Part shown: one piece after another, positions 1 through 60,962 of the stretch
Layout: the number at the start of each line of letters is the position of its first letter
How positions within the stretch are numbered: the first letter of the stretch is position 1
Origin: a virus
DNA length: 60,962 nt
Virus record (IMG/VR): IMGVR_UViG_3300023184_000132
Coordinates: 1 to 60,962 of that record
Strand: one strand, 5' to 3'
Notes under the pieces: generated by a model
Seen by the model: only the letters and a program-made list of their open reading frames with translations
Database searches by the model: none
Told to the model about the DNA's origin: nothing
Made by a program: the position numbers and the translations under genes

Positions 1-1
1 C

Positions 2-1507
2 AGCACCACTATTATTGTGGAGGACTCAAAAGCAGGATGGGCAAAGTCCTACAAGGAATTGGTGTCGCTCCTAATCGGTGGACAAATTCCTAAGTGGGAC
101 TTAACCAAACTTCGTCCTGCGGGCGCAAGATTGAAAACATTTGGTGGGCGTGCAAGTGGGCCAGGGCCTTTGGATGAATTGTTTCGTTTCACATCAGAAA
201 GTTTTAAGCGTGCAGCAGGACGCAAACTTACATCTATTGAATGCCATGATATTGTGTGTAAGATTGCGGAAGTGGTTGTGGTAGGCGGTGTTCGCCGTTC
301 CGCACTTATTTCACTGTCCAATCTGGCAGACGAAAAGATGCGTGATGCAAAAACAGGCGCATGGTGGAACGAGAATCCTCAACGAGCCCTCGCAAACAAC
401 TCTATTGCATACAAATCAAAACCTGATATCGGAATCTTTATGGAAGAGTGGATAAGTCTTTACAAGTCCAAGAGTGGTGAACGCGGCATTTTCAATCGTG
501 AAGCAGCCAGAAAAACTGTGGAGAAATTGGGTGATCGTCGTGATCCGAACCATGAGTGGGGCTGCAATCCTTGCAGTGAAATTTTACTGCGTGATCGTGA
601 GTTCTGCAACTTGTCCGAGGTTGTGGTTCGTGCTGATGATACAGAAGAATCACTTAAGCGCAAGATTCGTATTGCCACAATCTTAGGAACATTTCAGTCG
701 TCACTTACACACTTTCCGTATCTGTCCAGTGAGTGGAAACGGAACTGTGAAGAGGAAGCCTTGCTTGGAGTTTCTCTTACAGGTATCTTGGACAATCCGA
801 TGATGAGTGAAGTGTGTGAGGAAACAGAAACCCTTCTAGCACGATTGCGCGAGAGTGCAGTTGCGGTGAATCGAGATTTTGCACGGCGTTTAGGAATCAA
901 TCCTGCTGCTGCTATTACTTGTGTGAAACCGAGTGGCACAATTTCACAATTAGTGGACTCGGCAAGTGGTATTCATGCGCGTCATTCTGAATATTATATT
1001 CGCACAGTTCGTGCGGATCGCAAAGATCCCCTGTGTCAACTAATGATTGACAAAGGATTTCCGCACGAGCCTGATGTTACCAAGCCTGACTCGGTAGAGG
1101 TGTTTTCGTTTCCTATGCAAGCGGTTGGATCGGTTACACGCCGAGACATGACTGCATTGCAACACCTAGAGTTGTGGTTGCAGTATCAACGCCATTGGTC
1201 GGAACACAAACCGTCAATCACTGTAAGCATACGAGACCATGAGTGGTTGGAAGTAGGCGCATGGGTCTACAAAAACTTTGATGAGATTTCAGGAATTAGT
1301 TTTTTGCCGTATTCAGACCATACCTATCGCCAGGCACCGTATACCGAATGCTCTAAAGAAGAGTATGAAGCACTACAGGTTCGCATTCCTAAGGGCGTGG
1401 ATTGGAGTGACCTAAAGAACTACGAGAAAACTGATCAAACTACAGGCACACAAGAACTCGCATGTTCAGCAGGTTCGTGTGAACTTGTGGATTTGGTTAA
1501 GAGTTAA
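2..1507 (+). CDS. nrdJ: Class II (B12-dependent) ribonucleotide reductase, C-terminal part
   Basis: This enzyme reduces ribonucleotides to deoxyribonucleotides using adenosylcobalamin, feeding phage DNA synthesis. The gene is cut by the window edge. The frame is open from base 2 and reads family-like sequence (STTIIVEDSKAGW) before the first possible GTG at 17, so that GTG is not the true start. About 500 residues are visible. The NPCSEI motif (near residue 190) matches the active-site Asn-Cys-Glu motif of monomeric class II enzymes such as Lactobacillus RTPR. A PSGT motif follows, and the C-terminus has the Cys pair of ACSAGSC that re-reduces the active site. RTPR is about 740 aa, so roughly 240 residues lie upstream. 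A RuvC-like gene follows 15 bases later. Family assignment is firm; substrate level (NDP or NTP) is not resolved. Confidence 0.93.
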   Translation, partial: STTIIVEDSKAGWAKSYKELVSLLIGGQIPKWDLTKLRPAGARLKTFGGRASGPGPLDELFRFTSESFKRAAGRKLTSIECHDIVCKIAEVVVVGGVRRSALISLSNLADEKMRDAKTGAWWNENPQRALANNSIAYKSKPDIGIFMEEWISLYKSKSGERGIFNREAARKTVEKLGDRRDPNHEWGCNPCSEILLRDREFCNLSEVVVRADDTEESLKRKIRIATILGTFQSSLTHFPYLSSEWKRNCEEEALLGVSLTGILDNPMMSEVCEETETLLARLRESAVAVNRDFARRLGINPAAAITCVKPSGTISQLVDSASGIHARHSEYYIRTVRADRKDPLCQLMIDKGFPHEPDVTKPDSVEVFSFPMQAVGSVTRRDMTALQHLELWLQYQRHWSEHKPSITVSIRDHEWLEVGAWVYKNFDEISGISFLPYSDHTYRQAPYTECSKEEYEALQVRIPKGVDWSDLKNYEKTDQTTGTQELACSAGSCELVDLVKS

Positions 1508-1522
1508 GCACCTAAATAAGGT

Positions 1523-2050
1523 GTGAAGACAGTCGGTATAGATTATTCCCTATGCTCTCCGTGCGTTGCCGTAACCCACGATGGTGTCCATTACGAGGCA
1601 CACTACTTAACCGATACCAAAAAGTTCTTAGGCAATTGGAAATACGGCAATATCTCTGTTACAGGCTGGCAATACCCTGAATGGCACACACCAGAACAAC
1701 GCCATCACCTGCTGTCAGAATGGTCTGTGGCTCTCTGTAGTGACGCTGGCCGTGTAGTTATAGAGGATTACGCTATGGGTGCGAAAGGCAGAGTTTTCCA
1801 TATAGGAGAGAATTGCGGTCTCCTAAAATGGAAACTGTGGAATTTAAAAATTGGGTTCACAGTTGTGCCTCCTACAGTTTTAAAAAAGTTTGCCACAGGT
1901 AAAGGCAATTCTGATAAAGAAATGATGCACGAGGCGTTTGTCAAGCAGTTAGGTGTGGACTTGCGGAATGCTATGACGCCTGCAAACACAAGGGTAGGCA
2001 ATCCTGTATCCGATATTGTGGACTCAATCTTCTTGTGTCGTTACAGTTAA
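1523..2050 (+). CDS. RuvC-like Holliday junction resolvase (RNase H fold)
   Basis: Predicted metal-dependent endonuclease of 175 aa that would cut branched DNA during recombination-driven replication or before packaging. The RuvC/RNase H acidic set is visible: D7 in GIDYS, E81 in VVIEDYAMG, and D164/D167 in PVSDIVDS, with a conserved PPTVLKKFATGKG segment before the last pair. The start is GTG at 1523, with an AAGG stretch very close upstream. The gene converges on the next gene: its TAA and the TAA of the minus-strand neighbour share the palindrome TTAA (2047-2050). T4 itself uses endonuclease VII (gp49) for this job, so this is probably a functional replacement. Fold confidence is high; the exact substrate is inferred. 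Confidence 0.8.
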   Translation: MKTVGIDYSLCSPCVAVTHDGVHYEAHYLTDTKKFLGNWKYGNISVTGWQYPEWHTPEQRHHLLSEWSVALCSDAGRVVIEDYAMGAKGRVFHIGENCGLLKWKLWNLKIGFTVVPPTVLKKFATGKGNSDKEMMHEAFVKQLGVDLRNAMTPANTRVGNPVSDIVDSIFLCRYS

Positions 2051-2424
2051 CCTGTTGTGCCTATATCTATTTTTGTAATTTCTGGATACACGGTAATCAT
2101 TCCTTGACGCAACCGTTTAACAGTATACGGTTCAGGGCCAGAACTTAATCCGTGCAATTCCACATCGTAAAAATACACTCCTGGCTTTACCACAGAAGTT
2201 CCTGTTGCTCCTAATGCCACTTTAATGTTTCCAGTTGCACCTGTTATTGAAGCACCCAATCCAATAGCAGTGGATGACGAATAAAATTTACGCATTTGTG
2301 AAAACACAGCGTACCCTTTAGATCCTGAGGTAATTCCTTTAGTAGTTCCATCATCGTTGGTTGCTGTTAAAGAAAAGGAAAAGGTTGCCCCTTGATCCAT
2401 GTCGTAATTGATTGATACTGCCAT
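2047..2424 (-). CDS. Small virion protein with an Ig-like, BppU-type beta domain
   Basis: A 125-aa protein and the last gene of the long minus-strand tail operon. The N-terminal pattern (MDQGATFSFSLTATNDDGT, later YAVFSQMRKFYSS and VKPGVYFYDVEL) resembles small all-beta phage proteins that start with a 'dQG.tF.f.l...' strand, related to the N-terminal domain of baseplate upper proteins. It ends on the convergent TTAA shared with the resolvase gene. It directly follows the 174-aa fibre-associated gene with no gap, so it probably belongs to the fibre/baseplate set. Precise role unknown; membership of the tail cassette is inferred from fold and position. Confidence 0.6.
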   Translation of the reverse strand: MAVSINYDMDQGATFSFSLTATNDDGTTKGITSGSKGYAVFSQMRKFYSSSTAIGLGASITGATGNIKVALGATGTSVVKPGVYFYDVELHGLSSGPEPYTVKRLRQGMITVYPEITKIDIGTTG

Positions 2425-2949
2425 TTATGCTGTCCTTTGTGCTAAGTAATATTTGCAAGAAACTACAGATCCATTAAAATTACCACAAACGCCTCTGCTT
2501 CTCCACACACCTGGAAGTTTAGCATAGAACTCACTTTGTATTTCGTTGCCGTCTGCCCAATGAAATGCTTGTTGTGTATTAGCATCTTTACCACTACGAA
2601 TATACACATTATTTAGGATAGTGTTCACTCTTGGTCCTTTTTCCGTAAAAAGAGAATTACCCTCTTCTGCTGAACAGACAACCGACACAGAAATAATAGA
2701 GCCGACAGGGTAGTCAGAATCGTGTACAGTGCAAGTATCTGATGCTAGGCAAGGAGTTTGCAATGCAGAATCTCCTGCCTCTATACTTTGTTTGGTTTGA
2801 TTCGTTTGAGTTGTAATGATTTGTAGTATTTCAGATTTCCAATCCACTAAAATTTTCTCTGTTGCCGTCAGAAGTTTATGCACTTCTCCCTCTGTGTGCT
2901 TTTTTGCCTCAAACAAATAGGAAATATACTCTGAAGTTCTGTCTATCAT
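2425..2949 (-). CDS. Tail-fibre-associated protein, coiled-coil N-terminus
   Basis: A 174-aa protein. I choose ATG at 2949 (MIDRTSEY) because it overlaps the stop of the upstream 1160-aa gene as ATGA; a start six codons earlier would give a longer overlap. Residues 1-60 are helical and heptad-like (EGEVHKLLTATEKILVDWK). The C-terminal half is beta-rich with four to five cysteines, and the segment LPGVWRSRGVCGNF resembles the terminal domain of many phage fibres (LxGxWRxxG). It may be a short fibre or an adhesin cap. I do not recognise a named family. Confidence 0.55.
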   Translation of the reverse strand: MIDRTSEYISYLFEAKKHTEGEVHKLLTATEKILVDWKSEILQIITTQTNQTKQSIEAGDSALQTPCLASDTCTVHDSDYPVGSIISVSVVCSAEEGNSLFTEKGPRVNTILNNVYIRSGKDANTQQAFHWADGNEIQSEFYAKLPGVWRSRGVCGNFNGSVVSCKYYLAQRTA

Positions 2950-5900
2950 TTTAATAGTTCTTTCCAAGACTGTAATTCCATGTTGGTAGAAACAACTCTA
3001 TAGTACCAATTTACAGGAACAACACTTGTCAAGGTTACTGTTTCTGTGGAAGCCTCAGGAACAGACCATACGGATCTAGCATACGATTGTGTCACTGAGT
3101 TGCTAGAAATATATGCAACAGGATCAAAATCTTTACAGATGTCTGATAGACTAGAGCCTACTAAGAGTGCAGTTCCTGCATCGTTTCCTACAGAAAACCC
3201 ATTGCCACTTACAACTGCGTAATGTATTCCACCACTACCAGTGTGTAGTTTAGTTACACTAGAAGGAGTGAGCAGATTTGCAGGAACTCCTGTATAATTA
3301 TTTTCATCGCGTTCTCCTCCCCAAACCACAATAGATCCGTCCGATTTTAGTGCAATAGAAGATTCGTTGCTTGCAGCAACAGACACTATTCCAGAACCAG
3401 CACCAAGAGATACACCTAAAATTTGTGGTGGTGTGTTACCAGTTGCTATGGCAGGTGTTGCGTTTCTATCACCTGCACCATTGTATCCCAAACACTGTCC
3501 GCTTCGGTTTTGTCCCCAACAAACAACTGTTCCATCCGACTTGAGTGCAATAGTATGATACCCTCCAGCAGCAATGTCTATAACACCAGAAAGTGCTGCG
3601 GTTGGTACTGCGCCTTCTCCTAGTATGTTGCTTCCCCAAGAAACAACTGAACCGTCGTGTAATAATGCTACTGTGTGTGATTGACCTGCGGATATTTTAC
3701 GAACATTACCAAGAACATTACCACCAATTACCACGGGAGTAAGTCCGTCATAAGCTGCAGAAGTAATGGCAGATCCATTAAGTGCTGTTCCTCTACACTG
3801 GCCTTCAAAGTTTCTTCCCCAACACACAACAGTTCCATCAGTTTTTAGTGCACAAAAGTGTTGGCTACCAGCACTGATTGATGTAACATTAGATTGTGCT
3901 GCTACAGGAACAAGAACCAAAACACTCTCGATAGCGGTTGTGGGTATACCCCAAGCAACAACCGAACCGTTTCTTGCGTCACTAATTAATGCGGAAAGAA
4001 TGCTGTATGTTCCTGCCACACCAATAGCATTAGAAAGTGCTTCTGTTGGAACAGTTAATTGTTGACTATTGTTTTTTCCCCAAACTAAAACTTTTCCGTT
4101 TTTAATTGCCATAGTGTTCCAAGCTGATATTGCTACTTGAGAAATATTAGAAAGAGCTTCTGTGGGAACTATAGTCTGTCCAAAATTAAGTAATGTATCA
4201 GATAAAGGCACTCCCCAACTTGCCACTGCGTTGTTTACCACAAGAGCAGATTTACCCTTTAACGCAATACTTACAGGAAGGTCTAGTTCATTTGTATTAT
4301 GGTAAACACCAACAGATTGAGACGGCAACATTTCTGCAGTGCTACTTACTACTCTTTGAAGTAGTTTATTCTGCCACACACCATTTTGGTTTCTGTAATA
4401 CAAACTTAATGCAGCCGCAATTCTGGTTTGTAATAGTGTTAAATTTGGTTCAATAACAACAGAATACAACTGCAATACTGTTGCATCTGTGTATTTTTTT
4501 GCAAGGTCTATCCACAACAGATCTTCTGCATCAATAAAATCTTTTAGGTTTAGCAGTATATAATTGTCTGCGTTGTCCACATATATCTGAGATGCGGCTA
4601 CAGAACTTGTAGCAGGAACTTGGGACAGTATGATATACTGATTGTATACAGTTGCTCTAAAACCAGAAACCTGAGATAGAAAATTTAAATCTCTTGATCC
4701 AAGTGTTTCTATTGCGTTAACATGAAGATCTCCGTCTCCAGATTCTCCTGTATCTACACCTTGACATTCGTATACCTTGCATCCGCAAGCATCAATACTT
4801 ATTACTGTTGCAGTAAATCCAGAAGCACACTCAGGAGGAAGCGGACAGGGAGTAGGAGGTGTGGGTGTGCACGGCCCAATAATAAGATTGTGAAAAGAAC
4901 CTGCAGAAATAGCAGTAACACCAGTTTGTGCATAGGTGGGAGTCTGACAATTGTTTATATCTACAGTGCAACATCCAGTATCACAATGATCTCCCCAAGT
5001 AATAACTTTACCACCTTTTAGTGCCTGAGTGTGGTATCCATTAACAGATATTGCAGTAACCTCGGCAAAGGCTGTGCTTGGTACACTTGCGGCCGCACCC
5101 TGACCCCAACAAACAACTTGTCCGTTTTGTAGTGCACAACTGTGGAACGATCCTTTTGCAATAGCAGTAACACCAGAACCAAGATTTTTTACCCAATAGT
5201 CTCCTAATACACTAGACTTAATATTTTTTCTGTTACCATCGTCTGGTGATACCCAAACTGTTTCTTCTACTGTTCCTAATTGGTTTTGAATATTACTTCC
5301 CCAACCAATAACAGTTCCATCAGATTTTAAAGCAAGACAACCGTCTCCTTGAGCAGAAATTGCAATCACACCAAAAAGTGCTTCTGCTGGAACATTAAGT
5401 ACACCAGACCAAACATTATACAATTCATAATTTCCGTTACGCAGTACACGATTACCCCAAGCATACACCCTTCCGTTTTTAAGAGCAAGTGCATGACTAA
5501 ACGATATTGAAATTGCAGTGACACCACCAGTAGTCAGTTCTGTAGGAATTTCACTAATGCCTGTGCTGTATGGGTCGTCACCTGCTGCGCCCCAATAAAA
5601 AACTTTTCCTTGACTTAAAGCAAGACTACCCCAAGTTCCAGCTGCTATGTCTGAAACTATAGGAAGACCAAGAGGAACTGAGGATTGGTTTTGGGTGTCT
5701 CGACCCCAAGCAATAACTTTACCTGTATTTGTAAGAGCAAGACTGTGGTACGAGCCTGCCGAAATTTTAACAACACTAGAATCTACTGTTTTTGGTATGA
5801 CGCATTGGTTGTAGAAGTTCCATCCCCATGCGGATACAGAAACCGGCCCGTTGCAGGTTCTGTTGTTTCCTAATACTGATGGAATATTCGGACATTCACT

Positions 5901-6428
5901 GTCAGATCCGCCAATATAACCTCCACCACCTCCTGTACCACTAGAACTGAGCCACTGTGATATTCCTGCAGGATCTACTGGATCACTTCCATAGCAAAAA
6001 GTACACAATTCGCAACCTGGACATGCTCCGCATTGCGGCCCTAAGCAACTTTGTATTGAACTTCCATCAGGCTGTCCGTTTGCGTCTACTCCAAAAGGAA
6101 CAGTGCACGGACACCCACCGCCACCACCAGTAGTAGGATTACCAGTACAAACAGGACAAGTCTGACACCCTGTGGTGTAATCCGCACATGCTGCTTCATC
6201 GCAGGCTACGCAAACATCAAGACCTTTGGTGTTGTTTGTATTGGGAGTAAGTCTGCTAAACAGGTACTTGGATTGTACACTTCTTTTTAGTATATTTTTA
6301 TAGTCTGCACAAATTTCAGAATCTCCACCTAAATCCTGTGCACAATAAACACAAAGCCAACACTGTGTGCATTCTGTTGCTGTGCAGTCAAAACAGGTTT
6401 CGCAGACATCTGTATTGGTAAACGCCAT
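2946..6428 (-). CDS. Large tail protein with two RCC1-type seven-repeat sets and a Cys-rich N-terminus
   Basis: An 1160-aa fibre-cassette protein. Order of parts: residues 1-160, cysteine-rich (CETCFDCTATECTQC and similar); about 195-515, seven RCC1-type repeats each with an xxWG strand (SAWG, IAWG, FYWG, YAWG, IGWG, VCWG, ITWG) and a SAGSYHSLAL-like strand; 515-560, Cys/Pro linker; about 565-735, a module like the 281-aa neighbour (LHVNAIETLG, QIYVDNADN, AKKYTDA); about 735-1065, seven more repeats (ASWG, LVWG, VAWG, VCWG, VSWG, VCWG, VVWG); 1065-1160, a C-terminal domain also shared with that neighbour (SLSDICKDFDP, WYYRVVS, SWKE). RCC1 proteins are seven-bladed propellers, so two propellers are expected. 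A receptor-binding role is inferred from position. RCC1 repeats are rare in phage virions. Confidence 0.85.
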   Translation of the reverse strand: MAFTNTDVCETCFDCTATECTQCWLCVYCAQDLGGDSEICADYKNILKRSVQSKYLFSRLTPNTNNTKGLDVCVACDEAACADYTTGCQTCPVCTGNPTTGGGGGCPCTVPFGVDANGQPDGSSIQSCLGPQCGACPGCELCTFCYGSDPVDPAGISQWLSSSGTGGGGGYIGGSDSECPNIPSVLGNNRTCNGPVSVSAWGWNFYNQCVIPKTVDSSVVKISAGSYHSLALTNTGKVIAWGRDTQNQSSVPLGLPIVSDIAAGTWGSLALSQGKVFYWGAAGDDPYSTGISEIPTELTTGGVTAISISFSHALALKNGRVYAWGNRVLRNGNYELYNVWSGVLNVPAEALFGVIAISAQGDGCLALKSDGTVIGWGSNIQNQLGTVEETVWVSPDDGNRKNIKSSVLGDYWVKNLGSGVTAIAKGSFHSCALQNGQVVCWGQGAAASVPSTAFAEVTAISVNGYHTQALKGGKVITWGDHCDTGCCTVDINNCQTPTYAQTGVTAISAGSFHNLIIGPCTPTPPTPCPLPPECASGFTATVISIDACGCKVYECQGVDTGESGDGDLHVNAIETLGSRDLNFLSQVSGFRATVYNQYIILSQVPATSSVAASQIYVDNADNYILLNLKDFIDAEDLLWIDLAKKYTDATVLQLYSVVIEPNLTLLQTRIAAALSLYYRNQNGVWQNKLLQRVVSSTAEMLPSQSVGVYHNTNELDLPVSIALKGKSALVVNNAVASWGVPLSDTLLNFGQTIVPTEALSNISQVAISAWNTMAIKNGKVLVWGKNNSQQLTVPTEALSNAIGVAGTYSILSALISDARNGSVVAWGIPTTAIESVLVLVPVAAQSNVTSISAGSQHFCALKTDGTVVCWGRNFEGQCRGTALNGSAITSAAYDGLTPVVIGGNVLGNVRKISAGQSHTVALLHDGSVVSWGSNILGEGAVPTAALSGVIDIAAGGYHTIALKSDGTVVCWGQNRSGQCLGYNGAGDRNATPAIATGNTPPQILGVSLGAGSGIVSVAASNESSIALKSDGSIVVWGGERDENNYTGVPANLLTPSSVTKLHTGSGGIHYAVVSGNGFSVGNDAGTALLVGSSLSDICKDFDPVAYISSNSVTQSYARSVWSVPEASTETVTLTSVVPVNWYYRVVSTNMELQSWKELLK

Positions 6429-6429
6429 G

Positions 6430-7275
6430 TTATGTTACTTTACACTCTTGCCACGACAAAATAGTTTGTGGATTGCTAGAAGGAGTTATCAATCTATACC
6501 AATAACCAGAAGGAATTGATGCGTAAATATTGTAGGACGCAGAACCTGTTTGTTTCACCAAATTTAGTACGGAAGCCTGAGTGCCTGCGTCTGTAGAGGT
6601 GTTTGTTATTGGATCGTAATCCATTTGAATTAGGCTTAAATCTTTTCCTGTCAAAAGAGCAGCGTAATTGCTTGCGGAAGATCCTTGAAGGTTTACGCTT
6701 AATTGTAGTTCCGAAGCTCCTGAATTGTATCTAATACCAAATATGCTCCACAAAATATCCATCCGCATTTGTGGATCGTTTCCCATCGCCACCACGGTTG
6801 CGTCTATAGTCGCGTCTGTTATCTCTAACTCATGGGTGTTGGCGTTATCCAAAACTATTTCATCGTAATAATTAACGATAGCAGGAGGCGAGGAAGCAAT
6901 AGGTTTCAGGTAAATCCAGTCTCTAGACCAACCCGCATTTATCGTGTTTATAGTATCGTTTATAGTGGCAATAATTGTTGAGAAATTATTAGTTATAATT
7001 GTGTTTTCGCTGTTTGTGTACAGTTTTGCAATTTGTAGTGCTGCAGCATCTGCTGTCTGTGCGTAGGTCTTCAGGTAATTAGTGACTGCATTGTCTTGCA
7101 GATCTACATAAATTTTTGAAACTCCATTTGTGGTAGAATCTCCTAATCCTAATTGCGCTAGAGTAACAAAATGATTTGGTTCTGTGCCAGGAACTCCTGT
7201 TACTTGAGCAGCAATACTCACAGTTCCTAATCCTGGAGTTGCGGGCTTAATACTGTTTACTTGTAGTTCTGACAT
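6430..7275 (-). CDS. Short tail fibre protein, MSELQV family
   Basis: A 281-aa protein with the N-terminal signature MSELQVNSIKP shared with the next two upstream genes, probably the part that docks on the tail. Residues 50-110 contain IYVDLQDN and a helical stretch (ADAAALQIAKLYTNS) suggesting a trimeric coiled coil. The C-terminus has DLSLIQMDYDP and IPSGYWYRLI...SWQE, clearly related to the end of the 1160-aa protein. It has no metal-binding or enzymatic motif that I can see. It lies one base from the 1160-aa gene, so the two are co-translated. Role as a short fibre or receptor-binding protein is inferred. Confidence 0.7.
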   Translation of the reverse strand: MSELQVNSIKPATPGLGTVSIAAQVTGVPGTEPNHFVTLAQLGLGDSTTNGVSKIYVDLQDNAVTNYLKTYAQTADAAALQIAKLYTNSENTIITNNFSTIIATINDTINTINAGWSRDWIYLKPIASSPPAIVNYYDEIVLDNANTHELEITDATIDATVVAMGNDPQMRMDILWSIFGIRYNSGASELQLSVNLQGSSASNYAALLTGKDLSLIQMDYDPITNTSTDAGTQASVLNLVKQTGSASYNIYASIPSGYWYRLITPSSNPQTILSWQECKVT

Positions 7276-7276
7276 A

Positions 7277-8047
7277 TTATCCTCCTACAGGCAACCAAAA
7301 CATATTAATGTGTGAGGATCCTGTGCGAACTATCCTATAATAGTATCCTTTTGGAATTGGACAAAGTATGCTTTGTTGCCCGCCACCATCGTCATCTGAA
7401 GAGTGGTGCTGTCGTAAAGTTGTAGGTGGATTAGACCTATCCGCATATATCCAACAATGTGGCCACTGACCATAATCCCAGTTTGCCATAACAAAACCGT
7501 CGGTTGCTGCCTGAAAGATTCCGTCTCCAATAGCCACATAGTCTCCAAAGCCAGTTATTGGTACAGGAATACCAGCAATTTTTCCGTCTACATATGCTTT
7601 GTTTGCTAGTTGTGAGGATACCGTACATTGTGCTGCACACACAGGAACAGGAGAAAAGGTTGCAACTCCGTCAAATTGTGAAGTTCCTGTAAAAGCAGAT
7701 TTATACTTATGAGTAATCAATCCTGTGGAATCAATGGTAAATCTTTCTATACCATTAGTTCCTATCACCAAAGACTTGTCGTCTTTTGCAGATATTGCTG
7801 CTCGTTCTGTTTCTGTGTAACTTGTAAATTTAATAATGGAATCTCCTGTACTAGGAGACTGCGGCCCTTTTACTTTTACACCGTAACTTTCTGCAGAAAC
7901 AGTTACAATTTCAATAGAACCTTCGGCACGAATAGTTCCGTCAACAGTTAGTTTGTTTGTGCCGACTATTGAAGGCAAACCAACCTGACCGTTAATCTTT
8001 ACTGTTCCGCCTAAACCAGAAATTTCATTTACTTTTAGTTCTGACAT
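7277..8047 (-). CDS. Short tail fibre protein, MSELKV family
   Basis: A 256-aa paralogue with N-terminus MSELKVNEISGLGG followed by beta-rich sequence (TVKINGQVGLPSIVG, TLTVDGTI-like strands) typical of phage fibre shafts. Residues 75-115 (SFTSYTETERAAISAKDDKSLVIGTNG) resemble chaperone-free fibre repeats. The C-terminus IPKGYYYRIVRTG matches the 'tip' motif of the 281- and 1160-aa proteins. A strong Shine-Dalgarno site (AAAGGATAAAAA) precedes the start. It is probably an alternative or companion receptor-binding protein; the exact placement on the virion is unknown. Confidence 0.68.
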   Translation of the reverse strand: MSELKVNEISGLGGTVKINGQVGLPSIVGTNKLTVDGTIRAEGSIEIVTVSAESYGVKVKGPQSPSTGDSIIKFTSYTETERAAISAKDDKSLVIGTNGIERFTIDSTGLITHKYKSAFTGTSQFDGVATFSPVPVCAAQCTVSSQLANKAYVDGKIAGIPVPITGFGDYVAIGDGIFQAATDGFVMANWDYGQWPHCWIYADRSNPPTTLRQHHSSDDDGGGQQSILCPIPKGYYYRIVRTGSSHINMFWLPVGG

Positions 8048-8057
8048 TTTTTATCCT

Positions 8058-8807
8058 TTAAGATACTTTCATAATATAGTATAGTGCGTAATATGGTGGT
8101 CGGTTTTCGTGTGGCTGATCTCCACTACCTATGGTGGGCATAGGATTACCACTACTATCAACTGCGGTTCCTGTAGTTGCAACCATAGAACCAGAGTCTT
8201 GATATTCACCCCCTCCTGCATGTTTTTCTTGTAATTCTCCACCATTTTGCACCGATATAATTGTTGCTCCTGCTGTACTTGTAGCAGAACTCATATAAGG
8301 CGTTGGGGTTGTAGTGCCTGTGTAAACTGAACAAAATGCTCCATATTTGTGTTTATGATTTGTTAAATTTGTTATTGATGTTGGAACTTGTGATGCGGTT
8401 AGAGTTACTGTATTTGAACCACCTTTGTCACCGACGGTATACGACAATCCTGCACCAACAACGAATTTGTCCGTAAGATTTGGTGTGCCATTTTGACCAT
8501 TACAGATAGCCCATCCTGCAGGAACTAATGCCGCAGTTCCGCTCCACATAATAATTCCACCAACAGGGAATCCCAATCCCCATGCAGGAGGACTTCCTGC
8601 GCCTTGAGAGACTAACAATTGTCCTGCAGTTCCTGCGGATTTGGAAATTGAAGTTCCAACATACAAAGGGCCCATTATTGCAACAGTTCCTTGAGTAGTT
8701 ATTTCAAATTTGGAAACTTGTAACGAATCTGTAACTAAAAATCCAGGAGAAACAGTTACTTTGTTTCCAAATGCAGGCTTAATTGTTTCTACTTTTAGTT
8801 CTGACAT
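8058..8807 (-). CDS. Short tail fibre with phage tail collar domain, MSELKV family
   Basis: A 249-aa protein. The N-terminal MSELKVETIKPAFG is the docking signature of this cassette. The C-terminal half is a phage tail collar domain as in T4 gp12: GGIIMWSGTAALVPAGWAIC opens the domain, then PNLTDKFVVGAG, a histidine pair in NHKHKYG that in gp12-like fibres can help bind metal, and the closing strand RPPYYALYYIMKV. A strong Shine-Dalgarno sequence (AAAGGATAAAC) precedes ATG. It is probably a receptor-binding short fibre that assembles as a trimer. Confidence 0.78.
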   Translation of the reverse strand: MSELKVETIKPAFGNKVTVSPGFLVTDSLQVSKFEITTQGTVAIMGPLYVGTSISKSAGTAGQLLVSQGAGSPPAWGLGFPVGGIIMWSGTAALVPAGWAICNGQNGTPNLTDKFVVGAGLSYTVGDKGGSNTVTLTASQVPTSITNLTNHKHKYGAFCSVYTGTTTPTPYMSSATSTAGATIISVQNGGELQEKHAGGGEYQDSGSMVATTGTAVDSSGNPMPTIGSGDQPHENRPPYYALYYIMKVS

Positions 8808-8817
8808 TGTTTATCCT

Positions 8818-11800
8818 TTAAAGAATCTTCCACTTAAACCCACTTTGAATCACAACAGTTTTTCCACTTACAATCATAATTCCACTACCAGGATCTACTG
8901 TGTACACACCTTGTGGATTTTGTGGGAAAAGTGCCGAGTTCATTGTTAGTCCAGTATTTATGGTGGTTAAACCTGTGGAATTAAACATTCCACCGTAAAA
9001 CATTCCTTGAACAGGAACAGTATTCCAAGGAGGCGCATTGCCTGTTGTGTTTCCGTCAAAAATATGTGGCCCAATCTTAACACCAGATCCACGAACTTCA
9101 AGAGACATGGTTGGAGTGTCTGTTCGGATTCCCACCATTCCTGCATCATTTCCCGATCCTCCCACAACAGTAACTCCCCAATTTCTGTTGATACCAGTCA
9201 CACCTTCCACAGTTATTCTTATGTCACGATCAGGGCCGGCAACTATAAGTGCTTCTCCTGAATTTACTCCACTCATAAGTCGCAAATCATAATTTTCCGT
9301 GGTAAGTCCAGGCCCACCCTGATCAAAAGGAGTGGTCAGATCTATAATTCCACCCTGTGCACCACCAATTTTAACCTTACCCCATCCGTAAGGATTTTCC
9401 ACTTCTACTTCTGCGCCTTGTGAAGTAAGAGATCCTGCAAAGAATTTGTACTTACCCATTCCTGCAAAAGTCAATCCTCCACCCACAACAGGAGAGTAGT
9501 GTGTGTCTCCTGTTTCTCTTGACAAAGATTGTGCGTTATAACGAGCATTTGCTCTTCTGCTTGCTGTCATACCAGAATCAGTATGCAATTCCTTTTGTGG
9601 TTGCATGTCATGACGAACATAACGATCATCGTGATTATGACCTGTTAAAATAAGTGCATTTACTTCTGGTCTTGCTCGGATAATCCAATAGGTTACTACG
9701 GCAGGAGGATAATGATAGTCTCCACTGATTCCACCACGAGGAATATCTGCAGTAGATCCGCAACCTGTGCAACCGTGACAACCTGAGCATCCTATGCAGT
9801 CTGCAATACCGTCTATACGATAGCAAGGAGTTATAGGATCGCAACAAGCACATGCAGTGCAACCGCCAGGAGGAGTGGTAGGATCACATATATTTTGTTT
9901 CAACCAAACGCAACTTATGTGTCCATTGTTTACTGATCCTGAATACCCTTGAGCAGCACATGCCTGACACCACTGTCCACCCTGCTTACAGGTGGAACAA
10001 TCTTTGCATTGCTGTCCGTTTACTGATCCACTGCAGCCTTGATTTTCGCATCTGTAGCAGTCACACACAGGACACGATTGTATGAAGCATTGATCTGTAG
10101 CATCGTTGCACTTAGTGCTATTGCACCCGATACAAACATCAGGAGTAGTTCCCTCGTCACCAGTACTTGTAGTAGTGGTTGTTGTGCCTGTTCCGTTACC
10201 ACCGTTACCCCCACCTATAACAACACCACCATTGCCACGGTTGCCACCACCTAATCCACCACCTGGTACAAAGTTAGAAGCAACAAGACCTGCTGATGGA
10301 GAATTTAAAACAGGTTGAACCAATCCATCAAGAACATTATAGGCAAGAGTGTGTAACACATCTCCCACCATCATCATTGATCCGTTGTCTCTGAAATCAG
10401 CACCTGCTCCTGCACCAAATACAGTTCTATTGCGAAGATCAGGAACCAGAACAGTTCCCCAAGTACTTAGTACATCAGTTCTGTGTCTGCCGTATACTCG
10501 AACAGAGTAGTCTCTAGGTGCATTTTGTGCTTGACTAAGCAACAAAGAAAATTGATTTCTTGTATAACCAGATTGTGTGTCTGTTCCGTCTATAAACTTG
10601 CGTAAAGCAGCAGTAATCTGATATGTTCCGTCTACGGAATATACTCTTGCGTCACGGTATGCAATAGTTGCGTTAGTTACTTTGGAATATATTTCTATAC
10701 GAATCAAATCGCCTTGAGAAGTTGATGGAGAAGGGGATGATTGGAAATTTCTATTTCCTCCCTTGATGTACAATTCCACAGCGTTATTACCAGCACCACT
10801 AGGTGTGCCTTCTTCGTCGGCAAAGTTTAGGGTTTTAAAACTAGAAACTGAGGCGTCTGCATAGTATTTTTGATCATCAAATCTTCCGTTTGCAGTTCCT
10901 ATTACTTTATACAGTTCTTGATATACTCCTGGACGCAATTTTCTTCCGTCGCAAAGAATCCACTCGTCACTGAGTTCGTTTAGTGTGCCAGAATACGGCA
11001 TAATGCTTCCAACAGGAACTAAACCTTGAGCGTATATTTCGTCTGTGGCAGAACCGCCCATCATAAATCCAGGTTGTGATAATACCACACCTGTTGCTTT
11101 TCTATTGGACGGCGATCCTGTGATACTTACAGGAATAAACATGTTTTTTGCAATGTAGTATGGATCTCCAAAAGTTGCACCAAAATCTGAAGTTAACCCG
11201 CCATTCAGATTCATCATAAGAGCAACACCTGGCGTAACATCGCCAGGAACTGGAATTGTAGCAAGCCCAGTGTTTACATACACAAATTCGTTGGCATTCA
11301 ATACTTCAACAACAATTCCAACGGTGTCTGCCAAATCAACAGAAAGTGGACTTGCTTTAATATATTTTGTTGCCGTTGCACCAACTGCGTAAGAAACTTC
11401 ACGAACAATGCAATTTCCTGCAGTTAACCCGTGAGTAGTTTGTTTCACACGAATACGATTAGAATCAGATTCCAACCAATTTGAATTTATTCTTCCACGA
11501 CTATCAGAAATAGGAATGCTGTATGCAGTAGAGCCTGCAAATCCTTCGTTTGGTTCTGCAGCACCACCGTAAGGACTACCTGTAGTTGCTCCTGCACCAT
11601 CCAAATAATCAGCATTAAATCCCTTTGCCCACATATTGCTAGTTCCGCCTGATGTGGTGGAGAAACTATAAGGGCCAGTAGTCAAACCGTATATTGTGGA
11701 TAAGGTGAATTCTGTTGAAGATTGTCCTGTTCCGTAGGACAAGACCAATGGAGATCCTGTAGCACCATAATTATGAGAAACTCCCCACACAGACTTGTTG

Positions 11801-13989
11801 TCGTAAGTAAGTCTTATTGTTGGATTTCCTGCTTGACCACTTGTTCCGATAAAAGTAAAATCGTTTTTTGCGTCGCCTGCAGTAAGAGATTTGTTGCGGT
11901 AATTTCGTGCAGTAATAAATCCTGTTTCCGTATCTACACCTAAGTTTTTATAAGAAATCCATGCTTCACTAGAACTTTCCCAAACAAAAGTTTTATCTCC
12001 ACTAAGACCCTTTACTGTCAGTCCTGCTCCATCAAGTTGAGCATCGGTAAAGAAATCTGTGGTAGCACCATCAAACGACAACAGAGTAAAGGATGTTGGG
12101 CCAGTAGGAGATTTAAATTTAACTTTTCCACCTGTTTGAAAATCTTCAGCTCCACCTGCACTAAACATAGAACCGATGCGTACCTGAGCAGTCATGCCAC
12201 TTACTGGCCCTGTAATACTCTTAACCACACCAATTACTTCTGCGGTTGAGCCTGGATTTGCTGCATAATCGTCATAGAACGCACTTGCACCTACAATATT
12301 CAACGCATACAATTGTCGAATTGCCGCAGAAGGGCCTGTAATAGTAATAAGACCTGATGTTTGGTATGCTAGTTCAATATTTTTATCTTCTATACGAAGA
12401 TCGTTGGAAGCAATAAAACTATTATTTCCACCTACAAGCAAATTACCGTTAATTGTAACATTACCGTCCATTTCAAGGGCAGTAAATTCCAATTTTGGAG
12501 GCAGCATAAATCGAGCTTGAACAGATTTTGGTGTTCCGTCTTTCACGGTGGAAACATCACTCATATCTTTGAATATAAACAAATCGTTTCCTGTAACTCC
12601 ATTCATACCAGAGTTTATTGGAAGTGTTCCAGGATCTACAAACATCTTACCTCTAAAATTATTAGAAGTAGTTGTATTGGAAGGGTGTCCCCAAGTTATA
12701 CCAGGCCCGTTTTTAAAACCAATTCCGACAACACCATTGTAATTACAGTTGTCTTTGCCACTTACAAGTTCTATACCTGTGAGTCCTGCTATTTCGTACA
12801 GATTTAATGGATTTACTGCGTCAATAATTTGATTGGTTCTGTCGTACCATGTATGAAAAGTGTCAGAAAGAACAAGTCGGTCTATATTGACAAGATCTTG
12901 GCAACCAACTGCGGTTCCTCCTTTACCCTGCAAAGGATCGCAACAACTCACGCAACCACATGCTGTTCCACCACCACCACCACCAATACCAGTTGCTCCG
13001 TCTGCTCCTGCAGGCCCAACCACAGTTCCTGCGTTGATTGTTGTGGAGTCTGAAAGAACAAGTATAAGATTGCCGTCAGGAATACTAACATACGCATTAA
13101 CAACATTTACTCCAACACCAGTTGCTCCTGTTGCTCCTGTTGCACCTCGAACTCCTGTTGTGCCTGTTGCTCCTGCAACTCCTGTTGCTCCAACTACTGT
13201 TCCTGCTTCTATATTAGAAGTTAATCCAGTAGAGTAATCTATTATAGTAAGGATAAGTTTATTGCCAGTAACTATGGCAGAGTAAATAGAAGTTCCTGTA
13301 GTTCCTTGAGAACCTGTAACTCCTACGCTTCCTGTTGATCCTTTTAATCCTTGTGCACCAGTTGCACCTGTTGGGCCTTGTGCTCCTGTTGAGCCTGTTG
13401 CGCCTTGAACTCCTGTTGAGCCAGTTGCACCTGTTGGGCCTTGTGCTCCTGTTGAACCTGTTGAGCCTTGCGCGCCAGTTGCGCCTTGCGGGCCAGTTGG
13501 GCCTGTTGTACCTGTTGCGCCTGTTGCTCCCTTTAGTGCTGCAGCGCCAGGTATACCTTGCGGTCCTGTTGCTCCTGTAGGGCCTGCGGGGCCTTGTACA
13601 CCTGTTGCTCCTGTAGGGCCAGCACAACACGGGCCTGTTGGGCCAGTTGCACCTGCGGGGCCTTGTACACCTGTTGCTCCTGTAGGGCCAGCAGATCCTG
13701 TTGCGCCTGCAGGGCCTGTTGCACCTTTTGAACCAGTTCCACCTGTTGGGCCTGGACTGCCACCTCCCGATATCTTTGCAGTACAAACAATAGTTGTGGT
13801 GCTTCCATTTCCGTCTATGGTTCTAGCACAATCACAGAAAGCTAAACAGTCGGCGTATACTGCATCATCGTATTGGGTAATGCAGGTGGCAATATCTGCC
13901 ATACATGTTGCACAAGAAATACCAGAGTTATAAACTCCTCCATTTAGAATATTGTCATCGCAAAAACCTGCGGGTGGTGTGGCTGGCAT
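8818..13989 (-). CDS. Long tail fibre: collagen-like rod, collar domain with Cys-rich insertion
   Basis: A 1723-aa adhesin. Residues 1-70 are Cys-rich (about ten Cys). Residues 80-232 form a collagen-like Gly-X-Y rod dominated by GAT, GPT and GAQ triplets, interrupted near 120 by GPCCAG and near 150 by GAAALKG; short collagen-like stretches recur near 262-290 and 325. Residues 350-980 are beta-rich shaft. A collar domain starts near 990 (VGSIMPYSG...WILCDGRKL) and reaches [10 protein letters not shown] near 1190. Residues about 1285-1416 are a Cys-rich block including [14 protein letters not shown], lying before the domain's closing strand (YWIIRARP). Then come GHNHDDRY and a beta-rich C-terminus. 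Phage collagen-like rods form trimers. It starts on a TAATG overlap with the upstream coiled-coil gene. Confidence 0.85.
13292..13752 (-). repeat. Collagen-like coding repeat
   Basis: A run of Gly-X-Y triplets rich in GAT, GPT, GAQ and GST within the 1723-aa fibre. At DNA level it is a degenerate 9-bp periodic sequence with local near-repeats such as the [13 protein letters not shown]-coding copies. Such tracts are prone to length variation by recombination. Confidence 0.85.
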
Positions 13990-14225
13990 TATGCACTCTC
14001 CTGATTACTGACTCGTTCAGAGAGTTTTAAAATTAAAGTTTTTAATTCGGCGATTTCCATCTTCATCGTATTTATATCATTTTTATACGACTCTTGCTTT
14101 ACCTTAAATCTTTCTTTTTTTCGGTTGTATTCGTCTATTTCTAGTTTGTTGGTAAACAGCAAGGCACCACTTTCGCAGTCTCTTACGATTGGTTCATTTT
14201 CAACTTTTAATCTGTTTGGACTCAT
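13989..14225 (-). CDS. Small coiled-coil virion-associated protein
   Basis: A 78-aa protein. Residues 1-30 include [20 protein letters not shown]. Residues 30-75 are strongly charged and helical with heptad spacing ([18 protein letters not shown]), predicting a coiled coil. It overlaps both neighbours: the stop of the DUF4815 gene overlaps its ATG (ATGA, 14222-14225), and its own stop overlaps the start of the long fibre gene (TAATG). Tight coupling between a baseplate gene and a long fibre suggests an adaptor or assembly helper, but this is inference. No named family recognised. Confidence 0.6.
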
Positions 14226-17200
14226 GTGGCAATTACTCTCATGGTTTGGATGATAGGAACTATATTACTCACAGAAGAATTCATAACGATTTTGGTTGCA
14301 AAGGTAGTAAACTTATCTTTTTCGTTAAGTATCAGGGTATATCGTATTTCTTGAAATACTCCTTCAGGAGTGTTTGCGTTTGTGGACGCAGACATTTTTT
14401 GATATCCTCTAGTTTCTAGATAAGTATTGGAATCACTTTCATCAGGCAGAGTTCTAGCGTAAACCTCAATTGATGACGGCGTAGGATTACTAATTGTTAA
14501 AAATACATCAAGTCTGGTTGCAGGGTAATCTAAATTTACTTTTTTGGAAATATATCTAGATTTTGCTCTAGCAGAAGAAGCTACAGATCTATTATCAGGA
14601 GATTCTTCTCCATTATCATTTTGCGTTCCCGCAGTATTGTTGTTAATTATATTTTCTACAGACAAAATACAACCTCGATCCAAATCTACAACAGGAGACA
14701 CCCATTTATTTGTAGTATTAAGATAGGCGTATATTGAAGTAAACTTACCGTTAGGATCTAGATTTGTGTCATTTCTTCTGTTAATATTTTTGTTTAGAAT
14801 TATTTGTGTATTATTAACCGACATAATGCCTTCTTCTTCTACACTAATAGAAGTTCCTGGCGGAGTAATGGTGGGAAGTTGAAACCGAACAACAGAAGGA
14901 TTTATTGTTTCTGATCCGTAATAGGTGTTTGGTATGTTTGCCATACGAAGCACAGGACTTCCTGTTGTAGTAAATTCGCAAATATTTACCACAAACTTCA
15001 GGTCTTCATTCTCAATTTTTGATAATGTGTTTTGTCCTTGTGCAGCATACAAAGAACCGACTCCAGGCTGACTTGTTGCACTGTATACAGGATCACTTTC
15101 ACTTGAACGGTATAGTGTGTCTCCAAGTATTGCGGAATGCAAAGAAAAGTTACTGCTACTTGTTTTTAAAGAAAAACAATACTCGTAGCCTGGCGCAAGA
15201 TATACAGGAGAAGAAAAATTAAACTTAGTTCCGTTTCCAGTACCGTATTCTGTTGCAGTTATTGCGTCTGAATACACAGTAGAAGTGGAAAGAGGAAGAG
15301 TTTTGCACGGATGAGGATAACCACTTGAGGTGGGTTTAAGCATAAGAGTAATTGGAGCATTATACGAAGAATCAATTCCACTAAACCAAACAGTTACACT
15401 TTTTGCAAACACACCAAATGGATATTGAACAGGATCAATTTTAAATCCTTGAGATAGTGGATCTACCTTTCCTCTAGAGGAAGCTGTTGTGCCAGTTTTC
15501 TTGGTAAACACAGAAGTCTCTATGGTGGGATCGTTCACACTTTTGCGGTAAGAAACTGACTTTCTTGTGCTGACAATTCCTACATCACCTTCTTTGTAAT
15601 CCACAGAACCTTCTGCGTGGAATAGTTTTTCTGCAGAAGTTGTTATTTTAGTTACATCATTGGTGGAACTATCGCATACACGAATCAATTTAGCACCAAC
15701 TTTAACCAATCCTGTTTCATTTAAAAGTATTGCATAGTAAGGAGAATCCGTTCCTATACTACCAGAACTGTTTGTAACCACAGAAGAACCTGAAGCACTA
15801 ATCGAATAAGAACCAGCAGTTGCTTGTGGCGTTACTGTGTAAATTGTGGATGGGGTTGAAGATCCGTCCACGAATGCATACACCCTTGTGGATGGACGCA
15901 ATCCTTCTGCGTTTAAAAGAATGTAGATGTTTCTTGCATAGTAATCTACATCTTTATTTATTTTATAGTTTGCTTTATTTTGAGTTATTGATTCTGGAGT
16001 TATAGATTTGGAAGATGGTATGTTTTTGAATTGAGCAAAATTTGCCGATATAGACATTTGGTCAGTTGTCTTGTTTGGCAATATTTGCGTTGTTTCGTCG
16101 GAAGGATTCTTACCAAACCAATTAGTTTCCCAATCGTTCCACTGAGTTCCAAATCCTCCAGTTTGTCCTGGCCCTGTTCCACCTTCTGCGTTTAAAGATC
16201 CTCTAACAGAATACAACCAGTTGTCTCTTTCGCCAGAAATATTAACTTTAATTGCAGGTGCTTGTGTGTCAGACATCCAAAAATCAGAATCTGGATTCAG
16301 TTTAAGTGATCCCATATAATTAAATATACCGAAAGGATTCACTTGTCTAGAAGTTGTTGCCAATGGTTGAATAATACCAGGAACTTCAGTGTAATCAATT
16401 GTGTATATTCTGTCTGCTGTTGCTCCAGGCAATCCTGCAGGAGAAACAACAGACGATGCAGGAGTTCTACTATCAATATCAATTCTGTATATTTTACTGC
16501 GGAAAGCAGGTCGCAAAATTGTATTTTGCGGATCAATTGCAGCATTGAACATAGAATTCTTAACATCCGCAACATTATGACCTCGGAAAGAATCTACCAA
16601 GATACCTTTCTTTGGGATTAGAGTTCCTTCGGCATCCTCAATAGGAGTATTTTTTGCTTCTTGTTCCAACAGATTTAAAGATGTGTAGTATTCTACAGCA
16701 TCCAATCGTTTCTCAAGATTTCCAATATCTTCCATAGTGTAACGCTTATTGCTTTGAACTCGGACAGATACATCATTTTTTGTATTAGTGTACGGAGAGT
16801 AATACAATGTGTACAGAGTCATACTGTTTAGGTCGTCGATAGGTGTGGGTGCATCAATTTCTGGTATACCAGCAATTAATTTAAACTCTTTGTTTCTTGT
16901 AAGAACAATCTTGTCACTTCTTGGCAGATAATTTTCAACAGTTATATAATTTAAAGTATTGTCGGATGGAAGAACATTTGGCATAAAAGTTCCGTTTGGC
17001 ATTTTATCTGAACGGAAATCTATCATGTCTGACAATTTATAAGTATTTCCTGTATCTGGACTTGTATAGTAAGGAATATTCTCTAATGGTGCGTTGTAAG
17101 AATTTACGGTAAATGGTGCGGATGTTGCGCCTGTGGTTGGTCTTGCGTAATAGGAACAGTTCACAGTCATACCTGAGGTAATACCACCAGGAACAGATCC

Positions 17201-19303
17201 TGCAGTGTATCCAGGTGCTAACACCAATTTAGACCAATCGTAATAATTATCTCGTTGACCGTTATCCAAAACAAAATACTTATTAAGATTTCCTGAAGCA
17301 CCAGTAATAGAAGAAACACTAACCACATCCACATAATTGTTTAGATACACAAACTGTCTTCCGTTTGCTGCACCAGTAGGCCCAATTTCTTGTTGTATTG
17401 GTCCTGTTACAGTTAGTGCAACATTGGTTAGTGTTTTTGATCTATACAAGTAAGATCCACCAATACCTGCAAGAGCAACCTCATAATTAATTGTTGCGGT
17501 TACTCCTGTTGGGCCCGAAGTAATATACAAAATTCCGTAGGTACTAGAGTCTCCCTTTGCGAGAACATTACTTACACTGTTTCCAGATATACTTACCACA
17601 GAAAAAGTATTGTCGGGAGAATATACACCAGACGGATAGTTAAAATGTGCTTTAGAAGAATCTGAACCAAAACCAATATTTGAAATAGACAGTTGTGCAG
17701 TTCCTGTTGCGTCAAATTTTACCTGTTTGCTTAATCGGACTTGATAATTTACATCTGTTATTTGTTTTGTTCCTAGTCCTGCACTGTGTGGATACAGGAG
17801 CGTATTGGAATAGTCTTGAAGTTCTGCTCCGCCTGTAGGAGAATATACTTCAAACAGCTGTTGACCTGCTCCTACAATATTTGTCGTGAATAAACTACGA
17901 GTATTTGAAAAAACATTACCACCACTCATAGAAACATCAAACAGATCTACTCTCCATCGTTGTCCTACTGCTCCGCCCTTATACTCTAAACCTCGGATTT
18001 TTGCAGACCCAATAGAAGCGTATGCAGAAGCACCAGTAATTCCATAACTAGACGATAGCATCACTGTGGATACACTACTTATATCAAATCCAGAAGACAG
18101 ACCAAGACTTGGAAATTTTCCTGTTGGATTTAATTCTGCCAAGACATACGGGCCAACCACAGAAGAAATTCTTGCGTCTTCAAACGAACGATAAGTTCTT
18201 GCCTTTGGCAGATCTATTTTTGTAATTCCTTGAGTTTCAAATTCGTATCCAAATACATATGCTTTTCCTGGCCCAATTTCTGCAGTTAATGTTGCACCAG
18301 TAGGCCCGAACGCTCCTTCTGTTATGGAAATTGAAAAAGGATCTACAATATAGTTGCCAGATTCGTCATAGGTTCTTCGAGCAAGAGTGTCACCGATTAC
18401 GGCGTAAGCAGGATAATTTTCTTTCTTGATTACAGTACCATTTAAAATACGAAGAAATTCCACAAAATTTTCTCTAGAAAAATTGTCAGTGGTTGAAGTG
18501 TTTGTAGGAATAAACGGGTATTGAATTAAGGAAAGATCTATTTTATATCGGTCAGAGCCTGGTGCAGCATAGTTGTAAAATCCAAATGCTGGATCTTTCA
18601 AGGTCTCGTTGTCTTCGCTTGTTATAAATTGACGATTAACAGAAAATCCGATACGAGTGGTTGGATCGTCAAACAGTCGAATAGAAGAACCTGCAGTTCC
18701 TGTTACTGAATACGCGCCTATGGTTTGTTGATCATTGGCAACAAAGAATCCTTCAACATACCTTACTCCTGAAGCAGCGTGAATAAGAACAGCATTTCCC
18801 AGAGCATGTCCTGTGATATACCCTGAAGTAATACCTGAAATTGTCATGGAAACTGCTGTACCGTTCGTTGCTGTTCCACCAACACTCAGGTTTGAAGAAA
18901 ATGCAGTTCCTCCAGAAGTGTATTCGTAGAAAATAACAGGCATGTTATCTACCGTGCTATTAGACAATCCACCTTCGGCGTGAACAATTTTTGCGTTTGC
19001 TCTACCCGAAACCGTTAATACAGTTCCAATAGTATCAGCAATATCTAAAGTACCAGTTAAACCAGTAACTCTGGCGTAATTAATTCTGTTCTCTACTACT
19101 TCCCCACCTAAAACAATAGATCCGTCTTCAAAAATATTATCACCAAATCTTTGAATTTGGTTCTGTAAAATAGACTGAAGTTGCGTTAATTCTCTTGCCT
19201 GAACCGCATAACCTGGACGAAACAACATGCGAATAAATTTGTTATTAGCATCGTAATCATCGTAATAAGGATCAACATTAAAGATAGTGGGATCGTATGA
19301 CAT
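14222..19303 (-). CDS. DUF4815-type baseplate/tail-fibre structural protein
   Basis: A 1693-aa virion protein. The N-terminus (YDPTIFNVDPYYDDYD, then FRPGYAVQARELTQLQSILQ and IQRFGDNIFEDGSIV) is the signature of DUF4815 proteins, found in T4-like aquatic phages downstream of gp8 and taken to be part of the baseplate periphery or fibre base. Residues 870-930 (MEDIGNLEKRLDAVEYYTSLNLLEQEAKN) are helical and typical of the family. The remainder is beta-rich with frequent TGA/TGPT turns. It lies in the gp9/gp10 position of the T4 order. The start ATG at 19303 has a good Shine-Dalgarno site (AAGGAAA). The ATGA overlap with the next gene implies coupled translation. Exact structural role is not known. 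Confidence 0.82.
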   Translation of the reverse strand: MSYDPTIFNVDPYYDDYDANNKFIRMLFRPGYAVQARELTQLQSILQNQIQRFGDNIFEDGSIVLGGEVVENRINYARVTGLTGTLDIADTIGTVLTVSGRANAKIVHAEGGLSNSTVDNMPVIFYEYTSGGTAFSSNLSVGGTATNGTAVSMTISGITSGYITGHALGNAVLIHAASGVRYVEGFFVANDQQTIGAYSVTGTAGSSIRLFDDPTTRIGFSVNRQFITSEDNETLKDPAFGFYNYAAPGSDRYKIDLSLIQYPFIPTNTSTTDNFSRENFVEFLRILNGTVIKKENYPAYAVIGDTLARRTYDESGNYIVDPFSISITEGAFGPTGATLTAEIGPGKAYVFGYEFETQGITKIDLPKARTYRSFEDARISSVVGPYVLAELNPTGKFPSLGLSSGFDISSVSTVMLSSSYGITGASAYASIGSAKIRGLEYKGGAVGQRWRVDLFDVSMSGGNVFSNTRSLFTTNIVGAGQQLFEVYSPTGGAELQDYSNTLLYPHSAGLGTKQITDVNYQVRLSKQVKFDATGTAQLSISNIGFGSDSSKAHFNYPSGVYSPDNTFSVVSISGNSVSNVLAKGDSSTYGILYITSGPTGVTATINYEVALAGIGGSYLYRSKTLTNVALTVTGPIQQEIGPTGAANGRQFVYLNNYVDVVSVSSITGASGNLNKYFVLDNGQRDNYYDWSKLVLAPGYTAGSVPGGITSGMTVNCSYYARPTTGATSAPFTVNSYNAPLENIPYYTSPDTGNTYKLSDMIDFRSDKMPNGTFMPNVLPSDNTLNYITVENYLPRSDKIVLTRNKEFKLIAGIPEIDAPTPIDDLNSMTLYTLYYSPYTNTKNDVSVRVQSNKRYTMEDIGNLEKRLDAVEYYTSLNLLEQEAKNTPIEDAEGTLIPKKGILVDSFRGHNVADVKNSMFNAAIDPQNTILRPAFRSKIYRIDIDSRTPASSVVSPAGLPGATADRIYTIDYTEVPGIIQPLATTSRQVNPFGIFNYMGSLKLNPDSDFWMSDTQAPAIKVNISGERDNWLYSVRGSLNAEGGTGPGQTGGFGTQWNDWETNWFGKNPSDETTQILPNKTTDQMSISANFAQFKNIPSSKSITPESITQNKANYKINKDVDYYARNIYILLNAEGLRPSTRVYAFVDGSSTPSTIYTVTPQATAGSYSISASGSSVVTNSSGSIGTDSPYYAILLNETGLVKVGAKLIRVCDSSTNDVTKITTSAEKLFHAEGSVDYKEGDVGIVSTRKSVSYRKSVNDPTIETSVFTKKTGTTASSRGKVDPLSQGFKIDPVQYPFGVFAKSVTVWFSGIDSSYNAPITLMLKPTSSGYPHPCKTLPLSTSTVYSDAITATEYGTGNGTKFNFSSPVYLAPGYEYCFSLKTSSSNFSLHSAILGDTLYRSSESDPVYSATSQPGVGSLYAAQGQNTLSKIENEDLKFVVNICEFTTTGSPVLRMANIPNTYYGSETINPSVVRFQLPTITPPGTSISVEEEGIMSVNNTQIILNKNINRRNDTNLDPNGKFTSIYAYLNTTNKWVSPVVDLDRGCILSVENIINNNTAGTQNDNGEESPDNRSVASSARAKSRYISKKVNLDYPATRLDVFLTISNPTPSSIEVYARTLPDESDSNTYLETRGYQKMSASTNANTPEGVFQEIRYTLILNEKDKFTTFATKIVMNSSVSNIVPIIQTMRVIAT

Positions 19304-19318
19304 ATGTTTTCCTTATAT

Positions 19319-21796
19319 TTAGAACTGAAAAAGAACTTTAATTTCTTCTCTTTGTTCAATATTCCTTTTAATAGGTTGCGTGTTCTGTATGTAGACAAGT
19401 TCGCCCGACCGATACTGTAACTCTTCTTCGTGTAAAACTGTACCGACTTTAGCGTTTGCGGTCAGGGCTCCTCGGTCAATAAACTCTAAGTTTGTGTTGT
19501 TAAACGATCCTTTTACACCTGAAAGTCTTAAAGTTCCTCCAGTAGAACCCACAGGATTTACAGACCATTCTACTACTAGACCTGTTCCTTGTGTTGTTCC
19601 TCCTGTTACTCCTCTTACCAACTGATCAGAAACAAAAGAAGATCCGAAAAATGGATTGGCAGCGCTAGTAAGAAGAGAAAGAGTGGTTGTTTGATCGTAG
19701 ACCGATACTGAATTTTTAGTAATTTCTCCAATATCAATTATTTTTGCAGTTCCCGATGCACCAGTTATACCAGAATTTGGCACCATAAAGAAGTTGGATT
19801 CTACCAACTTTTCTAATCTTGTTGGAATTTTGGTAGCGTCCTCAATATACAAAGTTCCCAATGCATTATTTCCTGGCGCAGTTTGCCAACTATTAATTAT
19901 ACCAGTAAACCTAGAATTTGATATGTTGTTTTCTCTGTTACCAATGCTGTTTACCCACAATCCTGGTCGAAAATCCAATCCATCTCCTCTAAATTCCGAA
20001 CCTGATGCTCCTGATGCAGGAGTAATTTTAAGACGAAGAAGTTCTCTTCCTTCAGTTCCTGCAACGATTCTTTGATCTATATCAACAATAGTAAAATTTC
20101 CACTACTAGCAGAACCTGTCGTGGACGAAACAATACCGTCACAAAAGAACGATCCACCTGTAACAGATTCCACAATAAGTTCGGAAGATCCATAGTATCC
20201 TGTAACTCCGCTACTCCAACTTACTATGTTTCCTCTGGCAGGACTAAATCCTGTTCCTCCTCCCGATCCTGTCAACCCTTGAGTCAAAACTGAATTTGTC
20301 TTGAAACTGCCTGAAAGACCCCATTCCTGAAAACGGAGTCGTGTTTGTGGTTTCTTGAGAAGAGGGTTTTTTACTATTCCAAACTGTCTGTAATCGTTAT
20401 TAACTGACAATTTGCTGCGTTCGTTTTGATCAAAATCTAAAACTACCATCATTGCGGCAGCACCCAATTCTCTTACCGCATCTTTTCCGTGGCCTCCTGG
20501 AGGAGACAGTACAATATTTGCAGCATCGTTTATACTTCCAGTTCCTGTGAATCCTGCAGTAAAAGTTAATCCTTTTACCATATTAAACTCTGCTCTGCTG
20601 TAACCGTATCCTGTGTCTACCATCTCAAAAGAATCTATCAGAGTTTGGTTGTAAATGTTTGTAACATTGCAGGAATCTCTAGAAGTGGTTAAGCCAGGCC
20701 CAAACTTGATGGTTATGTCTGCTTCTTTAAAATTATTAAGATAATTATCTCTAGAACTTCCGTCACCAATTATTTCCAAATTTGGAACTATAGAGAATTT
20801 ACTTGCGTTTGCACCACTTCCTGATAGACCAATAGTTAATGGACTGTCTAGGGTAATATTTCCGTAATTTCCTATAGGACTGTAGGTATACGATTTGATA
20901 ATTCTTCTTTGGCCCTCGCCTGCTCCAGAATCTACAGAAAACACCAAATTATTGTAGAAGTTATTGACACCAATCAGAAACGGACTGTATATGCGAACAG
21001 ATCCTGAATACCCGTCAATATAGTTTTGTTGAACGCTATTTCCGTTGTCTGGCAAAACACAATTTACTGCTGTAAGATACGGACGATACTGTTGCTTTAA
21101 TTCTACAAACGAAATTTCTCCGTCTATTGCTGCTTCCTGTACATTCCACTGCAAAGATCGTTCTTCGTCTACCAATTTCAAGTAGTCTACATGCTCTACT
21201 GGAATGTATCCTTGAACAATAATTCTTTGAAATGCTGCAGAAAAACTAGAAGTTTCGTCATATACAGTTTTTGTAATAAACTTTCGTTTACTTTCAGGAA
21301 TCATGTATAAAAATTTCCAACGATATCCGTCAGACAATTTTCGTATTTCTGGATCTGTATGGGTAGGAGCAACAGAAGAGGGAGAATTATAGTAATTATC
21401 AATACACTTGTACACTCTAGTTTCGTCTACTATTACATAAAACCTGACAGGATAAGTAGGATCAAACAAATCAGACGAATATCTGTAAGATTCGTATACT
21501 GAACCCAATTTCCAATCAAATCTTGGTATGACTAAGGATAAATTGTCTTGTGTCAACCGCTTTGCTGCAACTATATTTTCCCAAAATTGGGTTTCGGTAT
21601 CGTCAGTATCCTCTGCCATAGGAACTGGACTAGCATAGGTGGAACTCAATCCTGCTGCTACTTCAGTTTCCCAAGGAGTAATTCTTCCTATTGTTAAAAA
21701 GTAATTATTTTTTGAAAATATTGATATATCTGAAAGAACTATATCGGATAAGTGTCTTCTGAAGTTTTGTCGTATTGGTGAGCAGGAGGAGGACAT
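19319..21796 (-). CDS. 8: Baseplate wedge protein, gp8-like, enlarged
   Basis: An 825-aa protein. The first 250 residues match the T4-like gp8 pattern: an opening RHLSDIVLSDIS, then YFLTIGRITPWE, later LVIPRFDWKLGSVYESY, RFYVIVDETRVYKCIDN and LSDGYRWKFLYMIPE. T4 gp8 is 334 aa and part of the baseplate wedge. Here about 490 extra residues follow, beta-rich with many TG turns (GLTGSGGGTGF, GVTGYYGSS), probably decorating domains. No good Shine-Dalgarno site precedes ATG 21796; instead a TATAAATA sequence sits only six bases upstream. Its place immediately after the gp7-position gene supports the gp8 call. Confidence 0.82.
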   Translation of the reverse strand: MSSSCSPIRQNFRRHLSDIVLSDISIFSKNNYFLTIGRITPWETEVAAGLSSTYASPVPMAEDTDDTETQFWENIVAAKRLTQDNLSLVIPRFDWKLGSVYESYRYSSDLFDPTYPVRFYVIVDETRVYKCIDNYYNSPSSVAPTHTDPEIRKLSDGYRWKFLYMIPESKRKFITKTVYDETSSFSAAFQRIIVQGYIPVEHVDYLKLVDEERSLQWNVQEAAIDGEISFVELKQQYRPYLTAVNCVLPDNGNSVQQNYIDGYSGSVRIYSPFLIGVNNFYNNLVFSVDSGAGEGQRRIIKSYTYSPIGNYGNITLDSPLTIGLSGSGANASKFSIVPNLEIIGDGSSRDNYLNNFKEADITIKFGPGLTTSRDSCNVTNIYNQTLIDSFEMVDTGYGYSRAEFNMVKGLTFTAGFTGTGSINDAANIVLSPPGGHGKDAVRELGAAAMMVVLDFDQNERSKLSVNNDYRQFGIVKNPLLKKPQTRLRFQEWGLSGSFKTNSVLTQGLTGSGGGTGFSPARGNIVSWSSGVTGYYGSSELIVESVTGGSFFCDGIVSSTTGSASSGNFTIVDIDQRIVAGTEGRELLRLKITPASGASGSEFRGDGLDFRPGLWVNSIGNRENNISNSRFTGIINSWQTAPGNNALGTLYIEDATKIPTRLEKLVESNFFMVPNSGITGASGTAKIIDIGEITKNSVSVYDQTTTLSLLTSAANPFFGSSFVSDQLVRGVTGGTTQGTGLVVEWSVNPVGSTGGTLRLSGVKGSFNNTNLEFIDRGALTANAKVGTVLHEEELQYRSGELVYIQNTQPIKRNIEQREEIKVLFQF

Positions 21797-21802
21797 ATAC
21801 TT

Positions 21803-21810
21803 TATTTATA
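21803..21810 (-). promoter_or_regulatory. TATAAATA directly upstream of the gp8-like gene
   Basis: A perfect T4-type late core in the 14-base gap between the giant gene and gp8. The predicted start falls at the ATG, so any transcript would be leaderless; the gene also lacks a clear Shine-Dalgarno site. Could be fortuitous. Confidence 0.4.
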
Positions 21811-24800
21811 TCAAATCAATTGATAATTAAATTCCTTTATTGTGGTGCTGCCTGCAATAACGGCATTTGATGTGTTTCGGAAATAGATCTTCAGTCTATA
21901 GATGCAGTTATTGTTTGGAATTTGAATTCCTTGGTAGGCAAAAGACCCACCAAACACTCCTCTGCCTAAACTTACAGCACCTGGCTCTGACAATGGGTGT
22001 TGTGGGTTTATAAACGGAAAAGTGATTTTTACAGTGTTTGCAGAAGTTGCCATTGGCCCAACTGATGCCATTTGGTACTCTTTACCTGTGGAATCCACGA
22101 TAAACAAATCTGCCCACATGCTTATTGCTGCATAGTAACTAAGATACAGCATGGTAGACAATCCTGCTGAACTTCCAGTCTCACTTATAACACCAGTAAC
22201 ATCAATGTAAATTGATTTGTTGTTGGGTAAACTGCCCACAATATTGTTGGAATCTGTGCTCCAATCTGCACGATCAACATATACTCCGTTTATAGTGGTA
22301 GCCTTTACTTGAGGAACTGGTGGTGGCTGAACATCGGAATTCTTGCAGTCAAATTCAGGCCCAACAGGCATGGTTAAGAATGATCTGATTGTAACTTTTC
22401 GGAAATCGGAGTATGCAATTTCTTTACCTATATTTAAAAATTCACTAATACCACCTGTTTCTCCGCCAGTTCCTCCGTTAGCATTGCAACCACAAGTTTC
22501 TTTGCAATATGTGTGGTTTAGTCTATATGCGTATACGCAATCCGCAGGAACGCACTGACTGCAATTTTGGTAAGGTTCTTGAGTATTGCAATTCACACAC
22601 AAATCACAACCGTCTCCTACGCATCCTCCTGCAACGCAAGCATTACAATCTTGAGTTGAAGTGCATCCACACTCATAGCAGAATTCGTGATTTATGTTGA
22701 ATTGGTCATTACACTCGTTTTGTGTACACTGATTACACAGGGTATACCTTTGTTGACACCCGCAACCCAAACAAAAATCGTGATTTATAGAAGTATCAAA
22801 ATCGCAATCGCCTTGCAAGCACTCGTTGCAGTTTGTGTATTTTCCGTCTCCACCTCCACCATAACAATCAGGACACTGTGTTCTGCAAAGAATACCGTTG
22901 CAATTTAATCGTAAACACTCTGCACAATCTACTACTTCAGAAACACATCCGCAAGTTTTGCAGAATTGATTATTAACACTTGATACATCATCACAGTCTA
23001 ATTGTGTGCATTGATTGCAATTGCTGTAAATATTTGAGCATCCACAATCCACACAAAACTGATGGTTTGCACTAGAAGTAATACCACAATCTCCTGTTGT
23101 ACACTGGCTACACAGGGAGTATCGTTGATCGCATCCTCCACAGTTGTAGCATCCAGAGCAACCAACGCAATCGTATCCACCAGTTATATTAAAGCAATCG
23201 TAAATTTCCGAACAGCATCCGCACCCTGTGCATCCTGTTGCTCCTGTTATACCACACCCTGTGCATCCTGCACACCCTGAACATCCCTTACAGTCGTAAA
23301 TTCCTGTAACCGTATTGTAACACGGTAAGTCCAACCATGTGCTGCATACCGCGCAACCAGTAGGCCCTGCGGATACTCCTGTAATTCCACACCCTGTACA
23401 ACCACCGTATCCTGAGCATCCCTTACAGTCGTAAATTCCTATAAAGGTGTTCCAACACTGAGTTCCGTTTGCAGTTATACCGCAGCAGTTTGCACCTGTG
23501 CAGGAAGGCTCTATTACAGAACATCCTGTGCATTGCCAGCATCCTGAGCATCCTACACAATCGTAGGCAGATGGAATATTTGTTGTATAGCACGGATCTA
23601 TTTGAGAACAACGAGCACATCCTGTTGCAGGTGCAGTTACTCCACACCCTGTAAATCCAAAGCATCCTGAACATCCTATACAATCTTTAAGTCCTGTTAC
23701 TCTGTTGTAACCACCAGTCATGCATTTTTGGCATGGTACACTAGCAGTTCTGCCACAACCTGTGCAACTTGCACACCCTGAGCAACCCACACAGTCGTAA
23801 AAACCTGTAACAATATTAAAGCATGCTCCTGTGGTACTAGAACTGCAGCAACCACAACCTGTGCAAGAAGTGGGGCCTGTAACACTGCAACCAATACAAC
23901 CGTGACAACCTGAGCAACCTTTGCAATCATATATTCCGTTAACAGTAAAGCATGGATTTGTTGGACTACACAATGCACACCCTGTTAGACTTGCAGTCAT
24001 TCCACAACCAGTGCAACCGTTAAACCCTGAGCACCCTAAACAATCGTACATGCCAGTTACAATATTAAAGCAAAGTGTTCCGTTTCCTGTAGTACCACAG
24101 CATGCAGTTCCTCCTGAACCAGAGCATCCTGTAGACCCTGTTGTTCCTGTCATTCCACATCCTGTGAATCCAAAGCATCCTGAACATCCTATACAATCTT
24201 TAAGTCCTGTTACTCTGTTGTAACCACCAGTCATACAGCACTGACATCCAACACAAGGAGCAATAGTAGTGCAACCGTCACACCCAAAGCATCCTGAGCA
24301 ACCCGCGCAGTCATAAATTCCCGCAAGAGTATAGCATGGAAGGTCGGCACGACACAAATTACAGCCAGTTGCTCCTGTTGCTCCTCTAGAACAACCAGTA
24401 AACCCATGACATCCTGAGCAACCTTTGCAGTCATAAATTCCTTGTACTGTGTATCCTAGATTTGTTGAACTACACAAGGCACATCCTGTTGCTCCTGCGG
24501 TTTGACCGCATCCTGTACAACCGTAACATCCTGAGCAACCCTGACAATCTAATTGTCCTGTCCAAACATTTACGCACGGCACTCCATAGGAGCAAGATTC
24601 GCATGGATCGGTTGGTGTTACTTCGCACCCTGTGCAACCACCGTATCCTGAACAACCCGCACAGTCGTAAATTCCGTAGAAAGTGTTAAAGCATTGTGTG
24701 CCGTTTGCAAGCAAACCGCAACAAAGAGCTCCACTGCAAGTTGCACCAGTTACACCACAACCAGTACACCCAAAACATCCTGAGCACCCTTGGCAATCGT

Positions 24801-27800
24801 AAATTCCTTGTACAGTATAGCATCCGTTTTGGCAACAGGCACAACCAGTACAAGAGCAGTTTCCTGTTTCTGTGAGTGTCCCACCGTAAATATAATCTTG
24901 CTCTATTGGTTCAAACACAACAGGAATCAATCCCATATCAATAACAGACTTGATGATTGGCCCTCGTGCCATTTTTATTTCGTGCGCGCAACCACTGCTG
25001 CCACGAACTACTAGGTCTATAGAATTAGAAAAATTCATTCCGATCCAAGTTTCGTGATCTGGTGTGAAATAATTTGCAAGACCAAAAGAAGAATCTACTT
25101 GAGTTATTCCACTAGGCGAATAAAAATCAATATAAGTAGGATTCATTCTGTGTAGATAATCGCAAGCTCTTCCTTCAGTAACATATTTAATGGATGGATG
25201 AGAAACAGTTGTAATTAGAGAGTAATTATCTACGGTACTTGGACTTACTGCTGAAAACTTATTCCAAGCATCTAATCCAGCTATTCCCTTAGATATTCCA
25301 CGAGTATTATTTGTTATATTATCCACAATACTTAAATTGTTTTGAAGAATAGTAACATCAAAACCAGTAGAACCCATTGGATACAAATTAGAATTGTCAA
25401 ATTCTATATTGGAGTATATACTATTTCCTAACCAAAATCCTACTTGTTTTGTGTCATCTAAAGCGTCTACCATTGTTTTCATAATGGTTTCTGCATTGTC
25501 CATATTATTAGTAATAGAAGAGGTTACTCCTGTTGGGGAAGTGTATACTCTGTTTGGTTCTGTCCAGTGTGTAACAGATCTTGGTGGATAGTTTGCGCCT
25601 ATTTTGTAGGAAAGACCACTTGGTGTCCATATCATGGCACGATCCCAACCCTTATTTTCTAATTGGTCTTTAATATATGCAGCAACACCAGTGTATCCAA
25701 TGGTATTAGGATAACCACCGACAAGAGTATAGTTTACACTATTTTTGTCCCATCCGTATGGGTTATAATTTGATGCTGTTGGACTTGGTTCGATAAGGTG
25801 TTCTAATGCTAACGGTATTCCTCGAACTGGACGATAGTCGGGTATGTAAGTTTGTGGAGGATACCTACGATCTAAAAATTCTTTATAAGGAGTAAGTGTT
25901 TCTATTACTGCTGCAGAATCTGTTCCTATTCCGATAGAACCCATTCCTATTAGATTTGCTTGAAATCCTGCTACTGGTGGAATTTTTGCAAATTTTATAA
26001 TTACTTTATAGGTTTTGCTTTGACCTGCTGCTAATTTTGCTTGTCCGTTTTGCGTAATTTGACTTTCGTTCCATGTAGCAATCTGAAAACTAAATCTGTC
26101 TTGATATGCTTTATAAAATGCGTTTCCTTGTTGTGCTAATATAACACTCGGTGCATCTTGTGGAGGAAACGCAACCAAAGAAATTTCGTGATTGTCGTCG
26201 GAAGGAGAATACTCTGTAAGTGCTACACTAACAGCAAAATTATTGTCCACGCAACATTCACCACTAAATTTAGTTTTTGCAAGATGAATTGGAGAATACA
26301 GTTGACTTGGATAATTTGAAGAAAAAAGACGAGAATTTTTATCTAAGTCTATAAATGCACCCACTCCTGATCCAAAAGAACCAGCGTTAATTCTTGTGTC
26401 AAAATAAGAAACACTTTCTCCTAGATCCATTGGTGGTAAATCTGGCCACGCCATGTATTTTTCCGTGGTGCATGTGTTGTTATAGGCATAACTTATTTCT
26501 AAAGAATTGTCTGCGTCATTTTGTGCCACACTTATACTAGGAGCAATTTCCGCAGAAGAGCAAGAGGTTGGTGTAGTTTTTGGTTTCCAACCATTAATAA
26601 TATTTCTGTTACCAGGCCCGTATACATTCCATGCGTTTTCTATGGCATTGAATTGAATACTAAAGTCTCCGTCCAATCCAGTATTGTACAAACCATTCCA
26701 ATAAGTAAGTGCAGCAGACCACTGAGAAGCACCCATATTGTCTATCATACTCCACACATGGTCTACTTCTGCTGCTGTTGTTCTTTGGAAATTACCACTT
26801 GCTTGACCGTAGGTTACCAATTCAAAGGTTGCTCCCACCGCACCAAAACTAATAATGTCTCCAGGAGTAAATATGTGTCCCCATTTTGGTCGTTGGTTTG
26901 TAGGAGAAGGATCGGTGTTTGCAGAAATTTTGGCTAATTCTGCAAAAGTTCCTACAGGATTGGGTACACCCATGCTTGTTGGGTACGGAGCATTTCCACT
27001 TGTCATTCCGTGCGTGATTCCGTCCATCATCATAAGGTCTCGGTCACGATTCTCGTAAGGAGGAATACCATCGTAATTTACGGTAGTACTACTGAACCAC
27101 ATACTGCTATCAGCTCCTTCATACTGACCAAAAATTGGGCCACCAACAAAGAAGTACGGTTCTACTGCAATTTCTACTTCGTTTGGTTTGTTAGGAACTG
27201 ATCTTACTGCTTTAACATAACCAATTCTGTCTGCCGTATTCCATCCCTTATCTTTATAAGAGTTTCCGTCAGAATATGAAAATACAGTGGACGATCCTGT
27301 TAATGAATTAAACAGGGGATTTGAAATAATAGCACCAGTTACTCCTACTCCTGCTCTCTTTCGGACAGGATTGGTTGGTCTTTTGTCGTCTGCTGGTCTT
27401 GTGTCGCGATGATTAAACGCAAAAGTAGTTCCAGGCACCATACCCATAGGAATTGTCCACCTTCCGTCATTAGATGTTTTCTTTACACGAAAATTCCATT
27501 CACGAAGTCTTGACCAATCCAAAACCTTTACGGCAGGATTATCGGTATCTGGCACAAACCATGTAGGGAAAGTGGAACTTAAATACGAATATTTGTGGGG
27601 TTCTAGATAGTTGTATTGTGCAGCATATTGACCAGTAACTCCATCTAAAAATGCTTGATACGCAACAAGATTTTTACGACAATGGTACATTAGACTGCTT
27701 GTTTCTAAGGGTAGAGGAGAGGATGATGTTGGCCATGTAGGAGAAATGTCTCCTCCTTGCCACGGATCACCGTCATTAAATTGACCTCCCGCAATGCGCC

Positions 27801-30800
27801 AACTAACTCTAGCAGTACCATTTTTTCCTACAATATGACTGCCGCCTGTGGGTGCTCCTGGTCTACCGAATGCTGTATTCCAATCCCAATAAGGTTCGTA
27901 TCCGTGTCCTAGTGTGAATGGATTTTTTTTCCAATCTATAACATTTCCGTTCGCATCCATTACTTCTACAGTTTGTGGATTTTCTATACTAATTCCTAAT
28001 CCAAACTGACAAGCATAAGTTTGCTCGCCTGTCCACATGTAAAAACCGTCTACTGCTCCTTTGCTTTGTCCAGAAAGAGAAGGAGCGATATATAAATCTA
28101 CAAATTGGTTTGGTGTATAATAACTAAGATCTTGGACAGAGGTTATATACGCACCGTAAGTTAAGCCTCTAGCGTATCCACCGTCACCAGTACCTTGCGT
28201 GAAGGCCTTGTTAGAGATAAAAGGAAGAATGTATTTTTTGGTAGGCTCAATTCCTGCGTCTGACTGCTCTTGAAATATTTGACTTTTCCAACTTGACAGC
28301 ATTGAAATAGTTTGGCTTGCGATAAATTTCTCAAAAACCAAATCTCTAGTAGCAGTATAGAAAGAAGGTTGCCAACCAGACACCGCCTTGCAAAAAGGAT
28401 ACCATTTTTCTTTGTGTAGTTTTTTAGAAAACTCTGTATTTTCTACTGCTTGGTTTGGATATACAGTGCTGTATAGGTTTCTTCTTGCTTCTACAGATGC
28501 TTGTCCCACCACTCTGTTTGGATCTAGTGAGTGCAAAACTATTCTGCCGTCCCAAACACAGGTCGGACAAGTCGCAGAAGGAGCATAAGAAGTGTAAGTA
28601 AGACCTGACGGTAAAGTAAGTGTTTCTCCTATTGATCCTCTTGCAAATTCGCCTCTTCCTCGGAATCCAGGATATCCATAATAATTCTGAATATTTCTAG
28701 GTGCTACGCCTGGATGACCGTAATTTGCAAATATGGCATTTGGAAAATTCTCTTGTAATCCTCCAAAAGTTGTTCCGTCTGGACTGACTCCTCCAACAAA
28801 CATAGGAATTAAAATTTTATCTCTAATAAAATTACCCACAGAATTTGGATTGTCTGGATCTGCTATTCCTTCAGACTCGGAAAATAAAGCATCCCAACTC
28901 TCAGTGTTCATGCTAATAAGACCAGTATAGTCTGCAGGGAATGGGTTTAGATTATCCCATCCTCCACCAGAAATTCCATTCCAATCTGGTCGTATCTCGC
29001 CCCTCAAGGATCTTACCATTTTAGAAACTGCTTCTTTAGTTGTAGCAGTCAAGCCACTTATTCCTAAGTGTCCAGTTTCCTTGCAATTGTTGCACGGTAA
29101 TCCGTATCCACCTGTAACTGAACGATAAGTTAAATAGTGCGAACTTGTTGCAGAATCCCAATAAGCAAAATGGTTATAAGATAATGGAGGAGGAACTACA
29201 GCAGGTGTTGTGAGTAATTTGTTGGGGTCTTGTGACAAATAATTCTTGGTTGTGTCCGACAATCCTCCAGTCTGAATGGTTGCTTGACTAGGAGGAAGTA
29301 TTCCTATTACATTTTTGCCGTCAGCAGAAAATTCGTATTGAGCGGGAATATCAAAATTTACTGCTTTTCCTGCATTGCTTGGATTAGTAGAAAGTAATTG
29401 TGATTCGTTAGAATTGTCGGAACTTAATTTTTCAAAATTCTTTTGACCTGCGTATGTAAACACATTGTCGTAGTAAAATATAGGCAGCAGTTTTCCTGGT
29501 TGAACAAGACTAGATTTGTTTGGAGCAAAAGATACAGTTTGTGGTTGGTAATACGATTGTGTATAATCTTTAAGAGGATTATAATTCAGCATAACATATC
29601 GTTCACCAGAAGTAAATCCTCCTGACCACTCCTCTCGGTTTGCAGTAGACGCTTCTGTCCATTCCATCCAGTATCCTGTAGTTCCTGTGGACTGACCTGT
29701 CACTGTCATTCCAATTTGGTTTCTTCCTCCAAGATCAGTTAAGAATTCTGTTTTAAGATCGTATGGAATTCTAGCAACTACTGGCCCACGAATTCTACGG
29801 TTTGGATGCTGATATATGATCCAAAACGGATCTGCATTTTGAAATCCTGCAGTTTTTAGTGCAACCAAAGGATTCATGAATTCTCTTGAAAAAGTTACAG
29901 GATTTCCTATACTTTTATAATACTCTTCTGCGGTGGTGCCGTTCAGCAACGACAATGATATATCTCCCGAATCAATAGTACCGTTCTCGTCTAGGTCGTT
30001 TTGTATAGTCTTGTTGTGTTGCGTTGGATCGTATCCTGCAAGCAATCCTGTATACGGATCAGAAAACCAAGGAGACAAATCGTCGTTGGTTATGAATGTA
30101 TATGGAGTATAGTGACCAATAATAGGAACATCGTACTCAAAAAGAGAAGTGCTTTGTTGAAGATCCGCAACCGCACACCGTTTAATTTGAACCTTACCAA
30201 AGAATGCTAAGCCTGCAGGATTCAACAATCGTTTAAGAATGTCTCTGTAACGATCAATTGTTACTTCACTTAAAATTACATACGAGTAATTTTGATAGAA
30301 ATGATTGTCCTGCATTACTTTGTTTGTGCTTAGTCTGCCGTCATTGTTTGCGTAGTAACCCGCATACTCTGATACTCCACCCACCGAAACAGATCCAGTA
30401 AATCCAGTACCAGATTCAGACGATACAGTAATTGTTGGAGCAATCTTGTAGTTTACTCCAAAGTTGTCAATTATAAATTTGCGTATTTTTCCGTTTGTGT
30501 CCACTTCTCCAACTCTGCCTGCCGCACGAACTCCTGTGTCTCCAGCAGCAGGAGTAAAAATAATTCTGTCCCCTGTTTTATAGCCAGTTCCTGCATCATT
30601 AATTGTAATTTTACCAAGTACAGAAAATACTCTATTTTCTTTACGAACAACCCCGTCTGCATCGGCAAATTCTATACCGTAATTACCAGAAACAAATTCA
30701 CCGTTTACACCACCCAAAAACAGTTCTGATATATCGTTTGTGCCTACTCGATATGTACTAACATCCAACACACGAGCACTAGCAAGGATACCACCGTCAT

Positions 30801-31311
30801 CGTTTCTTTGAATTACGGTTCTACCCACAGAGTCGTAAATTGTTTTTCCTGTGTTGTTGCCTACTTTAATAGATCTGCGAACTACCCATTTTCCGTCAGA
30901 CAACTTTAGAATGTCGTTTTTAGGATAGTAAAATTCCACAGAAGTGTCGTATAGAATTCTGAAAAGAAAGTCATAGGTTTTCTCTGTACCTTTTGCTCGG
31001 TAGAAACCTTTGATGTTTTTCATTAATTTAATTGCGTCTACAGGTTTTTTTGTTACATCCGATACTGCCATAGTTTCAGGAAAACCAAACAAATATTCAT
31101 TTTTAAAATTAGCAATAAACTCGTCAAGAGTTCTGTCAATATCTACAACATTTCCTAGTTTTTGCGGAGATCGCAAATAAGTATTGTCTGCATCCAACCA
31201 CTCGTAATAAGATGTAAGGAATGCAACAAGGGTAGGATGATCCACCCTAACAAATTCGGGTAACTGTCCTGCTATAAATGTAGAGATTGGGTTTGAGTTG
31301 TTGTTAGTCAT
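21811..31311 (-). CDS. Giant gp7-position baseplate/tail protein with 800-residue cysteine array
   Basis: A 3166-aa protein, the largest here. Residues 1-370 carry a module common in T4-like aquatic phages next to gp6 (QLPEFVRVDHPTLVAFLTSY, IKGFYRAKGTEKTYDFLF, YYPKNDILKLSDGKW), so it probably anchors in the baseplate wedge where T4 has gp7. Near 440 lies one EF-hand/dockerin-like loop (DLDENGTIDSGD). Residues 500-2110 are aromatic-rich and globular; parts look like alpha/beta barrels but no family is assigned. Residues about 2150-2943 are the cysteine array: 14 units with DCxGCSG, then 7 units C-x2-C-x4-C-x10-C-x2-C-x-C. Residues 2950-3166 are a beta-rich cap. No signal peptide is evident. 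Function of the array is unknown; a stiff extended adhesin is the leading inference. Confidence 0.85.
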   Translation of the reverse strand: MTNNNSNPISTFIAGQLPEFVRVDHPTLVAFLTSYYEWLDADNTYLRSPQKLGNVVDIDRTLDEFIANFKNEYLFGFPETMAVSDVTKKPVDAIKLMKNIKGFYRAKGTEKTYDFLFRILYDTSVEFYYPKNDILKLSDGKWVVRRSIKVGNNTGKTIYDSVGRTVIQRNDDGGILASARVLDVSTYRVGTNDISELFLGGVNGEFVSGNYGIEFADADGVVRKENRVFSVLGKITINDAGTGYKTGDRIIFTPAAGDTGVRAAGRVGEVDTNGKIRKFIIDNFGVNYKIAPTITVSSESGTGFTGSVSVGGVSEYAGYYANNDGRLSTNKVMQDNHFYQNYSYVILSEVTIDRYRDILKRLLNPAGLAFFGKVQIKRCAVADLQQSTSLFEYDVPIIGHYTPYTFITNDDLSPWFSDPYTGLLAGYDPTQHNKTIQNDLDENGTIDSGDISLSLLNGTTAEEYYKSIGNPVTFSREFMNPLVALKTAGFQNADPFWIIYQHPNRRIRGPVVARIPYDLKTEFLTDLGGRNQIGMTVTGQSTGTTGYWMEWTEASTANREEWSGGFTSGERYVMLNYNPLKDYTQSYYQPQTVSFAPNKSSLVQPGKLLPIFYYDNVFTYAGQKNFEKLSSDNSNESQLLSTNPSNAGKAVNFDIPAQYEFSADGKNVIGILPPSQATIQTGGLSDTTKNYLSQDPNKLLTTPAVVPPPLSYNHFAYWDSATSSHYLTYRSVTGGYGLPCNNCKETGHLGISGLTATTKEAVSKMVRSLRGEIRPDWNGISGGGWDNLNPFPADYTGLISMNTESWDALFSESEGIADPDNPNSVGNFIRDKILIPMFVGGVSPDGTTFGGLQENFPNAIFANYGHPGVAPRNIQNYYGYPGFRGRGEFARGSIGETLTLPSGLTYTSYAPSATCPTCVWDGRIVLHSLDPNRVVGQASVEARRNLYSTVYPNQAVENTEFSKKLHKEKWYPFCKAVSGWQPSFYTATRDLVFEKFIASQTISMLSSWKSQIFQEQSDAGIEPTKKYILPFISNKAFTQGTGDGGYARGLTYGAYITSVQDLSYYTPNQFVDLYIAPSLSGQSKGAVDGFYMWTGEQTYACQFGLGISIENPQTVEVMDANGNVIDWKKNPFTLGHGYEPYWDWNTAFGRPGAPTGGSHIVGKNGTARVSWRIAGGQFNDGDPWQGGDISPTWPTSSSPLPLETSSLMYHCRKNLVAYQAFLDGVTGQYAAQYNYLEPHKYSYLSSTFPTWFVPDTDNPAVKVLDWSRLREWNFRVKKTSNDGRWTIPMGMVPGTTFAFNHRDTRPADDKRPTNPVRKRAGVGVTGAIISNPLFNSLTGSSTVFSYSDGNSYKDKGWNTADRIGYVKAVRSVPNKPNEVEIAVEPYFFVGGPIFGQYEGADSSMWFSSTTVNYDGIPPYENRDRDLMMMDGITHGMTSGNAPYPTSMGVPNPVGTFAELAKISANTDPSPTNQRPKWGHIFTPGDIISFGAVGATFELVTYGQASGNFQRTTAAEVDHVWSMIDNMGASQWSAALTYWNGLYNTGLDGDFSIQFNAIENAWNVYGPGNRNIINGWKPKTTPTSCSSAEIAPSISVAQNDADNSLEISYAYNNTCTTEKYMAWPDLPPMDLGESVSYFDTRINAGSFGSGVGAFIDLDKNSRLFSSNYPSQLYSPIHLAKTKFSGECCVDNNFAVSVALTEYSPSDDNHEISLVAFPPQDAPSVILAQQGNAFYKAYQDRFSFQIATWNESQITQNGQAKLAAGQSKTYKVIIKFAKIPPVAGFQANLIGMGSIGIGTDSAAVIETLTPYKEFLDRRYPPQTYIPDYRPVRGIPLALEHLIEPSPTASNYNPYGWDKNSVNYTLVGGYPNTIGYTGVAAYIKDQLENKGWDRAMIWTPSGLSYKIGANYPPRSVTHWTEPNRVYTSPTGVTSSITNNMDNAETIMKTMVDALDDTKQVGFWLGNSIYSNIEFDNSNLYPMGSTGFDVTILQNNLSIVDNITNNTRGISKGIAGLDAWNKFSAVSPSTVDNYSLITTVSHPSIKYVTEGRACDYLHRMNPTYIDFYSPSGITQVDSSFGLANYFTPDHETWIGMNFSNSIDLVVRGSSGCAHEIKMARGPIIKSVIDMGLIPVVFEPIEQDYIYGGTLTETGNCSCTGCACCQNGCYTVQGIYDCQGCSGCFGCTGCGVTGATCSGALCCGLLANGTQCFNTFYGIYDCAGCSGYGGCTGCEVTPTDPCESCSYGVPCVNVWTGQLDCQGCSGCYGCTGCGQTAGATGCALCSSTNLGYTVQGIYDCKGCSGCHGFTGCSRGATGATGCNLCRADLPCYTLAGIYDCAGCSGCFGCDGCTTIAPCVGCQCCMTGGYNRVTGLKDCIGCSGCFGFTGCGMTGTTGSTGCSGSGGTACCGTTGNGTLCFNIVTGMYDCLGCSGFNGCTGCGMTASLTGCALCSPTNPCFTVNGIYDCKGCSGCHGCIGCSVTGPTSCTGCGCCSSSTTGACFNIVTGFYDCVGCSGCASCTGCGRTASVPCQKCMTGGYNRVTGLKDCIGCSGCFGFTGCGVTAPATGCARCSQIDPCYTTNIPSAYDCVGCSGCWQCTGCSVIEPSCTGANCCGITANGTQCWNTFIGIYDCKGCSGYGGCTGCGITGVSAGPTGCAVCSTWLDLPCYNTVTGIYDCKGCSGCAGCTGCGITGATGCTGCGCCSEIYDCFNITGGYDCVGCSGCYNCGGCDQRYSLCSQCTTGDCGITSSANHQFCVDCGCSNIYSNCNQCTQLDCDDVSSVNNQFCKTCGCVSEVVDCAECLRLNCNGILCRTQCPDCYGGGGDGKYTNCNECLQGDCDFDTSINHDFCLGCGCQQRYTLCNQCTQNECNDQFNINHEFCYECGCTSTQDCNACVAGGCVGDGCDLCVNCNTQEPYQNCSQCVPADCVYAYRLNHTYCKETCGCNANGGTGGETGGISEFLNIGKEIAYSDFRKVTIRSFLTMPVGPEFDCKNSDVQPPPVPQVKATTINGVYVDRADWSTDSNNIVGSLPNNKSIYIDVTGVISETGSSAGLSTMLYLSYYAAISMWADLFIVDSTGKEYQMASVGPMATSANTVKITFPFINPQHPLSEPGAVSLGRGVFGGSFAYQGIQIPNNNCIYRLKIYFRNTSNAVIAGSTTIKEFNYQLI
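23654..23721 (-). repeat. 68-bp perfect direct repeat, copy A
   Basis: Identical to 24167-24234 by base comparison, and lies inside the cysteine array (units with [16 protein letters not shown]). Third-position identity over 68 bp suggests a recent duplication or gene conversion. Confidence 0.8.
24167..24234 (-). repeat. 68-bp perfect direct repeat, copy B
   Basis: Second copy, 513 bases from copy A. Recombination between the two would remove a whole number of codons (513 = 171 x 3) and leave the frame open. Confidence 0.8.
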
Positions 31312-31320
31312 TGCTCATAT

Positions 31321-33234
31321 TTAATACGGAAACGGTGTTCCCGATTGCTGATTAATTGTTGGGATGCCGTCTTGTTCCACCGCAAAATTTGATCTATCAT
31401 AATCGACAACAATGATTTGATTTCTTAAAGATTGGATGTCACTTTTTTGGGGTTGCACTGTTATTTTTATTTCTGATGCGGTTTTTGGTTGAATGTATTG
31501 CGGATTAAAGTTATTTAGGGTCAAAATTCCCTTCTCATAATTTATCTTGCCTATTTTACTGTTAATGTAAATTTTAGCAGTTCCTTCAATTTTATAAATT
31601 CTAATATTTCCGTAACCATCATCGTCCAAATAAGAATCCACTACTGGTTTGACTAGAGCAGTGCTTGTGGCATCCTGATAACCAAAAGCAGTAGAAGTCA
31701 ATATTGGAGTGTATCCTTGAATCGGGTGCAGTAATGGGTTGCCAAACTTAATTGTGTAAGGAGACGGTTTGTTAAGAAAGGGTTCTATTCGTTTTTGAAG
31801 TTGAACACTTAAATTTGTTCCTGATATAGATTTGTTTGACGCGTCTATGGCAGCAGACAATTTTGATGTTTTAAAATTTCTTCCAAATTTATCTAGATTT
31901 GCGGCTTCAAATTCCTTGACAGTTAAACTCACCTGTACCGATAAACCGTCTGGACTAAGGTTGGTTTTTGTGGGATCGTATGAAGATACTGCACTCATTT
32001 CCAAATACACATAATCAGGATCTGTTATTTCTGGTTTAATGGTGACAAGATTTCTTTTACCAAGAATACTTTTCTCAATAGCCATTTTTTCTAAAATACC
32101 AATTTTTGATCCATTTTTTGGTTTAATTGAAATATAAACTTTTCCGTAAGCAGGAGGATCAGATTCTTCTCCACCCCAAACAAAAAACGAATCAATAGTG
32201 TCACTAAATTCTCTAACCAATATGGTTTTATAGTCTTCTACAGTTACTGCTCGTTCTTGTGCTTGATAGTTGCGTGGTGCGTAGTATTTGATGGATTCGA
32301 TAGATTCTGCTTGTGTTCCACCAAAAGAGTAGGTGGAAATTCCTGTTGGATCTAGAATCGTATTAGTTTCTGCATAAGGAGCAAGAATACCCCCAACATA
32401 GGTAAAATTCTTACAGTTGTTTGCAATTTCTCCGTTAGTAAGCAAATATTCTACTGATATAACATTATTATTTTCTAGTGCCTTACCTACAATTCCGTCT
32501 CCAAAGTAGATTTCAAAATTTTGATTTTCTGATTCTTGTAGAAAATACACCAACGAATCGCCGTTTAGACCATTAACATCTGTTGCTTTGTTCCATATGT
32601 TTATCATTCCAGAAGTGTCGGTGACCGATTTACGAACACGAACTCGGATAGTATCAACATCAATATTGTTGCTAGGTAGTATAAATTTTTGAGCAGGGTC
32701 AAAGGAATTTACTACAAAAGTATAGGATTTCAAAGTTCCTTCGTAACATTTAACATTCCTTGCAACAAAACTACCAGAAACAGATTCTACTTTATAGTCG
32801 TCTAGAGATATAAAATTATAAAATTGGTTTCCTGGCAAGGATGCTCTAAAGGTATCTCCTCTATTAATAAATGCATTTCCTTTTCTTACACGACCTTCTA
32901 TAGTTTCGCCTGTGTTTGTTGTTACATTGTTAAAAGAAACATCTAGAAAAATTTTAGAAGATTTGGTGGATCTAGGTGTGTATCCAAGTTGTTTGGCAAT
33001 AGAAACCGCACTAGCTCGCAACACAGAAGAGTCTAAGAATGCTTCGTTTGCCACCATGTTTGCGTAAAACGCCTGATAATGCGTGTTATATGCAAGCAAG
33101 TCCATAATGATATTAATTCCTGAACCCTCAAAATCAAAATCTTTAAATTGAGTTTGTGATCGTAAATAATTCTTTAGATTTGTTTTGATTGCATCAAAGT
33201 CCAAACCATCTATTCTAAGATTTGTGTTACTCAT
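31321..33234 (-). CDS. 6: Baseplate wedge protein gp6 (baseplate J-like)
   Basis: A 637-aa structural protein; T4 gp6 is 660 aa and forms the ring that ties the baseplate wedges together. The N-terminus is diagnostic: FDFEGSGINIIMDLLAYNTHY, then ANEAFLDSSVLRASAVSIA and LGYTPRSTKSS. The centre has the baseplate J-like features YFLQESENQNFEIYFGDGIVG and YYAPRNYQAQERAVTVEDYK. It starts on an ATGA overlap with gp25 and is followed after nine bases by the giant gp7-position gene, the T4-type order 25-6-7-8. Confidence 0.95.
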   Translation of the reverse strand: MSNTNLRIDGLDFDAIKTNLKNYLRSQTQFKDFDFEGSGINIIMDLLAYNTHYQAFYANMVANEAFLDSSVLRASAVSIAKQLGYTPRSTKSSKIFLDVSFNNVTTNTGETIEGRVRKGNAFINRGDTFRASLPGNQFYNFISLDDYKVESVSGSFVARNVKCYEGTLKSYTFVVNSFDPAQKFILPSNNIDVDTIRVRVRKSVTDTSGMINIWNKATDVNGLNGDSLVYFLQESENQNFEIYFGDGIVGKALENNNVISVEYLLTNGEIANNCKNFTYVGGILAPYAETNTILDPTGISTYSFGGTQAESIESIKYYAPRNYQAQERAVTVEDYKTILVREFSDTIDSFFVWGGEESDPPAYGKVYISIKPKNGSKIGILEKMAIEKSILGKRNLVTIKPEITDPDYVYLEMSAVSSYDPTKTNLSPDGLSVQVSLTVKEFEAANLDKFGRNFKTSKLSAAIDASNKSISGTNLSVQLQKRIEPFLNKPSPYTIKFGNPLLHPIQGYTPILTSTAFGYQDATSTALVKPVVDSYLDDDGYGNIRIYKIEGTAKIYINSKIGKINYEKGILTLNNFNPQYIQPKTASEIKITVQPQKSDIQSLRNQIIVVDYDRSNFAVEQDGIPTINQQSGTPFPY

Positions 33235-33620
33235 CGTGTCCTCTCTAAAAGTATATTAGTCTCTAAAATTGTTGGTCTGTTTGTTATAGTGAATTTTATA
33301 TTTACCACAACTGCATTGTTGTCATAGTTTGTAGAAAATTTCACCATTAAATCGTTTACTCTTGGTTCGTATCTTCGTATGAGTTCTTCAACATGACTCT
33401 GCAGGACTCCGTATACAATGGGACTTGGATTCTCAAACAGCAAATCTTGAATACCCGAAGTTATTTCAGGATGGAATGGTTTTTCGTATCTTCGTATAAG
33501 AATAAGATTACGGAGAGCTCTTTTTACTGCTTCTTCGTTTATTTTTATAAGAACATCTCCGTCCACATAATTGGGAAGAAAGTCCAAATCTAAATCTGTA
33601 AAATAATTTTTACTTGCCAC
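33231..33620 (-). CDS. 25: Baseplate wedge/sheath initiator gp25
   Basis: A 129-aa protein of the gp25/W family, which sits at the inner baseplate and nucleates sheath polymerisation. Family features are the YFTDLDLDF opening, the conserved KRALRNLILIRRYEKPFHPE stretch, and the EEL-x-RYEPRV motif whose EPR residues are near-invariant. Length matches the family (T4 gp25 is 132 aa). It overlaps gp6 by ATGA. Confidence 0.95.
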   Translation of the reverse strand: MASKNYFTDLDLDFLPNYVDGDVLIKINEEAVKRALRNLILIRRYEKPFHPEITSGIQDLLFENPSPIVYGVLQSHVEELIRRYEPRVNDLMVKFSTNYDNNAVVVNIKFTITNRPTILETNILLERTR

Positions 33621-33623
33621 AGG

Positions 33624-34277
33624 TTATCCCTTTTTTGTTATTTCTAGTTCTATAAACGAAGAATATTGCTCCATTAAGCGGAGACAGTCTTCTGGATCGT
33701 CTGGAAGTGTGTTCTTGTCATTCCAATCTACCTTTACAAATCCAATATACAGATCATTTTTTTTAATAGGCAGTAGTGCAAATGCTTGGATGTTTTTTGA
33801 TTCGTTATAAGTTTTTAGAACAGTTTCGTTGGGTAAGGATTGTGTAAATCTTATTTTAGGATTATCTTCTTTTAATATTTCTATCATGTCCCAAAATAAA
33901 GTAGCAAGAATTCCTTGCATAGAATGAAACTCCATAGACACGCCAGGACTACAGGATTCGTGAGATATACTAAATCTCTTCATTGCAGATCCTTCTAAAA
34001 ATTTACCACCATTGTGAAATTGTCCTATTTGCGCTCTGTCGGAATTGGTGTGAAATCTTAAAGAGGTTAACATTTCGTGTATATGGTTGTGTTTTCCTTC
34101 TGCAGGAGATTTAATATCAATAACTTCTTCTTGTGGTTGTCTTCGATCTTTCACAGATTTTGTCCACAGAGCATACTTATTTTTTACATAAGAAACTCCA
34201 ACAAAAATTCCACCGATTACCGCAGCAGCAGACACTCCGATATTCATCCAAAATTCTATATTTGTGTTAGGTATCAT
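33624..34277 (-). CDS. Membrane-anchored GAF-like protein in the baseplate operon
   Basis: A 217-aa protein. I choose ATG at 34277 (MIPNTN) because AGGAG lies four bases upstream; an upstream in-frame start would overlap the PAAR gene. Residues 9-30 are one transmembrane segment (VSAAAVIGGIFVGVSYV), followed by a short basic stretch. Residues about 60-215 look like a GAF-type alpha/beta sensory domain: ARIGQFHNGG-like sequence (DRAQIGQFHNGGKFLEGS), SISHESCSPGVS, and a C-terminal FVKVDW strand. Similar phage-encoded proteins are known but uncharacterised. A membrane sensor between PAAR and gp25 is unexpected; it could act in the infected cell, for example in lysis timing or superinfection control. 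Confidence 0.6.
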   Translation of the reverse strand: MIPNTNIEFWMNIGVSAAAVIGGIFVGVSYVKNKYALWTKSVKDRRQPQEEVIDIKSPAEGKHNHIHEMLTSLRFHTNSDRAQIGQFHNGGKFLEGSAMKRFSISHESCSPGVSMEFHSMQGILATLFWDMIEILKEDNPKIRFTQSLPNETVLKTYNESKNIQAFALLPIKKNDLYIGFVKVDWNDKNTLPDDPEDCLRLMEQYSSFIELEITKKG

Positions 34278-34287
34278 AAAACTCCTG

Positions 34288-34590
34288 TTAACCTCCACCA
34301 CAATAAACATTGTTACTGCCTGTTGCTATAGCAGATCCGCACCCTACAGGATCACCAATTCTCATTGCTTCACGACTGTTTATGTACACCTGAGAAGATC
34401 CTTTTACACTTATAGATATGTGGACAGGATGGTGGTCGTCACACCCTCTTGCATGCGGTCCGAGACCATCGTACTGACGGTGTGATCCTTTGCTGTTCAC
34501 AAAAACATTAGACGACCACGCAACCACCTGACGAGGTGGATGGCAATCGTGTCCGCTGCAAATATCTCCGTGAGTGCTAATTCCTGGCAT
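34288..34590 (-). CDS. PAAR-domain tail spike tip protein
   Basis: A 100-aa protein that would cap the central spike and sharpen it for membrane puncture. Features are the PAAR pattern of small beta hairpins with GD turns (MPGISTHGDICSGHDCHPP at the start, INSREAMRIGDPVGCGSAI near the end) and several His/Cys residues (H7, C11, H14, C16) suited to binding the single metal ion at the tip. It sits just downstream of gp5 and one structural gene, the expected context. Length is typical for PAAR proteins (about 90-100 aa). Confidence 0.92.
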   Translation of the reverse strand: MPGISTHGDICSGHDCHPPRQVVAWSSNVFVNSKGSHRQYDGLGPHARGCDDHHPVHISISVKGSSQVYINSREAMRIGDPVGCGSAIATGSNNVYCGGG

Positions 34591-34591
34591 G

Positions 34592-35584
34592 TTAGTCGAA
34601 GTATCCTCTTTCTTTCATTTTTAATAAATATTCTGCGTTAGACACTGGTTTTTCGTCAATAAAAAACTTATTATTGATATTTAGGATCAATCTGTCTCTG
34701 TCTGATGACCAGTTATTGCTGATCCTCATTGAGAACTCTTTGTCGGTAAATACTCTTGGATCTTTTGCGTTAAATGCTCGTATTACAAATTTTGCGGTGT
34801 TGTTTGCAGGTAATCCGTTTGCAAAGGCGGATGCCGATCCAACCGTGGCATAATTTTTTTCATTTATACGATAATCCTCTGGTAATTTCCAGCGTTTCAT
34901 AAAGTAGTCTTTACTGCTGTTGTCGCCAGGAGAGTCTGGCAAATCCATTTCCGAGATCACACCGTAAGCAACTCCTGTGTCCATATCTAAGATTAGGTCT
35001 GGGGGAAACTCTCCTCCAACAACCATGTACTGTATATCGCAACACTCGTTGCAAATATACCGTATTTCGTACACAGAAGAATAGATTCCTGTTACGGTGG
35101 TGGACGGTGGGCCTGGTGACGGATACGCGTGGAATCTGATTCTGCTTTCAGTTTTATTAATTCGTTGCGACTCTGTGAATGCGCCTAAATTGGTGTTTAC
35201 ATCAATTTGTGGGGTGCTGCTTACCCCTCCCTGCCCTCCAAATAAGATTAGGCAGTTTGATCCTGAATAGTCTCCTGAACCTGTTACAAGTTCACCAGCA
35301 GCACCTCCAGACGCACCGTAAGTGGTGTAGCCAGTTACTCCTACTGCATGACATCCTACACCTTCTGCTATTTTAATACCGTTTATGTTATAGGGCCCGT
35401 TAGGATAATAAAATTCAGGTGGACGCATTCCGTTATGTCGGTATTTGCCTAACCATCCTCCCCATTCAACCGAACCAGTATTTCCATAGGTTTCTGATCC
35501 GTCTCCAATGGTACACTCTGCTGCTTTTCCGTAAATTGTTCCGTATGGACTAGCAGAAAATGAAGTAGAACTTCTAAAACGCAT
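34592..35584 (-). CDS. Baseplate-region structural protein of unknown function
   Basis: A 330-aa protein between gp5 and the PAAR tip. The first 200 residues are Gly/Tyr-rich and beta-like with four to five Cys (YICNECCDIQY). Residues about 200-330 include FVIRAFNAKDPRVFTDKEFSMRI and WSSDRDRLILNINNKFF, resembling cadherin-like or Ig-like domains in T4-like structural proteins. It overlaps the gp5 stop as TAATG and ends one base before PAAR, so it is probably made with the spike complex. It may be a spike accessory protein. Not recognised as a named family. Confidence 0.6.
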   Translation of the reverse strand: MRFRSSTSFSASPYGTIYGKAAECTIGDGSETYGNTGSVEWGGWLGKYRHNGMRPPEFYYPNGPYNINGIKIAEGVGCHAVGVTGYTTYGASGGAAGELVTGSGDYSGSNCLILFGGQGGVSSTPQIDVNTNLGAFTESQRINKTESRIRFHAYPSPGPPSTTVTGIYSSVYEIRYICNECCDIQYMVVGGEFPPDLILDMDTGVAYGVISEMDLPDSPGDNSSKDYFMKRWKLPEDYRINEKNYATVGSASAFANGLPANNTAKFVIRAFNAKDPRVFTDKEFSMRISNNWSSDRDRLILNINNKFFIDEKPVSNAEYLLKMKERGYFD

Positions 35585-37614
35585 TAGAAGACTCCACCGT
35601 CTACTTCGGTTACCGCATCAGGTTTCATTGACGGGAATTCTGTTTCAAAAGCAATAATAGGAATTGCAGGAATACCTTTTGTTGCACTAGCAGTATCTGA
35701 CCTGCCAGGATATCCATTGATAACAGTTGCTTTACCGCCAGGAACTGCATAAAGACTTTCAGTTGGTATTGCAGGAGCTCCAATACTTATTAGATTTGTG
35801 TCTGCTATGGATTGTCCTGCTATACCTGCCGCGACAGGAGGCAAAGGAGTTGCACTAAGATTGGTTGTGCTTTGTGGTGTACCTGATGCGTATGAAGACG
35901 GAGAAGGAACTGTTAGTATTCCGACATTTGCTCCTTGCTGTACCGATTGTAGTGCTGCTGCAGGATTAACAAACGCCAATACTCCTGCAAATGCTCCTCC
36001 CACCACAGTTCCCACCGATCCTAACGCACCACTCAACAAAGCACCACTACCTACCGAAGAAATGGTTTCTAAACTTAGACCAGTTGGAACAGGACCGACA
36101 CTACCTGAAGGAATATTTAAACTGTTGGCAATACCACTTGCTTCGCTGCGAACGCTAGTTTCAAACCCTCCAACTTCCTGACCCAAAACTGGAAATCCTT
36201 CGTTTGTTCCTTTAACTGCTCCAGGCGACACAATTTGATTTAGATTGCTGTTTAGATTGGTTTGTGCCGTATTTGCAGCATTTAGTGTAGCCGTGTCCAC
36301 ATTTGTTGCGGTTTCTAGATCCGACATCTCTTTTAATTGCTGTGCAATGCTGGCTCCAACATTACTCTGTATTTCCTCAATAGGCAATAAGTTTGCTGCA
36401 TCCACAGACACCAAATCTGCTGCACCAGAAGGTAATCCTGCAGAAACCAATGCTGTGGATACTCCTGTTTCTACTGCTACTTTTTGTAACTCTTGCCACT
36501 TTGGTGGTGTGCTTAGTGCAGAGGACACCGCAGAAGCAAATGCACCTGCTTGTAGTCCTCCTGTATCGGGACACAAACCTTTCATATAATCCGTACTTAT
36601 AACTTTGCCCTTTATAATTTCTTGATTTATAGGGCTTCCTGTAGCAATTCCTGCTTTTCCCAATAGGGGTGCAGGATTTTTTCCTGACGATAAATCGGGA
36701 GTAGACGCTTGAGCAACAGCAACGCCTTGAGGATTGAAATCTATTCGAGGAGCAACAAACGCCATATTTCCGTCACTGGCAACAGTGTAAGTTCCGTGAA
36801 CTCGGTGTTCAAAATTTTTACCAGTTTCCATAACCACATTACCCCTAGCCAACATACGAACATCTCCACCTACTTCAATGTAAAAATCTTTTCCTGCTTT
36901 CAAGGTGGTAATAGCACCTTCCATATTCATAAAGCAGTTTCCTTTTACAAATAGTTTTTTGTCAGATAGAGATATTTCAAAATCGTCTCCCTTTGTTTTT
37001 TGAACACGAGATCCGTCTGGATGTATTTCTATCCAAGTTCCTGCTTTGTGGTATATTCCTATTCTTTCGGCACTTGGGGTGTCGTCCAATTCAATAATAT
37101 GTCCTGATTCTGTTTCTAGAACATGATTTTTTGGGTACTGTGCTGCATACGCTGTTTCTTTTTCATCCCAAACTATTCCTGGATGTAATGCAGTCTGTAC
37201 TCCTTTTAGTCTTTCCTTTTTTTTACTTTGAACTATTGTTTTTTCAATGCTTTGATTACGAGCAAGTCGATTGACATCAGGCTCTTTTGTGTCTTCTGGA
37301 ATACCAGCAAACGACCCCATAATAACAGGATCTTGACAATTTACTCCGTCTCGGAAAAATCCAATTACCCACGATCCTGTAAGCAGACCTGTTGGTGAAA
37401 TTCCTTTACCGTGGGATGCTGCACTGTTTATTGGTTGTAGTAGAGTTGCCCAAGGAAGATTTTCTGTGGGAAGTAGTTGTTTGTCAAAATTGTGGTATTC
37501 AAAGCACCGAACACGAACTCTTCCCATCTTTAAAGGATCGTGTACATCTTCCACTATTCCGTGAAACCACACAAAACCATTCTTTCCCATTTGATCATGA
37601 ATATTATCACCCAT
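35584..37614 (-). CDS. 5: Baseplate central spike gp5-like protein without lysozyme domain
   Basis: A 676-aa protein. I choose ATG at 37614 (MGDNIHDQ) because GGAG lies seven bases upstream and ATGGGTGA overlaps the hub stop. Residues 10-130 are the OB-fold of gp5 (FVWFHGIVEDVHDPLKMGRV, then WVIGFFRDGVNCQDPVIMGS). Residues about 170-310 give the triple-stranded beta-helix of the spike (HIIELDDTP, GTWIEIHPDGS, FYIEVGGDVRMLARGN). T4 gp5 carries a lysozyme between these parts; none is present here. Residues about 330-676 are an unusual Ala/Ser/Gly-rich extension (SALSTPPKW, GALLSGALGSVG) with no clear family. Confidence 0.88.
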   Translation of the reverse strand: MGDNIHDQMGKNGFVWFHGIVEDVHDPLKMGRVRVRCFEYHNFDKQLLPTENLPWATLLQPINSAASHGKGISPTGLLTGSWVIGFFRDGVNCQDPVIMGSFAGIPEDTKEPDVNRLARNQSIEKTIVQSKKKERLKGVQTALHPGIVWDEKETAYAAQYPKNHVLETESGHIIELDDTPSAERIGIYHKAGTWIEIHPDGSRVQKTKGDDFEISLSDKKLFVKGNCFMNMEGAITTLKAGKDFYIEVGGDVRMLARGNVVMETGKNFEHRVHGTYTVASDGNMAFVAPRIDFNPQGVAVAQASTPDLSSGKNPAPLLGKAGIATGSPINQEIIKGKVISTDYMKGLCPDTGGLQAGAFASAVSSALSTPPKWQELQKVAVETGVSTALVSAGLPSGAADLVSVDAANLLPIEEIQSNVGASIAQQLKEMSDLETATNVDTATLNAANTAQTNLNSNLNQIVSPGAVKGTNEGFPVLGQEVGGFETSVRSEASGIANSLNIPSGSVGPVPTGLSLETISSVGSGALLSGALGSVGTVVGGAFAGVLAFVNPAAALQSVQQGANVGILTVPSPSSYASGTPQSTTNLSATPLPPVAAGIAGQSIADTNLISIGAPAIPTESLYAVPGGKATVINGYPGRSDTASATKGIPAIPIIAFETEFPSMKPDAVTEVDGGVF

Positions 37615-38962
37615 TGGTTTTCTCCGTGATAGGAGACCCATAAGAGTCTTTTGTAACAGTCAATATAAGATCATAATCTTGGTGAAAAAATGAGTGATTT
37701 ATTTTGGTTATCATGTAAAGACCCGACAAGTATCTGTCCATTCCAAAATCTTCGTTTTGCTGTGCTTTTTTACTAATGTCTTCAGGAGAGGTTATTTTTA
37801 ATTCAACAATATCTCCTACTCGTCTACGAGAATCTCCTGGAACTTTTAATTGAAGAGTTATACAATTCATTTGATTCATGGAACTTTGACGAAGCAGTGC
37901 GTATTTTTCGTGCTCTTCGTTGTCGGGTATACCAGAAAATCTGTTTGAATTTTTCGGCAGAATTTTTTTATACGCTAAAGGATTTCCGTAAAGGTGTGTG
38001 TTTGGAGAAACAAGAGGATGCTTGTTGATGTGTTGACTAGAGGAAAATTCTTTATAATAATCAAATATAGAACCTTCCATTTTTTTGTTGTGTATATCAA
38101 AGGTATTCAGTATTGATCCGTAAACTCCTGTAGCAACATCCTGCATTTTATCGTTAGAAGAAATCACTGTTAGTTCTGTAATATTATCAAACATTGTTTT
38201 GTCGCGTTGTTTGTCTGTGGGTATTTGCCGATAAGTTGCAGTTTTGGGTAGGCCTTTAAAATAAGATAGAGGAGCAAATACATAAGTTCCATTCAAATGT
38301 TGAAAGAACAGGTAATCTGCACATTTATTTTCTTTTATTGAGGAAAAAGATTTATTTGCCAACCAATTGATTGCGTAAAACGGAGACCACCACGGAAACA
38401 CCACGCTTTTATTTGTTCCTTCAGACGGAACTGGAACCCAAAATTTTACTGTTTTGTTAAGATAATTTTTATCGTTTTGCTTTGCTTTCCATATGTGCTG
38501 ATCAAATATTTGACTTGCCATATCCGAATATGATTTTTGCTTATACGCAGTTGAGAATTTTGTAGTGGTGTTAAAAAAGAATTCTTCTGAGACAAATTCT
38601 ATGGTTGTTATTTTTGCTTTATCGGATGCTTCTGTGCTGTGTGATTTGTAGACTCTAAAAACCAATTCTATTTTGTTTTGTTGCTGATTTTCTTGTCCAG
38701 GAGTATAAAAAGTTATCCGAATAGACTCGTTGCCCATTATAATATAATGATTTTTCAACGCCAGTGCGTCTCCAAATACTATCGATCCAGATAGACTATT
38801 TGAAAAAATATCTTCGTAAACTTCTACTGAATAAATAAAGTCTTTTAAACTAATTTCTTCTGGTTTTCCTGCTGCTGCAGAAGGAATCAAAAGATTTACA
38901 GATTCAATAACAATATCGCCTGGACGATTTAGCAAATTAGGATCAGTAGTTGGCGCGTCCAT
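37607..38962 (-). CDS. Baseplate hub protein (gp27-like)
   Basis: A 451-aa protein directly upstream of gp5. The segment FIYSVEVYEDIFSNSLSGSIVFGD followed by ESIRITFYTPG is the hub-protein pattern (beta-barrel tube-like domains) seen in T4-like and related phages in the gp27 role, joining the tail tube to the gp5 spike. A region near 300-400 (RQSSMNQMNCITLQLKVPGD then GDIVELKI) fits a second barrel. The stop overlaps the gp5 start. T4 gp27 is 391 aa. The functional call rests on pattern and position. Confidence 0.72.
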   Translation of the reverse strand: MDAPTTDPNLLNRPGDIVIESVNLLIPSAAAGKPEEISLKDFIYSVEVYEDIFSNSLSGSIVFGDALALKNHYIIMGNESIRITFYTPGQENQQQNKIELVFRVYKSHSTEASDKAKITTIEFVSEEFFFNTTTKFSTAYKQKSYSDMASQIFDQHIWKAKQNDKNYLNKTVKFWVPVPSEGTNKSVVFPWWSPFYAINWLANKSFSSIKENKCADYLFFQHLNGTYVFAPLSYFKGLPKTATYRQIPTDKQRDKTMFDNITELTVISSNDKMQDVATGVYGSILNTFDIHNKKMEGSIFDYYKEFSSSQHINKHPLVSPNTHLYGNPLAYKKILPKNSNRFSGIPDNEEHEKYALLRQSSMNQMNCITLQLKVPGDSRRRVGDIVELKITSPEDISKKAQQNEDFGMDRYLSGLYMITKINHSFFHQDYDLILTVTKDSYGSPITEKTNG

Positions 38963-38969
38963 TTATTGT

Positions 38970-39809
38970 TTATCTGAATAAGTCGGAAAATTCTTTTGAT
39001 GCACTGTTTACATATTTTGCTTTTAGCAAAGAGATGTTTCTTTTTCTTTCGTTTAAAAACGATTCGTAATCGTAATTTGATACCTCTCCAATCGAAGCAA
39101 TTGTGGATTTTAGGGGAGAAGTATACACTTTTATTCGTTCCGTTGCATCTCCACCAGATATAGGATTGATTCTTCCTCTAGGGTCTAACCAGTTTCCGTA
39201 TTTGTCTTCAAAATGATGCAATGATGTTTTGTTTTCTTCTGTGTATATAATTTTAGTTTTTATTTTTATTCCGTTGCTGTTTGTTAAACTTATTGTATCG
39301 TTTGCGGTTGTTGGAGTTCCTGTGTTTGTATAGCCTGTTACTACCATCTTGCCAAACAAAGGATCATACGACAAGGCAGTAACCGTTGTGTTTCCTATAA
39401 TTGCGGTGGTAGATTCTGTTAAAACAGGTTCTGTGTTTAAAATTGGAAGTTCTGCTTTTGCTCCATCCGAATAGACAAAAGTATCAGAAACATAAACTGC
39501 AATTCCAGGATATTTGTAATCTAATTGACTGTCCAATTCTCTCTGTGATAAGGGCCAATCGTAATAAGGATTTATCATCTCGTTAAACAAGAGTATTATC
39601 CAATGAAGATCTGCTCTTCCGTATACTTGGTGTGCTAAGGTTTCTGGTTTTTCACCATCAGAAATTAAATAATCATCAAATAAACTATCGTTATCTTTAA
39701 TATAATTTGAAAATTTTGCTCTAACCAAAATATTTCTTGCTTGAACAACAGTTAATTCGTTGGCATCTCTTATTATAGAAGTAATGGGGAAATTTGAAAA
39801 ATAACTCAT
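38970..39809 (-). CDS. 53: Baseplate wedge protein gp53
   Basis: A 279-aa protein. The opening MSYFSNFP, then FDDYLISDGEKPETLAHQVY and DLHWIILLFNEMINPYYDWP is the LysM-like N-terminal signature of gp53, which helps lock wedges around the hub. T4 gp53 is 196 aa; the additional length lies in a beta-rich insertion (TVTALSYDPLFGKMVVTGYT). The C-terminus (NYDYESFLNERKRNISLLK) matches the family ending. Two bases separate it from the upstream gp48-like gene. Confidence 0.92.
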   Translation of the reverse strand: MSYFSNFPITSIIRDANELTVVQARNILVRAKFSNYIKDNDSLFDDYLISDGEKPETLAHQVYGRADLHWIILLFNEMINPYYDWPLSQRELDSQLDYKYPGIAVYVSDTFVYSDGAKAELPILNTEPVLTESTTAIIGNTTVTALSYDPLFGKMVVTGYTNTGTPTTANDTISLTNSNGIKIKTKIIYTEENKTSLHHFEDKYGNWLDPRGRINPISGGDATERIKVYTSPLKSTIASIGEVSNYDYESFLNERKRNISLLKAKYVNSASKEFSDLFR

Positions 39810-39811
39810 TT

Positions 39812-41416
39812 TTAATACCCCTGATCTATTCTGTCTTGAGTTAGGATTTCCAACTCTTCAAAGGTAAGACTCATGTCTATTTTTGTTGGTGACGCACCCA
39901 ATCCAGGTTCAGGTGCAAAGGTGGTAAACTGTTCGTCACCGTAAGTTAAACTTATATCTTTCAAGGCACACCGTGCAATTTTAGGTAAAAAAACATTTTC
40001 AACTCCGTTATGAAAAAACTTAATTTTAAATTCTGCAGGATAATCCAAATACCTTCCTGCCAAATCTTCAGATCGCTTAGGTAATGCGTACTTTCTAAAA
40101 TCTCTTATAATGCGGTGAACTTCTAACATTTCGTGACGAGATCTTGGTGTGAATCGAAAAGAAAACTCAAACACTCTTCTTTTTACAGACTTAAATAAAT
40201 TAAGTGCAAAAGGATTTTGAACTTTGCGAGAGGTTGCTGCGTACACCTTATCCAACTTTAAGTCATCCATTCCTACCATTTTTCCTAAAGATGTACTGGC
40301 CTTTGCCAAAGCTCGTCTGGCGTAGGTTTCCTGCATTGCGCGCATCAATGCTCCTGAGTTTTCTCCCTGAGAAGAAGCACCCACCATATTTGCTAGAGTC
40401 CTGCCCATACCTTTTAGCCCACCAAGTGTTTCTACCAATGCACCAAAATCATCTTCTGTGTACTCTACTCCGTATGAAGTTTTTAGGTTATTTGGTAGGT
40501 ATAGAAGTATTGTTTCTGAAATTCTTTTGTTTGCAGTAGTCATTCCTGTAGTTTCTGCAACAAACGAAAAATCTCCCATTCCTGTATTTGCAGTTGGTTC
40601 TCCATAATTTTCCCATACCGATTTTGCCATTGTGCTAAATGCTCCCGATTGAATTAGTGAATTTGAGTTAAATGCTGCCACTCCCATTGATGCGGCAGAA
40701 TCCACAAGACCAGAACCTGTAGCAAAAGAAGCAGCACCGGCGATTCCTCCAGAAACAGAAACTGCTGCAGCACGAGTAACTGCTCCATGATTGTTTATGT
40801 TAGTTCTAAGTTTTTCTATATCATAATTAAAATTACCGTAATTAATTTTAGGAATAATTTTATCTGACTGTGATGAGGTGTTGGAGACCAAACTTGCACC
40901 ACTAGTTTCGTACATTTCAAATTGCATATAATTTTGTAGTTCTGGATTTACTCCTAGATCTTCAGGATACACTAGAATTCTATTCTGACCTTCTGTCCTG
41001 TTTGACCTTGCAATATCTCTCTTAAGTTGTTCTTGATGAGCCATAACCTCCATGGCGGTGGTCTGATATTCATCCGTCTTCATCATGGCAATCGTATCTT
41101 CTTCACTAAAACGAGTTACTGCGCTGTTTGGATTTGATTTGTTGCCAGATTCCGTACCAACTGCATCGTATCCTACTGTCTTGGACAACCCTTTACTATT
41201 ACTACCAGAAGGTGGAGCTCCTGCTTGAGCTGCTCTAGATGCTCTGTAGTTTGCTGCCGACTCTGCTCGCAAAGATTCCAACTGTTGTGGGGTATAAGTA
41301 GATTCTAGAGAACCTGCTAACGAGGGGCCATCGCCAGGATTTCCTAATGTTGGACTTTTAAGGGCCTGGTCATGAGCCATCATTCTTTGAATTTGCAAGT
41401 CGTCTGCTGCGCTCAT
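39812..41416 (-). CDS. 48: Baseplate tail tube cap protein (gp48-like)
   Basis: A 534-aa protein and the first gene of the 39-kb minus-strand operon. Residues 1-110 are Ala/Ser/Gly-rich and probably disordered. The core includes ETILLYLPNNLKTSYGVEYT, as in gp48 (a tube protein at the baseplate centre). The C-terminal part (FSFRFTPRSRHEMLEVHRII, then DISLTYGDEQFTTFAPEPG) has the conserved tube-cap barrel and a final FEELEILTQDRI helix typical of the family. The ATG overlaps the stop of a 13-codon upstream ORF, and a CTAAATA late-type core lies 61-67 bases upstream. T4 gp48 is 364 aa. Confidence 0.8.
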   Translation of the reverse strand: MSAADDLQIQRMMAHDQALKSPTLGNPGDGPSLAGSLESTYTPQQLESLRAESAANYRASRAAQAGAPPSGSNSKGLSKTVGYDAVGTESGNKSNPNSAVTRFSEEDTIAMMKTDEYQTTAMEVMAHQEQLKRDIARSNRTEGQNRILVYPEDLGVNPELQNYMQFEMYETSGASLVSNTSSQSDKIIPKINYGNFNYDIEKLRTNINNHGAVTRAAAVSVSGGIAGAASFATGSGLVDSAASMGVAAFNSNSLIQSGAFSTMAKSVWENYGEPTANTGMGDFSFVAETTGMTTANKRISETILLYLPNNLKTSYGVEYTEDDFGALVETLGGLKGMGRTLANMVGASSQGENSGALMRAMQETYARRALAKASTSLGKMVGMDDLKLDKVYAATSRKVQNPFALNLFKSVKRRVFEFSFRFTPRSRHEMLEVHRIIRDFRKYALPKRSEDLAGRYLDYPAEFKIKFFHNGVENVFLPKIARCALKDISLTYGDEQFTTFAPEPGLGASPTKIDMSLTFEELEILTQDRIDQGY

Positions 41417-41454
41417 ATTAGTTTCCTCTGTTTAAATGTGTTTAACATAGACAT
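41413..41454 (-). CDS. 13-codon upstream ORF coupled to the gp48-like gene
   Basis: A short ORF in the leader of the tail operon, encoding MSMLNTFKQRKLI. It has a strong Shine-Dalgarno region (AAAGGAAAGG) and its TGA overlaps the gp48-like ATG as ATGA. The gp48-like Shine-Dalgarno site (GAGGAAA) lies within it. This arrangement is that of a translational-coupling leader peptide. It could be fortuitous; only homologous leaders would show whether it is conserved. Confidence 0.4.
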   Translation of the reverse strand: MSMLNTFKQRKLI

Positions 41455-41476
41455 TTTGCCTTTCCTTTGCTTATTG

Positions 41477-41483
41477 TATTTAG
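41477..41483 (-). promoter_or_regulatory. Late-type promoter core CTAAATA for the minus-strand tail operon
   Basis: Minus-strand CTAAATA, matching the T4-type late core (TATAAATA) apart from its first bases. The predicted transcript start near 41471 gives a leader of about 55 bases before the gp48-like ATG, including the 13-codon ORF. It forms a perfect inverted pair with the plus-strand CTAAATA at 41495. Confidence 0.6.
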
Positions 41484-41494
41484 ATAATATTTTA

Positions 41495-41501
41495 CTAAAT
41501 A
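41495..41501 (+). promoter_or_regulatory. Late-type promoter core CTAAATA for the gp4 operon
   Basis: Plus-strand CTAAATA, 11 bases from the divergent copy. The predicted transcript start near 41507 leaves a short leader holding the Shine-Dalgarno stretch GAGAGG (41509-41514) before the gp4 frame. Confidence 0.6.
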
Positions 41502-41522
41502 TAAAAAAGAGAGGATACTCCT

Positions 41523-41996
41523 ATCGGAACCTTCAGATCATATAAAGGATTCTATAAACCCAAGAATCCCACCAAATATAAAGGCGATCCCACCAACTGT
41601 ATTTATAGATCGTTGTGGGAGCGGCGCTTTATGCAATACTGTGATTTAAACGAATCTATCGTTGGTTGGTCGTCTGAAGAAGTAGTAGTTCCTTATTGGT
41701 CTCCTCTTGACAACAAACCTCACCGATACTATGTGGACTTTTGGGTGAAAACTATGACGGCTGAAGGCAAAGAAGAGTGCATGCTGATTGAAATTAAACC
41801 TAGAAACAAAACAAGTAAACCTGAACTAGGCAACAAAAAGATGACTAGAGCAAAAATAAACGAGATGCGAGACTGGATTATAAACAGCAGCAAATGGGAA
41901 GCTGCAGAGAAATTCTGCGAGGCTCGTGGGTGGAAATTTAAGGTTTTGACCGAAAAAGACATATTTGGTCGAGGAAAAGAAAGAAACGCACCATGA
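41523..41996 (+). CDS. 4: Head completion protein gp4, apparent ATC start
   Basis: A 157-aa protein of the T4 gp4 (gp50/65) nuclease-like head completion family, which finishes the DNA-filled head before tail joining. Family sequence begins well before any canonical start: GTFRSYKGFYKPKNPTKYKG, then YRSLWERRFMQYCD. Core residues follow: WSSEEVVVPYWSP, RYYVDFWVK, and LIEIKPRNKTSKP with the PD-(D/E)XK-like D...EIK pattern. In frame, a stop lies at 41502 and no ATG, GTG or TTG occurs before TTG 41613, inside the conserved WERRF region. ATC at 41523 has GAGG eight bases upstream and yields an N-terminus like T4 gp4, so I place the start there. It overlaps the next gene by ATGA. Confidence 0.85.
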   Translation: MGTFRSYKGFYKPKNPTKYKGDPTNCIYRSLWERRFMQYCDLNESIVGWSSEEVVVPYWSPLDNKPHRYYVDFWVKTMTAEGKEECMLIEIKPRNKTSKPELGNKKMTRAKINEMRDWIINSSKWEAAEKFCEARGWKFKVLTEKDIFGRGKERNAP

Positions 41997-42568
41997 GTCA
42001 AGAAGAAGTAGGAGCTATTCTTCGCAAATTTAAATTTGAAAATATTGATATTGCTACACGCACAGCAACGCATTGGTTAGGAGAACACCTAAACTCGGTA
42101 GGGCCCATTAGTCGTACCTCTATTCTTAGAGACGCAGTGTCTGCTTCTTCTATTAGTCCAGGCAACATGTATTTTTTCTCATACAATCCTAAAACTAAAA
42201 ATATTTTGCCGTTTTACGACATGTTTCCTCTTGCTATAGCACTAAAACCAACTCCTGGTGGGTTTTTAGGGTTAAACCTACACTATCTTAGATACTACCA
42301 CAGAGCAGTATTCTTAAATTTGCTGTTAGATTTTGCAGACAGAAGCAATTGGTACGAAACAAAAACGGCAAAATTCTTGTTGGAGTATACAGCATTAAAA
42401 AACAATAAATATCTTCATGGTACGATAAAACGATATTATTTTAAACAATTCATAAGCGGAGCAGTTCGAGTGCTTCCTAAAGACTGGAAGGTTGTTCCGT
42501 TTTTACCCATAGATAGATTCATGAAAGCATCAAGAGAAGAAGTGTTTAGGTGGGCATCTTCACAATAA
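41993..42568 (+). CDS. Conserved T4-like phage protein of unknown function
   Basis: A 191-aa protein co-transcribed with gp4 (ATGA overlap). The central block GNMYFFSYNPKTKNILPFYD, then FPLAIALKPTPGGFLGLNLHYL resembles proteins that recur near structural genes in T4-like phages. I do not know its role and see no enzyme motif. A DNA-end protector or completion function would fit the neighbourhood, but that is only positional. The C-terminal segment is basic (HGTIKRYYFKQFISGAVRVL). Confidence 0.6.
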   Translation: MSQEEVGAILRKFKFENIDIATRTATHWLGEHLNSVGPISRTSILRDAVSASSISPGNMYFFSYNPKTKNILPFYDMFPLAIALKPTPGGFLGLNLHYLRYYHRAVFLNLLLDFADRSNWYETKTAKFLLEYTALKNNKYLHGTIKRYYFKQFISGAVRVLPKDWKVVPFLPIDRFMKASREEVFRWASSQ

Positions 42569-42586
42569 GCAGAAAGACATATTCAC

Positions 42587-43597
42587 ATGAGCGCGTTCGG
42601 TTCTTCATTTAATTTTCCTAAATTTCAAGATCTTCTTGCAGCAGACTATTCTAATAGTGGACAGCGGGTGTCTCCTTTAGGGTCAAATCAAGGTGCGGGT
42701 TTTATTGAGGAAATGGTTGGATACGCTAGGTGGATGGGATTTATGCGTCCCAACAGATACTGTGTTTTGTTTCAAGGAGTTCCAAGTGCTGCTGCTTTAA
42801 TGGAAACCAAAAACGAACGATTATCCATGAATTGCTTGTCTGCTACCATACCAGACTCTGGTTTTTCCACAGCAGAAATGTCTATTTCTGGCCCTAAAAG
42901 AAATATTCCTCAATCTCAGGTGTTTAGTGCAGATCCTGCATTTCAATTTAATTGCGGAACAGATCTATACGAATACACTTTTTTTCGTGCATGGCAAAGG
43001 TCGATTGTAGATCCAGTTTCTCGTCAGGCAGCATACTATAATGATTATGCAAGAAATTGTTCGTTAACTCTTGTTATTCTGCCAAATAATGTTAAAAACT
43101 TTAGAGAAATGCTGGACAGATTGGATACTGGTGAACTGTATGGAATCCGACTGAGTGAATTGTATCCAAAGGTTGTTGGTATGAATCAAGTTCAGCACAG
43201 TTCTTCAAATAATGTTTTAATATCTAATGTTACCTTTGGATACCGTGAAATTGTTCCGTATAAGGATTGGGCAGACGACTACAAGTATGCACTCAAGGCA
43301 GCAGCAGATTCCATGATGGATACCATACAGAGTGGAACTTTTACAAAAGCAAAAGCATTGTCAGGAGAGGGGTTACAGAAAGAATTGGAAAATTCCGCAT
43401 ACGAACAAAGCATGGGCAATTTTCTTGCTAAAGAACCTCTTGGTGCTAAAATTGCTGGCGGCAATCCAAATTACGAAAAATACATTGTTCCTAGCAAAGA
43501 TCCGTCAGTCCCACCAAATGCAGGAAGTGCCAATGTGTTTATGAACAATTTGCTGACTTCAGGTATTAACACTTCTGCCCTCTTCAAAGGCATATAA
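42587..43597 (+). CDS. Tail tube-family protein (gp54/gp19-like tube initiator)
   Basis: A 336-aa protein. The segment MGFMRPNRYCVLFQGVP followed by LSMNCLSATIPDSGFST and FRAWQRSIVDPVSRQAAYYND is the tail tube fold pattern shared by T4 gp19 and the tube initiator gp54. T4 gp54 is 320 aa and gp19 is 163 aa; the length and the place between gp4 and gp26 favour the gp54 role, forming the first tube ring on the baseplate. The C-terminal 100 residues (after GYREIVPYKDWAD) are a variable helical extension. Confidence 0.65.
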   Translation: MSAFGSSFNFPKFQDLLAADYSNSGQRVSPLGSNQGAGFIEEMVGYARWMGFMRPNRYCVLFQGVPSAAALMETKNERLSMNCLSATIPDSGFSTAEMSISGPKRNIPQSQVFSADPAFQFNCGTDLYEYTFFRAWQRSIVDPVSRQAAYYNDYARNCSLTLVILPNNVKNFREMLDRLDTGELYGIRLSELYPKVVGMNQVQHSSSNNVLISNVTFGYREIVPYKDWADDYKYALKAAADSMMDTIQSGTFTKAKALSGEGLQKELENSAYEQSMGNFLAKEPLGAKIAGGNPNYEKYIVPSKDPSVPPNAGSANVFMNNLLTSGINTSALFKGI

Positions 43598-43600
43598 ATA
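43593..43600 (+). promoter_or_regulatory. T4-type late promoter core TATAAATA upstream of gp26
   Basis: A perfect TATAAATA overlapping the stop of the tube gene. The predicted start is near 43606, followed by AGGAG at 43621 and ATG at 43634. Confidence 0.7.
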
Positions 43601-43633
43601 CAAAGTAATGACACAACCTAAGGAGAATTGATT

Positions 43634-44344
43634 ATGGGTCTGCCAACAATTGCTGTACCGAAATATACACTCACTGTTCCTTCTAGTGGACAACAAATAG
43701 AATATCGTCCTTTTCTTGTAAAAGAAGAGAAAATTCTGCTTTTAGCAAACGAAAGCAAAAACGAAAAAGAACAAATTCGTGCAATGAAGCAAGCAATTGA
43801 AAATTGCACCTTTGGTAAGGTGGATGTAAATTCACTTGCTTCGTTTGATATTGAATATTTGTTTCTTAAATTGCGATCTAAGTCTGTAGGAGAAACGGTA
43901 GAAGTTGGAGTAAAATGCAGCGAATGCGAAACCAACTGTCCTACAACTATTGACTTGAGTGATGTAGAAGTAAGTTTCCACCCTAAGTTTACAAACAGGA
44001 TTGCCCTTACAGAAACAATCGGTGTTCTGATGCGTTATCCAACTTACGATGACATGGTAACAATTTCTCAGGCGCAGAAAAAAGAAGACAATACTGCTGT
44101 TATGGATTTTGTGGCAAGTTGTATTAACAAAATTTATGACGGACAGCAAGTTTACAACACTGTGGATTTCACAAAACAAGAGGTCTTGAATTTTTTAGAT
44201 GAGTTATCACAATCGTCTTTAAAGAAGATAATGTCGTTTTTTGAATTGATGCCGTCTCTACAAAAAGAAATAAAAGTTATTTGCAAAAAGTGCAATAAAG
44301 AATCGGAGGTAATGCTAAAGGGTGCTCAAAGTTTTTTTCAGTAA
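43634..44344 (+). CDS. 26: Baseplate hub assembly protein gp26
   Basis: A 236-aa protein. The opening GLPTIAVPKYTLTVPSSGQ, then YRPFLVKEEKILLLANES and QAIENCTFGKVDV is diagnostic for the gp26 family of T4-like phages, needed for hub assembly. A zinc-ribbon-like set is visible: CSEC at 95-98 with C102, and CKKC near the C-terminus. I use ATG at 43634 rather than the in-frame TTG six bases upstream because AGGAG is ideally placed. T4 gp26 is 208 aa. gp51 follows two bases later. Confidence 0.92.
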   Translation: MGLPTIAVPKYTLTVPSSGQQIEYRPFLVKEEKILLLANESKNEKEQIRAMKQAIENCTFGKVDVNSLASFDIEYLFLKLRSKSVGETVEVGVKCSECETNCPTTIDLSDVEVSFHPKFTNRIALTETIGVLMRYPTYDDMVTISQAQKKEDNTAVMDFVASCINKIYDGQQVYNTVDFTKQEVLNFLDELSQSSLKKIMSFFELMPSLQKEIKVICKKCNKESEVMLKGAQSFFQ

Positions 44345-44346
44345 GT

Positions 44347-44556
44347 ATGATGCACGACAATCTGGCGAATATGTTTCAAAGCAATTTCGCACTAATGCAG
44401 CATCATAAGTATTCTCTGTCGGATTTAGAAAATATGCTACCGTGGGAACGAAGATTGTATATTGATATGGTGATTAGTCATGTTAAAGCGGAGAATGAGA
44501 AACAGCAGGGAGGAATTGGTGGAGGAGATTTAGATCCTGCCCAATTCAAGAAATAG
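44347..44556 (+). CDS. 51: Small gp51-like baseplate hub assembly protein
   Basis: A 69-aa protein. MMHDNLANMFQSNFALMQHH, then SLSDLENMLPWERRLYIDM matches the short gp51 proteins that follow gp26 in aquatic T4-like phages. T4 gp51 is much larger (249 aa), so the name rests on the aquatic relatives. The C-terminal 20 residues are Gly-rich. It is thought to catalyse hub assembly and is not a virion part. Confidence 0.8.
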   Translation: MMHDNLANMFQSNFALMQHHKYSLSDLENMLPWERRLYIDMVISHVKAENEKQQGGIGGGDLDPAQFKK

Positions 44557-44580
44557 ACTACACCACAGCATTAATAATAC

Positions 44581-47409
44581 ATGGCGCAAGATTTTAACAC
44601 AGGACCCAATGCTACCCCTGGCGGTGCACCAGAAAATGCTCGCGTCAATGATGCTGCAATGAATGCAGAATTAAAGCAGGCTCAAATTCTTCAGAACAAT
44701 ACCATTAAGGGATTGACTGATACAATTGATAAATTAACAAAACAATACGAAGAATTAACACAGTCTGGCAAAGAACTGTCACAGGATGAAGCAAATGTAA
44801 GCAAACAGCTTCAAGACAAAATACAAGATCTTTCTGATGTGTTAAAAAACATGAAAGCAGGAATAGCAAGAGGTGAACAACCTGCATCCCTTTCAAGTAT
44901 TGGTCAGAAAGAAAGAATCCAAACTTTTGATAGACTGACCTCTGTTATAAAAGATTTTCAAAAATCTAATGCAGAGTTTATGAAATCTTCTAGTGGAGAT
45001 GCGTTGGATTTTGACACTTGGTTTGCTAGTTATACTGCACAAAAGCAATATGATATAGAGTCTCTTGAATCTTCCGAAGACAATAATTTGTTGTTAGAAG
45101 ATATTAAAAAGATTCTTAAATCTCAATCTTCTGAGCTTGCAAATCTTACTGACGAAGAATTAACAGATGTTGCTAAAAAGAGTTTAAAGTTATCAGTAGA
45201 CGAGAAAAAAAGAGATTTAGAATTTTACGAACAAAACAGAGATATTATAAAATTAAATAGAATTGCAAACGAAAACGAGCAAGATGGTGTGAAAAAGATA
45301 ATTTCTTCCGCCAAATTTGACCCAACCAAACCTATATTAGAATACGGATTTAAGAGTATCAACAAGGATATGGATACTCTTATTAAAAACACAAAGCACC
45401 GAACTTTATTACAAATTGTTGCTGATTTGTTGGGGCCGTTAGGTCATATTATAGTGTTTATGATTAAGGTATTGTTTATTCCTCTTGCTGTAATTCTTGG
45501 TCTGCTTGTTGGTGTTGTACAAGCGCAGTTTCTCAAGTTAAGAGAAGTAGGAAGAATGTTTTCTGGTGAGTTTTTTGTAAACATTTACAAAAATTTAAAA
45601 CTGGTATTTGGCAGCGGAGGCCCAATACATAAACTTGGAAATGCTTTTGTCTGGTTCAATATGAAATTTATGGGATTGTCTAGTGTTTTTAATAGAATAC
45701 AAGCAGCTATGGGTAGGTTTATATTGGCAGTAATCATTGGAGAAAGGGGCTTTGCTGGTTTTATAGGTAGACTAATCAATACAATAGGTCCTTCTATAGT
45801 AAGAGGGTTTGCTAAGGTTACAGGTTTATTTGGACGCGCTTTGGGCAGTCCTCTCAGAAGAGTTGGAGATTTGCTTTATACAATTGGAGTCCTCTTTCGG
45901 GGAGCAATAAGTAAAATTGGATCTGCTGTGAGATTTATATTGCCTTATTTTAAGACGATTGGAAATAAATTCACTGCTGCAGCAGCATTTTTATTGAAAC
46001 CCTTTACTATGTTAAATTCTTTCTTAAACACAAGAACAGGAAAGCTGTTTTCGGTTGCAGATAGATTTTTAGGTGGAATTTTTTCTACTTTTAATGCTTT
46101 TCGCAAAATTGGTCTTGTGGTTGGTGGGATTCTTGGGCCGTTTGCCGGGGTTTTAAATATTTTTAAATCTCTTCCTGATTTCTTTCACAGAATATTTCAC
46201 GGAACTTTTAGAGAAGCAGTAAAAGCAATTATGGGAATGATTGTGTTTATACTCACTCAATTTTTCTCTTCGCTGCTTGGGCCTATTGGTGGAGTAATAG
46301 CACTCACTATGTTTAATTTTGAAAAAATCATGAAATGGTTTGATCCTATATTTGATTTTTTGCTTGATATTGCAATGTGGCTTGGTGGCACACTAATGAT
46401 GATATGGGAATATGCGGTTAAACCTTTAATAGGAGCAGTTGCCGAATTCTTGTCTGCATTTCTTGACATAGTATTTGCTATAGCCAAACCTGTAATTCGT
46501 TACCTGCGGTTTATTTGGGATATTATTATTAAACCTTTGCTTGTTCTTGCTGGTATTGTTTTAGTGGGTTTATTTTATGTGGTAAAAAAGGCATTTCAAG
46601 GATTGTCTTGGTTGTTTACAATGGTAATTTTACCAGCAGTAGAAATGATTTCATATGTTATTGAAAGTGTATTCAATAAAGTGGAAGACACACTTTTAAC
46701 TGTTTTAAATTATTTGGTTGATTGGATTAATAAAGCAGCTAGTTGGTTTGGTATGAGTAAAATTGAACACTTTGGTGGTAGCACCGCAGATAAAGCAAAG
46801 GCAAAAGAAAAAGAAGCAGCAGAAAAATTAGCAATTCAAGAACGAGAAAAGCAAGAATTAGAAAAGAAAAATCAAAAAGATATGCAGGCTGCAGTGAAAT
46901 CTGGTGTAATTTCTGGTATGGAAAAAGCACAAGAGGTTGTAAGAGATCTTTACGACATGACTAAAACAGAAGCATCAGGAATGCTAAATCTAATAACCGA
47001 TGCACTTTCCTCTAATGGTGCAGGTATGCTAGACGGCAAAAAGATAGGAAATCTTGTAGCAGCTGCGGAAAACGGATTGAAGAGTGGATTTGCGGCCGCA
47101 AAAGGAATTGATATTTCCTCAAAATTAAATAGCGTAAAATCTATAGGTAATGATTTTGTTTCTATGCTTTCCGCACCCAAAGCAGAAACAATGCAATACG
47201 CAAACACCAATAATGGTTCTGTAGAATATTTTGATAAGCAAACAGGATTCACCCCACAACTCGCCGGAAATACTATTGTAAACAACAATAATAATGTTGT
47301 AAACAGTAGCAATTCCGGCGGTGGGTCTAATCTGTTACCGATAATTTCATCGGGTCACACTGATCCTACCAAAGTATCGTTGCAAATTGGTCTAAGACCA
47401 CCAGGATAA
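44581..47409 (+). CDS. Tail tape measure protein
   Basis: A 942-aa protein that sets tail length, in the position after gp26 and gp51 where T4 has gp29. Residues 25-130 are coiled coil (MNAELKQAQILQN, YEELTQSGKELSQ). Several hydrophobic segments suit membrane passage during injection: near 290-320 (VLFIPLAVILGLLVGVV), 500-600 and 600-700 (LAGIVLVGLFYVV). Residues about 720-800 are a charged Ala/Lys/Glu helix. The C-terminus is Asn-rich (NNNNVVNSSNSGGG). T4 gp29 is 590 aa. No clear Shine-Dalgarno site precedes ATG 44581. The stop abuts that of the convergent gp32 gene. Confidence 0.85.
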   Translation: MAQDFNTGPNATPGGAPENARVNDAAMNAELKQAQILQNNTIKGLTDTIDKLTKQYEELTQSGKELSQDEANVSKQLQDKIQDLSDVLKNMKAGIARGEQPASLSSIGQKERIQTFDRLTSVIKDFQKSNAEFMKSSSGDALDFDTWFASYTAQKQYDIESLESSEDNNLLLEDIKKILKSQSSELANLTDEELTDVAKKSLKLSVDEKKRDLEFYEQNRDIIKLNRIANENEQDGVKKIISSAKFDPTKPILEYGFKSINKDMDTLIKNTKHRTLLQIVADLLGPLGHIIVFMIKVLFIPLAVILGLLVGVVQAQFLKLREVGRMFSGEFFVNIYKNLKLVFGSGGPIHKLGNAFVWFNMKFMGLSSVFNRIQAAMGRFILAVIIGERGFAGFIGRLINTIGPSIVRGFAKVTGLFGRALGSPLRRVGDLLYTIGVLFRGAISKIGSAVRFILPYFKTIGNKFTAAAAFLLKPFTMLNSFLNTRTGKLFSVADRFLGGIFSTFNAFRKIGLVVGGILGPFAGVLNIFKSLPDFFHRIFHGTFREAVKAIMGMIVFILTQFFSSLLGPIGGVIALTMFNFEKIMKWFDPIFDFLLDIAMWLGGTLMMIWEYAVKPLIGAVAEFLSAFLDIVFAIAKPVIRYLRFIWDIIIKPLLVLAGIVLVGLFYVVKKAFQGLSWLFTMVILPAVEMISYVIESVFNKVEDTLLTVLNYLVDWINKAASWFGMSKIEHFGGSTADKAKAKEKEAAEKLAIQEREKQELEKKNQKDMQAAVKSGVISGMEKAQEVVRDLYDMTKTEASGMLNLITDALSSNGAGMLDGKKIGNLVAAAENGLKSGFAAAKGIDISSKLNSVKSIGNDFVSMLSAPKAETMQYANTNNGSVEYFDKQTGFTPQLAGNTIVNNNNNVVNSSNSGGGSNLLPIISSGHTDPTKVSLQIGLRPPG

Positions 47410-48321
47410 TTAATCCTCTTCTGCCAACTTTCGGAAGTACGAAAGTGTGTCGTCTTCACTACTCGTGTCTTCTTGTGCGACAGGTTTCTTAGAAGGAACA
47501 ACTGCTGCTTCCTTCTTGCGAAACTTCTCACTCAGACTCTCACGGACAGGTTCTGCGTCTTCTGCTCGTTTTGCAGATTTGCTTTCAGTAGTCAGAACGG
47601 TATGATACCGATCCTTTAACTCATCGTAAGACTTGAACTTATCCTTGCCAACAAGTTCTTGCAACTTGTATTGTGACTTCCAAACCTTCTCAAGCAAGTC
47701 GTCCTTGCCATCAAGCAGAGAACTAGGAGAATCAAACTCACTTTTGTCATAGTTTGCAAACCCTGCAACCGTTTGAATCTTCATCTTGAAATTTTGACCC
47801 TTCCAAAAGTCAAACGGATTTACTGGTTCTTCGCCAGGAAACTTTGGTTGCATACTATCACTAATCTTATCAAAAATCTTCTTGCCGTAACGAAACAAGA
47901 ATACCTTGCCTTCATTCTCACGATTAGCAGGATCACTGATAACCATAATATTGCTGATGTAAGACAGTTTTCGTTTGCGTTGTCGTGCAATTTCCTTGTC
48001 GGATTCTACACCACTATTCCACAACTCATTGTTTGCTTCACACACAGGACACTTCAAACCAAGAGTAGTTGGGCAGTTTTCAATATACCATCCACCCTTG
48101 CTTTGAAATCCGTGATTAAACATACGAACCCACGGAACATCTTCGCCTTCTGTTGCTGGCAGAAAACGCAAGATAGCAAATCCATTGCCGTCCTTGCCTC
48201 GTTCTGGTGCCCAAACGCGTTCATCCTTGTAGGACTTTGTTTCGTTAATCTTCTCCAATTCCTTGCTTAAACTAGAAACGGAATTGTTACTCATCTTCTT
48301 CATATCTGAAAATCCAGCCAT
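47410..48321 (-). CDS. 32: Single-stranded DNA-binding protein gp32
   Basis: A 303-aa protein that coats single-stranded DNA in replication, recombination and repair; T4 gp32 is 301 aa. The zinc site is visible as H70, C83, C91 and C94 (NHGFQSKGGWYIENC then LKCPVC). The N-terminal basic/Ser-rich stretch (SVSSLSKELEKI) is the cooperativity segment and the acidic tail (EDTSSEDDTLSYF) is the protein-interaction domain. AAAGGA precedes ATG 48321. The 63-base leader carries three TAATAC hexamers and a hairpin that may serve autogenous control. Confidence 0.95.
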   Translation of the reverse strand: MAGFSDMKKMSNNSVSSLSKELEKINETKSYKDERVWAPERGKDGNGFAILRFLPATEGEDVPWVRMFNHGFQSKGGWYIENCPTTLGLKCPVCEANNELWNSGVESDKEIARQRKRKLSYISNIMVISDPANRENEGKVFLFRYGKKIFDKISDSMQPKFPGEEPVNPFDFWKGQNFKMKIQTVAGFANYDKSEFDSPSSLLDGKDDLLEKVWKSQYKLQELVGKDKFKSYDELKDRYHTVLTTESKSAKRAEDAEPVRESLSEKFRKKEAAVVPSKKPVAQEDTSSEDDTLSYFRKLAEED

Positions 48322-48384
48322 ATAGTATCCTTTCGTATTACGAGGTATTAAAAGTATTAGTGAACTAAGAGTACAGTATACTCT
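48322..48384 (-). promoter_or_regulatory. gp32 leader with triple TAATAC and a hairpin
   Basis: On the transcribed strand, a 7-bp hairpin (AAGAGTA, loop TACTG, TACTCTT; plus coordinates 48367-48385) overlaps the gp59 stop. It is followed by three copies of TAATAC spaced 9-10 bases (plus-strand GTATTA at 48335, 48345 and 48354), then AAAGGA. T4 gp32 represses its own mRNA by binding a leader structure and an adjacent A/U-rich stretch; this layout is compatible with that scheme. Confidence 0.45.
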
Positions 48385-49002
48385 TTATTTTGTGGAATGC
48401 AAGTCTTTTGTTAAGATTTCTGCAATAATTTTTTTCAGTTCGTCCCGACGAGATTCAAGATGCAAAAAGGGAGCGTATCTTAAAATGGGAATGCCTATTT
48501 CTTCCCAAATAGGATCTCCTGCCGTATTCCAACTTTTTGTAAACTGAAGAATATCGTCTAAAACCACAAAAGTTTCAGGACTTATTCTTTTCTCCATTAG
48601 ATATTTAAAAATAGGAGCATACGATCCGTCTACAGGAGTAAACATATTATTAAATTTATCAGGAGTTTCTTTACACAGTGTCCACAACTGATTAATTTCA
48701 GTCTTGATATGGTACTGAAGACTTTGGACGCGTCGGGTTCTAGTAGTGTGTGCCTCGGTTGCTTCTTCAGACAGCATATCACCAATCCATTTTTTATTTA
48801 CTAAAAACTGAGACAGTAAAAATTCCACTAATTCGTCACCTGAATACTTTTTTGATAACTTTTCAAAAAAGTACCGATCTTTTCTTCGTTCAAAAGTTTC
48901 AGGTAAAACTTTAACTTTGCCGAAACGGTGAAAATCAAACCCATTGTTTCTGAAATGAGCCTTCAGGGTAAGAAATGTTTGGTATACCTCAAAAGGTCTC
49001 AT
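48385..49002 (-). CDS. 59: Helicase loader gp59
   Basis: A 205-aa protein that loads the gp41 replicative helicase on gp32-covered forks; T4 gp59 is 217 aa. The opening MRPFEVYQTFLTLKAHFRN, then FERRKDRYFFEKLSKKY is diagnostic. The remainder is helical as expected (LSQFLVNKKWIGD). It overlaps the gp33 stop as TAATG and lies upstream of gp32, the same replication neighbourhood as in T4 (33-59-32). Confidence 0.95.
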   Translation of the reverse strand: MRPFEVYQTFLTLKAHFRNNGFDFHRFGKVKVLPETFERRKDRYFFEKLSKKYSGDELVEFLLSQFLVNKKWIGDMLSEEATEAHTTRTRRVQSLQYHIKTEINQLWTLCKETPDKFNNMFTPVDGSYAPIFKYLMEKRISPETFVVLDDILQFTKSWNTAGDPIWEEIGIPILRYAPFLHLESRRDELKKIIAEILTKDLHSTK

Positions 49003-49226
49003 TAGAAAAGTTTAGAACCTTTTTTCAAGATGTTTGCTCGTTGACCTTCTACTTTGATTCGTTCCTTTAGAGGTTTTGTTAGTAGTTTTGCTGCTGCTTC
49101 TGGCTCAATGCCGTGACGCTCACACAGATCAATAATGACTTCCATGTAAGTAGTGTCTTTTCTTGCAGTATACAATTCTTCTACTTGACGACAAAAATCT
49201 GCTTGCAAACTTAGTATTGATCCCAT
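49002..49226 (-). CDS. 33: Late transcription coactivator gp33
   Basis: A 74-aa protein that, in T4, links RNA polymerase to the sliding clamp for late transcription. The pattern MEVIIDLCERHGIEPEAAAK, then LKERIKVEGQRANIL matches gp33 of T4-like phages. T4 gp33 is 112 aa; aquatic relatives are shorter. I place the start at ATG 49226, one base after the previous stop, rather than at GTG 49250 inside that gene. Its presence fits the late promoter cores seen elsewhere. Confidence 0.88.
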   Translation of the reverse strand: MGSILSLQADFCRQVEELYTARKDTTYMEVIIDLCERHGIEPEAAAKLLTKPLKERIKVEGQRANILKKGSKLF

Positions 49227-49227
49227 T

Positions 49228-49434
49228 TTATTCTTCTTCTCTTGGTACACTTACTACATTTTTGCCACGAAGAATACCGTTAGAAAATTCCTCATCGTTA
49301 AGCACAAGAGTGTATTCTTGTTGCTGTATCATTATACGAATAACATGCTTTCCTGCACCAATTCTTTCTAAAACCGTTTGTTCAGATTCTGGTACAACTT
49401 CTTCTTTTTTAAATAGTCTGCTCAACCATTGCAT
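49228..49434 (-). CDS. Small unknown protein upstream of gp33
   Basis: A 68-aa protein. ATG at 49434 (MQWLSRLFKKEE) has GGAG upstream and overlaps the nuclease gene end by 26 bases. It has an amphipathic N-terminus and a beta-rich middle (KHVIRIMIQQQEYTLVL). It could be a sliding-clamp or polymerase-binding peptide given its neighbours, but nothing in the sequence proves this. Not recognised. Confidence 0.55.
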   Translation of the reverse strand: MQWLSRLFKKEEVVPESEQTVLERIGAGKHVIRIMIQQQEYTLVLNDEEFSNGILRGKNVVSVPREEE

Positions 49435-50083
49435 TGATCTTCTCCTGTAGTTCTTTGAAATTATTATGCGACCAATAATTCTTGATAGAGTCACCTAGTT
49501 TTGTCTTATAGTCATCAGGATTCTTTTTGAATTCCTGAGTCGTACCGTCCTCTGCAGAAATCAGAATAACAACCTGTGGAACACGAACTCCTGTGCTTTC
49601 CAACCACATATACGAGTATGCAGCGGTTTGCTCAAAGTAGTTGGTAATCCAATCTGTTTTTCTGAAAGATTTTGCTGACTTAAAGTCGATTACAGAGAGA
49701 ACTCCCTCGTACTCTCCAATACAATCAAAACGACCTGCCATACGCAAACTGTCAGAACACAGTTGAGTTTCCTGTGCAATCACCTTGTTAATCTTGCTGA
49801 TGTTAGGAATCATCTGCTCAAACAAGGTCTGCGTTCTTGTGCAGGAACTTGTTGTGGGTTTGCCGTCAATATGATTCTCAATAAGTGTGTGCATATCTGT
49901 ACCTCTACGCATTGCGTCCTGACTAGATTTCATGTTTGCAGGGTCTGCACGCCATTTTGCCCAAAATTCTTTCTTTGCGAATCCTGTAATAGTGGTAACC
50001 GATGGATACCAATGACCGTTTGTTGGAGACTGGTAAAATCTGCCCATACCGTCTAGTTCTGCTGTTTTTAGTTTACTGTTCAT
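49409..50083 (-). CDS. PD-(D/E)XK nuclease (RecB/Cas4/MGME1-like)
   Basis: A 224-aa predicted DNA exonuclease. Motifs in order: HWYPSVTTITG opening; RRGTDMHTLIENHI (motif I-like His); AGRFDCIGEYEGVLSVIDFK containing the catalytic GRxD and D-x-K residues; and FEQTAAYSYMW, the QxxxY motif. This order is characteristic of the RecB-like nuclease clade. It may degrade host DNA or process recombination ends next to gp32 and gp59. T4-like aquatic phages often have such a gene here. Confidence 0.85.
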   Translation of the reverse strand: MNSKLKTAELDGMGRFYQSPTNGHWYPSVTTITGFAKKEFWAKWRADPANMKSSQDAMRRGTDMHTLIENHIDGKPTTSSCTRTQTLFEQMIPNISKINKVIAQETQLCSDSLRMAGRFDCIGEYEGVLSVIDFKSAKSFRKTDWITNYFEQTAAYSYMWLESTGVRVPQVVILISAEDGTTQEFKKNPDDYKTKLGDSIKNYWSHNNFKELQEKINAMVEQTI

Positions 50084-50084
50084 T

Positions 50085-50336
50085 TTAATAGTCTCTCATT
50101 GTATTTCTAGGGTGTGCCTTTTTAATTTTAGATATAACATCTTTAAATCCATGATCTGGTCGTGTGATACCTAAACGAACAGCATCAATAATTTGAATAC
50201 TAGCATCCGATTTAACAACTTTTTTCTTACCACATTTGGGACACGGTTTCTTTGTTGGCTGATTTCGTTTTGCAATAGTATAGATATCATCCCAAAGATG
50301 TTTACACGCACTACATTGATATTCGTATAATGGCAT
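50085..50336 (-). CDS. FmdB-type zinc ribbon protein
   Basis: An 83-aa protein. MPLYEYQCSACKHLWDDIY, then KKPCPKCGKKKVV gives the four cysteines (CSAC and CPKC) of an FmdB-type zinc ribbon, a family often described as regulatory. The remaining half (IDAVRLGITRPDHGFKDVIS) is specific to phages. A role in transcription or replication is inferred from neighbours (gp33, gp59 and the nuclease). Confidence 0.82.
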   Translation of the reverse strand: MPLYEYQCSACKHLWDDIYTIAKRNQPTKKPCPKCGKKKVVKSDASIQIIDAVRLGITRPDHGFKDVISKIKKAHPRNTMRDY

Positions 50337-50341
50337 GTGGA

Positions 50342-50569
50342 TTAACGAGGTCTTGGGTTGCTGACCGCAGTCGGTTCTACATCTTTAGACTTGAACCAAC
50401 GCTGTATGTATGGATGGGTGTCTTCAATGTTCTCGGCATCGTGAATAGACACCAAATACTGAGGGCCGTAGTGTCTGTCCCACTCCACTCGAATTACCAT
50501 TCCCACCTTTTTAACACTACGAACCCATACCTTGGAACCTGGAGTTAGGTTTACTTTTGCTTCGTTCAT
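50342..50569 (-). CDS. Small beta-barrel protein of unknown function, first gene of the replication operon
   Basis: A 75-aa protein. The N-terminal half (PGSKVWVRSVKKVGMVIRVEW, a run of strands and turns) looks like an SH3/KOW-type barrel. The C-terminal half includes YLVSIHDAENIED. It is the first gene after the minus-strand sigma70-type promoter near 50642-50669. The leader has a purine-rich AGGAAG Shine-Dalgarno site and an imperfect hairpin. Not recognised as a named family. Confidence 0.6.
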   Translation of the reverse strand: MNEAKVNLTPGSKVWVRSVKKVGMVIRVEWDRHYGPQYLVSIHDAENIEDTHPYIQRWFKSKDVEPTAVSNPRPR

Positions 50570-50592
50570 TGTTCTTCCTAAAAATTAAAATA

Positions 50593-50625
50593 CAAGTAGT
50601 GGCTAGCAACATGCTGTCCGACTTG
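50593..50625 (-). promoter_or_regulatory. Imperfect hairpin in the minus-strand leader
   Basis: CAAGT pairs with ACTTG (50593-50597 with 50621-50625), enclosing AGCA/TGCT (50605-50608 with 50612-50615) around an ACA loop. It lies in the leader of the minus-strand replication operon. It could be a regulator site or an RNA element; strength is modest. Confidence 0.35.
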
Positions 50626-50641
50626 CTTGTGATATATACAC

Positions 50642-50669
50642 ACTATAACCAACAAATGTATTTTGTCAA
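50642..50669 (-). promoter_or_regulatory. Sigma70-type promoter for the minus-strand replication operon
   Basis: On the minus strand, TTGACA (plus 50664-50669), a 16-base spacer, then TATAGT (plus 50642-50647). The predicted start near 50635 gives a leader of about 66 bases before ATG 50569. Confidence 0.6.
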
Positions 50670-50679
50670 GTGTTGACAA
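50663..50679. repeat. Palindrome joining two divergent -35 boxes
   Basis: TTGTCAA-GTG-TTGACAA is a perfect 7-bp inverted repeat. Each arm contains the -35 hexamer of one of two divergent promoters, so a dimeric repressor bound here could silence both operons. This is the only region near 50.6 kb with no gene (50570-50706). Confidence 0.6.
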
Positions 50680-50700
50680 TAAATTTTATTGTGTTATTAT
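50673..50700 (+). promoter_or_regulatory. Sigma70-type promoter for the plus-strand operon
   Basis: TTGACA (50673-50678), a 16-base spacer, and TATTAT (50695-50700). The predicted start coincides with ATG 50707, so the mRNA could be leaderless; no Shine-Dalgarno site precedes that ATG. Confidence 0.65.
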
Positions 50701-50706
50701 CCCACC

Positions 50707-51846
50707 ATGTCTAAAAATAAAAAAGCGTACTATTCAGGATCAGGCGACGAACCCACTTGGGATCATTTGACAACACTCTTGTCAGAAGACCCTAAAGTGT
50801 CCCTGCACTATATTAAAGCAAACAATTGGTATCACCATCAGTCCGACGAAGCAGACCATAAAAAGTGGGTTGTGGAGTGGATGGTTAAGAACAAGTATCC
50901 AACTGCAAATATAAATTCTGTTAAAAAGTTGGGAGATGTTAAAATACGACCTGATGCAGTGGACGGATTGCCTCTAGGTATGTCTGTGGGTCATGTAGCA
51001 AGAATGATTAACTTGGGTGCGCCTCTTGTTCCTGCACAGGTTGCAAATTTGAAAAAATGTGTTGCGTACCTTGTTACCAAAGGCAAAACCGTAAAGCAAC
51101 AAGCAACTGCTGTTCCTAAGGTGGGAGTTCGTGAACATGTAAGAGAACAGGTATGCGAACTTATAGAAAAACTTGAAGTAATGGTGGACTGTATTTTAAG
51201 TGAACAAAAATTTGAATGGAGTCCTGAAGAGTTTATTAAAACTCATCAGATAAAACCAATGCTGTCTACCTTTATTGCAGATTGGTTTACTCGACAACTG
51301 AACGAAGTTAATATCCTGTTAAGTGGAGAAGCAGACGATCAATTAAAGGAAGGGTACTCTATGTTTAAAAAGGGTACAATTAGACGATACCAAGAATGGC
51401 TTCAGTCTGTTGTTACTGCTTTTCGTGGAGTTAAAAAGGTAAAAACCTTTACTGTTCGCAAACCAAAACGCAGAACTTCTCCTATTGATCGTGTAACAAA
51501 AATGAAGTGGAAAAAGTCTGACACGGAACTTGGTATTGAATCTGTACATCCTTCTCGTATTGTTGGAGCAAGCAAAGTCGTATTGTTTGATACAAAGAAA
51601 CGAGATATTGTTTTGTTAGAAGCAGACTCTGCCGATGGATTAGATGTTCAAGGCACTACTATTAAAGGATTTGCGGTAGACAGCAAATCAAAAAAGGTTA
51701 GAAAACCAAAAGTATTCCTACAATCCATCAAGGGGGACATTGGCATTCGTGCGTTTAAAACCGCATTTGATGGGTTAAAGACAGAAGAAAAAACTGCAAT
51801 AGGTAGAACAAATTCAGAAATGGTCATCTTGACTGTGTATAAATAG
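50707..51846 (+). CDS. Conserved T4-like phage protein of unknown function, possibly leaderless
   Basis: A 379-aa protein. I use ATG at 50707 (MSKNKKAYYSGSGDEPTWDHL) rather than TTG 50689, which lies between the -35 and -10 boxes. Residues 1-140 look like a helical nucleic-acid-binding region (KKWVVEWMVKNKYPT). A second helical region spans 145-245 (REHVREQVCELIEKLEVMV), then a very basic stretch (KTFTVRKPKRRTS) and a C-terminal beta domain (KVVLFDTKKRDIVLLE). Similar proteins occur in other aquatic T4-like phages. A role in early DNA metabolism or takeover is suggested by the strong sigma70-type promoter only. Confidence 0.65.
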   Translation: MSKNKKAYYSGSGDEPTWDHLTTLLSEDPKVSLHYIKANNWYHHQSDEADHKKWVVEWMVKNKYPTANINSVKKLGDVKIRPDAVDGLPLGMSVGHVARMINLGAPLVPAQVANLKKCVAYLVTKGKTVKQQATAVPKVGVREHVREQVCELIEKLEVMVDCILSEQKFEWSPEEFIKTHQIKPMLSTFIADWFTRQLNEVNILLSGEADDQLKEGYSMFKKGTIRRYQEWLQSVVTAFRGVKKVKTFTVRKPKRRTSPIDRVTKMKWKKSDTELGIESVHPSRIVGASKVVLFDTKKRDIVLLEADSADGLDVQGTTIKGFAVDSKSKKVRKPKVFLQSIKGDIGIRAFKTAFDGLKTEEKTAIGRTNSEMVILTVYK

Positions 51847-51866
51847 AATTAGTATGCTACATACTA
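51838..51866 (+). promoter_or_regulatory. Late promoter core TATAAATA and adjacent hairpin
   Basis: TATAAATA at 51838-51845 overlaps the stop of the 379-aa gene. At the predicted start lies a perfect 7-bp hairpin, TAGTATG-CTA-CATACTA (51850-51866). A stem at the 5' end of a transcript may stabilise it. The next ATG is 51900, with GGGAG at about ten bases. Confidence 0.55.
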
Positions 51867-51899
51867 TATAATTATGAAACCGCTAACGGGAGCAATACA

Positions 51900-52331
51900 A
51901 TGAAACTTATGGTAGGTGAAATTTTAGATTTAGTTGCTGCAGCAGATACCGAAGATAAAAAAATCAATATTCTTCGTGCAAATTATTCTCCTGCAATGGA
52001 AGATGTGTTGCGATGGGCTCACGATCCCACAATTATTTTTTTCACAGATAAAATTCCTCCGTACACTCCTGATCAAGCCCCTGAAGGGTTGACTATGACA
52101 ACTTTGTATTCTGAGCACAAACGATTTTATATGTTTGCACGAGATGCTCATATTGACGATTCCCGAAAAAATGTATTGCTGATTCAGATGCTAGAAGCAC
52201 TTGGAAACAAAGAAGCATCGGTTTTGGAACAAGTAATCAAGAAAAACTTATTGGTTGTTTCTAAGAATTTGGCAGAAAAAGCATACCCTGGTATGTTCCT
52301 AAAGCCAGTTCGTGTTCCTGTTGGTTCTTAA
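51900..52331 (+). CDS. DUF6433-like conserved phage protein
   Basis: A 143-aa protein. The pattern NILRANYSPAMEDVLRWAHDP, shortened here to its core SPAMEDVLRWAHDP, followed by IPPYTPDQAPEGLTMTTLYSE, then FLIQMLEAL-like sequence (VLLIQMLEALGNKEASVLEQ) matches a family of small T4-like phage proteins (DUF6433) of unknown function. It is preceded by a late promoter core. It is all-helical with a conserved proline-rich central loop. Confidence 0.7.
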   Translation: MKLMVGEILDLVAAADTEDKKINILRANYSPAMEDVLRWAHDPTIIFFTDKIPPYTPDQAPEGLTMTTLYSEHKRFYMFARDAHIDDSRKNVLLIQMLEALGNKEASVLEQVIKKNLLVVSKNLAEKAYPGMFLKPVRVPVGS

Positions 52332-52344
52332 AGGACTGTTTGGG

Positions 52345-52524
52345 ATGAGTAAAAAAGATAATTACTATACTGATTGGGAAGACAAGCATTCCCGAAAAAA
52401 TAAAAAATCAGAAAATAGAAAAAATCGTAAACGAGTTAATTCAAAAGAATTGATGGAACGGTTTACTCGTGATGATTTTCACGACGATTTATACAAAGAA
52501 AACGAAAAATTTCATAATCATTGA
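52345..52524 (+). CDS. Small highly charged unknown protein
   Basis: A 59-aa protein. ATG at 52345 (MSKKDNYYTDWEDKHSRK) has AAGGA at nine bases. It is dominated by Lys, Arg, Asn, Asp and Glu (KNKKSENRKNRKRVNS), so it is probably a disordered nucleic-acid-binding peptide. Short phage proteins of this composition are common beside DUF6433 genes; no function is known. Confidence 0.5.
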   Translation: MSKKDNYYTDWEDKHSRKNKKSENRKNRKRVNSKELMERFTRDDFHDDLYKENEKFHNH

Positions 52525-52535
52525 TTTGTTTCTGA

Positions 52536-52542
52536 CTAAATA
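52536..52542 (+). promoter_or_regulatory. Late-type promoter core CTAAATA before the glycosyltransferase
   Basis: GACTAAATA, identical in its nine bases to the copy before the second long fibre gene. The predicted start is near 52548, upstream of the ATG. Confidence 0.55.
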
Positions 52543-52576
52543 CTAGCGATCCGCCAATTACAATATGGAGAATACA

Positions 52577-53737
52577 ATGGCAAATAGTGATACAGTTGCT
52601 ACTAAAAAAGTTACTTTGGTCATGATTGTTAAAGATGAATCTAGAGTTATTGAGCGTTGCTTGGCATCTGTGTTGCCAGTAATTGATTCTTGGGTCATTG
52701 TAGACACAGGTTCTACTGACGATACAAAAGAAAAGATCAAAAAGTTTTTTGACAATGTAGGAATTCCTGGCGAACTGCACGAAAGTAAATGGGTAAATTT
52801 CGGAACGAATAGAACCGAAGCATTGGAACTTGCCTATAAAACTGATGCAGATTATTGCCTTATGATTGATTCCGACGAAGTTCTTGTGTTTGACACAGGT
52901 TTTGATCCTGACGCATTCAAGCAAAACTTAACTGCCGATCTTTACAATGTGTTTGCGTTTTACGGCAACACTCGGTATCACCGACCACAACTAACATCAA
53001 ACAAAAAGAAGTTTTATTATCGTGGCGTTTTGCACGAGTATGTGGATTGTCACGACACGGTAGAAACTCGTGATTTTGCTAAGGGTTTTACAAATACTCC
53101 TATTCAAGACGGTGCTCGTTCGCAGAATCCTAAAAAATATGCAGACGATGCTGATGCGTTTGAAGAAGCACTCAAGGGAGAAGTTGATCCAAAAGACTTT
53201 AACCGTTACCATTTCTATATGGCACAGTCTTATCGAGATTCTCAGCAATGGGAAAAGTCTCTTGAAGCCTACACCAAACGAGCACAACTTGGTGGATGGA
53301 ACGAAGAGGTGTTCTACAGTCTTTTTCAAGTTGGTCGAATCCGAGAAATTTTAAAGCACAGTATTGATGATATTGTTGCTGCGTACTTTCAAGCATTTCA
53401 AGCAGCTCCGTGGCGTGCTGAGAGTCTTTGGGGTGCTGCTAGAATTTGTCGCTTGTCTGGTCGGTTTGACCAAGCATATCGTTTCTCCAAGCAAGCAATG
53501 AAAATTAAATATCCAGAAGGTGCTTTGTTTGTGGCACAACCTGTGTACGATTGGATGATTTTAGACGAGTTTTCCATTGCTGCATATTGGACAGAAAACT
53601 TCCGAGAGGCTCGTGCTGCGTCCATGAAGTTGCTGCAGGACGGAAAATGCCCACCAGATCAAAAGGAAAGAATTGAAGCAAATCTTAAATTTGCTACCGA
53701 AGGGGTAGTAAATCAAAGCGAAGTCGTTCTGAGTTGA
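52577..53737 (+). CDS. Family 2 glycosyltransferase with TPR-like C-terminal half
   Basis: A 386-aa protein. I choose ATG at 52577 because GGAG (52567-52570) precedes it; ATG 52565 is the alternative. Residues 10-110 are a GT-A fold: TLVMIVKDESRVIERCLASV, then IVDTGSTDDTKE for nucleotide binding, and YCLMIDSDEVL with the metal-binding D-x-D. Residues about 205-370 resemble TPR helical repeats (FYMAQSYRDSQQWEKSLEAY, GRIREIL). Such GT2-TPR proteins glycosylate proteins or surface polysaccharides. Its late-type promoter and its place just before a long fibre gene suggest action on virion proteins; this is inference. Confidence 0.85.
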   Translation: MANSDTVATKKVTLVMIVKDESRVIERCLASVLPVIDSWVIVDTGSTDDTKEKIKKFFDNVGIPGELHESKWVNFGTNRTEALELAYKTDADYCLMIDSDEVLVFDTGFDPDAFKQNLTADLYNVFAFYGNTRYHRPQLTSNKKKFYYRGVLHEYVDCHDTVETRDFAKGFTNTPIQDGARSQNPKKYADDADAFEEALKGEVDPKDFNRYHFYMAQSYRDSQQWEKSLEAYTKRAQLGGWNEEVFYSLFQVGRIREILKHSIDDIVAAYFQAFQAAPWRAESLWGAARICRLSGRFDQAYRFSKQAMKIKYPEGALFVAQPVYDWMILDEFSIAAYWTENFREARAASMKLLQDGKCPPDQKERIEANLKFATEGVVNQSEVVLS

Positions 53738-53765
53738 TTCTTATACTATCTGATTGTTTGGCGGA

Positions 53766-53772
53766 CTAAATA
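53766..53772 (+). promoter_or_regulatory. Late-type promoter core CTAAATA before the second long fibre
   Basis: GACTAAATA again, with predicted start near 53778, then AAAGGA and ATG 53804. It probably drives the fibre-to-gp16 operon. Confidence 0.6.
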
Positions 53773-53803
53773 GTATCACAGGCCCGCAACAAAGGATGGT
53801 ATA

Positions 53804-56800
53804 ATGGCAAATTTTAGATCTAATCGCTTTGGTAGTGTTTATATTCAACCGACCCCTAACGAAGTGGGTCTCAAAGATATTTTTTCACAACCAGGACATT
53901 CGTTTCAGCCCGGCGCTGCTGTATATTTTGAAACCAATGGAAGTTTGCAGCCTGCAATTGCCACTTCTTTATCAAAATCTAGTGTGATTGGTCTTGTTGA
54001 GTCTGTAAACGGAGACAATGTTACAGTAGTATATCAGGGAGAAATTGAATTTGCCGCAGGTGCAACCTCTTCTCTTGTTAATTTTCCCCTACTAACTGGA
54101 AACACTTACTATCTGTCTGCTTCTATTACGGGTGGAATTACCGCAGGGTATTCCACAGATCTGTCTGCAATTATCAAACCTTTGATGATTCCTTCAGGTG
54201 GGTACAAAGGCGTTGTTATAAATTCCTTACCCCTGTCTTCTACTCCTTTTATAACTTTATTTACTCCTGTAGGCAGTCTTGTTCCGTATGTTGGAGCAGG
54301 ATCAAACTTGCCAGGAGGTTGGTTACTGTGTGTTGGTGATGCTTTAAAGAAAACTTCTTCAAATCCTCCGTATGCTGATCTGTACGGCATTATTGGAGAA
54401 AAATACGGAGTCTATGGAATCACCAAAACTTCAACTACTGGATTAACTGCATTCACACAATTTGACAGTTCAGTAGACAGTCCTCCAACAGAAGGGCCAG
54501 GATCTACAAAGAATCACTATATTGAACCTAATGATATTTTTAAAATGGTTTGGGGATCAAACCAATCTGTGGTTCAAGCGTATTCTGCCACAGGAACAAC
54601 AAATAATGTTACTTTTAAGTTTTTATCTGCTATTACAGGAAGCACTTCGTTTAATTCTTTAGGAGTTGGAACTGAATTTGTACTAAAGTCTCTTGTTGCA
54701 GGAGAAGCAGCTGGTTACACCTCAGGAAAATTCTTTATTCCTGATCTTCGTGGTCGTATGGCAATAGGTGCAGGAACTGGACGAGGATTGTCTACTAGAA
54801 CCTTAGGTGATTTCGGTGGAGAAGAATCTCATGTATTGTCTGTGTCGGAAATTCCTTCACATTCACACACTATACCAATTCTTAATTCTTTAGGAATTTC
54901 TGGTAGTGCTTCCTATATGCTTAATGGATCAACTGGCGGAACTCTTCAAGCAACACTATCCTCCTATCCTCAAACTGTACTTCCTGTTACAAGTGTAACA
55001 GGTGGTGCAAATGCACACCAAAATATGTCTCCATTCATGGCAACAAATTGGCTTATTCGTTACCGAAACAATACAGGTATGGCAGGTATTGAAACCGGCC
55101 CTCGTGGAGCGCAAGGAACTACAGGATCTACTGGTGCTCGTGGTACTACAGGCGCAACAGGAGTTCGTGGAGCAACTGGCTACGCATTGGGTGCGTTGCA
55201 CTACTCTTACAGCAGTGTAATCAATCCTTCTCCTGGTTATTTTACTAGATATACCACCACTGCAACCAACCCTGACGGAAGTCTTTCTTTTTCTGACAAT
55301 ATGGTGCTGAGTGCAGAAGAGTATTACGGAACCGGCGTAGGAGCCTATATTTCTGCGTCCATGAGCAATACAAACTCTCAAAGAAATTGTCTTGCTATAG
55401 TAAGATCTTTGAAAAATCCTAGCAATTACGCAAGAGTGTACTCTTTGCAATCTCCGTATACTGTGGTTAATGTTACAGGGCCTTCTGTTATACCCACAAC
55501 AGGAACTGATACACAAGCACCACAAGCATTGTTTGTTGCAGGAAATACCTTGACATATTACCGATTACCTATAAATGAAGTTCTTGCAACTCAAGGCACA
55601 GAGATTGAAGGAGAAATGTATTCGGTTATTCTTATTCCTAGTGCAAACGATGGAGTAAAGGGTGCTACAGGTGCTACTGGTGCAAAGGGTGCAACAGGAA
55701 CTAACGGAGTAAGTATTGGTGCACTTACTTATTACTATGGTGCTGATTTTGGTCTTGATCGTACAAGTAACGATGGGTTTTTAGAGGCATGGAACGGCTT
55801 TTGGAATTTTTCTTCTAAAGACTACTATGGAGTAGACACATCAGGAGTATTGTCTACTATAGGCAGTGAAAATGTAACCTTGGATGCCGCTGGAAATCAG
55901 GTAGCAAAACAAGATAAAGCAGTTCAGATGACTGTTAGAAGTGTTTCTGACAATTCGTATATTGGACAATTTTATCTTGACGGAACATATAGTACCACCG
56001 CGTTAGGCTCAGGAGTTACTGCATACGCAATGACATCTCCTTTTAGTCTAGGATCAATTCCAGAGGGTTCTGCAGGCGGATTGGTGTCTGGACAGTTGTA
56101 TTCGGTACACCTGACTCCACTTTCAATTCCTCCTTCTGGTTTTGTGGAAAAAACCAGTATTAAAACTGTTTACATAACTGCAGACGGTGGTGAAGTTCCT
56201 GAACTGTATATTGATACTGACGGTGCTGTAGTGGCAGATCGAGGTTCAACAGTTAATAAAACTCAACCTTATGGAGTGTCTACCAACAGCGACCTTCCAA
56301 CATCATCAGCATATCTGTTCTCTTCTATGCAAGGAACTTACAACAAAGAATTCCCTAATGAAACTGACCCTGTACACCCACTGGCAACTATTAAGAGTAA
56401 TTTTATCTATTCTATGCAATTGACTTCTCAACCTTGCGGAGGTAATTGTCAGGGAGCAAGTGGATACATTGACTTGTGTTCTGTGGTTCGAGATGTGAAT
56501 ATGAGTAATTATTTTACTCCTCCCACCGAAACAAACATTGGTCTTGTAAAAAATGGTGCAAACACGGTATTTCAGTCAGATGTTTCTCATGTAGTAGACG
56601 GATGTAGTGTTAATGTATTTGGTTACACAGGTTCTTATTTTACAAAAATCCCTGTTGGCATTTCTGCAAATTATTTAAACAATTCTTTGGGTAACACAGG
56701 AAGAAACACTCTTGCTATTGATGTTTACATGAATGTAAATAATATTGTGGTAGGCAACTATATCGGTATTCGTCCAGAGTATTTCACTCTTGCCTTGACA

Positions 56801-57832
56801 GGATCTGCTACAGGACACCAATCTCTTTCAGGAGTCTACAAAGTAAGTTCAGTTACAGGAGATTCGGTACGAGTATACACTCCAATTCCTTTTGGTGCTA
56901 GTGGTTCAAACATTTTCACAGGTTACATTACTGGTGGAATAAGTGGTAATTTTAATCAAGTGGATGTGTACACGGTATCCATGAACTTCCGAGACTGTAG
57001 TGGATACATTGTAAATTCTGGCGATTTAACTCTAGGGTTGTCTTCTCACGGACTTCCGTTTGTGGTGTCGTTTGAAGGTATGACTGCAAGTAGTCAAGCA
57101 GCAAAAGCAGTTATGGCTGTAAAGTCGGGTCATGTTGTTGTGGGTGAAGACATGGCATTCTACGGATGGCCTGCCTATGGAGCAGCATTGTTTGCTGACA
57201 GCGGAGGAACTATCAATGCCTATTCTCCAAAAATTTCACAAAATGCTGTTGGTGTTCACGCAACCAACAATTCTCAAATTAAATTGAAAAATCCTGTAAT
57301 TTCTTCCAACACCTTTGGTTTGTATTCTCGTAATGGTGGTATTATTCAAACCACAGGCTTAAAGGTAGACCGAGCAATCACCTTGATGGCAAATAATTCT
57401 GCAATCGGCCTTGTTTACGATGCAGCTCTTAAAATTGAAGACTCAAAGTCACACATAATGTCTAGTGGTTATCAGGCAGGATTTTATTTTGGAGGAAGTT
57501 CTGAGTTTACTATTAGGGGTGGTGACGATGATTTAGGCCTTAGTGGTGCTACAGGATTGTCAAATACCTGTGGTGGTTCAACAGGAGGCCTAACTGGTGC
57601 AACAGGAGGAAACGGTTTCCTTATTGGTGCTCCTGGTTCTGTTGGAAGAGCCACTCTTTTATTTGGTACAGGAACTATGTCTGTTAATGTTACTGGTCCC
57701 GTTGCGTTTAAAGCGTCTTCAAGAAACTCAGCTACGCAAATTATACAGGCAAGAAACAGTTTAACTCCTAGTTCTGCATTTTCAGATTTAGGAATACAAC
57801 CACCACCAACAGCACCATTTAATCCACAATAA
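53804..57832 (+). CDS. Long tail fibre/adhesin with collar domain, collagen-like stretches and beta-helix
   Basis: A 1342-aa protein. Residues 1-150 are beta-rich (FGSVYIQPTPNEVGLKDIF) and may be the attachment part. A tail collar domain spans about 155-415 (VGSLVPYVGAGSNLPGGWLL, FFIPDLRGRMAIGAGTG-like sequence, SHSHTIP metal-type histidines, NWLIRYRN end). Short collagen-like stretches lie near 428-457 (GAQGTTGSTGARG) and 615-640 ([13 protein letters not shown]). Residues about 1065-1230 look like a right-handed parallel beta-helix (GVHATNNSQIKLKNPVISSN), as in depolymerase-type spikes. It shares collar and collagen modules with the 1723-aa fibre on the other strand. No catalytic residues are recognised. 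Confidence 0.83.
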   Translation: MANFRSNRFGSVYIQPTPNEVGLKDIFSQPGHSFQPGAAVYFETNGSLQPAIATSLSKSSVIGLVESVNGDNVTVVYQGEIEFAAGATSSLVNFPLLTGNTYYLSASITGGITAGYSTDLSAIIKPLMIPSGGYKGVVINSLPLSSTPFITLFTPVGSLVPYVGAGSNLPGGWLLCVGDALKKTSSNPPYADLYGIIGEKYGVYGITKTSTTGLTAFTQFDSSVDSPPTEGPGSTKNHYIEPNDIFKMVWGSNQSVVQAYSATGTTNNVTFKFLSAITGSTSFNSLGVGTEFVLKSLVAGEAAGYTSGKFFIPDLRGRMAIGAGTGRGLSTRTLGDFGGEESHVLSVSEIPSHSHTIPILNSLGISGSASYMLNGSTGGTLQATLSSYPQTVLPVTSVTGGANAHQNMSPFMATNWLIRYRNNTGMAGIETGPRGAQGTTGSTGARGTTGATGVRGATGYALGALHYSYSSVINPSPGYFTRYTTTATNPDGSLSFSDNMVLSAEEYYGTGVGAYISASMSNTNSQRNCLAIVRSLKNPSNYARVYSLQSPYTVVNVTGPSVIPTTGTDTQAPQALFVAGNTLTYYRLPINEVLATQGTEIEGEMYSVILIPSANDGVKGATGATGAKGATGTNGVSIGALTYYYGADFGLDRTSNDGFLEAWNGFWNFSSKDYYGVDTSGVLSTIGSENVTLDAAGNQVAKQDKAVQMTVRSVSDNSYIGQFYLDGTYSTTALGSGVTAYAMTSPFSLGSIPEGSAGGLVSGQLYSVHLTPLSIPPSGFVEKTSIKTVYITADGGEVPELYIDTDGAVVADRGSTVNKTQPYGVSTNSDLPTSSAYLFSSMQGTYNKEFPNETDPVHPLATIKSNFIYSMQLTSQPCGGNCQGASGYIDLCSVVRDVNMSNYFTPPTETNIGLVKNGANTVFQSDVSHVVDGCSVNVFGYTGSYFTKIPVGISANYLNNSLGNTGRNTLAIDVYMNVNNIVVGNYIGIRPEYFTLALTGSATGHQSLSGVYKVSSVTGDSVRVYTPIPFGASGSNIFTGYITGGISGNFNQVDVYTVSMNFRDCSGYIVNSGDLTLGLSSHGLPFVVSFEGMTASSQAAKAVMAVKSGHVVVGEDMAFYGWPAYGAALFADSGGTINAYSPKISQNAVGVHATNNSQIKLKNPVISSNTFGLYSRNGGIIQTTGLKVDRAITLMANNSAIGLVYDAALKIEDSKSHIMSSGYQAGFYFGGSSEFTIRGGDDDLGLSGATGLSNTCGGSTGGLTGATGGNGFLIGAPGSVGRATLLFGTGTMSVNVTGPVAFKASSRNSATQIIQARNSLTPSSAFSDLGIQPPPTAPFNPQ

Positions 57833-57848
57833 GTGAAAAGGAAATACT

Positions 57849-58343
57849 ATGAGATTTGAAAGACTTGAATCGGGTGACTTTACTGTAAACGGAACATTGG
57901 TTAAGAAAAATATATTTTTAACTCTTGAGCCAAATTATTCTGAACCATTGGACACTATTCATTTTCGGTATGATCAAGGGGTAGGAAGAACTGTTACTAC
58001 AAACACCAAGCAGTACAAAATTGCTGGTGTGTGGGAAGAAGGAGAGCGATACTTTCGTCGTTTACACGATTTGAAACGAGCAAACATATTAACAGAAAAC
58101 GAAGAAACTGAAGAAGAGTGTGAAACCGAGGTTAAACCTGCCTCGTACCGACAAGCAAGAAAAAATGAGTATCCGCCACTTTCTGATCTTATTGTTGCTC
58201 TTTGGGAAAATTTAATTGAAAAGAAAACAAAAAAAGAATCAGGCGTTGACAGTATACAAAAATTAAGAAAAGAAGTAAAGTCTAAATACTCTTTGGAGAA
58301 CAAGAAAAATGCCATCAGTCAGGACGAGACAGAAACTAATTGA
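57849..58343 (+). CDS. Fibre-associated or XkdW-like phage protein
   Basis: A 164-aa protein. The first 70 residues are beta-rich (FTVNGTLVKKNIFLTLEPNY). The C-terminal half (YRQARKNEYPPLSDLIVALW, then VDSIQKLRKEVKSKYSLE) follows the pattern of small proteins downstream of phage fibre genes, in which a 'R...YP.l.dqldaLw' motif precedes a helical tail (XkdW or DUF4376-like). They may aid fibre assembly. It overlaps gp13 by 35 bases in another frame. Confidence 0.6.
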   Translation: MRFERLESGDFTVNGTLVKKNIFLTLEPNYSEPLDTIHFRYDQGVGRTVTTNTKQYKIAGVWEEGERYFRRLHDLKRANILTENEETEEECETEVKPASYRQARKNEYPPLSDLIVALWENLIEKKTKKESGVDSIQKLRKEVKSKYSLENKKNAISQDETETN

Positions 58344-59124
58344 TTATTCGTTGCGAGCATTGGGTTCGCCAGTAATAGAGGTAAATGTTGACGACGATCA
58401 AGTACAGGATCGTGTAGACGATGCTATTCGTTTCTTTTCAGAATATCACTTTGATGGTGTAGAAAAGGTGTATCTTAAATATGCAATTCAAGAAGAAGAT
58501 ATTGTAAACAAATCTATTACTATTCGTGCAGACAATCCTGGTTTCCTGCTGTCAGATAGACTCACGGCAAATTCAGAAGATCCAACTGCTGCCGATATTA
58601 TGTTGGAAGATTTGATTACCAGTGTCACCAAAATATTTCATATTACTCAGCAGTCTATGGGCATGTTTGATATTCGATATCAATACGCACTAAACGATTT
58701 ATACACCTTTGGAACTATTGATTTGGTGCAGTACGATTTAACACAGCAATACCTGTCGTTGCTTAGTCAATACTTGTCTCCTGAAAAAATGGTGAATTTT
58801 AGTCGAGTAACTAATAAATTAAAGATTCAAATGGATTGGAAATTGGCAATGCCTGGTCAATATTTTATTATTGAAGCATACCGTATTCTTGATCCTAGAA
58901 TCTACACAGAAATTTACGAAGACCGTATGCTTAAAAAGTATCTTACTGCACTAATCAAAAGACAGTGGGGAATCAATCTAAGCAAATACAACGGAATAAA
59001 ATTGCCAGGAGACATCACTTTCAATGGTGATAAACTGGTAACTGAATCTAGTACAGAAATAGATAGTATAGAAAAAGATATTATTGCAAAATACGAATTG
59101 CCAACAGACTTTATGATGGGTTAA
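58309..59124 (+). CDS. 13: Neck protein gp13
   Basis: A 271-aa protein of the head-to-tail connector; T4 gp13 is 309 aa. The opening SVRTRQKLIDYSLRALGSPV, then VNVDDDQVQDRVDDAIRFFS and YRILDPRIYTEIYEDRMLKK is diagnostic. ATG 58309 has GGAG upstream and starts within the preceding gene. It is followed by gp14 and gp15 in T4 order. Confidence 0.94.
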   Translation: MPSVRTRQKLIDYSLRALGSPVIEVNVDDDQVQDRVDDAIRFFSEYHFDGVEKVYLKYAIQEEDIVNKSITIRADNPGFLLSDRLTANSEDPTAADIMLEDLITSVTKIFHITQQSMGMFDIRYQYALNDLYTFGTIDLVQYDLTQQYLSLLSQYLSPEKMVNFSRVTNKLKIQMDWKLAMPGQYFIIEAYRILDPRIYTEIYEDRMLKKYLTALIKRQWGINLSKYNGIKLPGDITFNGDKLVTESSTEIDSIEKDIIAKYELPTDFMMG

Positions 59125-59134
59125 GGAGCAAAAA

Positions 59135-60016
59135 TTGGCACTTAATCCATATTTTAACAAATTTAAAAACCTACCAGAACAAAATTTAATTGAAGATCTC
59201 ACTATTGAGGCAATTAAAATTCACGGTATGGAAATGTATTACTTACCCCGAACCATGATTCGGAAAGATGATTTCTTTGGAGAAGCACCGTACTCACGAT
59301 TTGCTTCTTTTAAAATGATTGAGATGTATATGGATACCACCACTGCATTTGAGGGTGGTGATACTTTCACAAAATTTGGATTTGAAGTTCGTGATAGTGT
59401 TAAATTTACTGCATCTCGAAAAAGATTTAAACGAGAAACTGGCATGGAAAGACCGATGGAAGGAGATTTGTTATATCTTCCTCTTAATCGTGGTCTGTTT
59501 GAGATAAAATTTGTAGAGCATGAAAATCCTTTTTACTCGTTAGGAAAATTACTTTCGTTTCAAATGACTTGCGAGCTGTTTCAATACAGCGAAGAAAAGA
59601 TGGACACCGGCATTCCTGAGATTGATGTTGTGGAGGAAGAAGCTGGTTATAGTATTACCCTTTCTTTAGGAGCAACAAGTGGAACAGGAATTTTTGGAAA
59701 AGGCGATACAGTATACCAATACTCGAACGGATCGGTTACGGGATCGGTGGAAAGCGCGAATGCTAAAGCGACCGTTCTCTCGTATGACAGTAGCATCCCA
59801 ACTACTGTTGTTGTCACTGATATATTTGGTGAGTGGAAATTATCAGACACGACGACGCAAGTCTATGTGACAAAATCTGACAATACTGCTTACAAAGTAG
59901 TCACAGGAATTAACGATAAGTTTGGCACAAACATAGACGATTCTAACGCACAGATACAGGAAGAAGCAGAGCAATATCTGAATTTCACTGAAAAGCATCC
60001 GTTTGGAGAACCATAA
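59135..60016 (+). CDS. 14: Neck protein gp14, TTG start
   Basis: A 293-aa protein that with gp13 seals the head and connects the tail; T4 gp14 is 256 aa. NPYFNKFKNLPEQNLIEDLT, then IHGMEMYYLPRT and DDFFGEAPYSRF are family hallmarks. The start is TTG 59135 with AAGGAG upstream. A beta-rich insertion (near 180-265) accounts for the extra length. It overlaps gp15 as TAATG. Confidence 0.94.
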   Translation: MALNPYFNKFKNLPEQNLIEDLTIEAIKIHGMEMYYLPRTMIRKDDFFGEAPYSRFASFKMIEMYMDTTTAFEGGDTFTKFGFEVRDSVKFTASRKRFKRETGMERPMEGDLLYLPLNRGLFEIKFVEHENPFYSLGKLLSFQMTCELFQYSEEKMDTGIPEIDVVEEEAGYSITLSLGATSGTGIFGKGDTVYQYSNGSVTGSVESANAKATVLSYDSSIPTTVVVTDIFGEWKLSDTTTQVYVTKSDNTAYKVVTGINDKFGTNIDDSNAQIQEEAEQYLNFTEKHPFGEP

Positions 60017-60792
60017 TGTTTGAACATTTCTACCACCAAACTATCAGAAAGGTTGTTGTAGCATTTGGTTCTATATTCAACGACATCTATATTTCTCGTT
60101 TGGATAGTTCCAATACAGAAGTAGAACGAATAAAAGTTCCAATTAGTTACGGACCACAGCAAAAATTTATTCGACGACTGTCTCGTATCGGAACAGATTT
60201 TGATGCCAATAAAGTTAAGATTGAAAGTTATCTTCCAAGATTGTCGTTTGAAATTTCTACACTATCATATGATCCTAATAGAAAATTAAACACAATGAAT
60301 AGAACTATTTCCTACAAAAATGCGTCCACTATCAAGACTCGTTACGAAAAAGTTCCCTATAACATGGATTTAAGTCTAGGAATAATGACAAAAAATACTG
60401 AGGATGCTCTGCAGATCATTGAACAGATCCTTCCCTATTTTCAACCAGAGTACACAATCTCTATTAAAATGAACGAGATTGATCAGAATGTAAATATTCC
60501 TATTGTATTCAAGAATTGTAGTATCGGTGAAGGAGACGATGGGTCTTACGGAAACTATGACACAAGAAAACTGACTTACGCAACACTATCTTTTAGTTCA
60601 AAATTATATCTTTACGGCCCAATTCAAGAATCTGGTATCATTCTTAATACTGCTGGTATAAATCTTATTGATATGAATAGTGGGTTGACTGCTGCCAATA
60701 TTAATGTGTATCCAAACACAGGAGTTACTGCGGGAAACTATGTGCCAGCTGGGCCAACTGCTCAAACTGTGATTACAGAATATCCGTTATGA
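60016..60792 (+). CDS. 15: Tail terminator/sheath stabiliser gp15
   Basis: A 258-aa protein that caps the tail and sheath at the head-proximal end; T4 gp15 is 272 aa. The opening MFEHFYHQTIRKVVVAFGS, then FNDIYISRLD and VPISYGPQQKFIRRL is diagnostic, with SFEISTLSYDPNRKLNTM next. The C-terminal tail (after LYLYGPIQES) is variable. Confidence 0.95.
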   Translation: MFEHFYHQTIRKVVVAFGSIFNDIYISRLDSSNTEVERIKVPISYGPQQKFIRRLSRIGTDFDANKVKIESYLPRLSFEISTLSYDPNRKLNTMNRTISYKNASTIKTRYEKVPYNMDLSLGIMTKNTEDALQIIEQILPYFQPEYTISIKMNEIDQNVNIPIVFKNCSIGEGDDGSYGNYDTRKLTYATLSFSSKLYLYGPIQESGIILNTAGINLIDMNSGLTAANINVYPNTGVTAGNYVPAGPTAQTVITEYPL

Positions 60793-60807
60793 AAATAGGA
60801 GTATATT

Positions 60808-60962
60808 ATGGGTGGTGATTCAAAAATTGATGCAAATTTAAATAATGCTATATTTGGTGATCCTTTGCCTGAACCAAAGGGAAAGATGATAGAACCTGTC
60901 CGAATTGCCGTAGCATCCTCGGTAACAGGAAGTGCTGATCCAGATAGAGACTATCGGGAAGT
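60808..60962 (+). CDS. 16: Small terminase subunit gp16-like, N-terminus only
   Basis: The first 51 residues are visible before the window ends. ATG 60808 has AGGA eight bases upstream. The sequence MGGDSKIDANLNNAIFGDPL and the later ADPDRDYREV fit the acidic N-terminus and 'dyr.vR' start of the helical core of gp16 in T4-like phages. Position after gp15 is where T4 has gp16, followed by the packaging ATPase gp17. The name rests mainly on position. Confidence 0.6.
   Translation, partial: MGGDSKIDANLNNAIFGDPLPEPKGKMIEPVRIAVASSVTGSADPDRDYRE

Follow-up and report, generated by a model that had tools for sequence, protein, structure and literature searches.

A 157-cysteine tandem array in a putative gp7-type baseplate wedge protein of T4-like phages, and signs that its cysteines are gained and lost in pairs

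For disulfides in a contractile phage tail, the nearest precedent established by experiment is Agrobacterium phage Milano, in which the Cys content is raised and disulfides occur in the tail, the baseplate wedges, the fibres and the tailspike (PMC10811340). In Milano, the cysteines are scattered and the bonds run between subunits, whereas the protein described here carries small domains in tandem, with about 20% Cys and with bonds that would most probably be internal to each domain. As to its gene position and its N-terminal 400 or so residues, the nearest described system is gp7 of phage T4, since that part of the protein matches baseplate wedge families (and, weakly, T4 gp7 itself) and the gene occupies the slot between gp6 and gp8; however, T4 gp7 has 1032 aa as against 3166 aa, and the proteins found in the gp7 slot on 80 contigs among the matches listed have only 0–8 Cys. 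Some resemblance also exists to phrog_15341, a family of (Cys-Ser-x)n triplet proteins whose function is not known, in that the first class of unit in the array has a core like five such triplets and gives a weak profile match to the family (E = 1e-6 to 0.1). Members of phrog_15341 are mostly 100–400 aa long with long unbroken runs of Cys triplets, whereas these class-1 units have five-triplet cores only and no long uninterrupted (Cxx)n stretch, so that they are at most a candidate for homology. Surface proteins built as chains of small disulfide-held units are familiar from EGF and granulin domains and from the VSPs of Giardia, but the likeness of the array to these eukaryotic chains is one of working principle only; none of the corresponding families in Pfam matches it.

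The protein is encoded in a virus record from IMG/VR (IMGVR_UViG_3300023184_000132), of which the whole stretch analysed, 60,962 nucleotides, is here called the window. Its reading frame (21811–31311, minus strand, as are all the features discussed here) is open throughout and specifies 3166 aa with 173 Cys, 157 of which fall within residues 2152–2942 (approximately 22486–24858), corresponding to about 20% Cys across 790 residues. Starting from the N-terminus, it comprises a gp7-like baseplate wedge module containing a single Cys (residues 1–416; 30064–31311), a long extension without family assignment (residues 417–2151; 24859–30063), a class-1 array of 14 units, each ending DCxGCSGxxxxxGC, with 115 Cys in all (residues 2152–2727; 23131–24858), a class-2 array of seven six-Cys units with 42 Cys (residues 2734–2942; 22486–23112), in which long and short units follow in the order long-long-short-long-long-short-long, and a C-terminal domain, again without family (residues 2943–3166; 21811–22485). 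The hand count made in the first-pass annotation, of 14 units with [YKL]DCxGCSG, seven units of six Cys and about 157 Cys, proves to be exact. In the class-1 array, the starts of the 14 DCxGCSG motifs span residues 2172 to 2714, and the units, which in the window hold 6–11 Cys apiece, are 37–54 residues long, the core CxxCxxCxxCxxC being a 14-residue part of this; aromatic residues (Y/F/W) are kept in every unit. Given the density of Cys over 790 residues, and given that 156 of the 157 are kept in relatives (see below), the array is far beyond chance and is no artefact. A search of the array for tandem repeats at the DNA level found none, the reason being that the class-1 units are old and diverged at that level (their nucleotide identity has a median of 57% across some 27 codons). 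Units 6 and 10 are the exception, being identical at 78 of 81 bases (96%) over 27 codons, and their likeness is best read as a recent copy made within the array.

Several lines of evidence bear on the identity of the N-terminal module. It matches PF23786 with E = 5e-9 (36 bits, against a cutoff of 27) and the baseplate wedge family phrog_17744 with E = 4e-57; a profile built from it matches T4 gp7 with E = 5.8e-4 over 26 residues, and the top two matches in the PDB are both gp7. In addition, gp6 immediately precedes the gene and gp8 follows it, and the reference phages share the order gp6-gp7-gp8. As judged from these profile matches and from gene order, the N-terminal 400 or so residues are the wedge module of T4 gp7, so that the suggestion in the first-pass annotation of an N-terminus belonging to a gp6-adjacent baseplate module is borne out and can be made more specific. 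The protein as a whole is of a size quite unlike that of ordinary gp7 (1032 aa in T4, 607–896 aa with 0–1 Cys in the reference phages, 357–1805 aa in the sampled relatives), the difference being accounted for by the extension, and by this comparison it is better described as gp7-type, with an extension that is new, than as an ordinary gp7.

Relatives carrying the array were sought in IMG/VR using DNA patterns for the class-1 core. Of the 82 matches to the first pattern, about 70 were mostly (CSx)n triplet proteins, and these were set aside as a different thing, while a class-2 pattern returned the array phage contigs already known together with unrelated singletons. Four contigs have homologous arrays, namely 3300013372_003487 (G002), 3300017774_002294 (G003), 3300008448_000780 (G004) and 3300032310_000441 (G005), the last having only the C-terminal end of the array protein; a further contig, G001, has only the fibre gene discussed below. 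Over residues 1–2149 of the window protein, the main matches in G002, G003 and G004 show 57–62% identity and no stops, and identity varies by part, from 76–82% for residues 1–400 to about 47–62% for the extension and 61–78% for the C-terminal domain. In G003 and G004 there is a single long frame as in the window (that of G003 runs past the end of the contig), and in G003 an extra module of about 560 aa is present at about residue 1727. In G002, the same point has both an extra module and a split between genes, the result being a 2359-aa protein, then an 884-aa heparinase II/III-like gene, and then a 1606-aa gene with the array and C-terminus. Disruption of the frame in close relatives, which had been raised beforehand as a possible objection, is thus not seen, the frame being intact except for this clean split; and the variation in copy number for which a survey had been proposed is indeed present, as there are 14 class-1 units in the window, G003 and G004 but 18 in G002.

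Beyond these contigs, a scan with the gp7-module profile gave 80 contigs among the matches listed, the known array contigs not being among them. In none of these 80 does the gp7-slot protein have a dense Cys stretch, there being no more than 4 Cys per 100 residues, and those frames not cut by a contig end are 357–1805 aa long. A class-1 profile search of relatives without the array was also empty, but it was run without a positive control and the direct Cys scan is the better evidence. In a tree of 81 gp6 rows, the four phages with the array group together with support of 100, and the sister of this group comprises L149, L150, L152, L153 and L165, whose gp7-slot frames are short and have at most 6 Cys (in L149 and L165 they are cut by the contig end). 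On this distribution, the array is restricted to one clade of T4-like phages, and the C-terminal domain (residues 2943–3166) was likewise not found outside that clade. Within it, G002 and G004 have nearly identical gp6 and yet differ in array length and in the gene split, implying that the arm formed by the extension and array changes faster than the neighbouring genes.

The cysteines themselves are conserved to a striking degree. All but one of the 157 in the array stay Cys in both G003 and G004, whereas only 355 of the other 633 aligned array residues (56%) are identical in the window, G003 and G004. The codons of the 156 kept cysteines differ synonymously at 57 positions between the window and G003 and at 68 between the window and G004 (37–44%), and the retention of Cys in spite of such codon change argues for strong purifying selection. 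In class 2, all 42 Cys are invariant across five phages, with six per unit. Conservation is not confined to Cys, as the class-1 motifs YDC, GCSG and TGC are kept too, and class-1 residues are 72–73% identical between the window and its relatives, compared with 47–62% for the preceding extension.

How the class-1 cysteines might be bonded can be approached by counting them. When unit boundaries are placed behind the final Cys of each core, the number of Cys per unit is even (6, 8 or 10) in 62 of the 63 complete class-1 units from five phages. The sole odd unit is unit 1 of the window, with 11 Cys; its extra residue, C2152, has no counterpart in G002, G003 or G004, and C2108 (24988–24990), which lies 44 residues upstream, is likewise found only in the window, so that the two look like one gained pair in which C2108 would be the candidate partner of C2152. 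Losses show the same pattern. The Cys before the aromatic residue (slot c) and the second Cys of SGCxxC (slot g) are jointly missing in 6 units and singly in none, while the second Cys of the unit (slot a2) and the Cys of SGC (slot f) are jointly missing in 13 units and singly in none. When slots were shuffled independently for each phage, the probability of obtaining so many even units was 0.004 for the window, 0.0004 for G002, 0.001 for G003 and 0.0009 for G004, although these values overstate the independence of the units, which are related by descent. If the array is cut instead so as to join each core to the front half of the next unit, the parity is lost, even units then numbering 3/13, 9/17, 5/13 and 5/13. 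Around five separate paired events are visible, none of which breaks the parity rule: they include c-g loss in unit 10, c-g loss in unit 4 of the window, the absence of a2 and f from the long units, the disappearance of two Cys from unit 10 of the window, and the C2108/C2152 pair, with unit 6 of the window being a copy of unit 10. Because the counts are even and because these positions are lost only jointly, the pattern suggests strongly that class-1 cysteines bond pairwise within units, and c-g and a2-f would be the specific bonds.

The array protein is not the only Cys-rich tail protein of the window. An ORF at 8818–13989 encodes a tail fibre of the known type with collagen-like stalk and collar domain (PF01391, 53 bits, and PF07484, 29 bits, both above cutoff). 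Compared with the fibre of the sister clade, it adds an N-terminal stretch with 8 Cys, ahead of the collagen-like region (13783–13962), and a Cys-rich insert (9760–10134) holding one class-1 unit (residues ~1373–1410) together with class-2-like spacings; the class-1 unit sits near the collar domain, a host-contact part. Within the array clade, 39 of the 44 fibre Cys have counterparts in G001 as well as in G002, as against a total of 5–7 Cys in the sister-clade homologues (G009 and G010), and the insert is absent from the G009 homologue when this is aligned to the fibre of the window. Taken together with the gp7 slot, this comparison has both carriers rich in Cys in the array clade and poor in Cys in the sister clade. 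An RCC1-repeat protein from the tail region (ORF 2946–6428) also has a Cys-rich N-terminal stretch (5979–6404) with one class-2-like spacing, but this is a weak match and may be unrelated.

Searches for known families gave little. The array has no match in Pfam or NCBIfam (EGF, granulin and metal-binding families included), the class-1 and class-2 unit profiles have no sequence match in the PDB, and such PHROG matches as there are, all weak, come from collagen-like fibres and the Cys-triplet family. A tblastn search of 50,697 phage records gave no array match, although low-complexity masking probably hides sequence this rich in Cys. The class-1 pattern had 8 isolated matches in a search of 84,980 genomes of bacteria and archaea, mostly in short chance frames and none with an array, so that no cellular source was found. 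AlphaFold models of three class-1 units (53 rows) and of class 2 (5 rows) were poor, with mean pLDDT of 55 and 67, and Foldseek searches with these poor models, both against the PDB and class 2 also against BFVD, found no fold match; disulfide geometry, rod shape and binding surface consequently receive no support from the models. For the extension and the C-terminal domain, nothing significant was found in the PDB or Pfam, Glyco_hydro_39_C at E = 0.06 being a hint only, and a reading by eye of two barrel-like enzyme domains in the extension was dropped as no tool result supported it. In the literature searched, no characterised phage tail protein has this design. The view of the first-pass annotation that the design is new among such proteins therefore survives the profile and structure searches it had proposed, within the limits set by masking and by poor models.

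The reading that we favour, with rather better than even confidence, is that one phage lineage added a giant arm to its gp7-type wedge protein. The 157-Cys array would then consist of 21 small domains linked in a chain, each with 3–5 internal disulfides that would form after lysis, once the virion has left the reducing cytoplasm, giving a stiff, protease-resistant stalk; the chain is probably also a multivalent adhesin, carrying the lineage-specific C-terminal domain from the baseplate toward the host surface or slime. The protein is presumably part of the virion, in 6 copies if it behaves as T4 gp7 does. That the pairwise bond would be a disulfide and not some other, that oxidation would follow lysis, and that the role would be that of stalk or adhesin are all read from sequence patterns. 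Array lengths of 14 and 18 units in phages with nearly identical gp6 are what would be expected of a stalk of tunable length, and the class-1 unit near the collar of the fibre, in a clade whose sister has neither feature, also speaks for such an arm. A role in host contact is also in keeping with the large and variable regions for host recognition that have been described in aquatic T4-like phages (PMC7029224). The separate gene for the array in G002 counts against the proposal, implying that this phage can do without a single chain shared with gp7. The same separation, behind a gene for a heparinase-like lyase, could be taken to mean that the array protein has no place in the infecting virion, being either removed by cleavage or set free at lysis as a separate factor; this seems very unlikely indeed, as the array shares one frame with the gp7 module in the window, G003 and G004, and even in G002 its gene keeps to the structural slot between gp6 and gp8.

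Other readings concern what the cysteines do. The first-pass annotation had allowed that the array might either oxidise into a stiff rod or bind metal, and of these a rigid oxidised form is supported by the fact that Cys are gained and lost in pairs, while parity and the conserved aromatics make metal the less likely. It is true that spacings of the CxxC, CxC and CC kinds are characteristic of metal sites, and the weak PHROG similarity is to another Cys-triplet family, so that one might imagine zinc, copper or iron bound as in metallothioneins or zinc knuckles, whether in structural sites or for uptake of metal from the surroundings. However, loss in twos is predicted by disulfides and not by four-ligand metal sites, a Cys4 site being ruined by losing two of its four ligands, and the pairs lost (c-g and a2-f) are not adjacent CxxC knuckles; parity thus favours disulfides over metal clusters. 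With aromatics in each class-1 unit, unlike metallothioneins, and with no match to a metal-binding family in Pfam, metal binding appears distinctly improbable. Disulfides might alternatively link gp7 to the fibre and lock the baseplate until opened by host reductants, as proposed for Milano, where inter-subunit disulfides in the wedge proteins, tailspike and fibres must break before contraction (PMC10811340). Although such a latch would suit the gain of Cys modules by gp7 and fibre in one lineage, with a class-1 unit in both, the parity and paired losses are intra-unit and leave no class-1 Cys for cross-links, the gp7 module (residues 1–416) has just one Cys, and the Cys excess in Milano is modest (2.1% in structural proteins) with no arrays of 20%; we regard it as quite unlikely. 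There is also the view that the array binds nothing and serves merely to keep the C-terminal domain at a given distance from the extension, the sequence of the array being free except for Cys. Variation in unit number and the fact that no other residues come near Cys in conservation would both agree with a pure spacer, but class-1 identity (72–73%) exceeds that of the preceding extension (47–62%) and the motifs YDC, GCSG and TGC are kept, making this, too, unlikely.

On a wider reading of the giant arm, to which we would give slightly less than even weight, two new disulfide-rich domain families (class 1 with 6–10 Cys in about 37–54 residues, and class 2 with six Cys) may have arisen or been acquired in one T4-like clade and been distributed to at least two proteins that contact the host, namely the gp7 arm and the collar fibre, so as to form an extracellular adhesion system of disulfide micro-domains; as part of the same tentative reading, this would be a strategy known from eukaryotic surface proteins and not from phage tails. 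Because the cytoplasm in which phage proteins are synthesised is reducing, a virion protein with dozens of disulfides, if these are real, must fold or harden after lysis, or else the host cytoplasm must be unusual. The paired loss of Cys yields a specific prediction of bonding partners that would be testable without the uncultured phage, and the units could be a starting point for binding scaffolds that are both small and stable. With its gain in gp7 and the fibre alike, a single type of module would have served one lineage to rebuild the apparatus by which it contacts the host.

The region N-terminal of the cysteine array, at a point equivalent to residue ~1727 of the array protein of the window, is an insertion hot spot, as seen in two IMG/VR relatives that carry homologous arrays, G002 and G003. 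Both have an inserted module at this one shared point (L107:4631-6313 in the G003 locus; the C-terminal part of L106:3269-10348 in that of G002), and the two inserts, of ~560–630 aa, are related to each other and match no known family. In G002, where the gp7-like protein is split, its two halves are separated by a heparinase II/III-like gene (PF07940; L106:608-3262, i.e. G002 18608-21262, minus strand), an insertion within the baseplate operon that likely encodes a polysaccharide lyase. Two cysteines, C2108 and C2152 (codons at window 24988-24990 and 24856-24858, minus strand), are present only in the window phage, and were apparently gained together, as one pair.

Elsewhere in the window, a 1160-aa RCC1-repeat protein (2946-6428, minus strand; PF13540, E=3e-65), whose start is rich in Cys, lies in the tail region and adjoins the fibre genes. 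A glycosyltransferase family 2 gene (52565-53737, plus strand) is close to a collar-domain tail gene (53804-57832). A fragment resembling a B12-dependent ribonucleotide reductase (17-1507, plus strand) gives weak matches to PF02867 and PF21995.

Long (Cys-Ser-x)n triplet repeats occur in proteins encoded by ~70 of the viral loci L009-L087, found using a DNA pattern for the class-1 core (e.g. L060:5381-6385 and L072:8730-9935), with Cys counts reaching 62 in 335 aa. The two that were checked matched phrog_15341 and phrog_31265, neither being a family with an assigned function; these proteins are a puzzle of their own, apart from the array.
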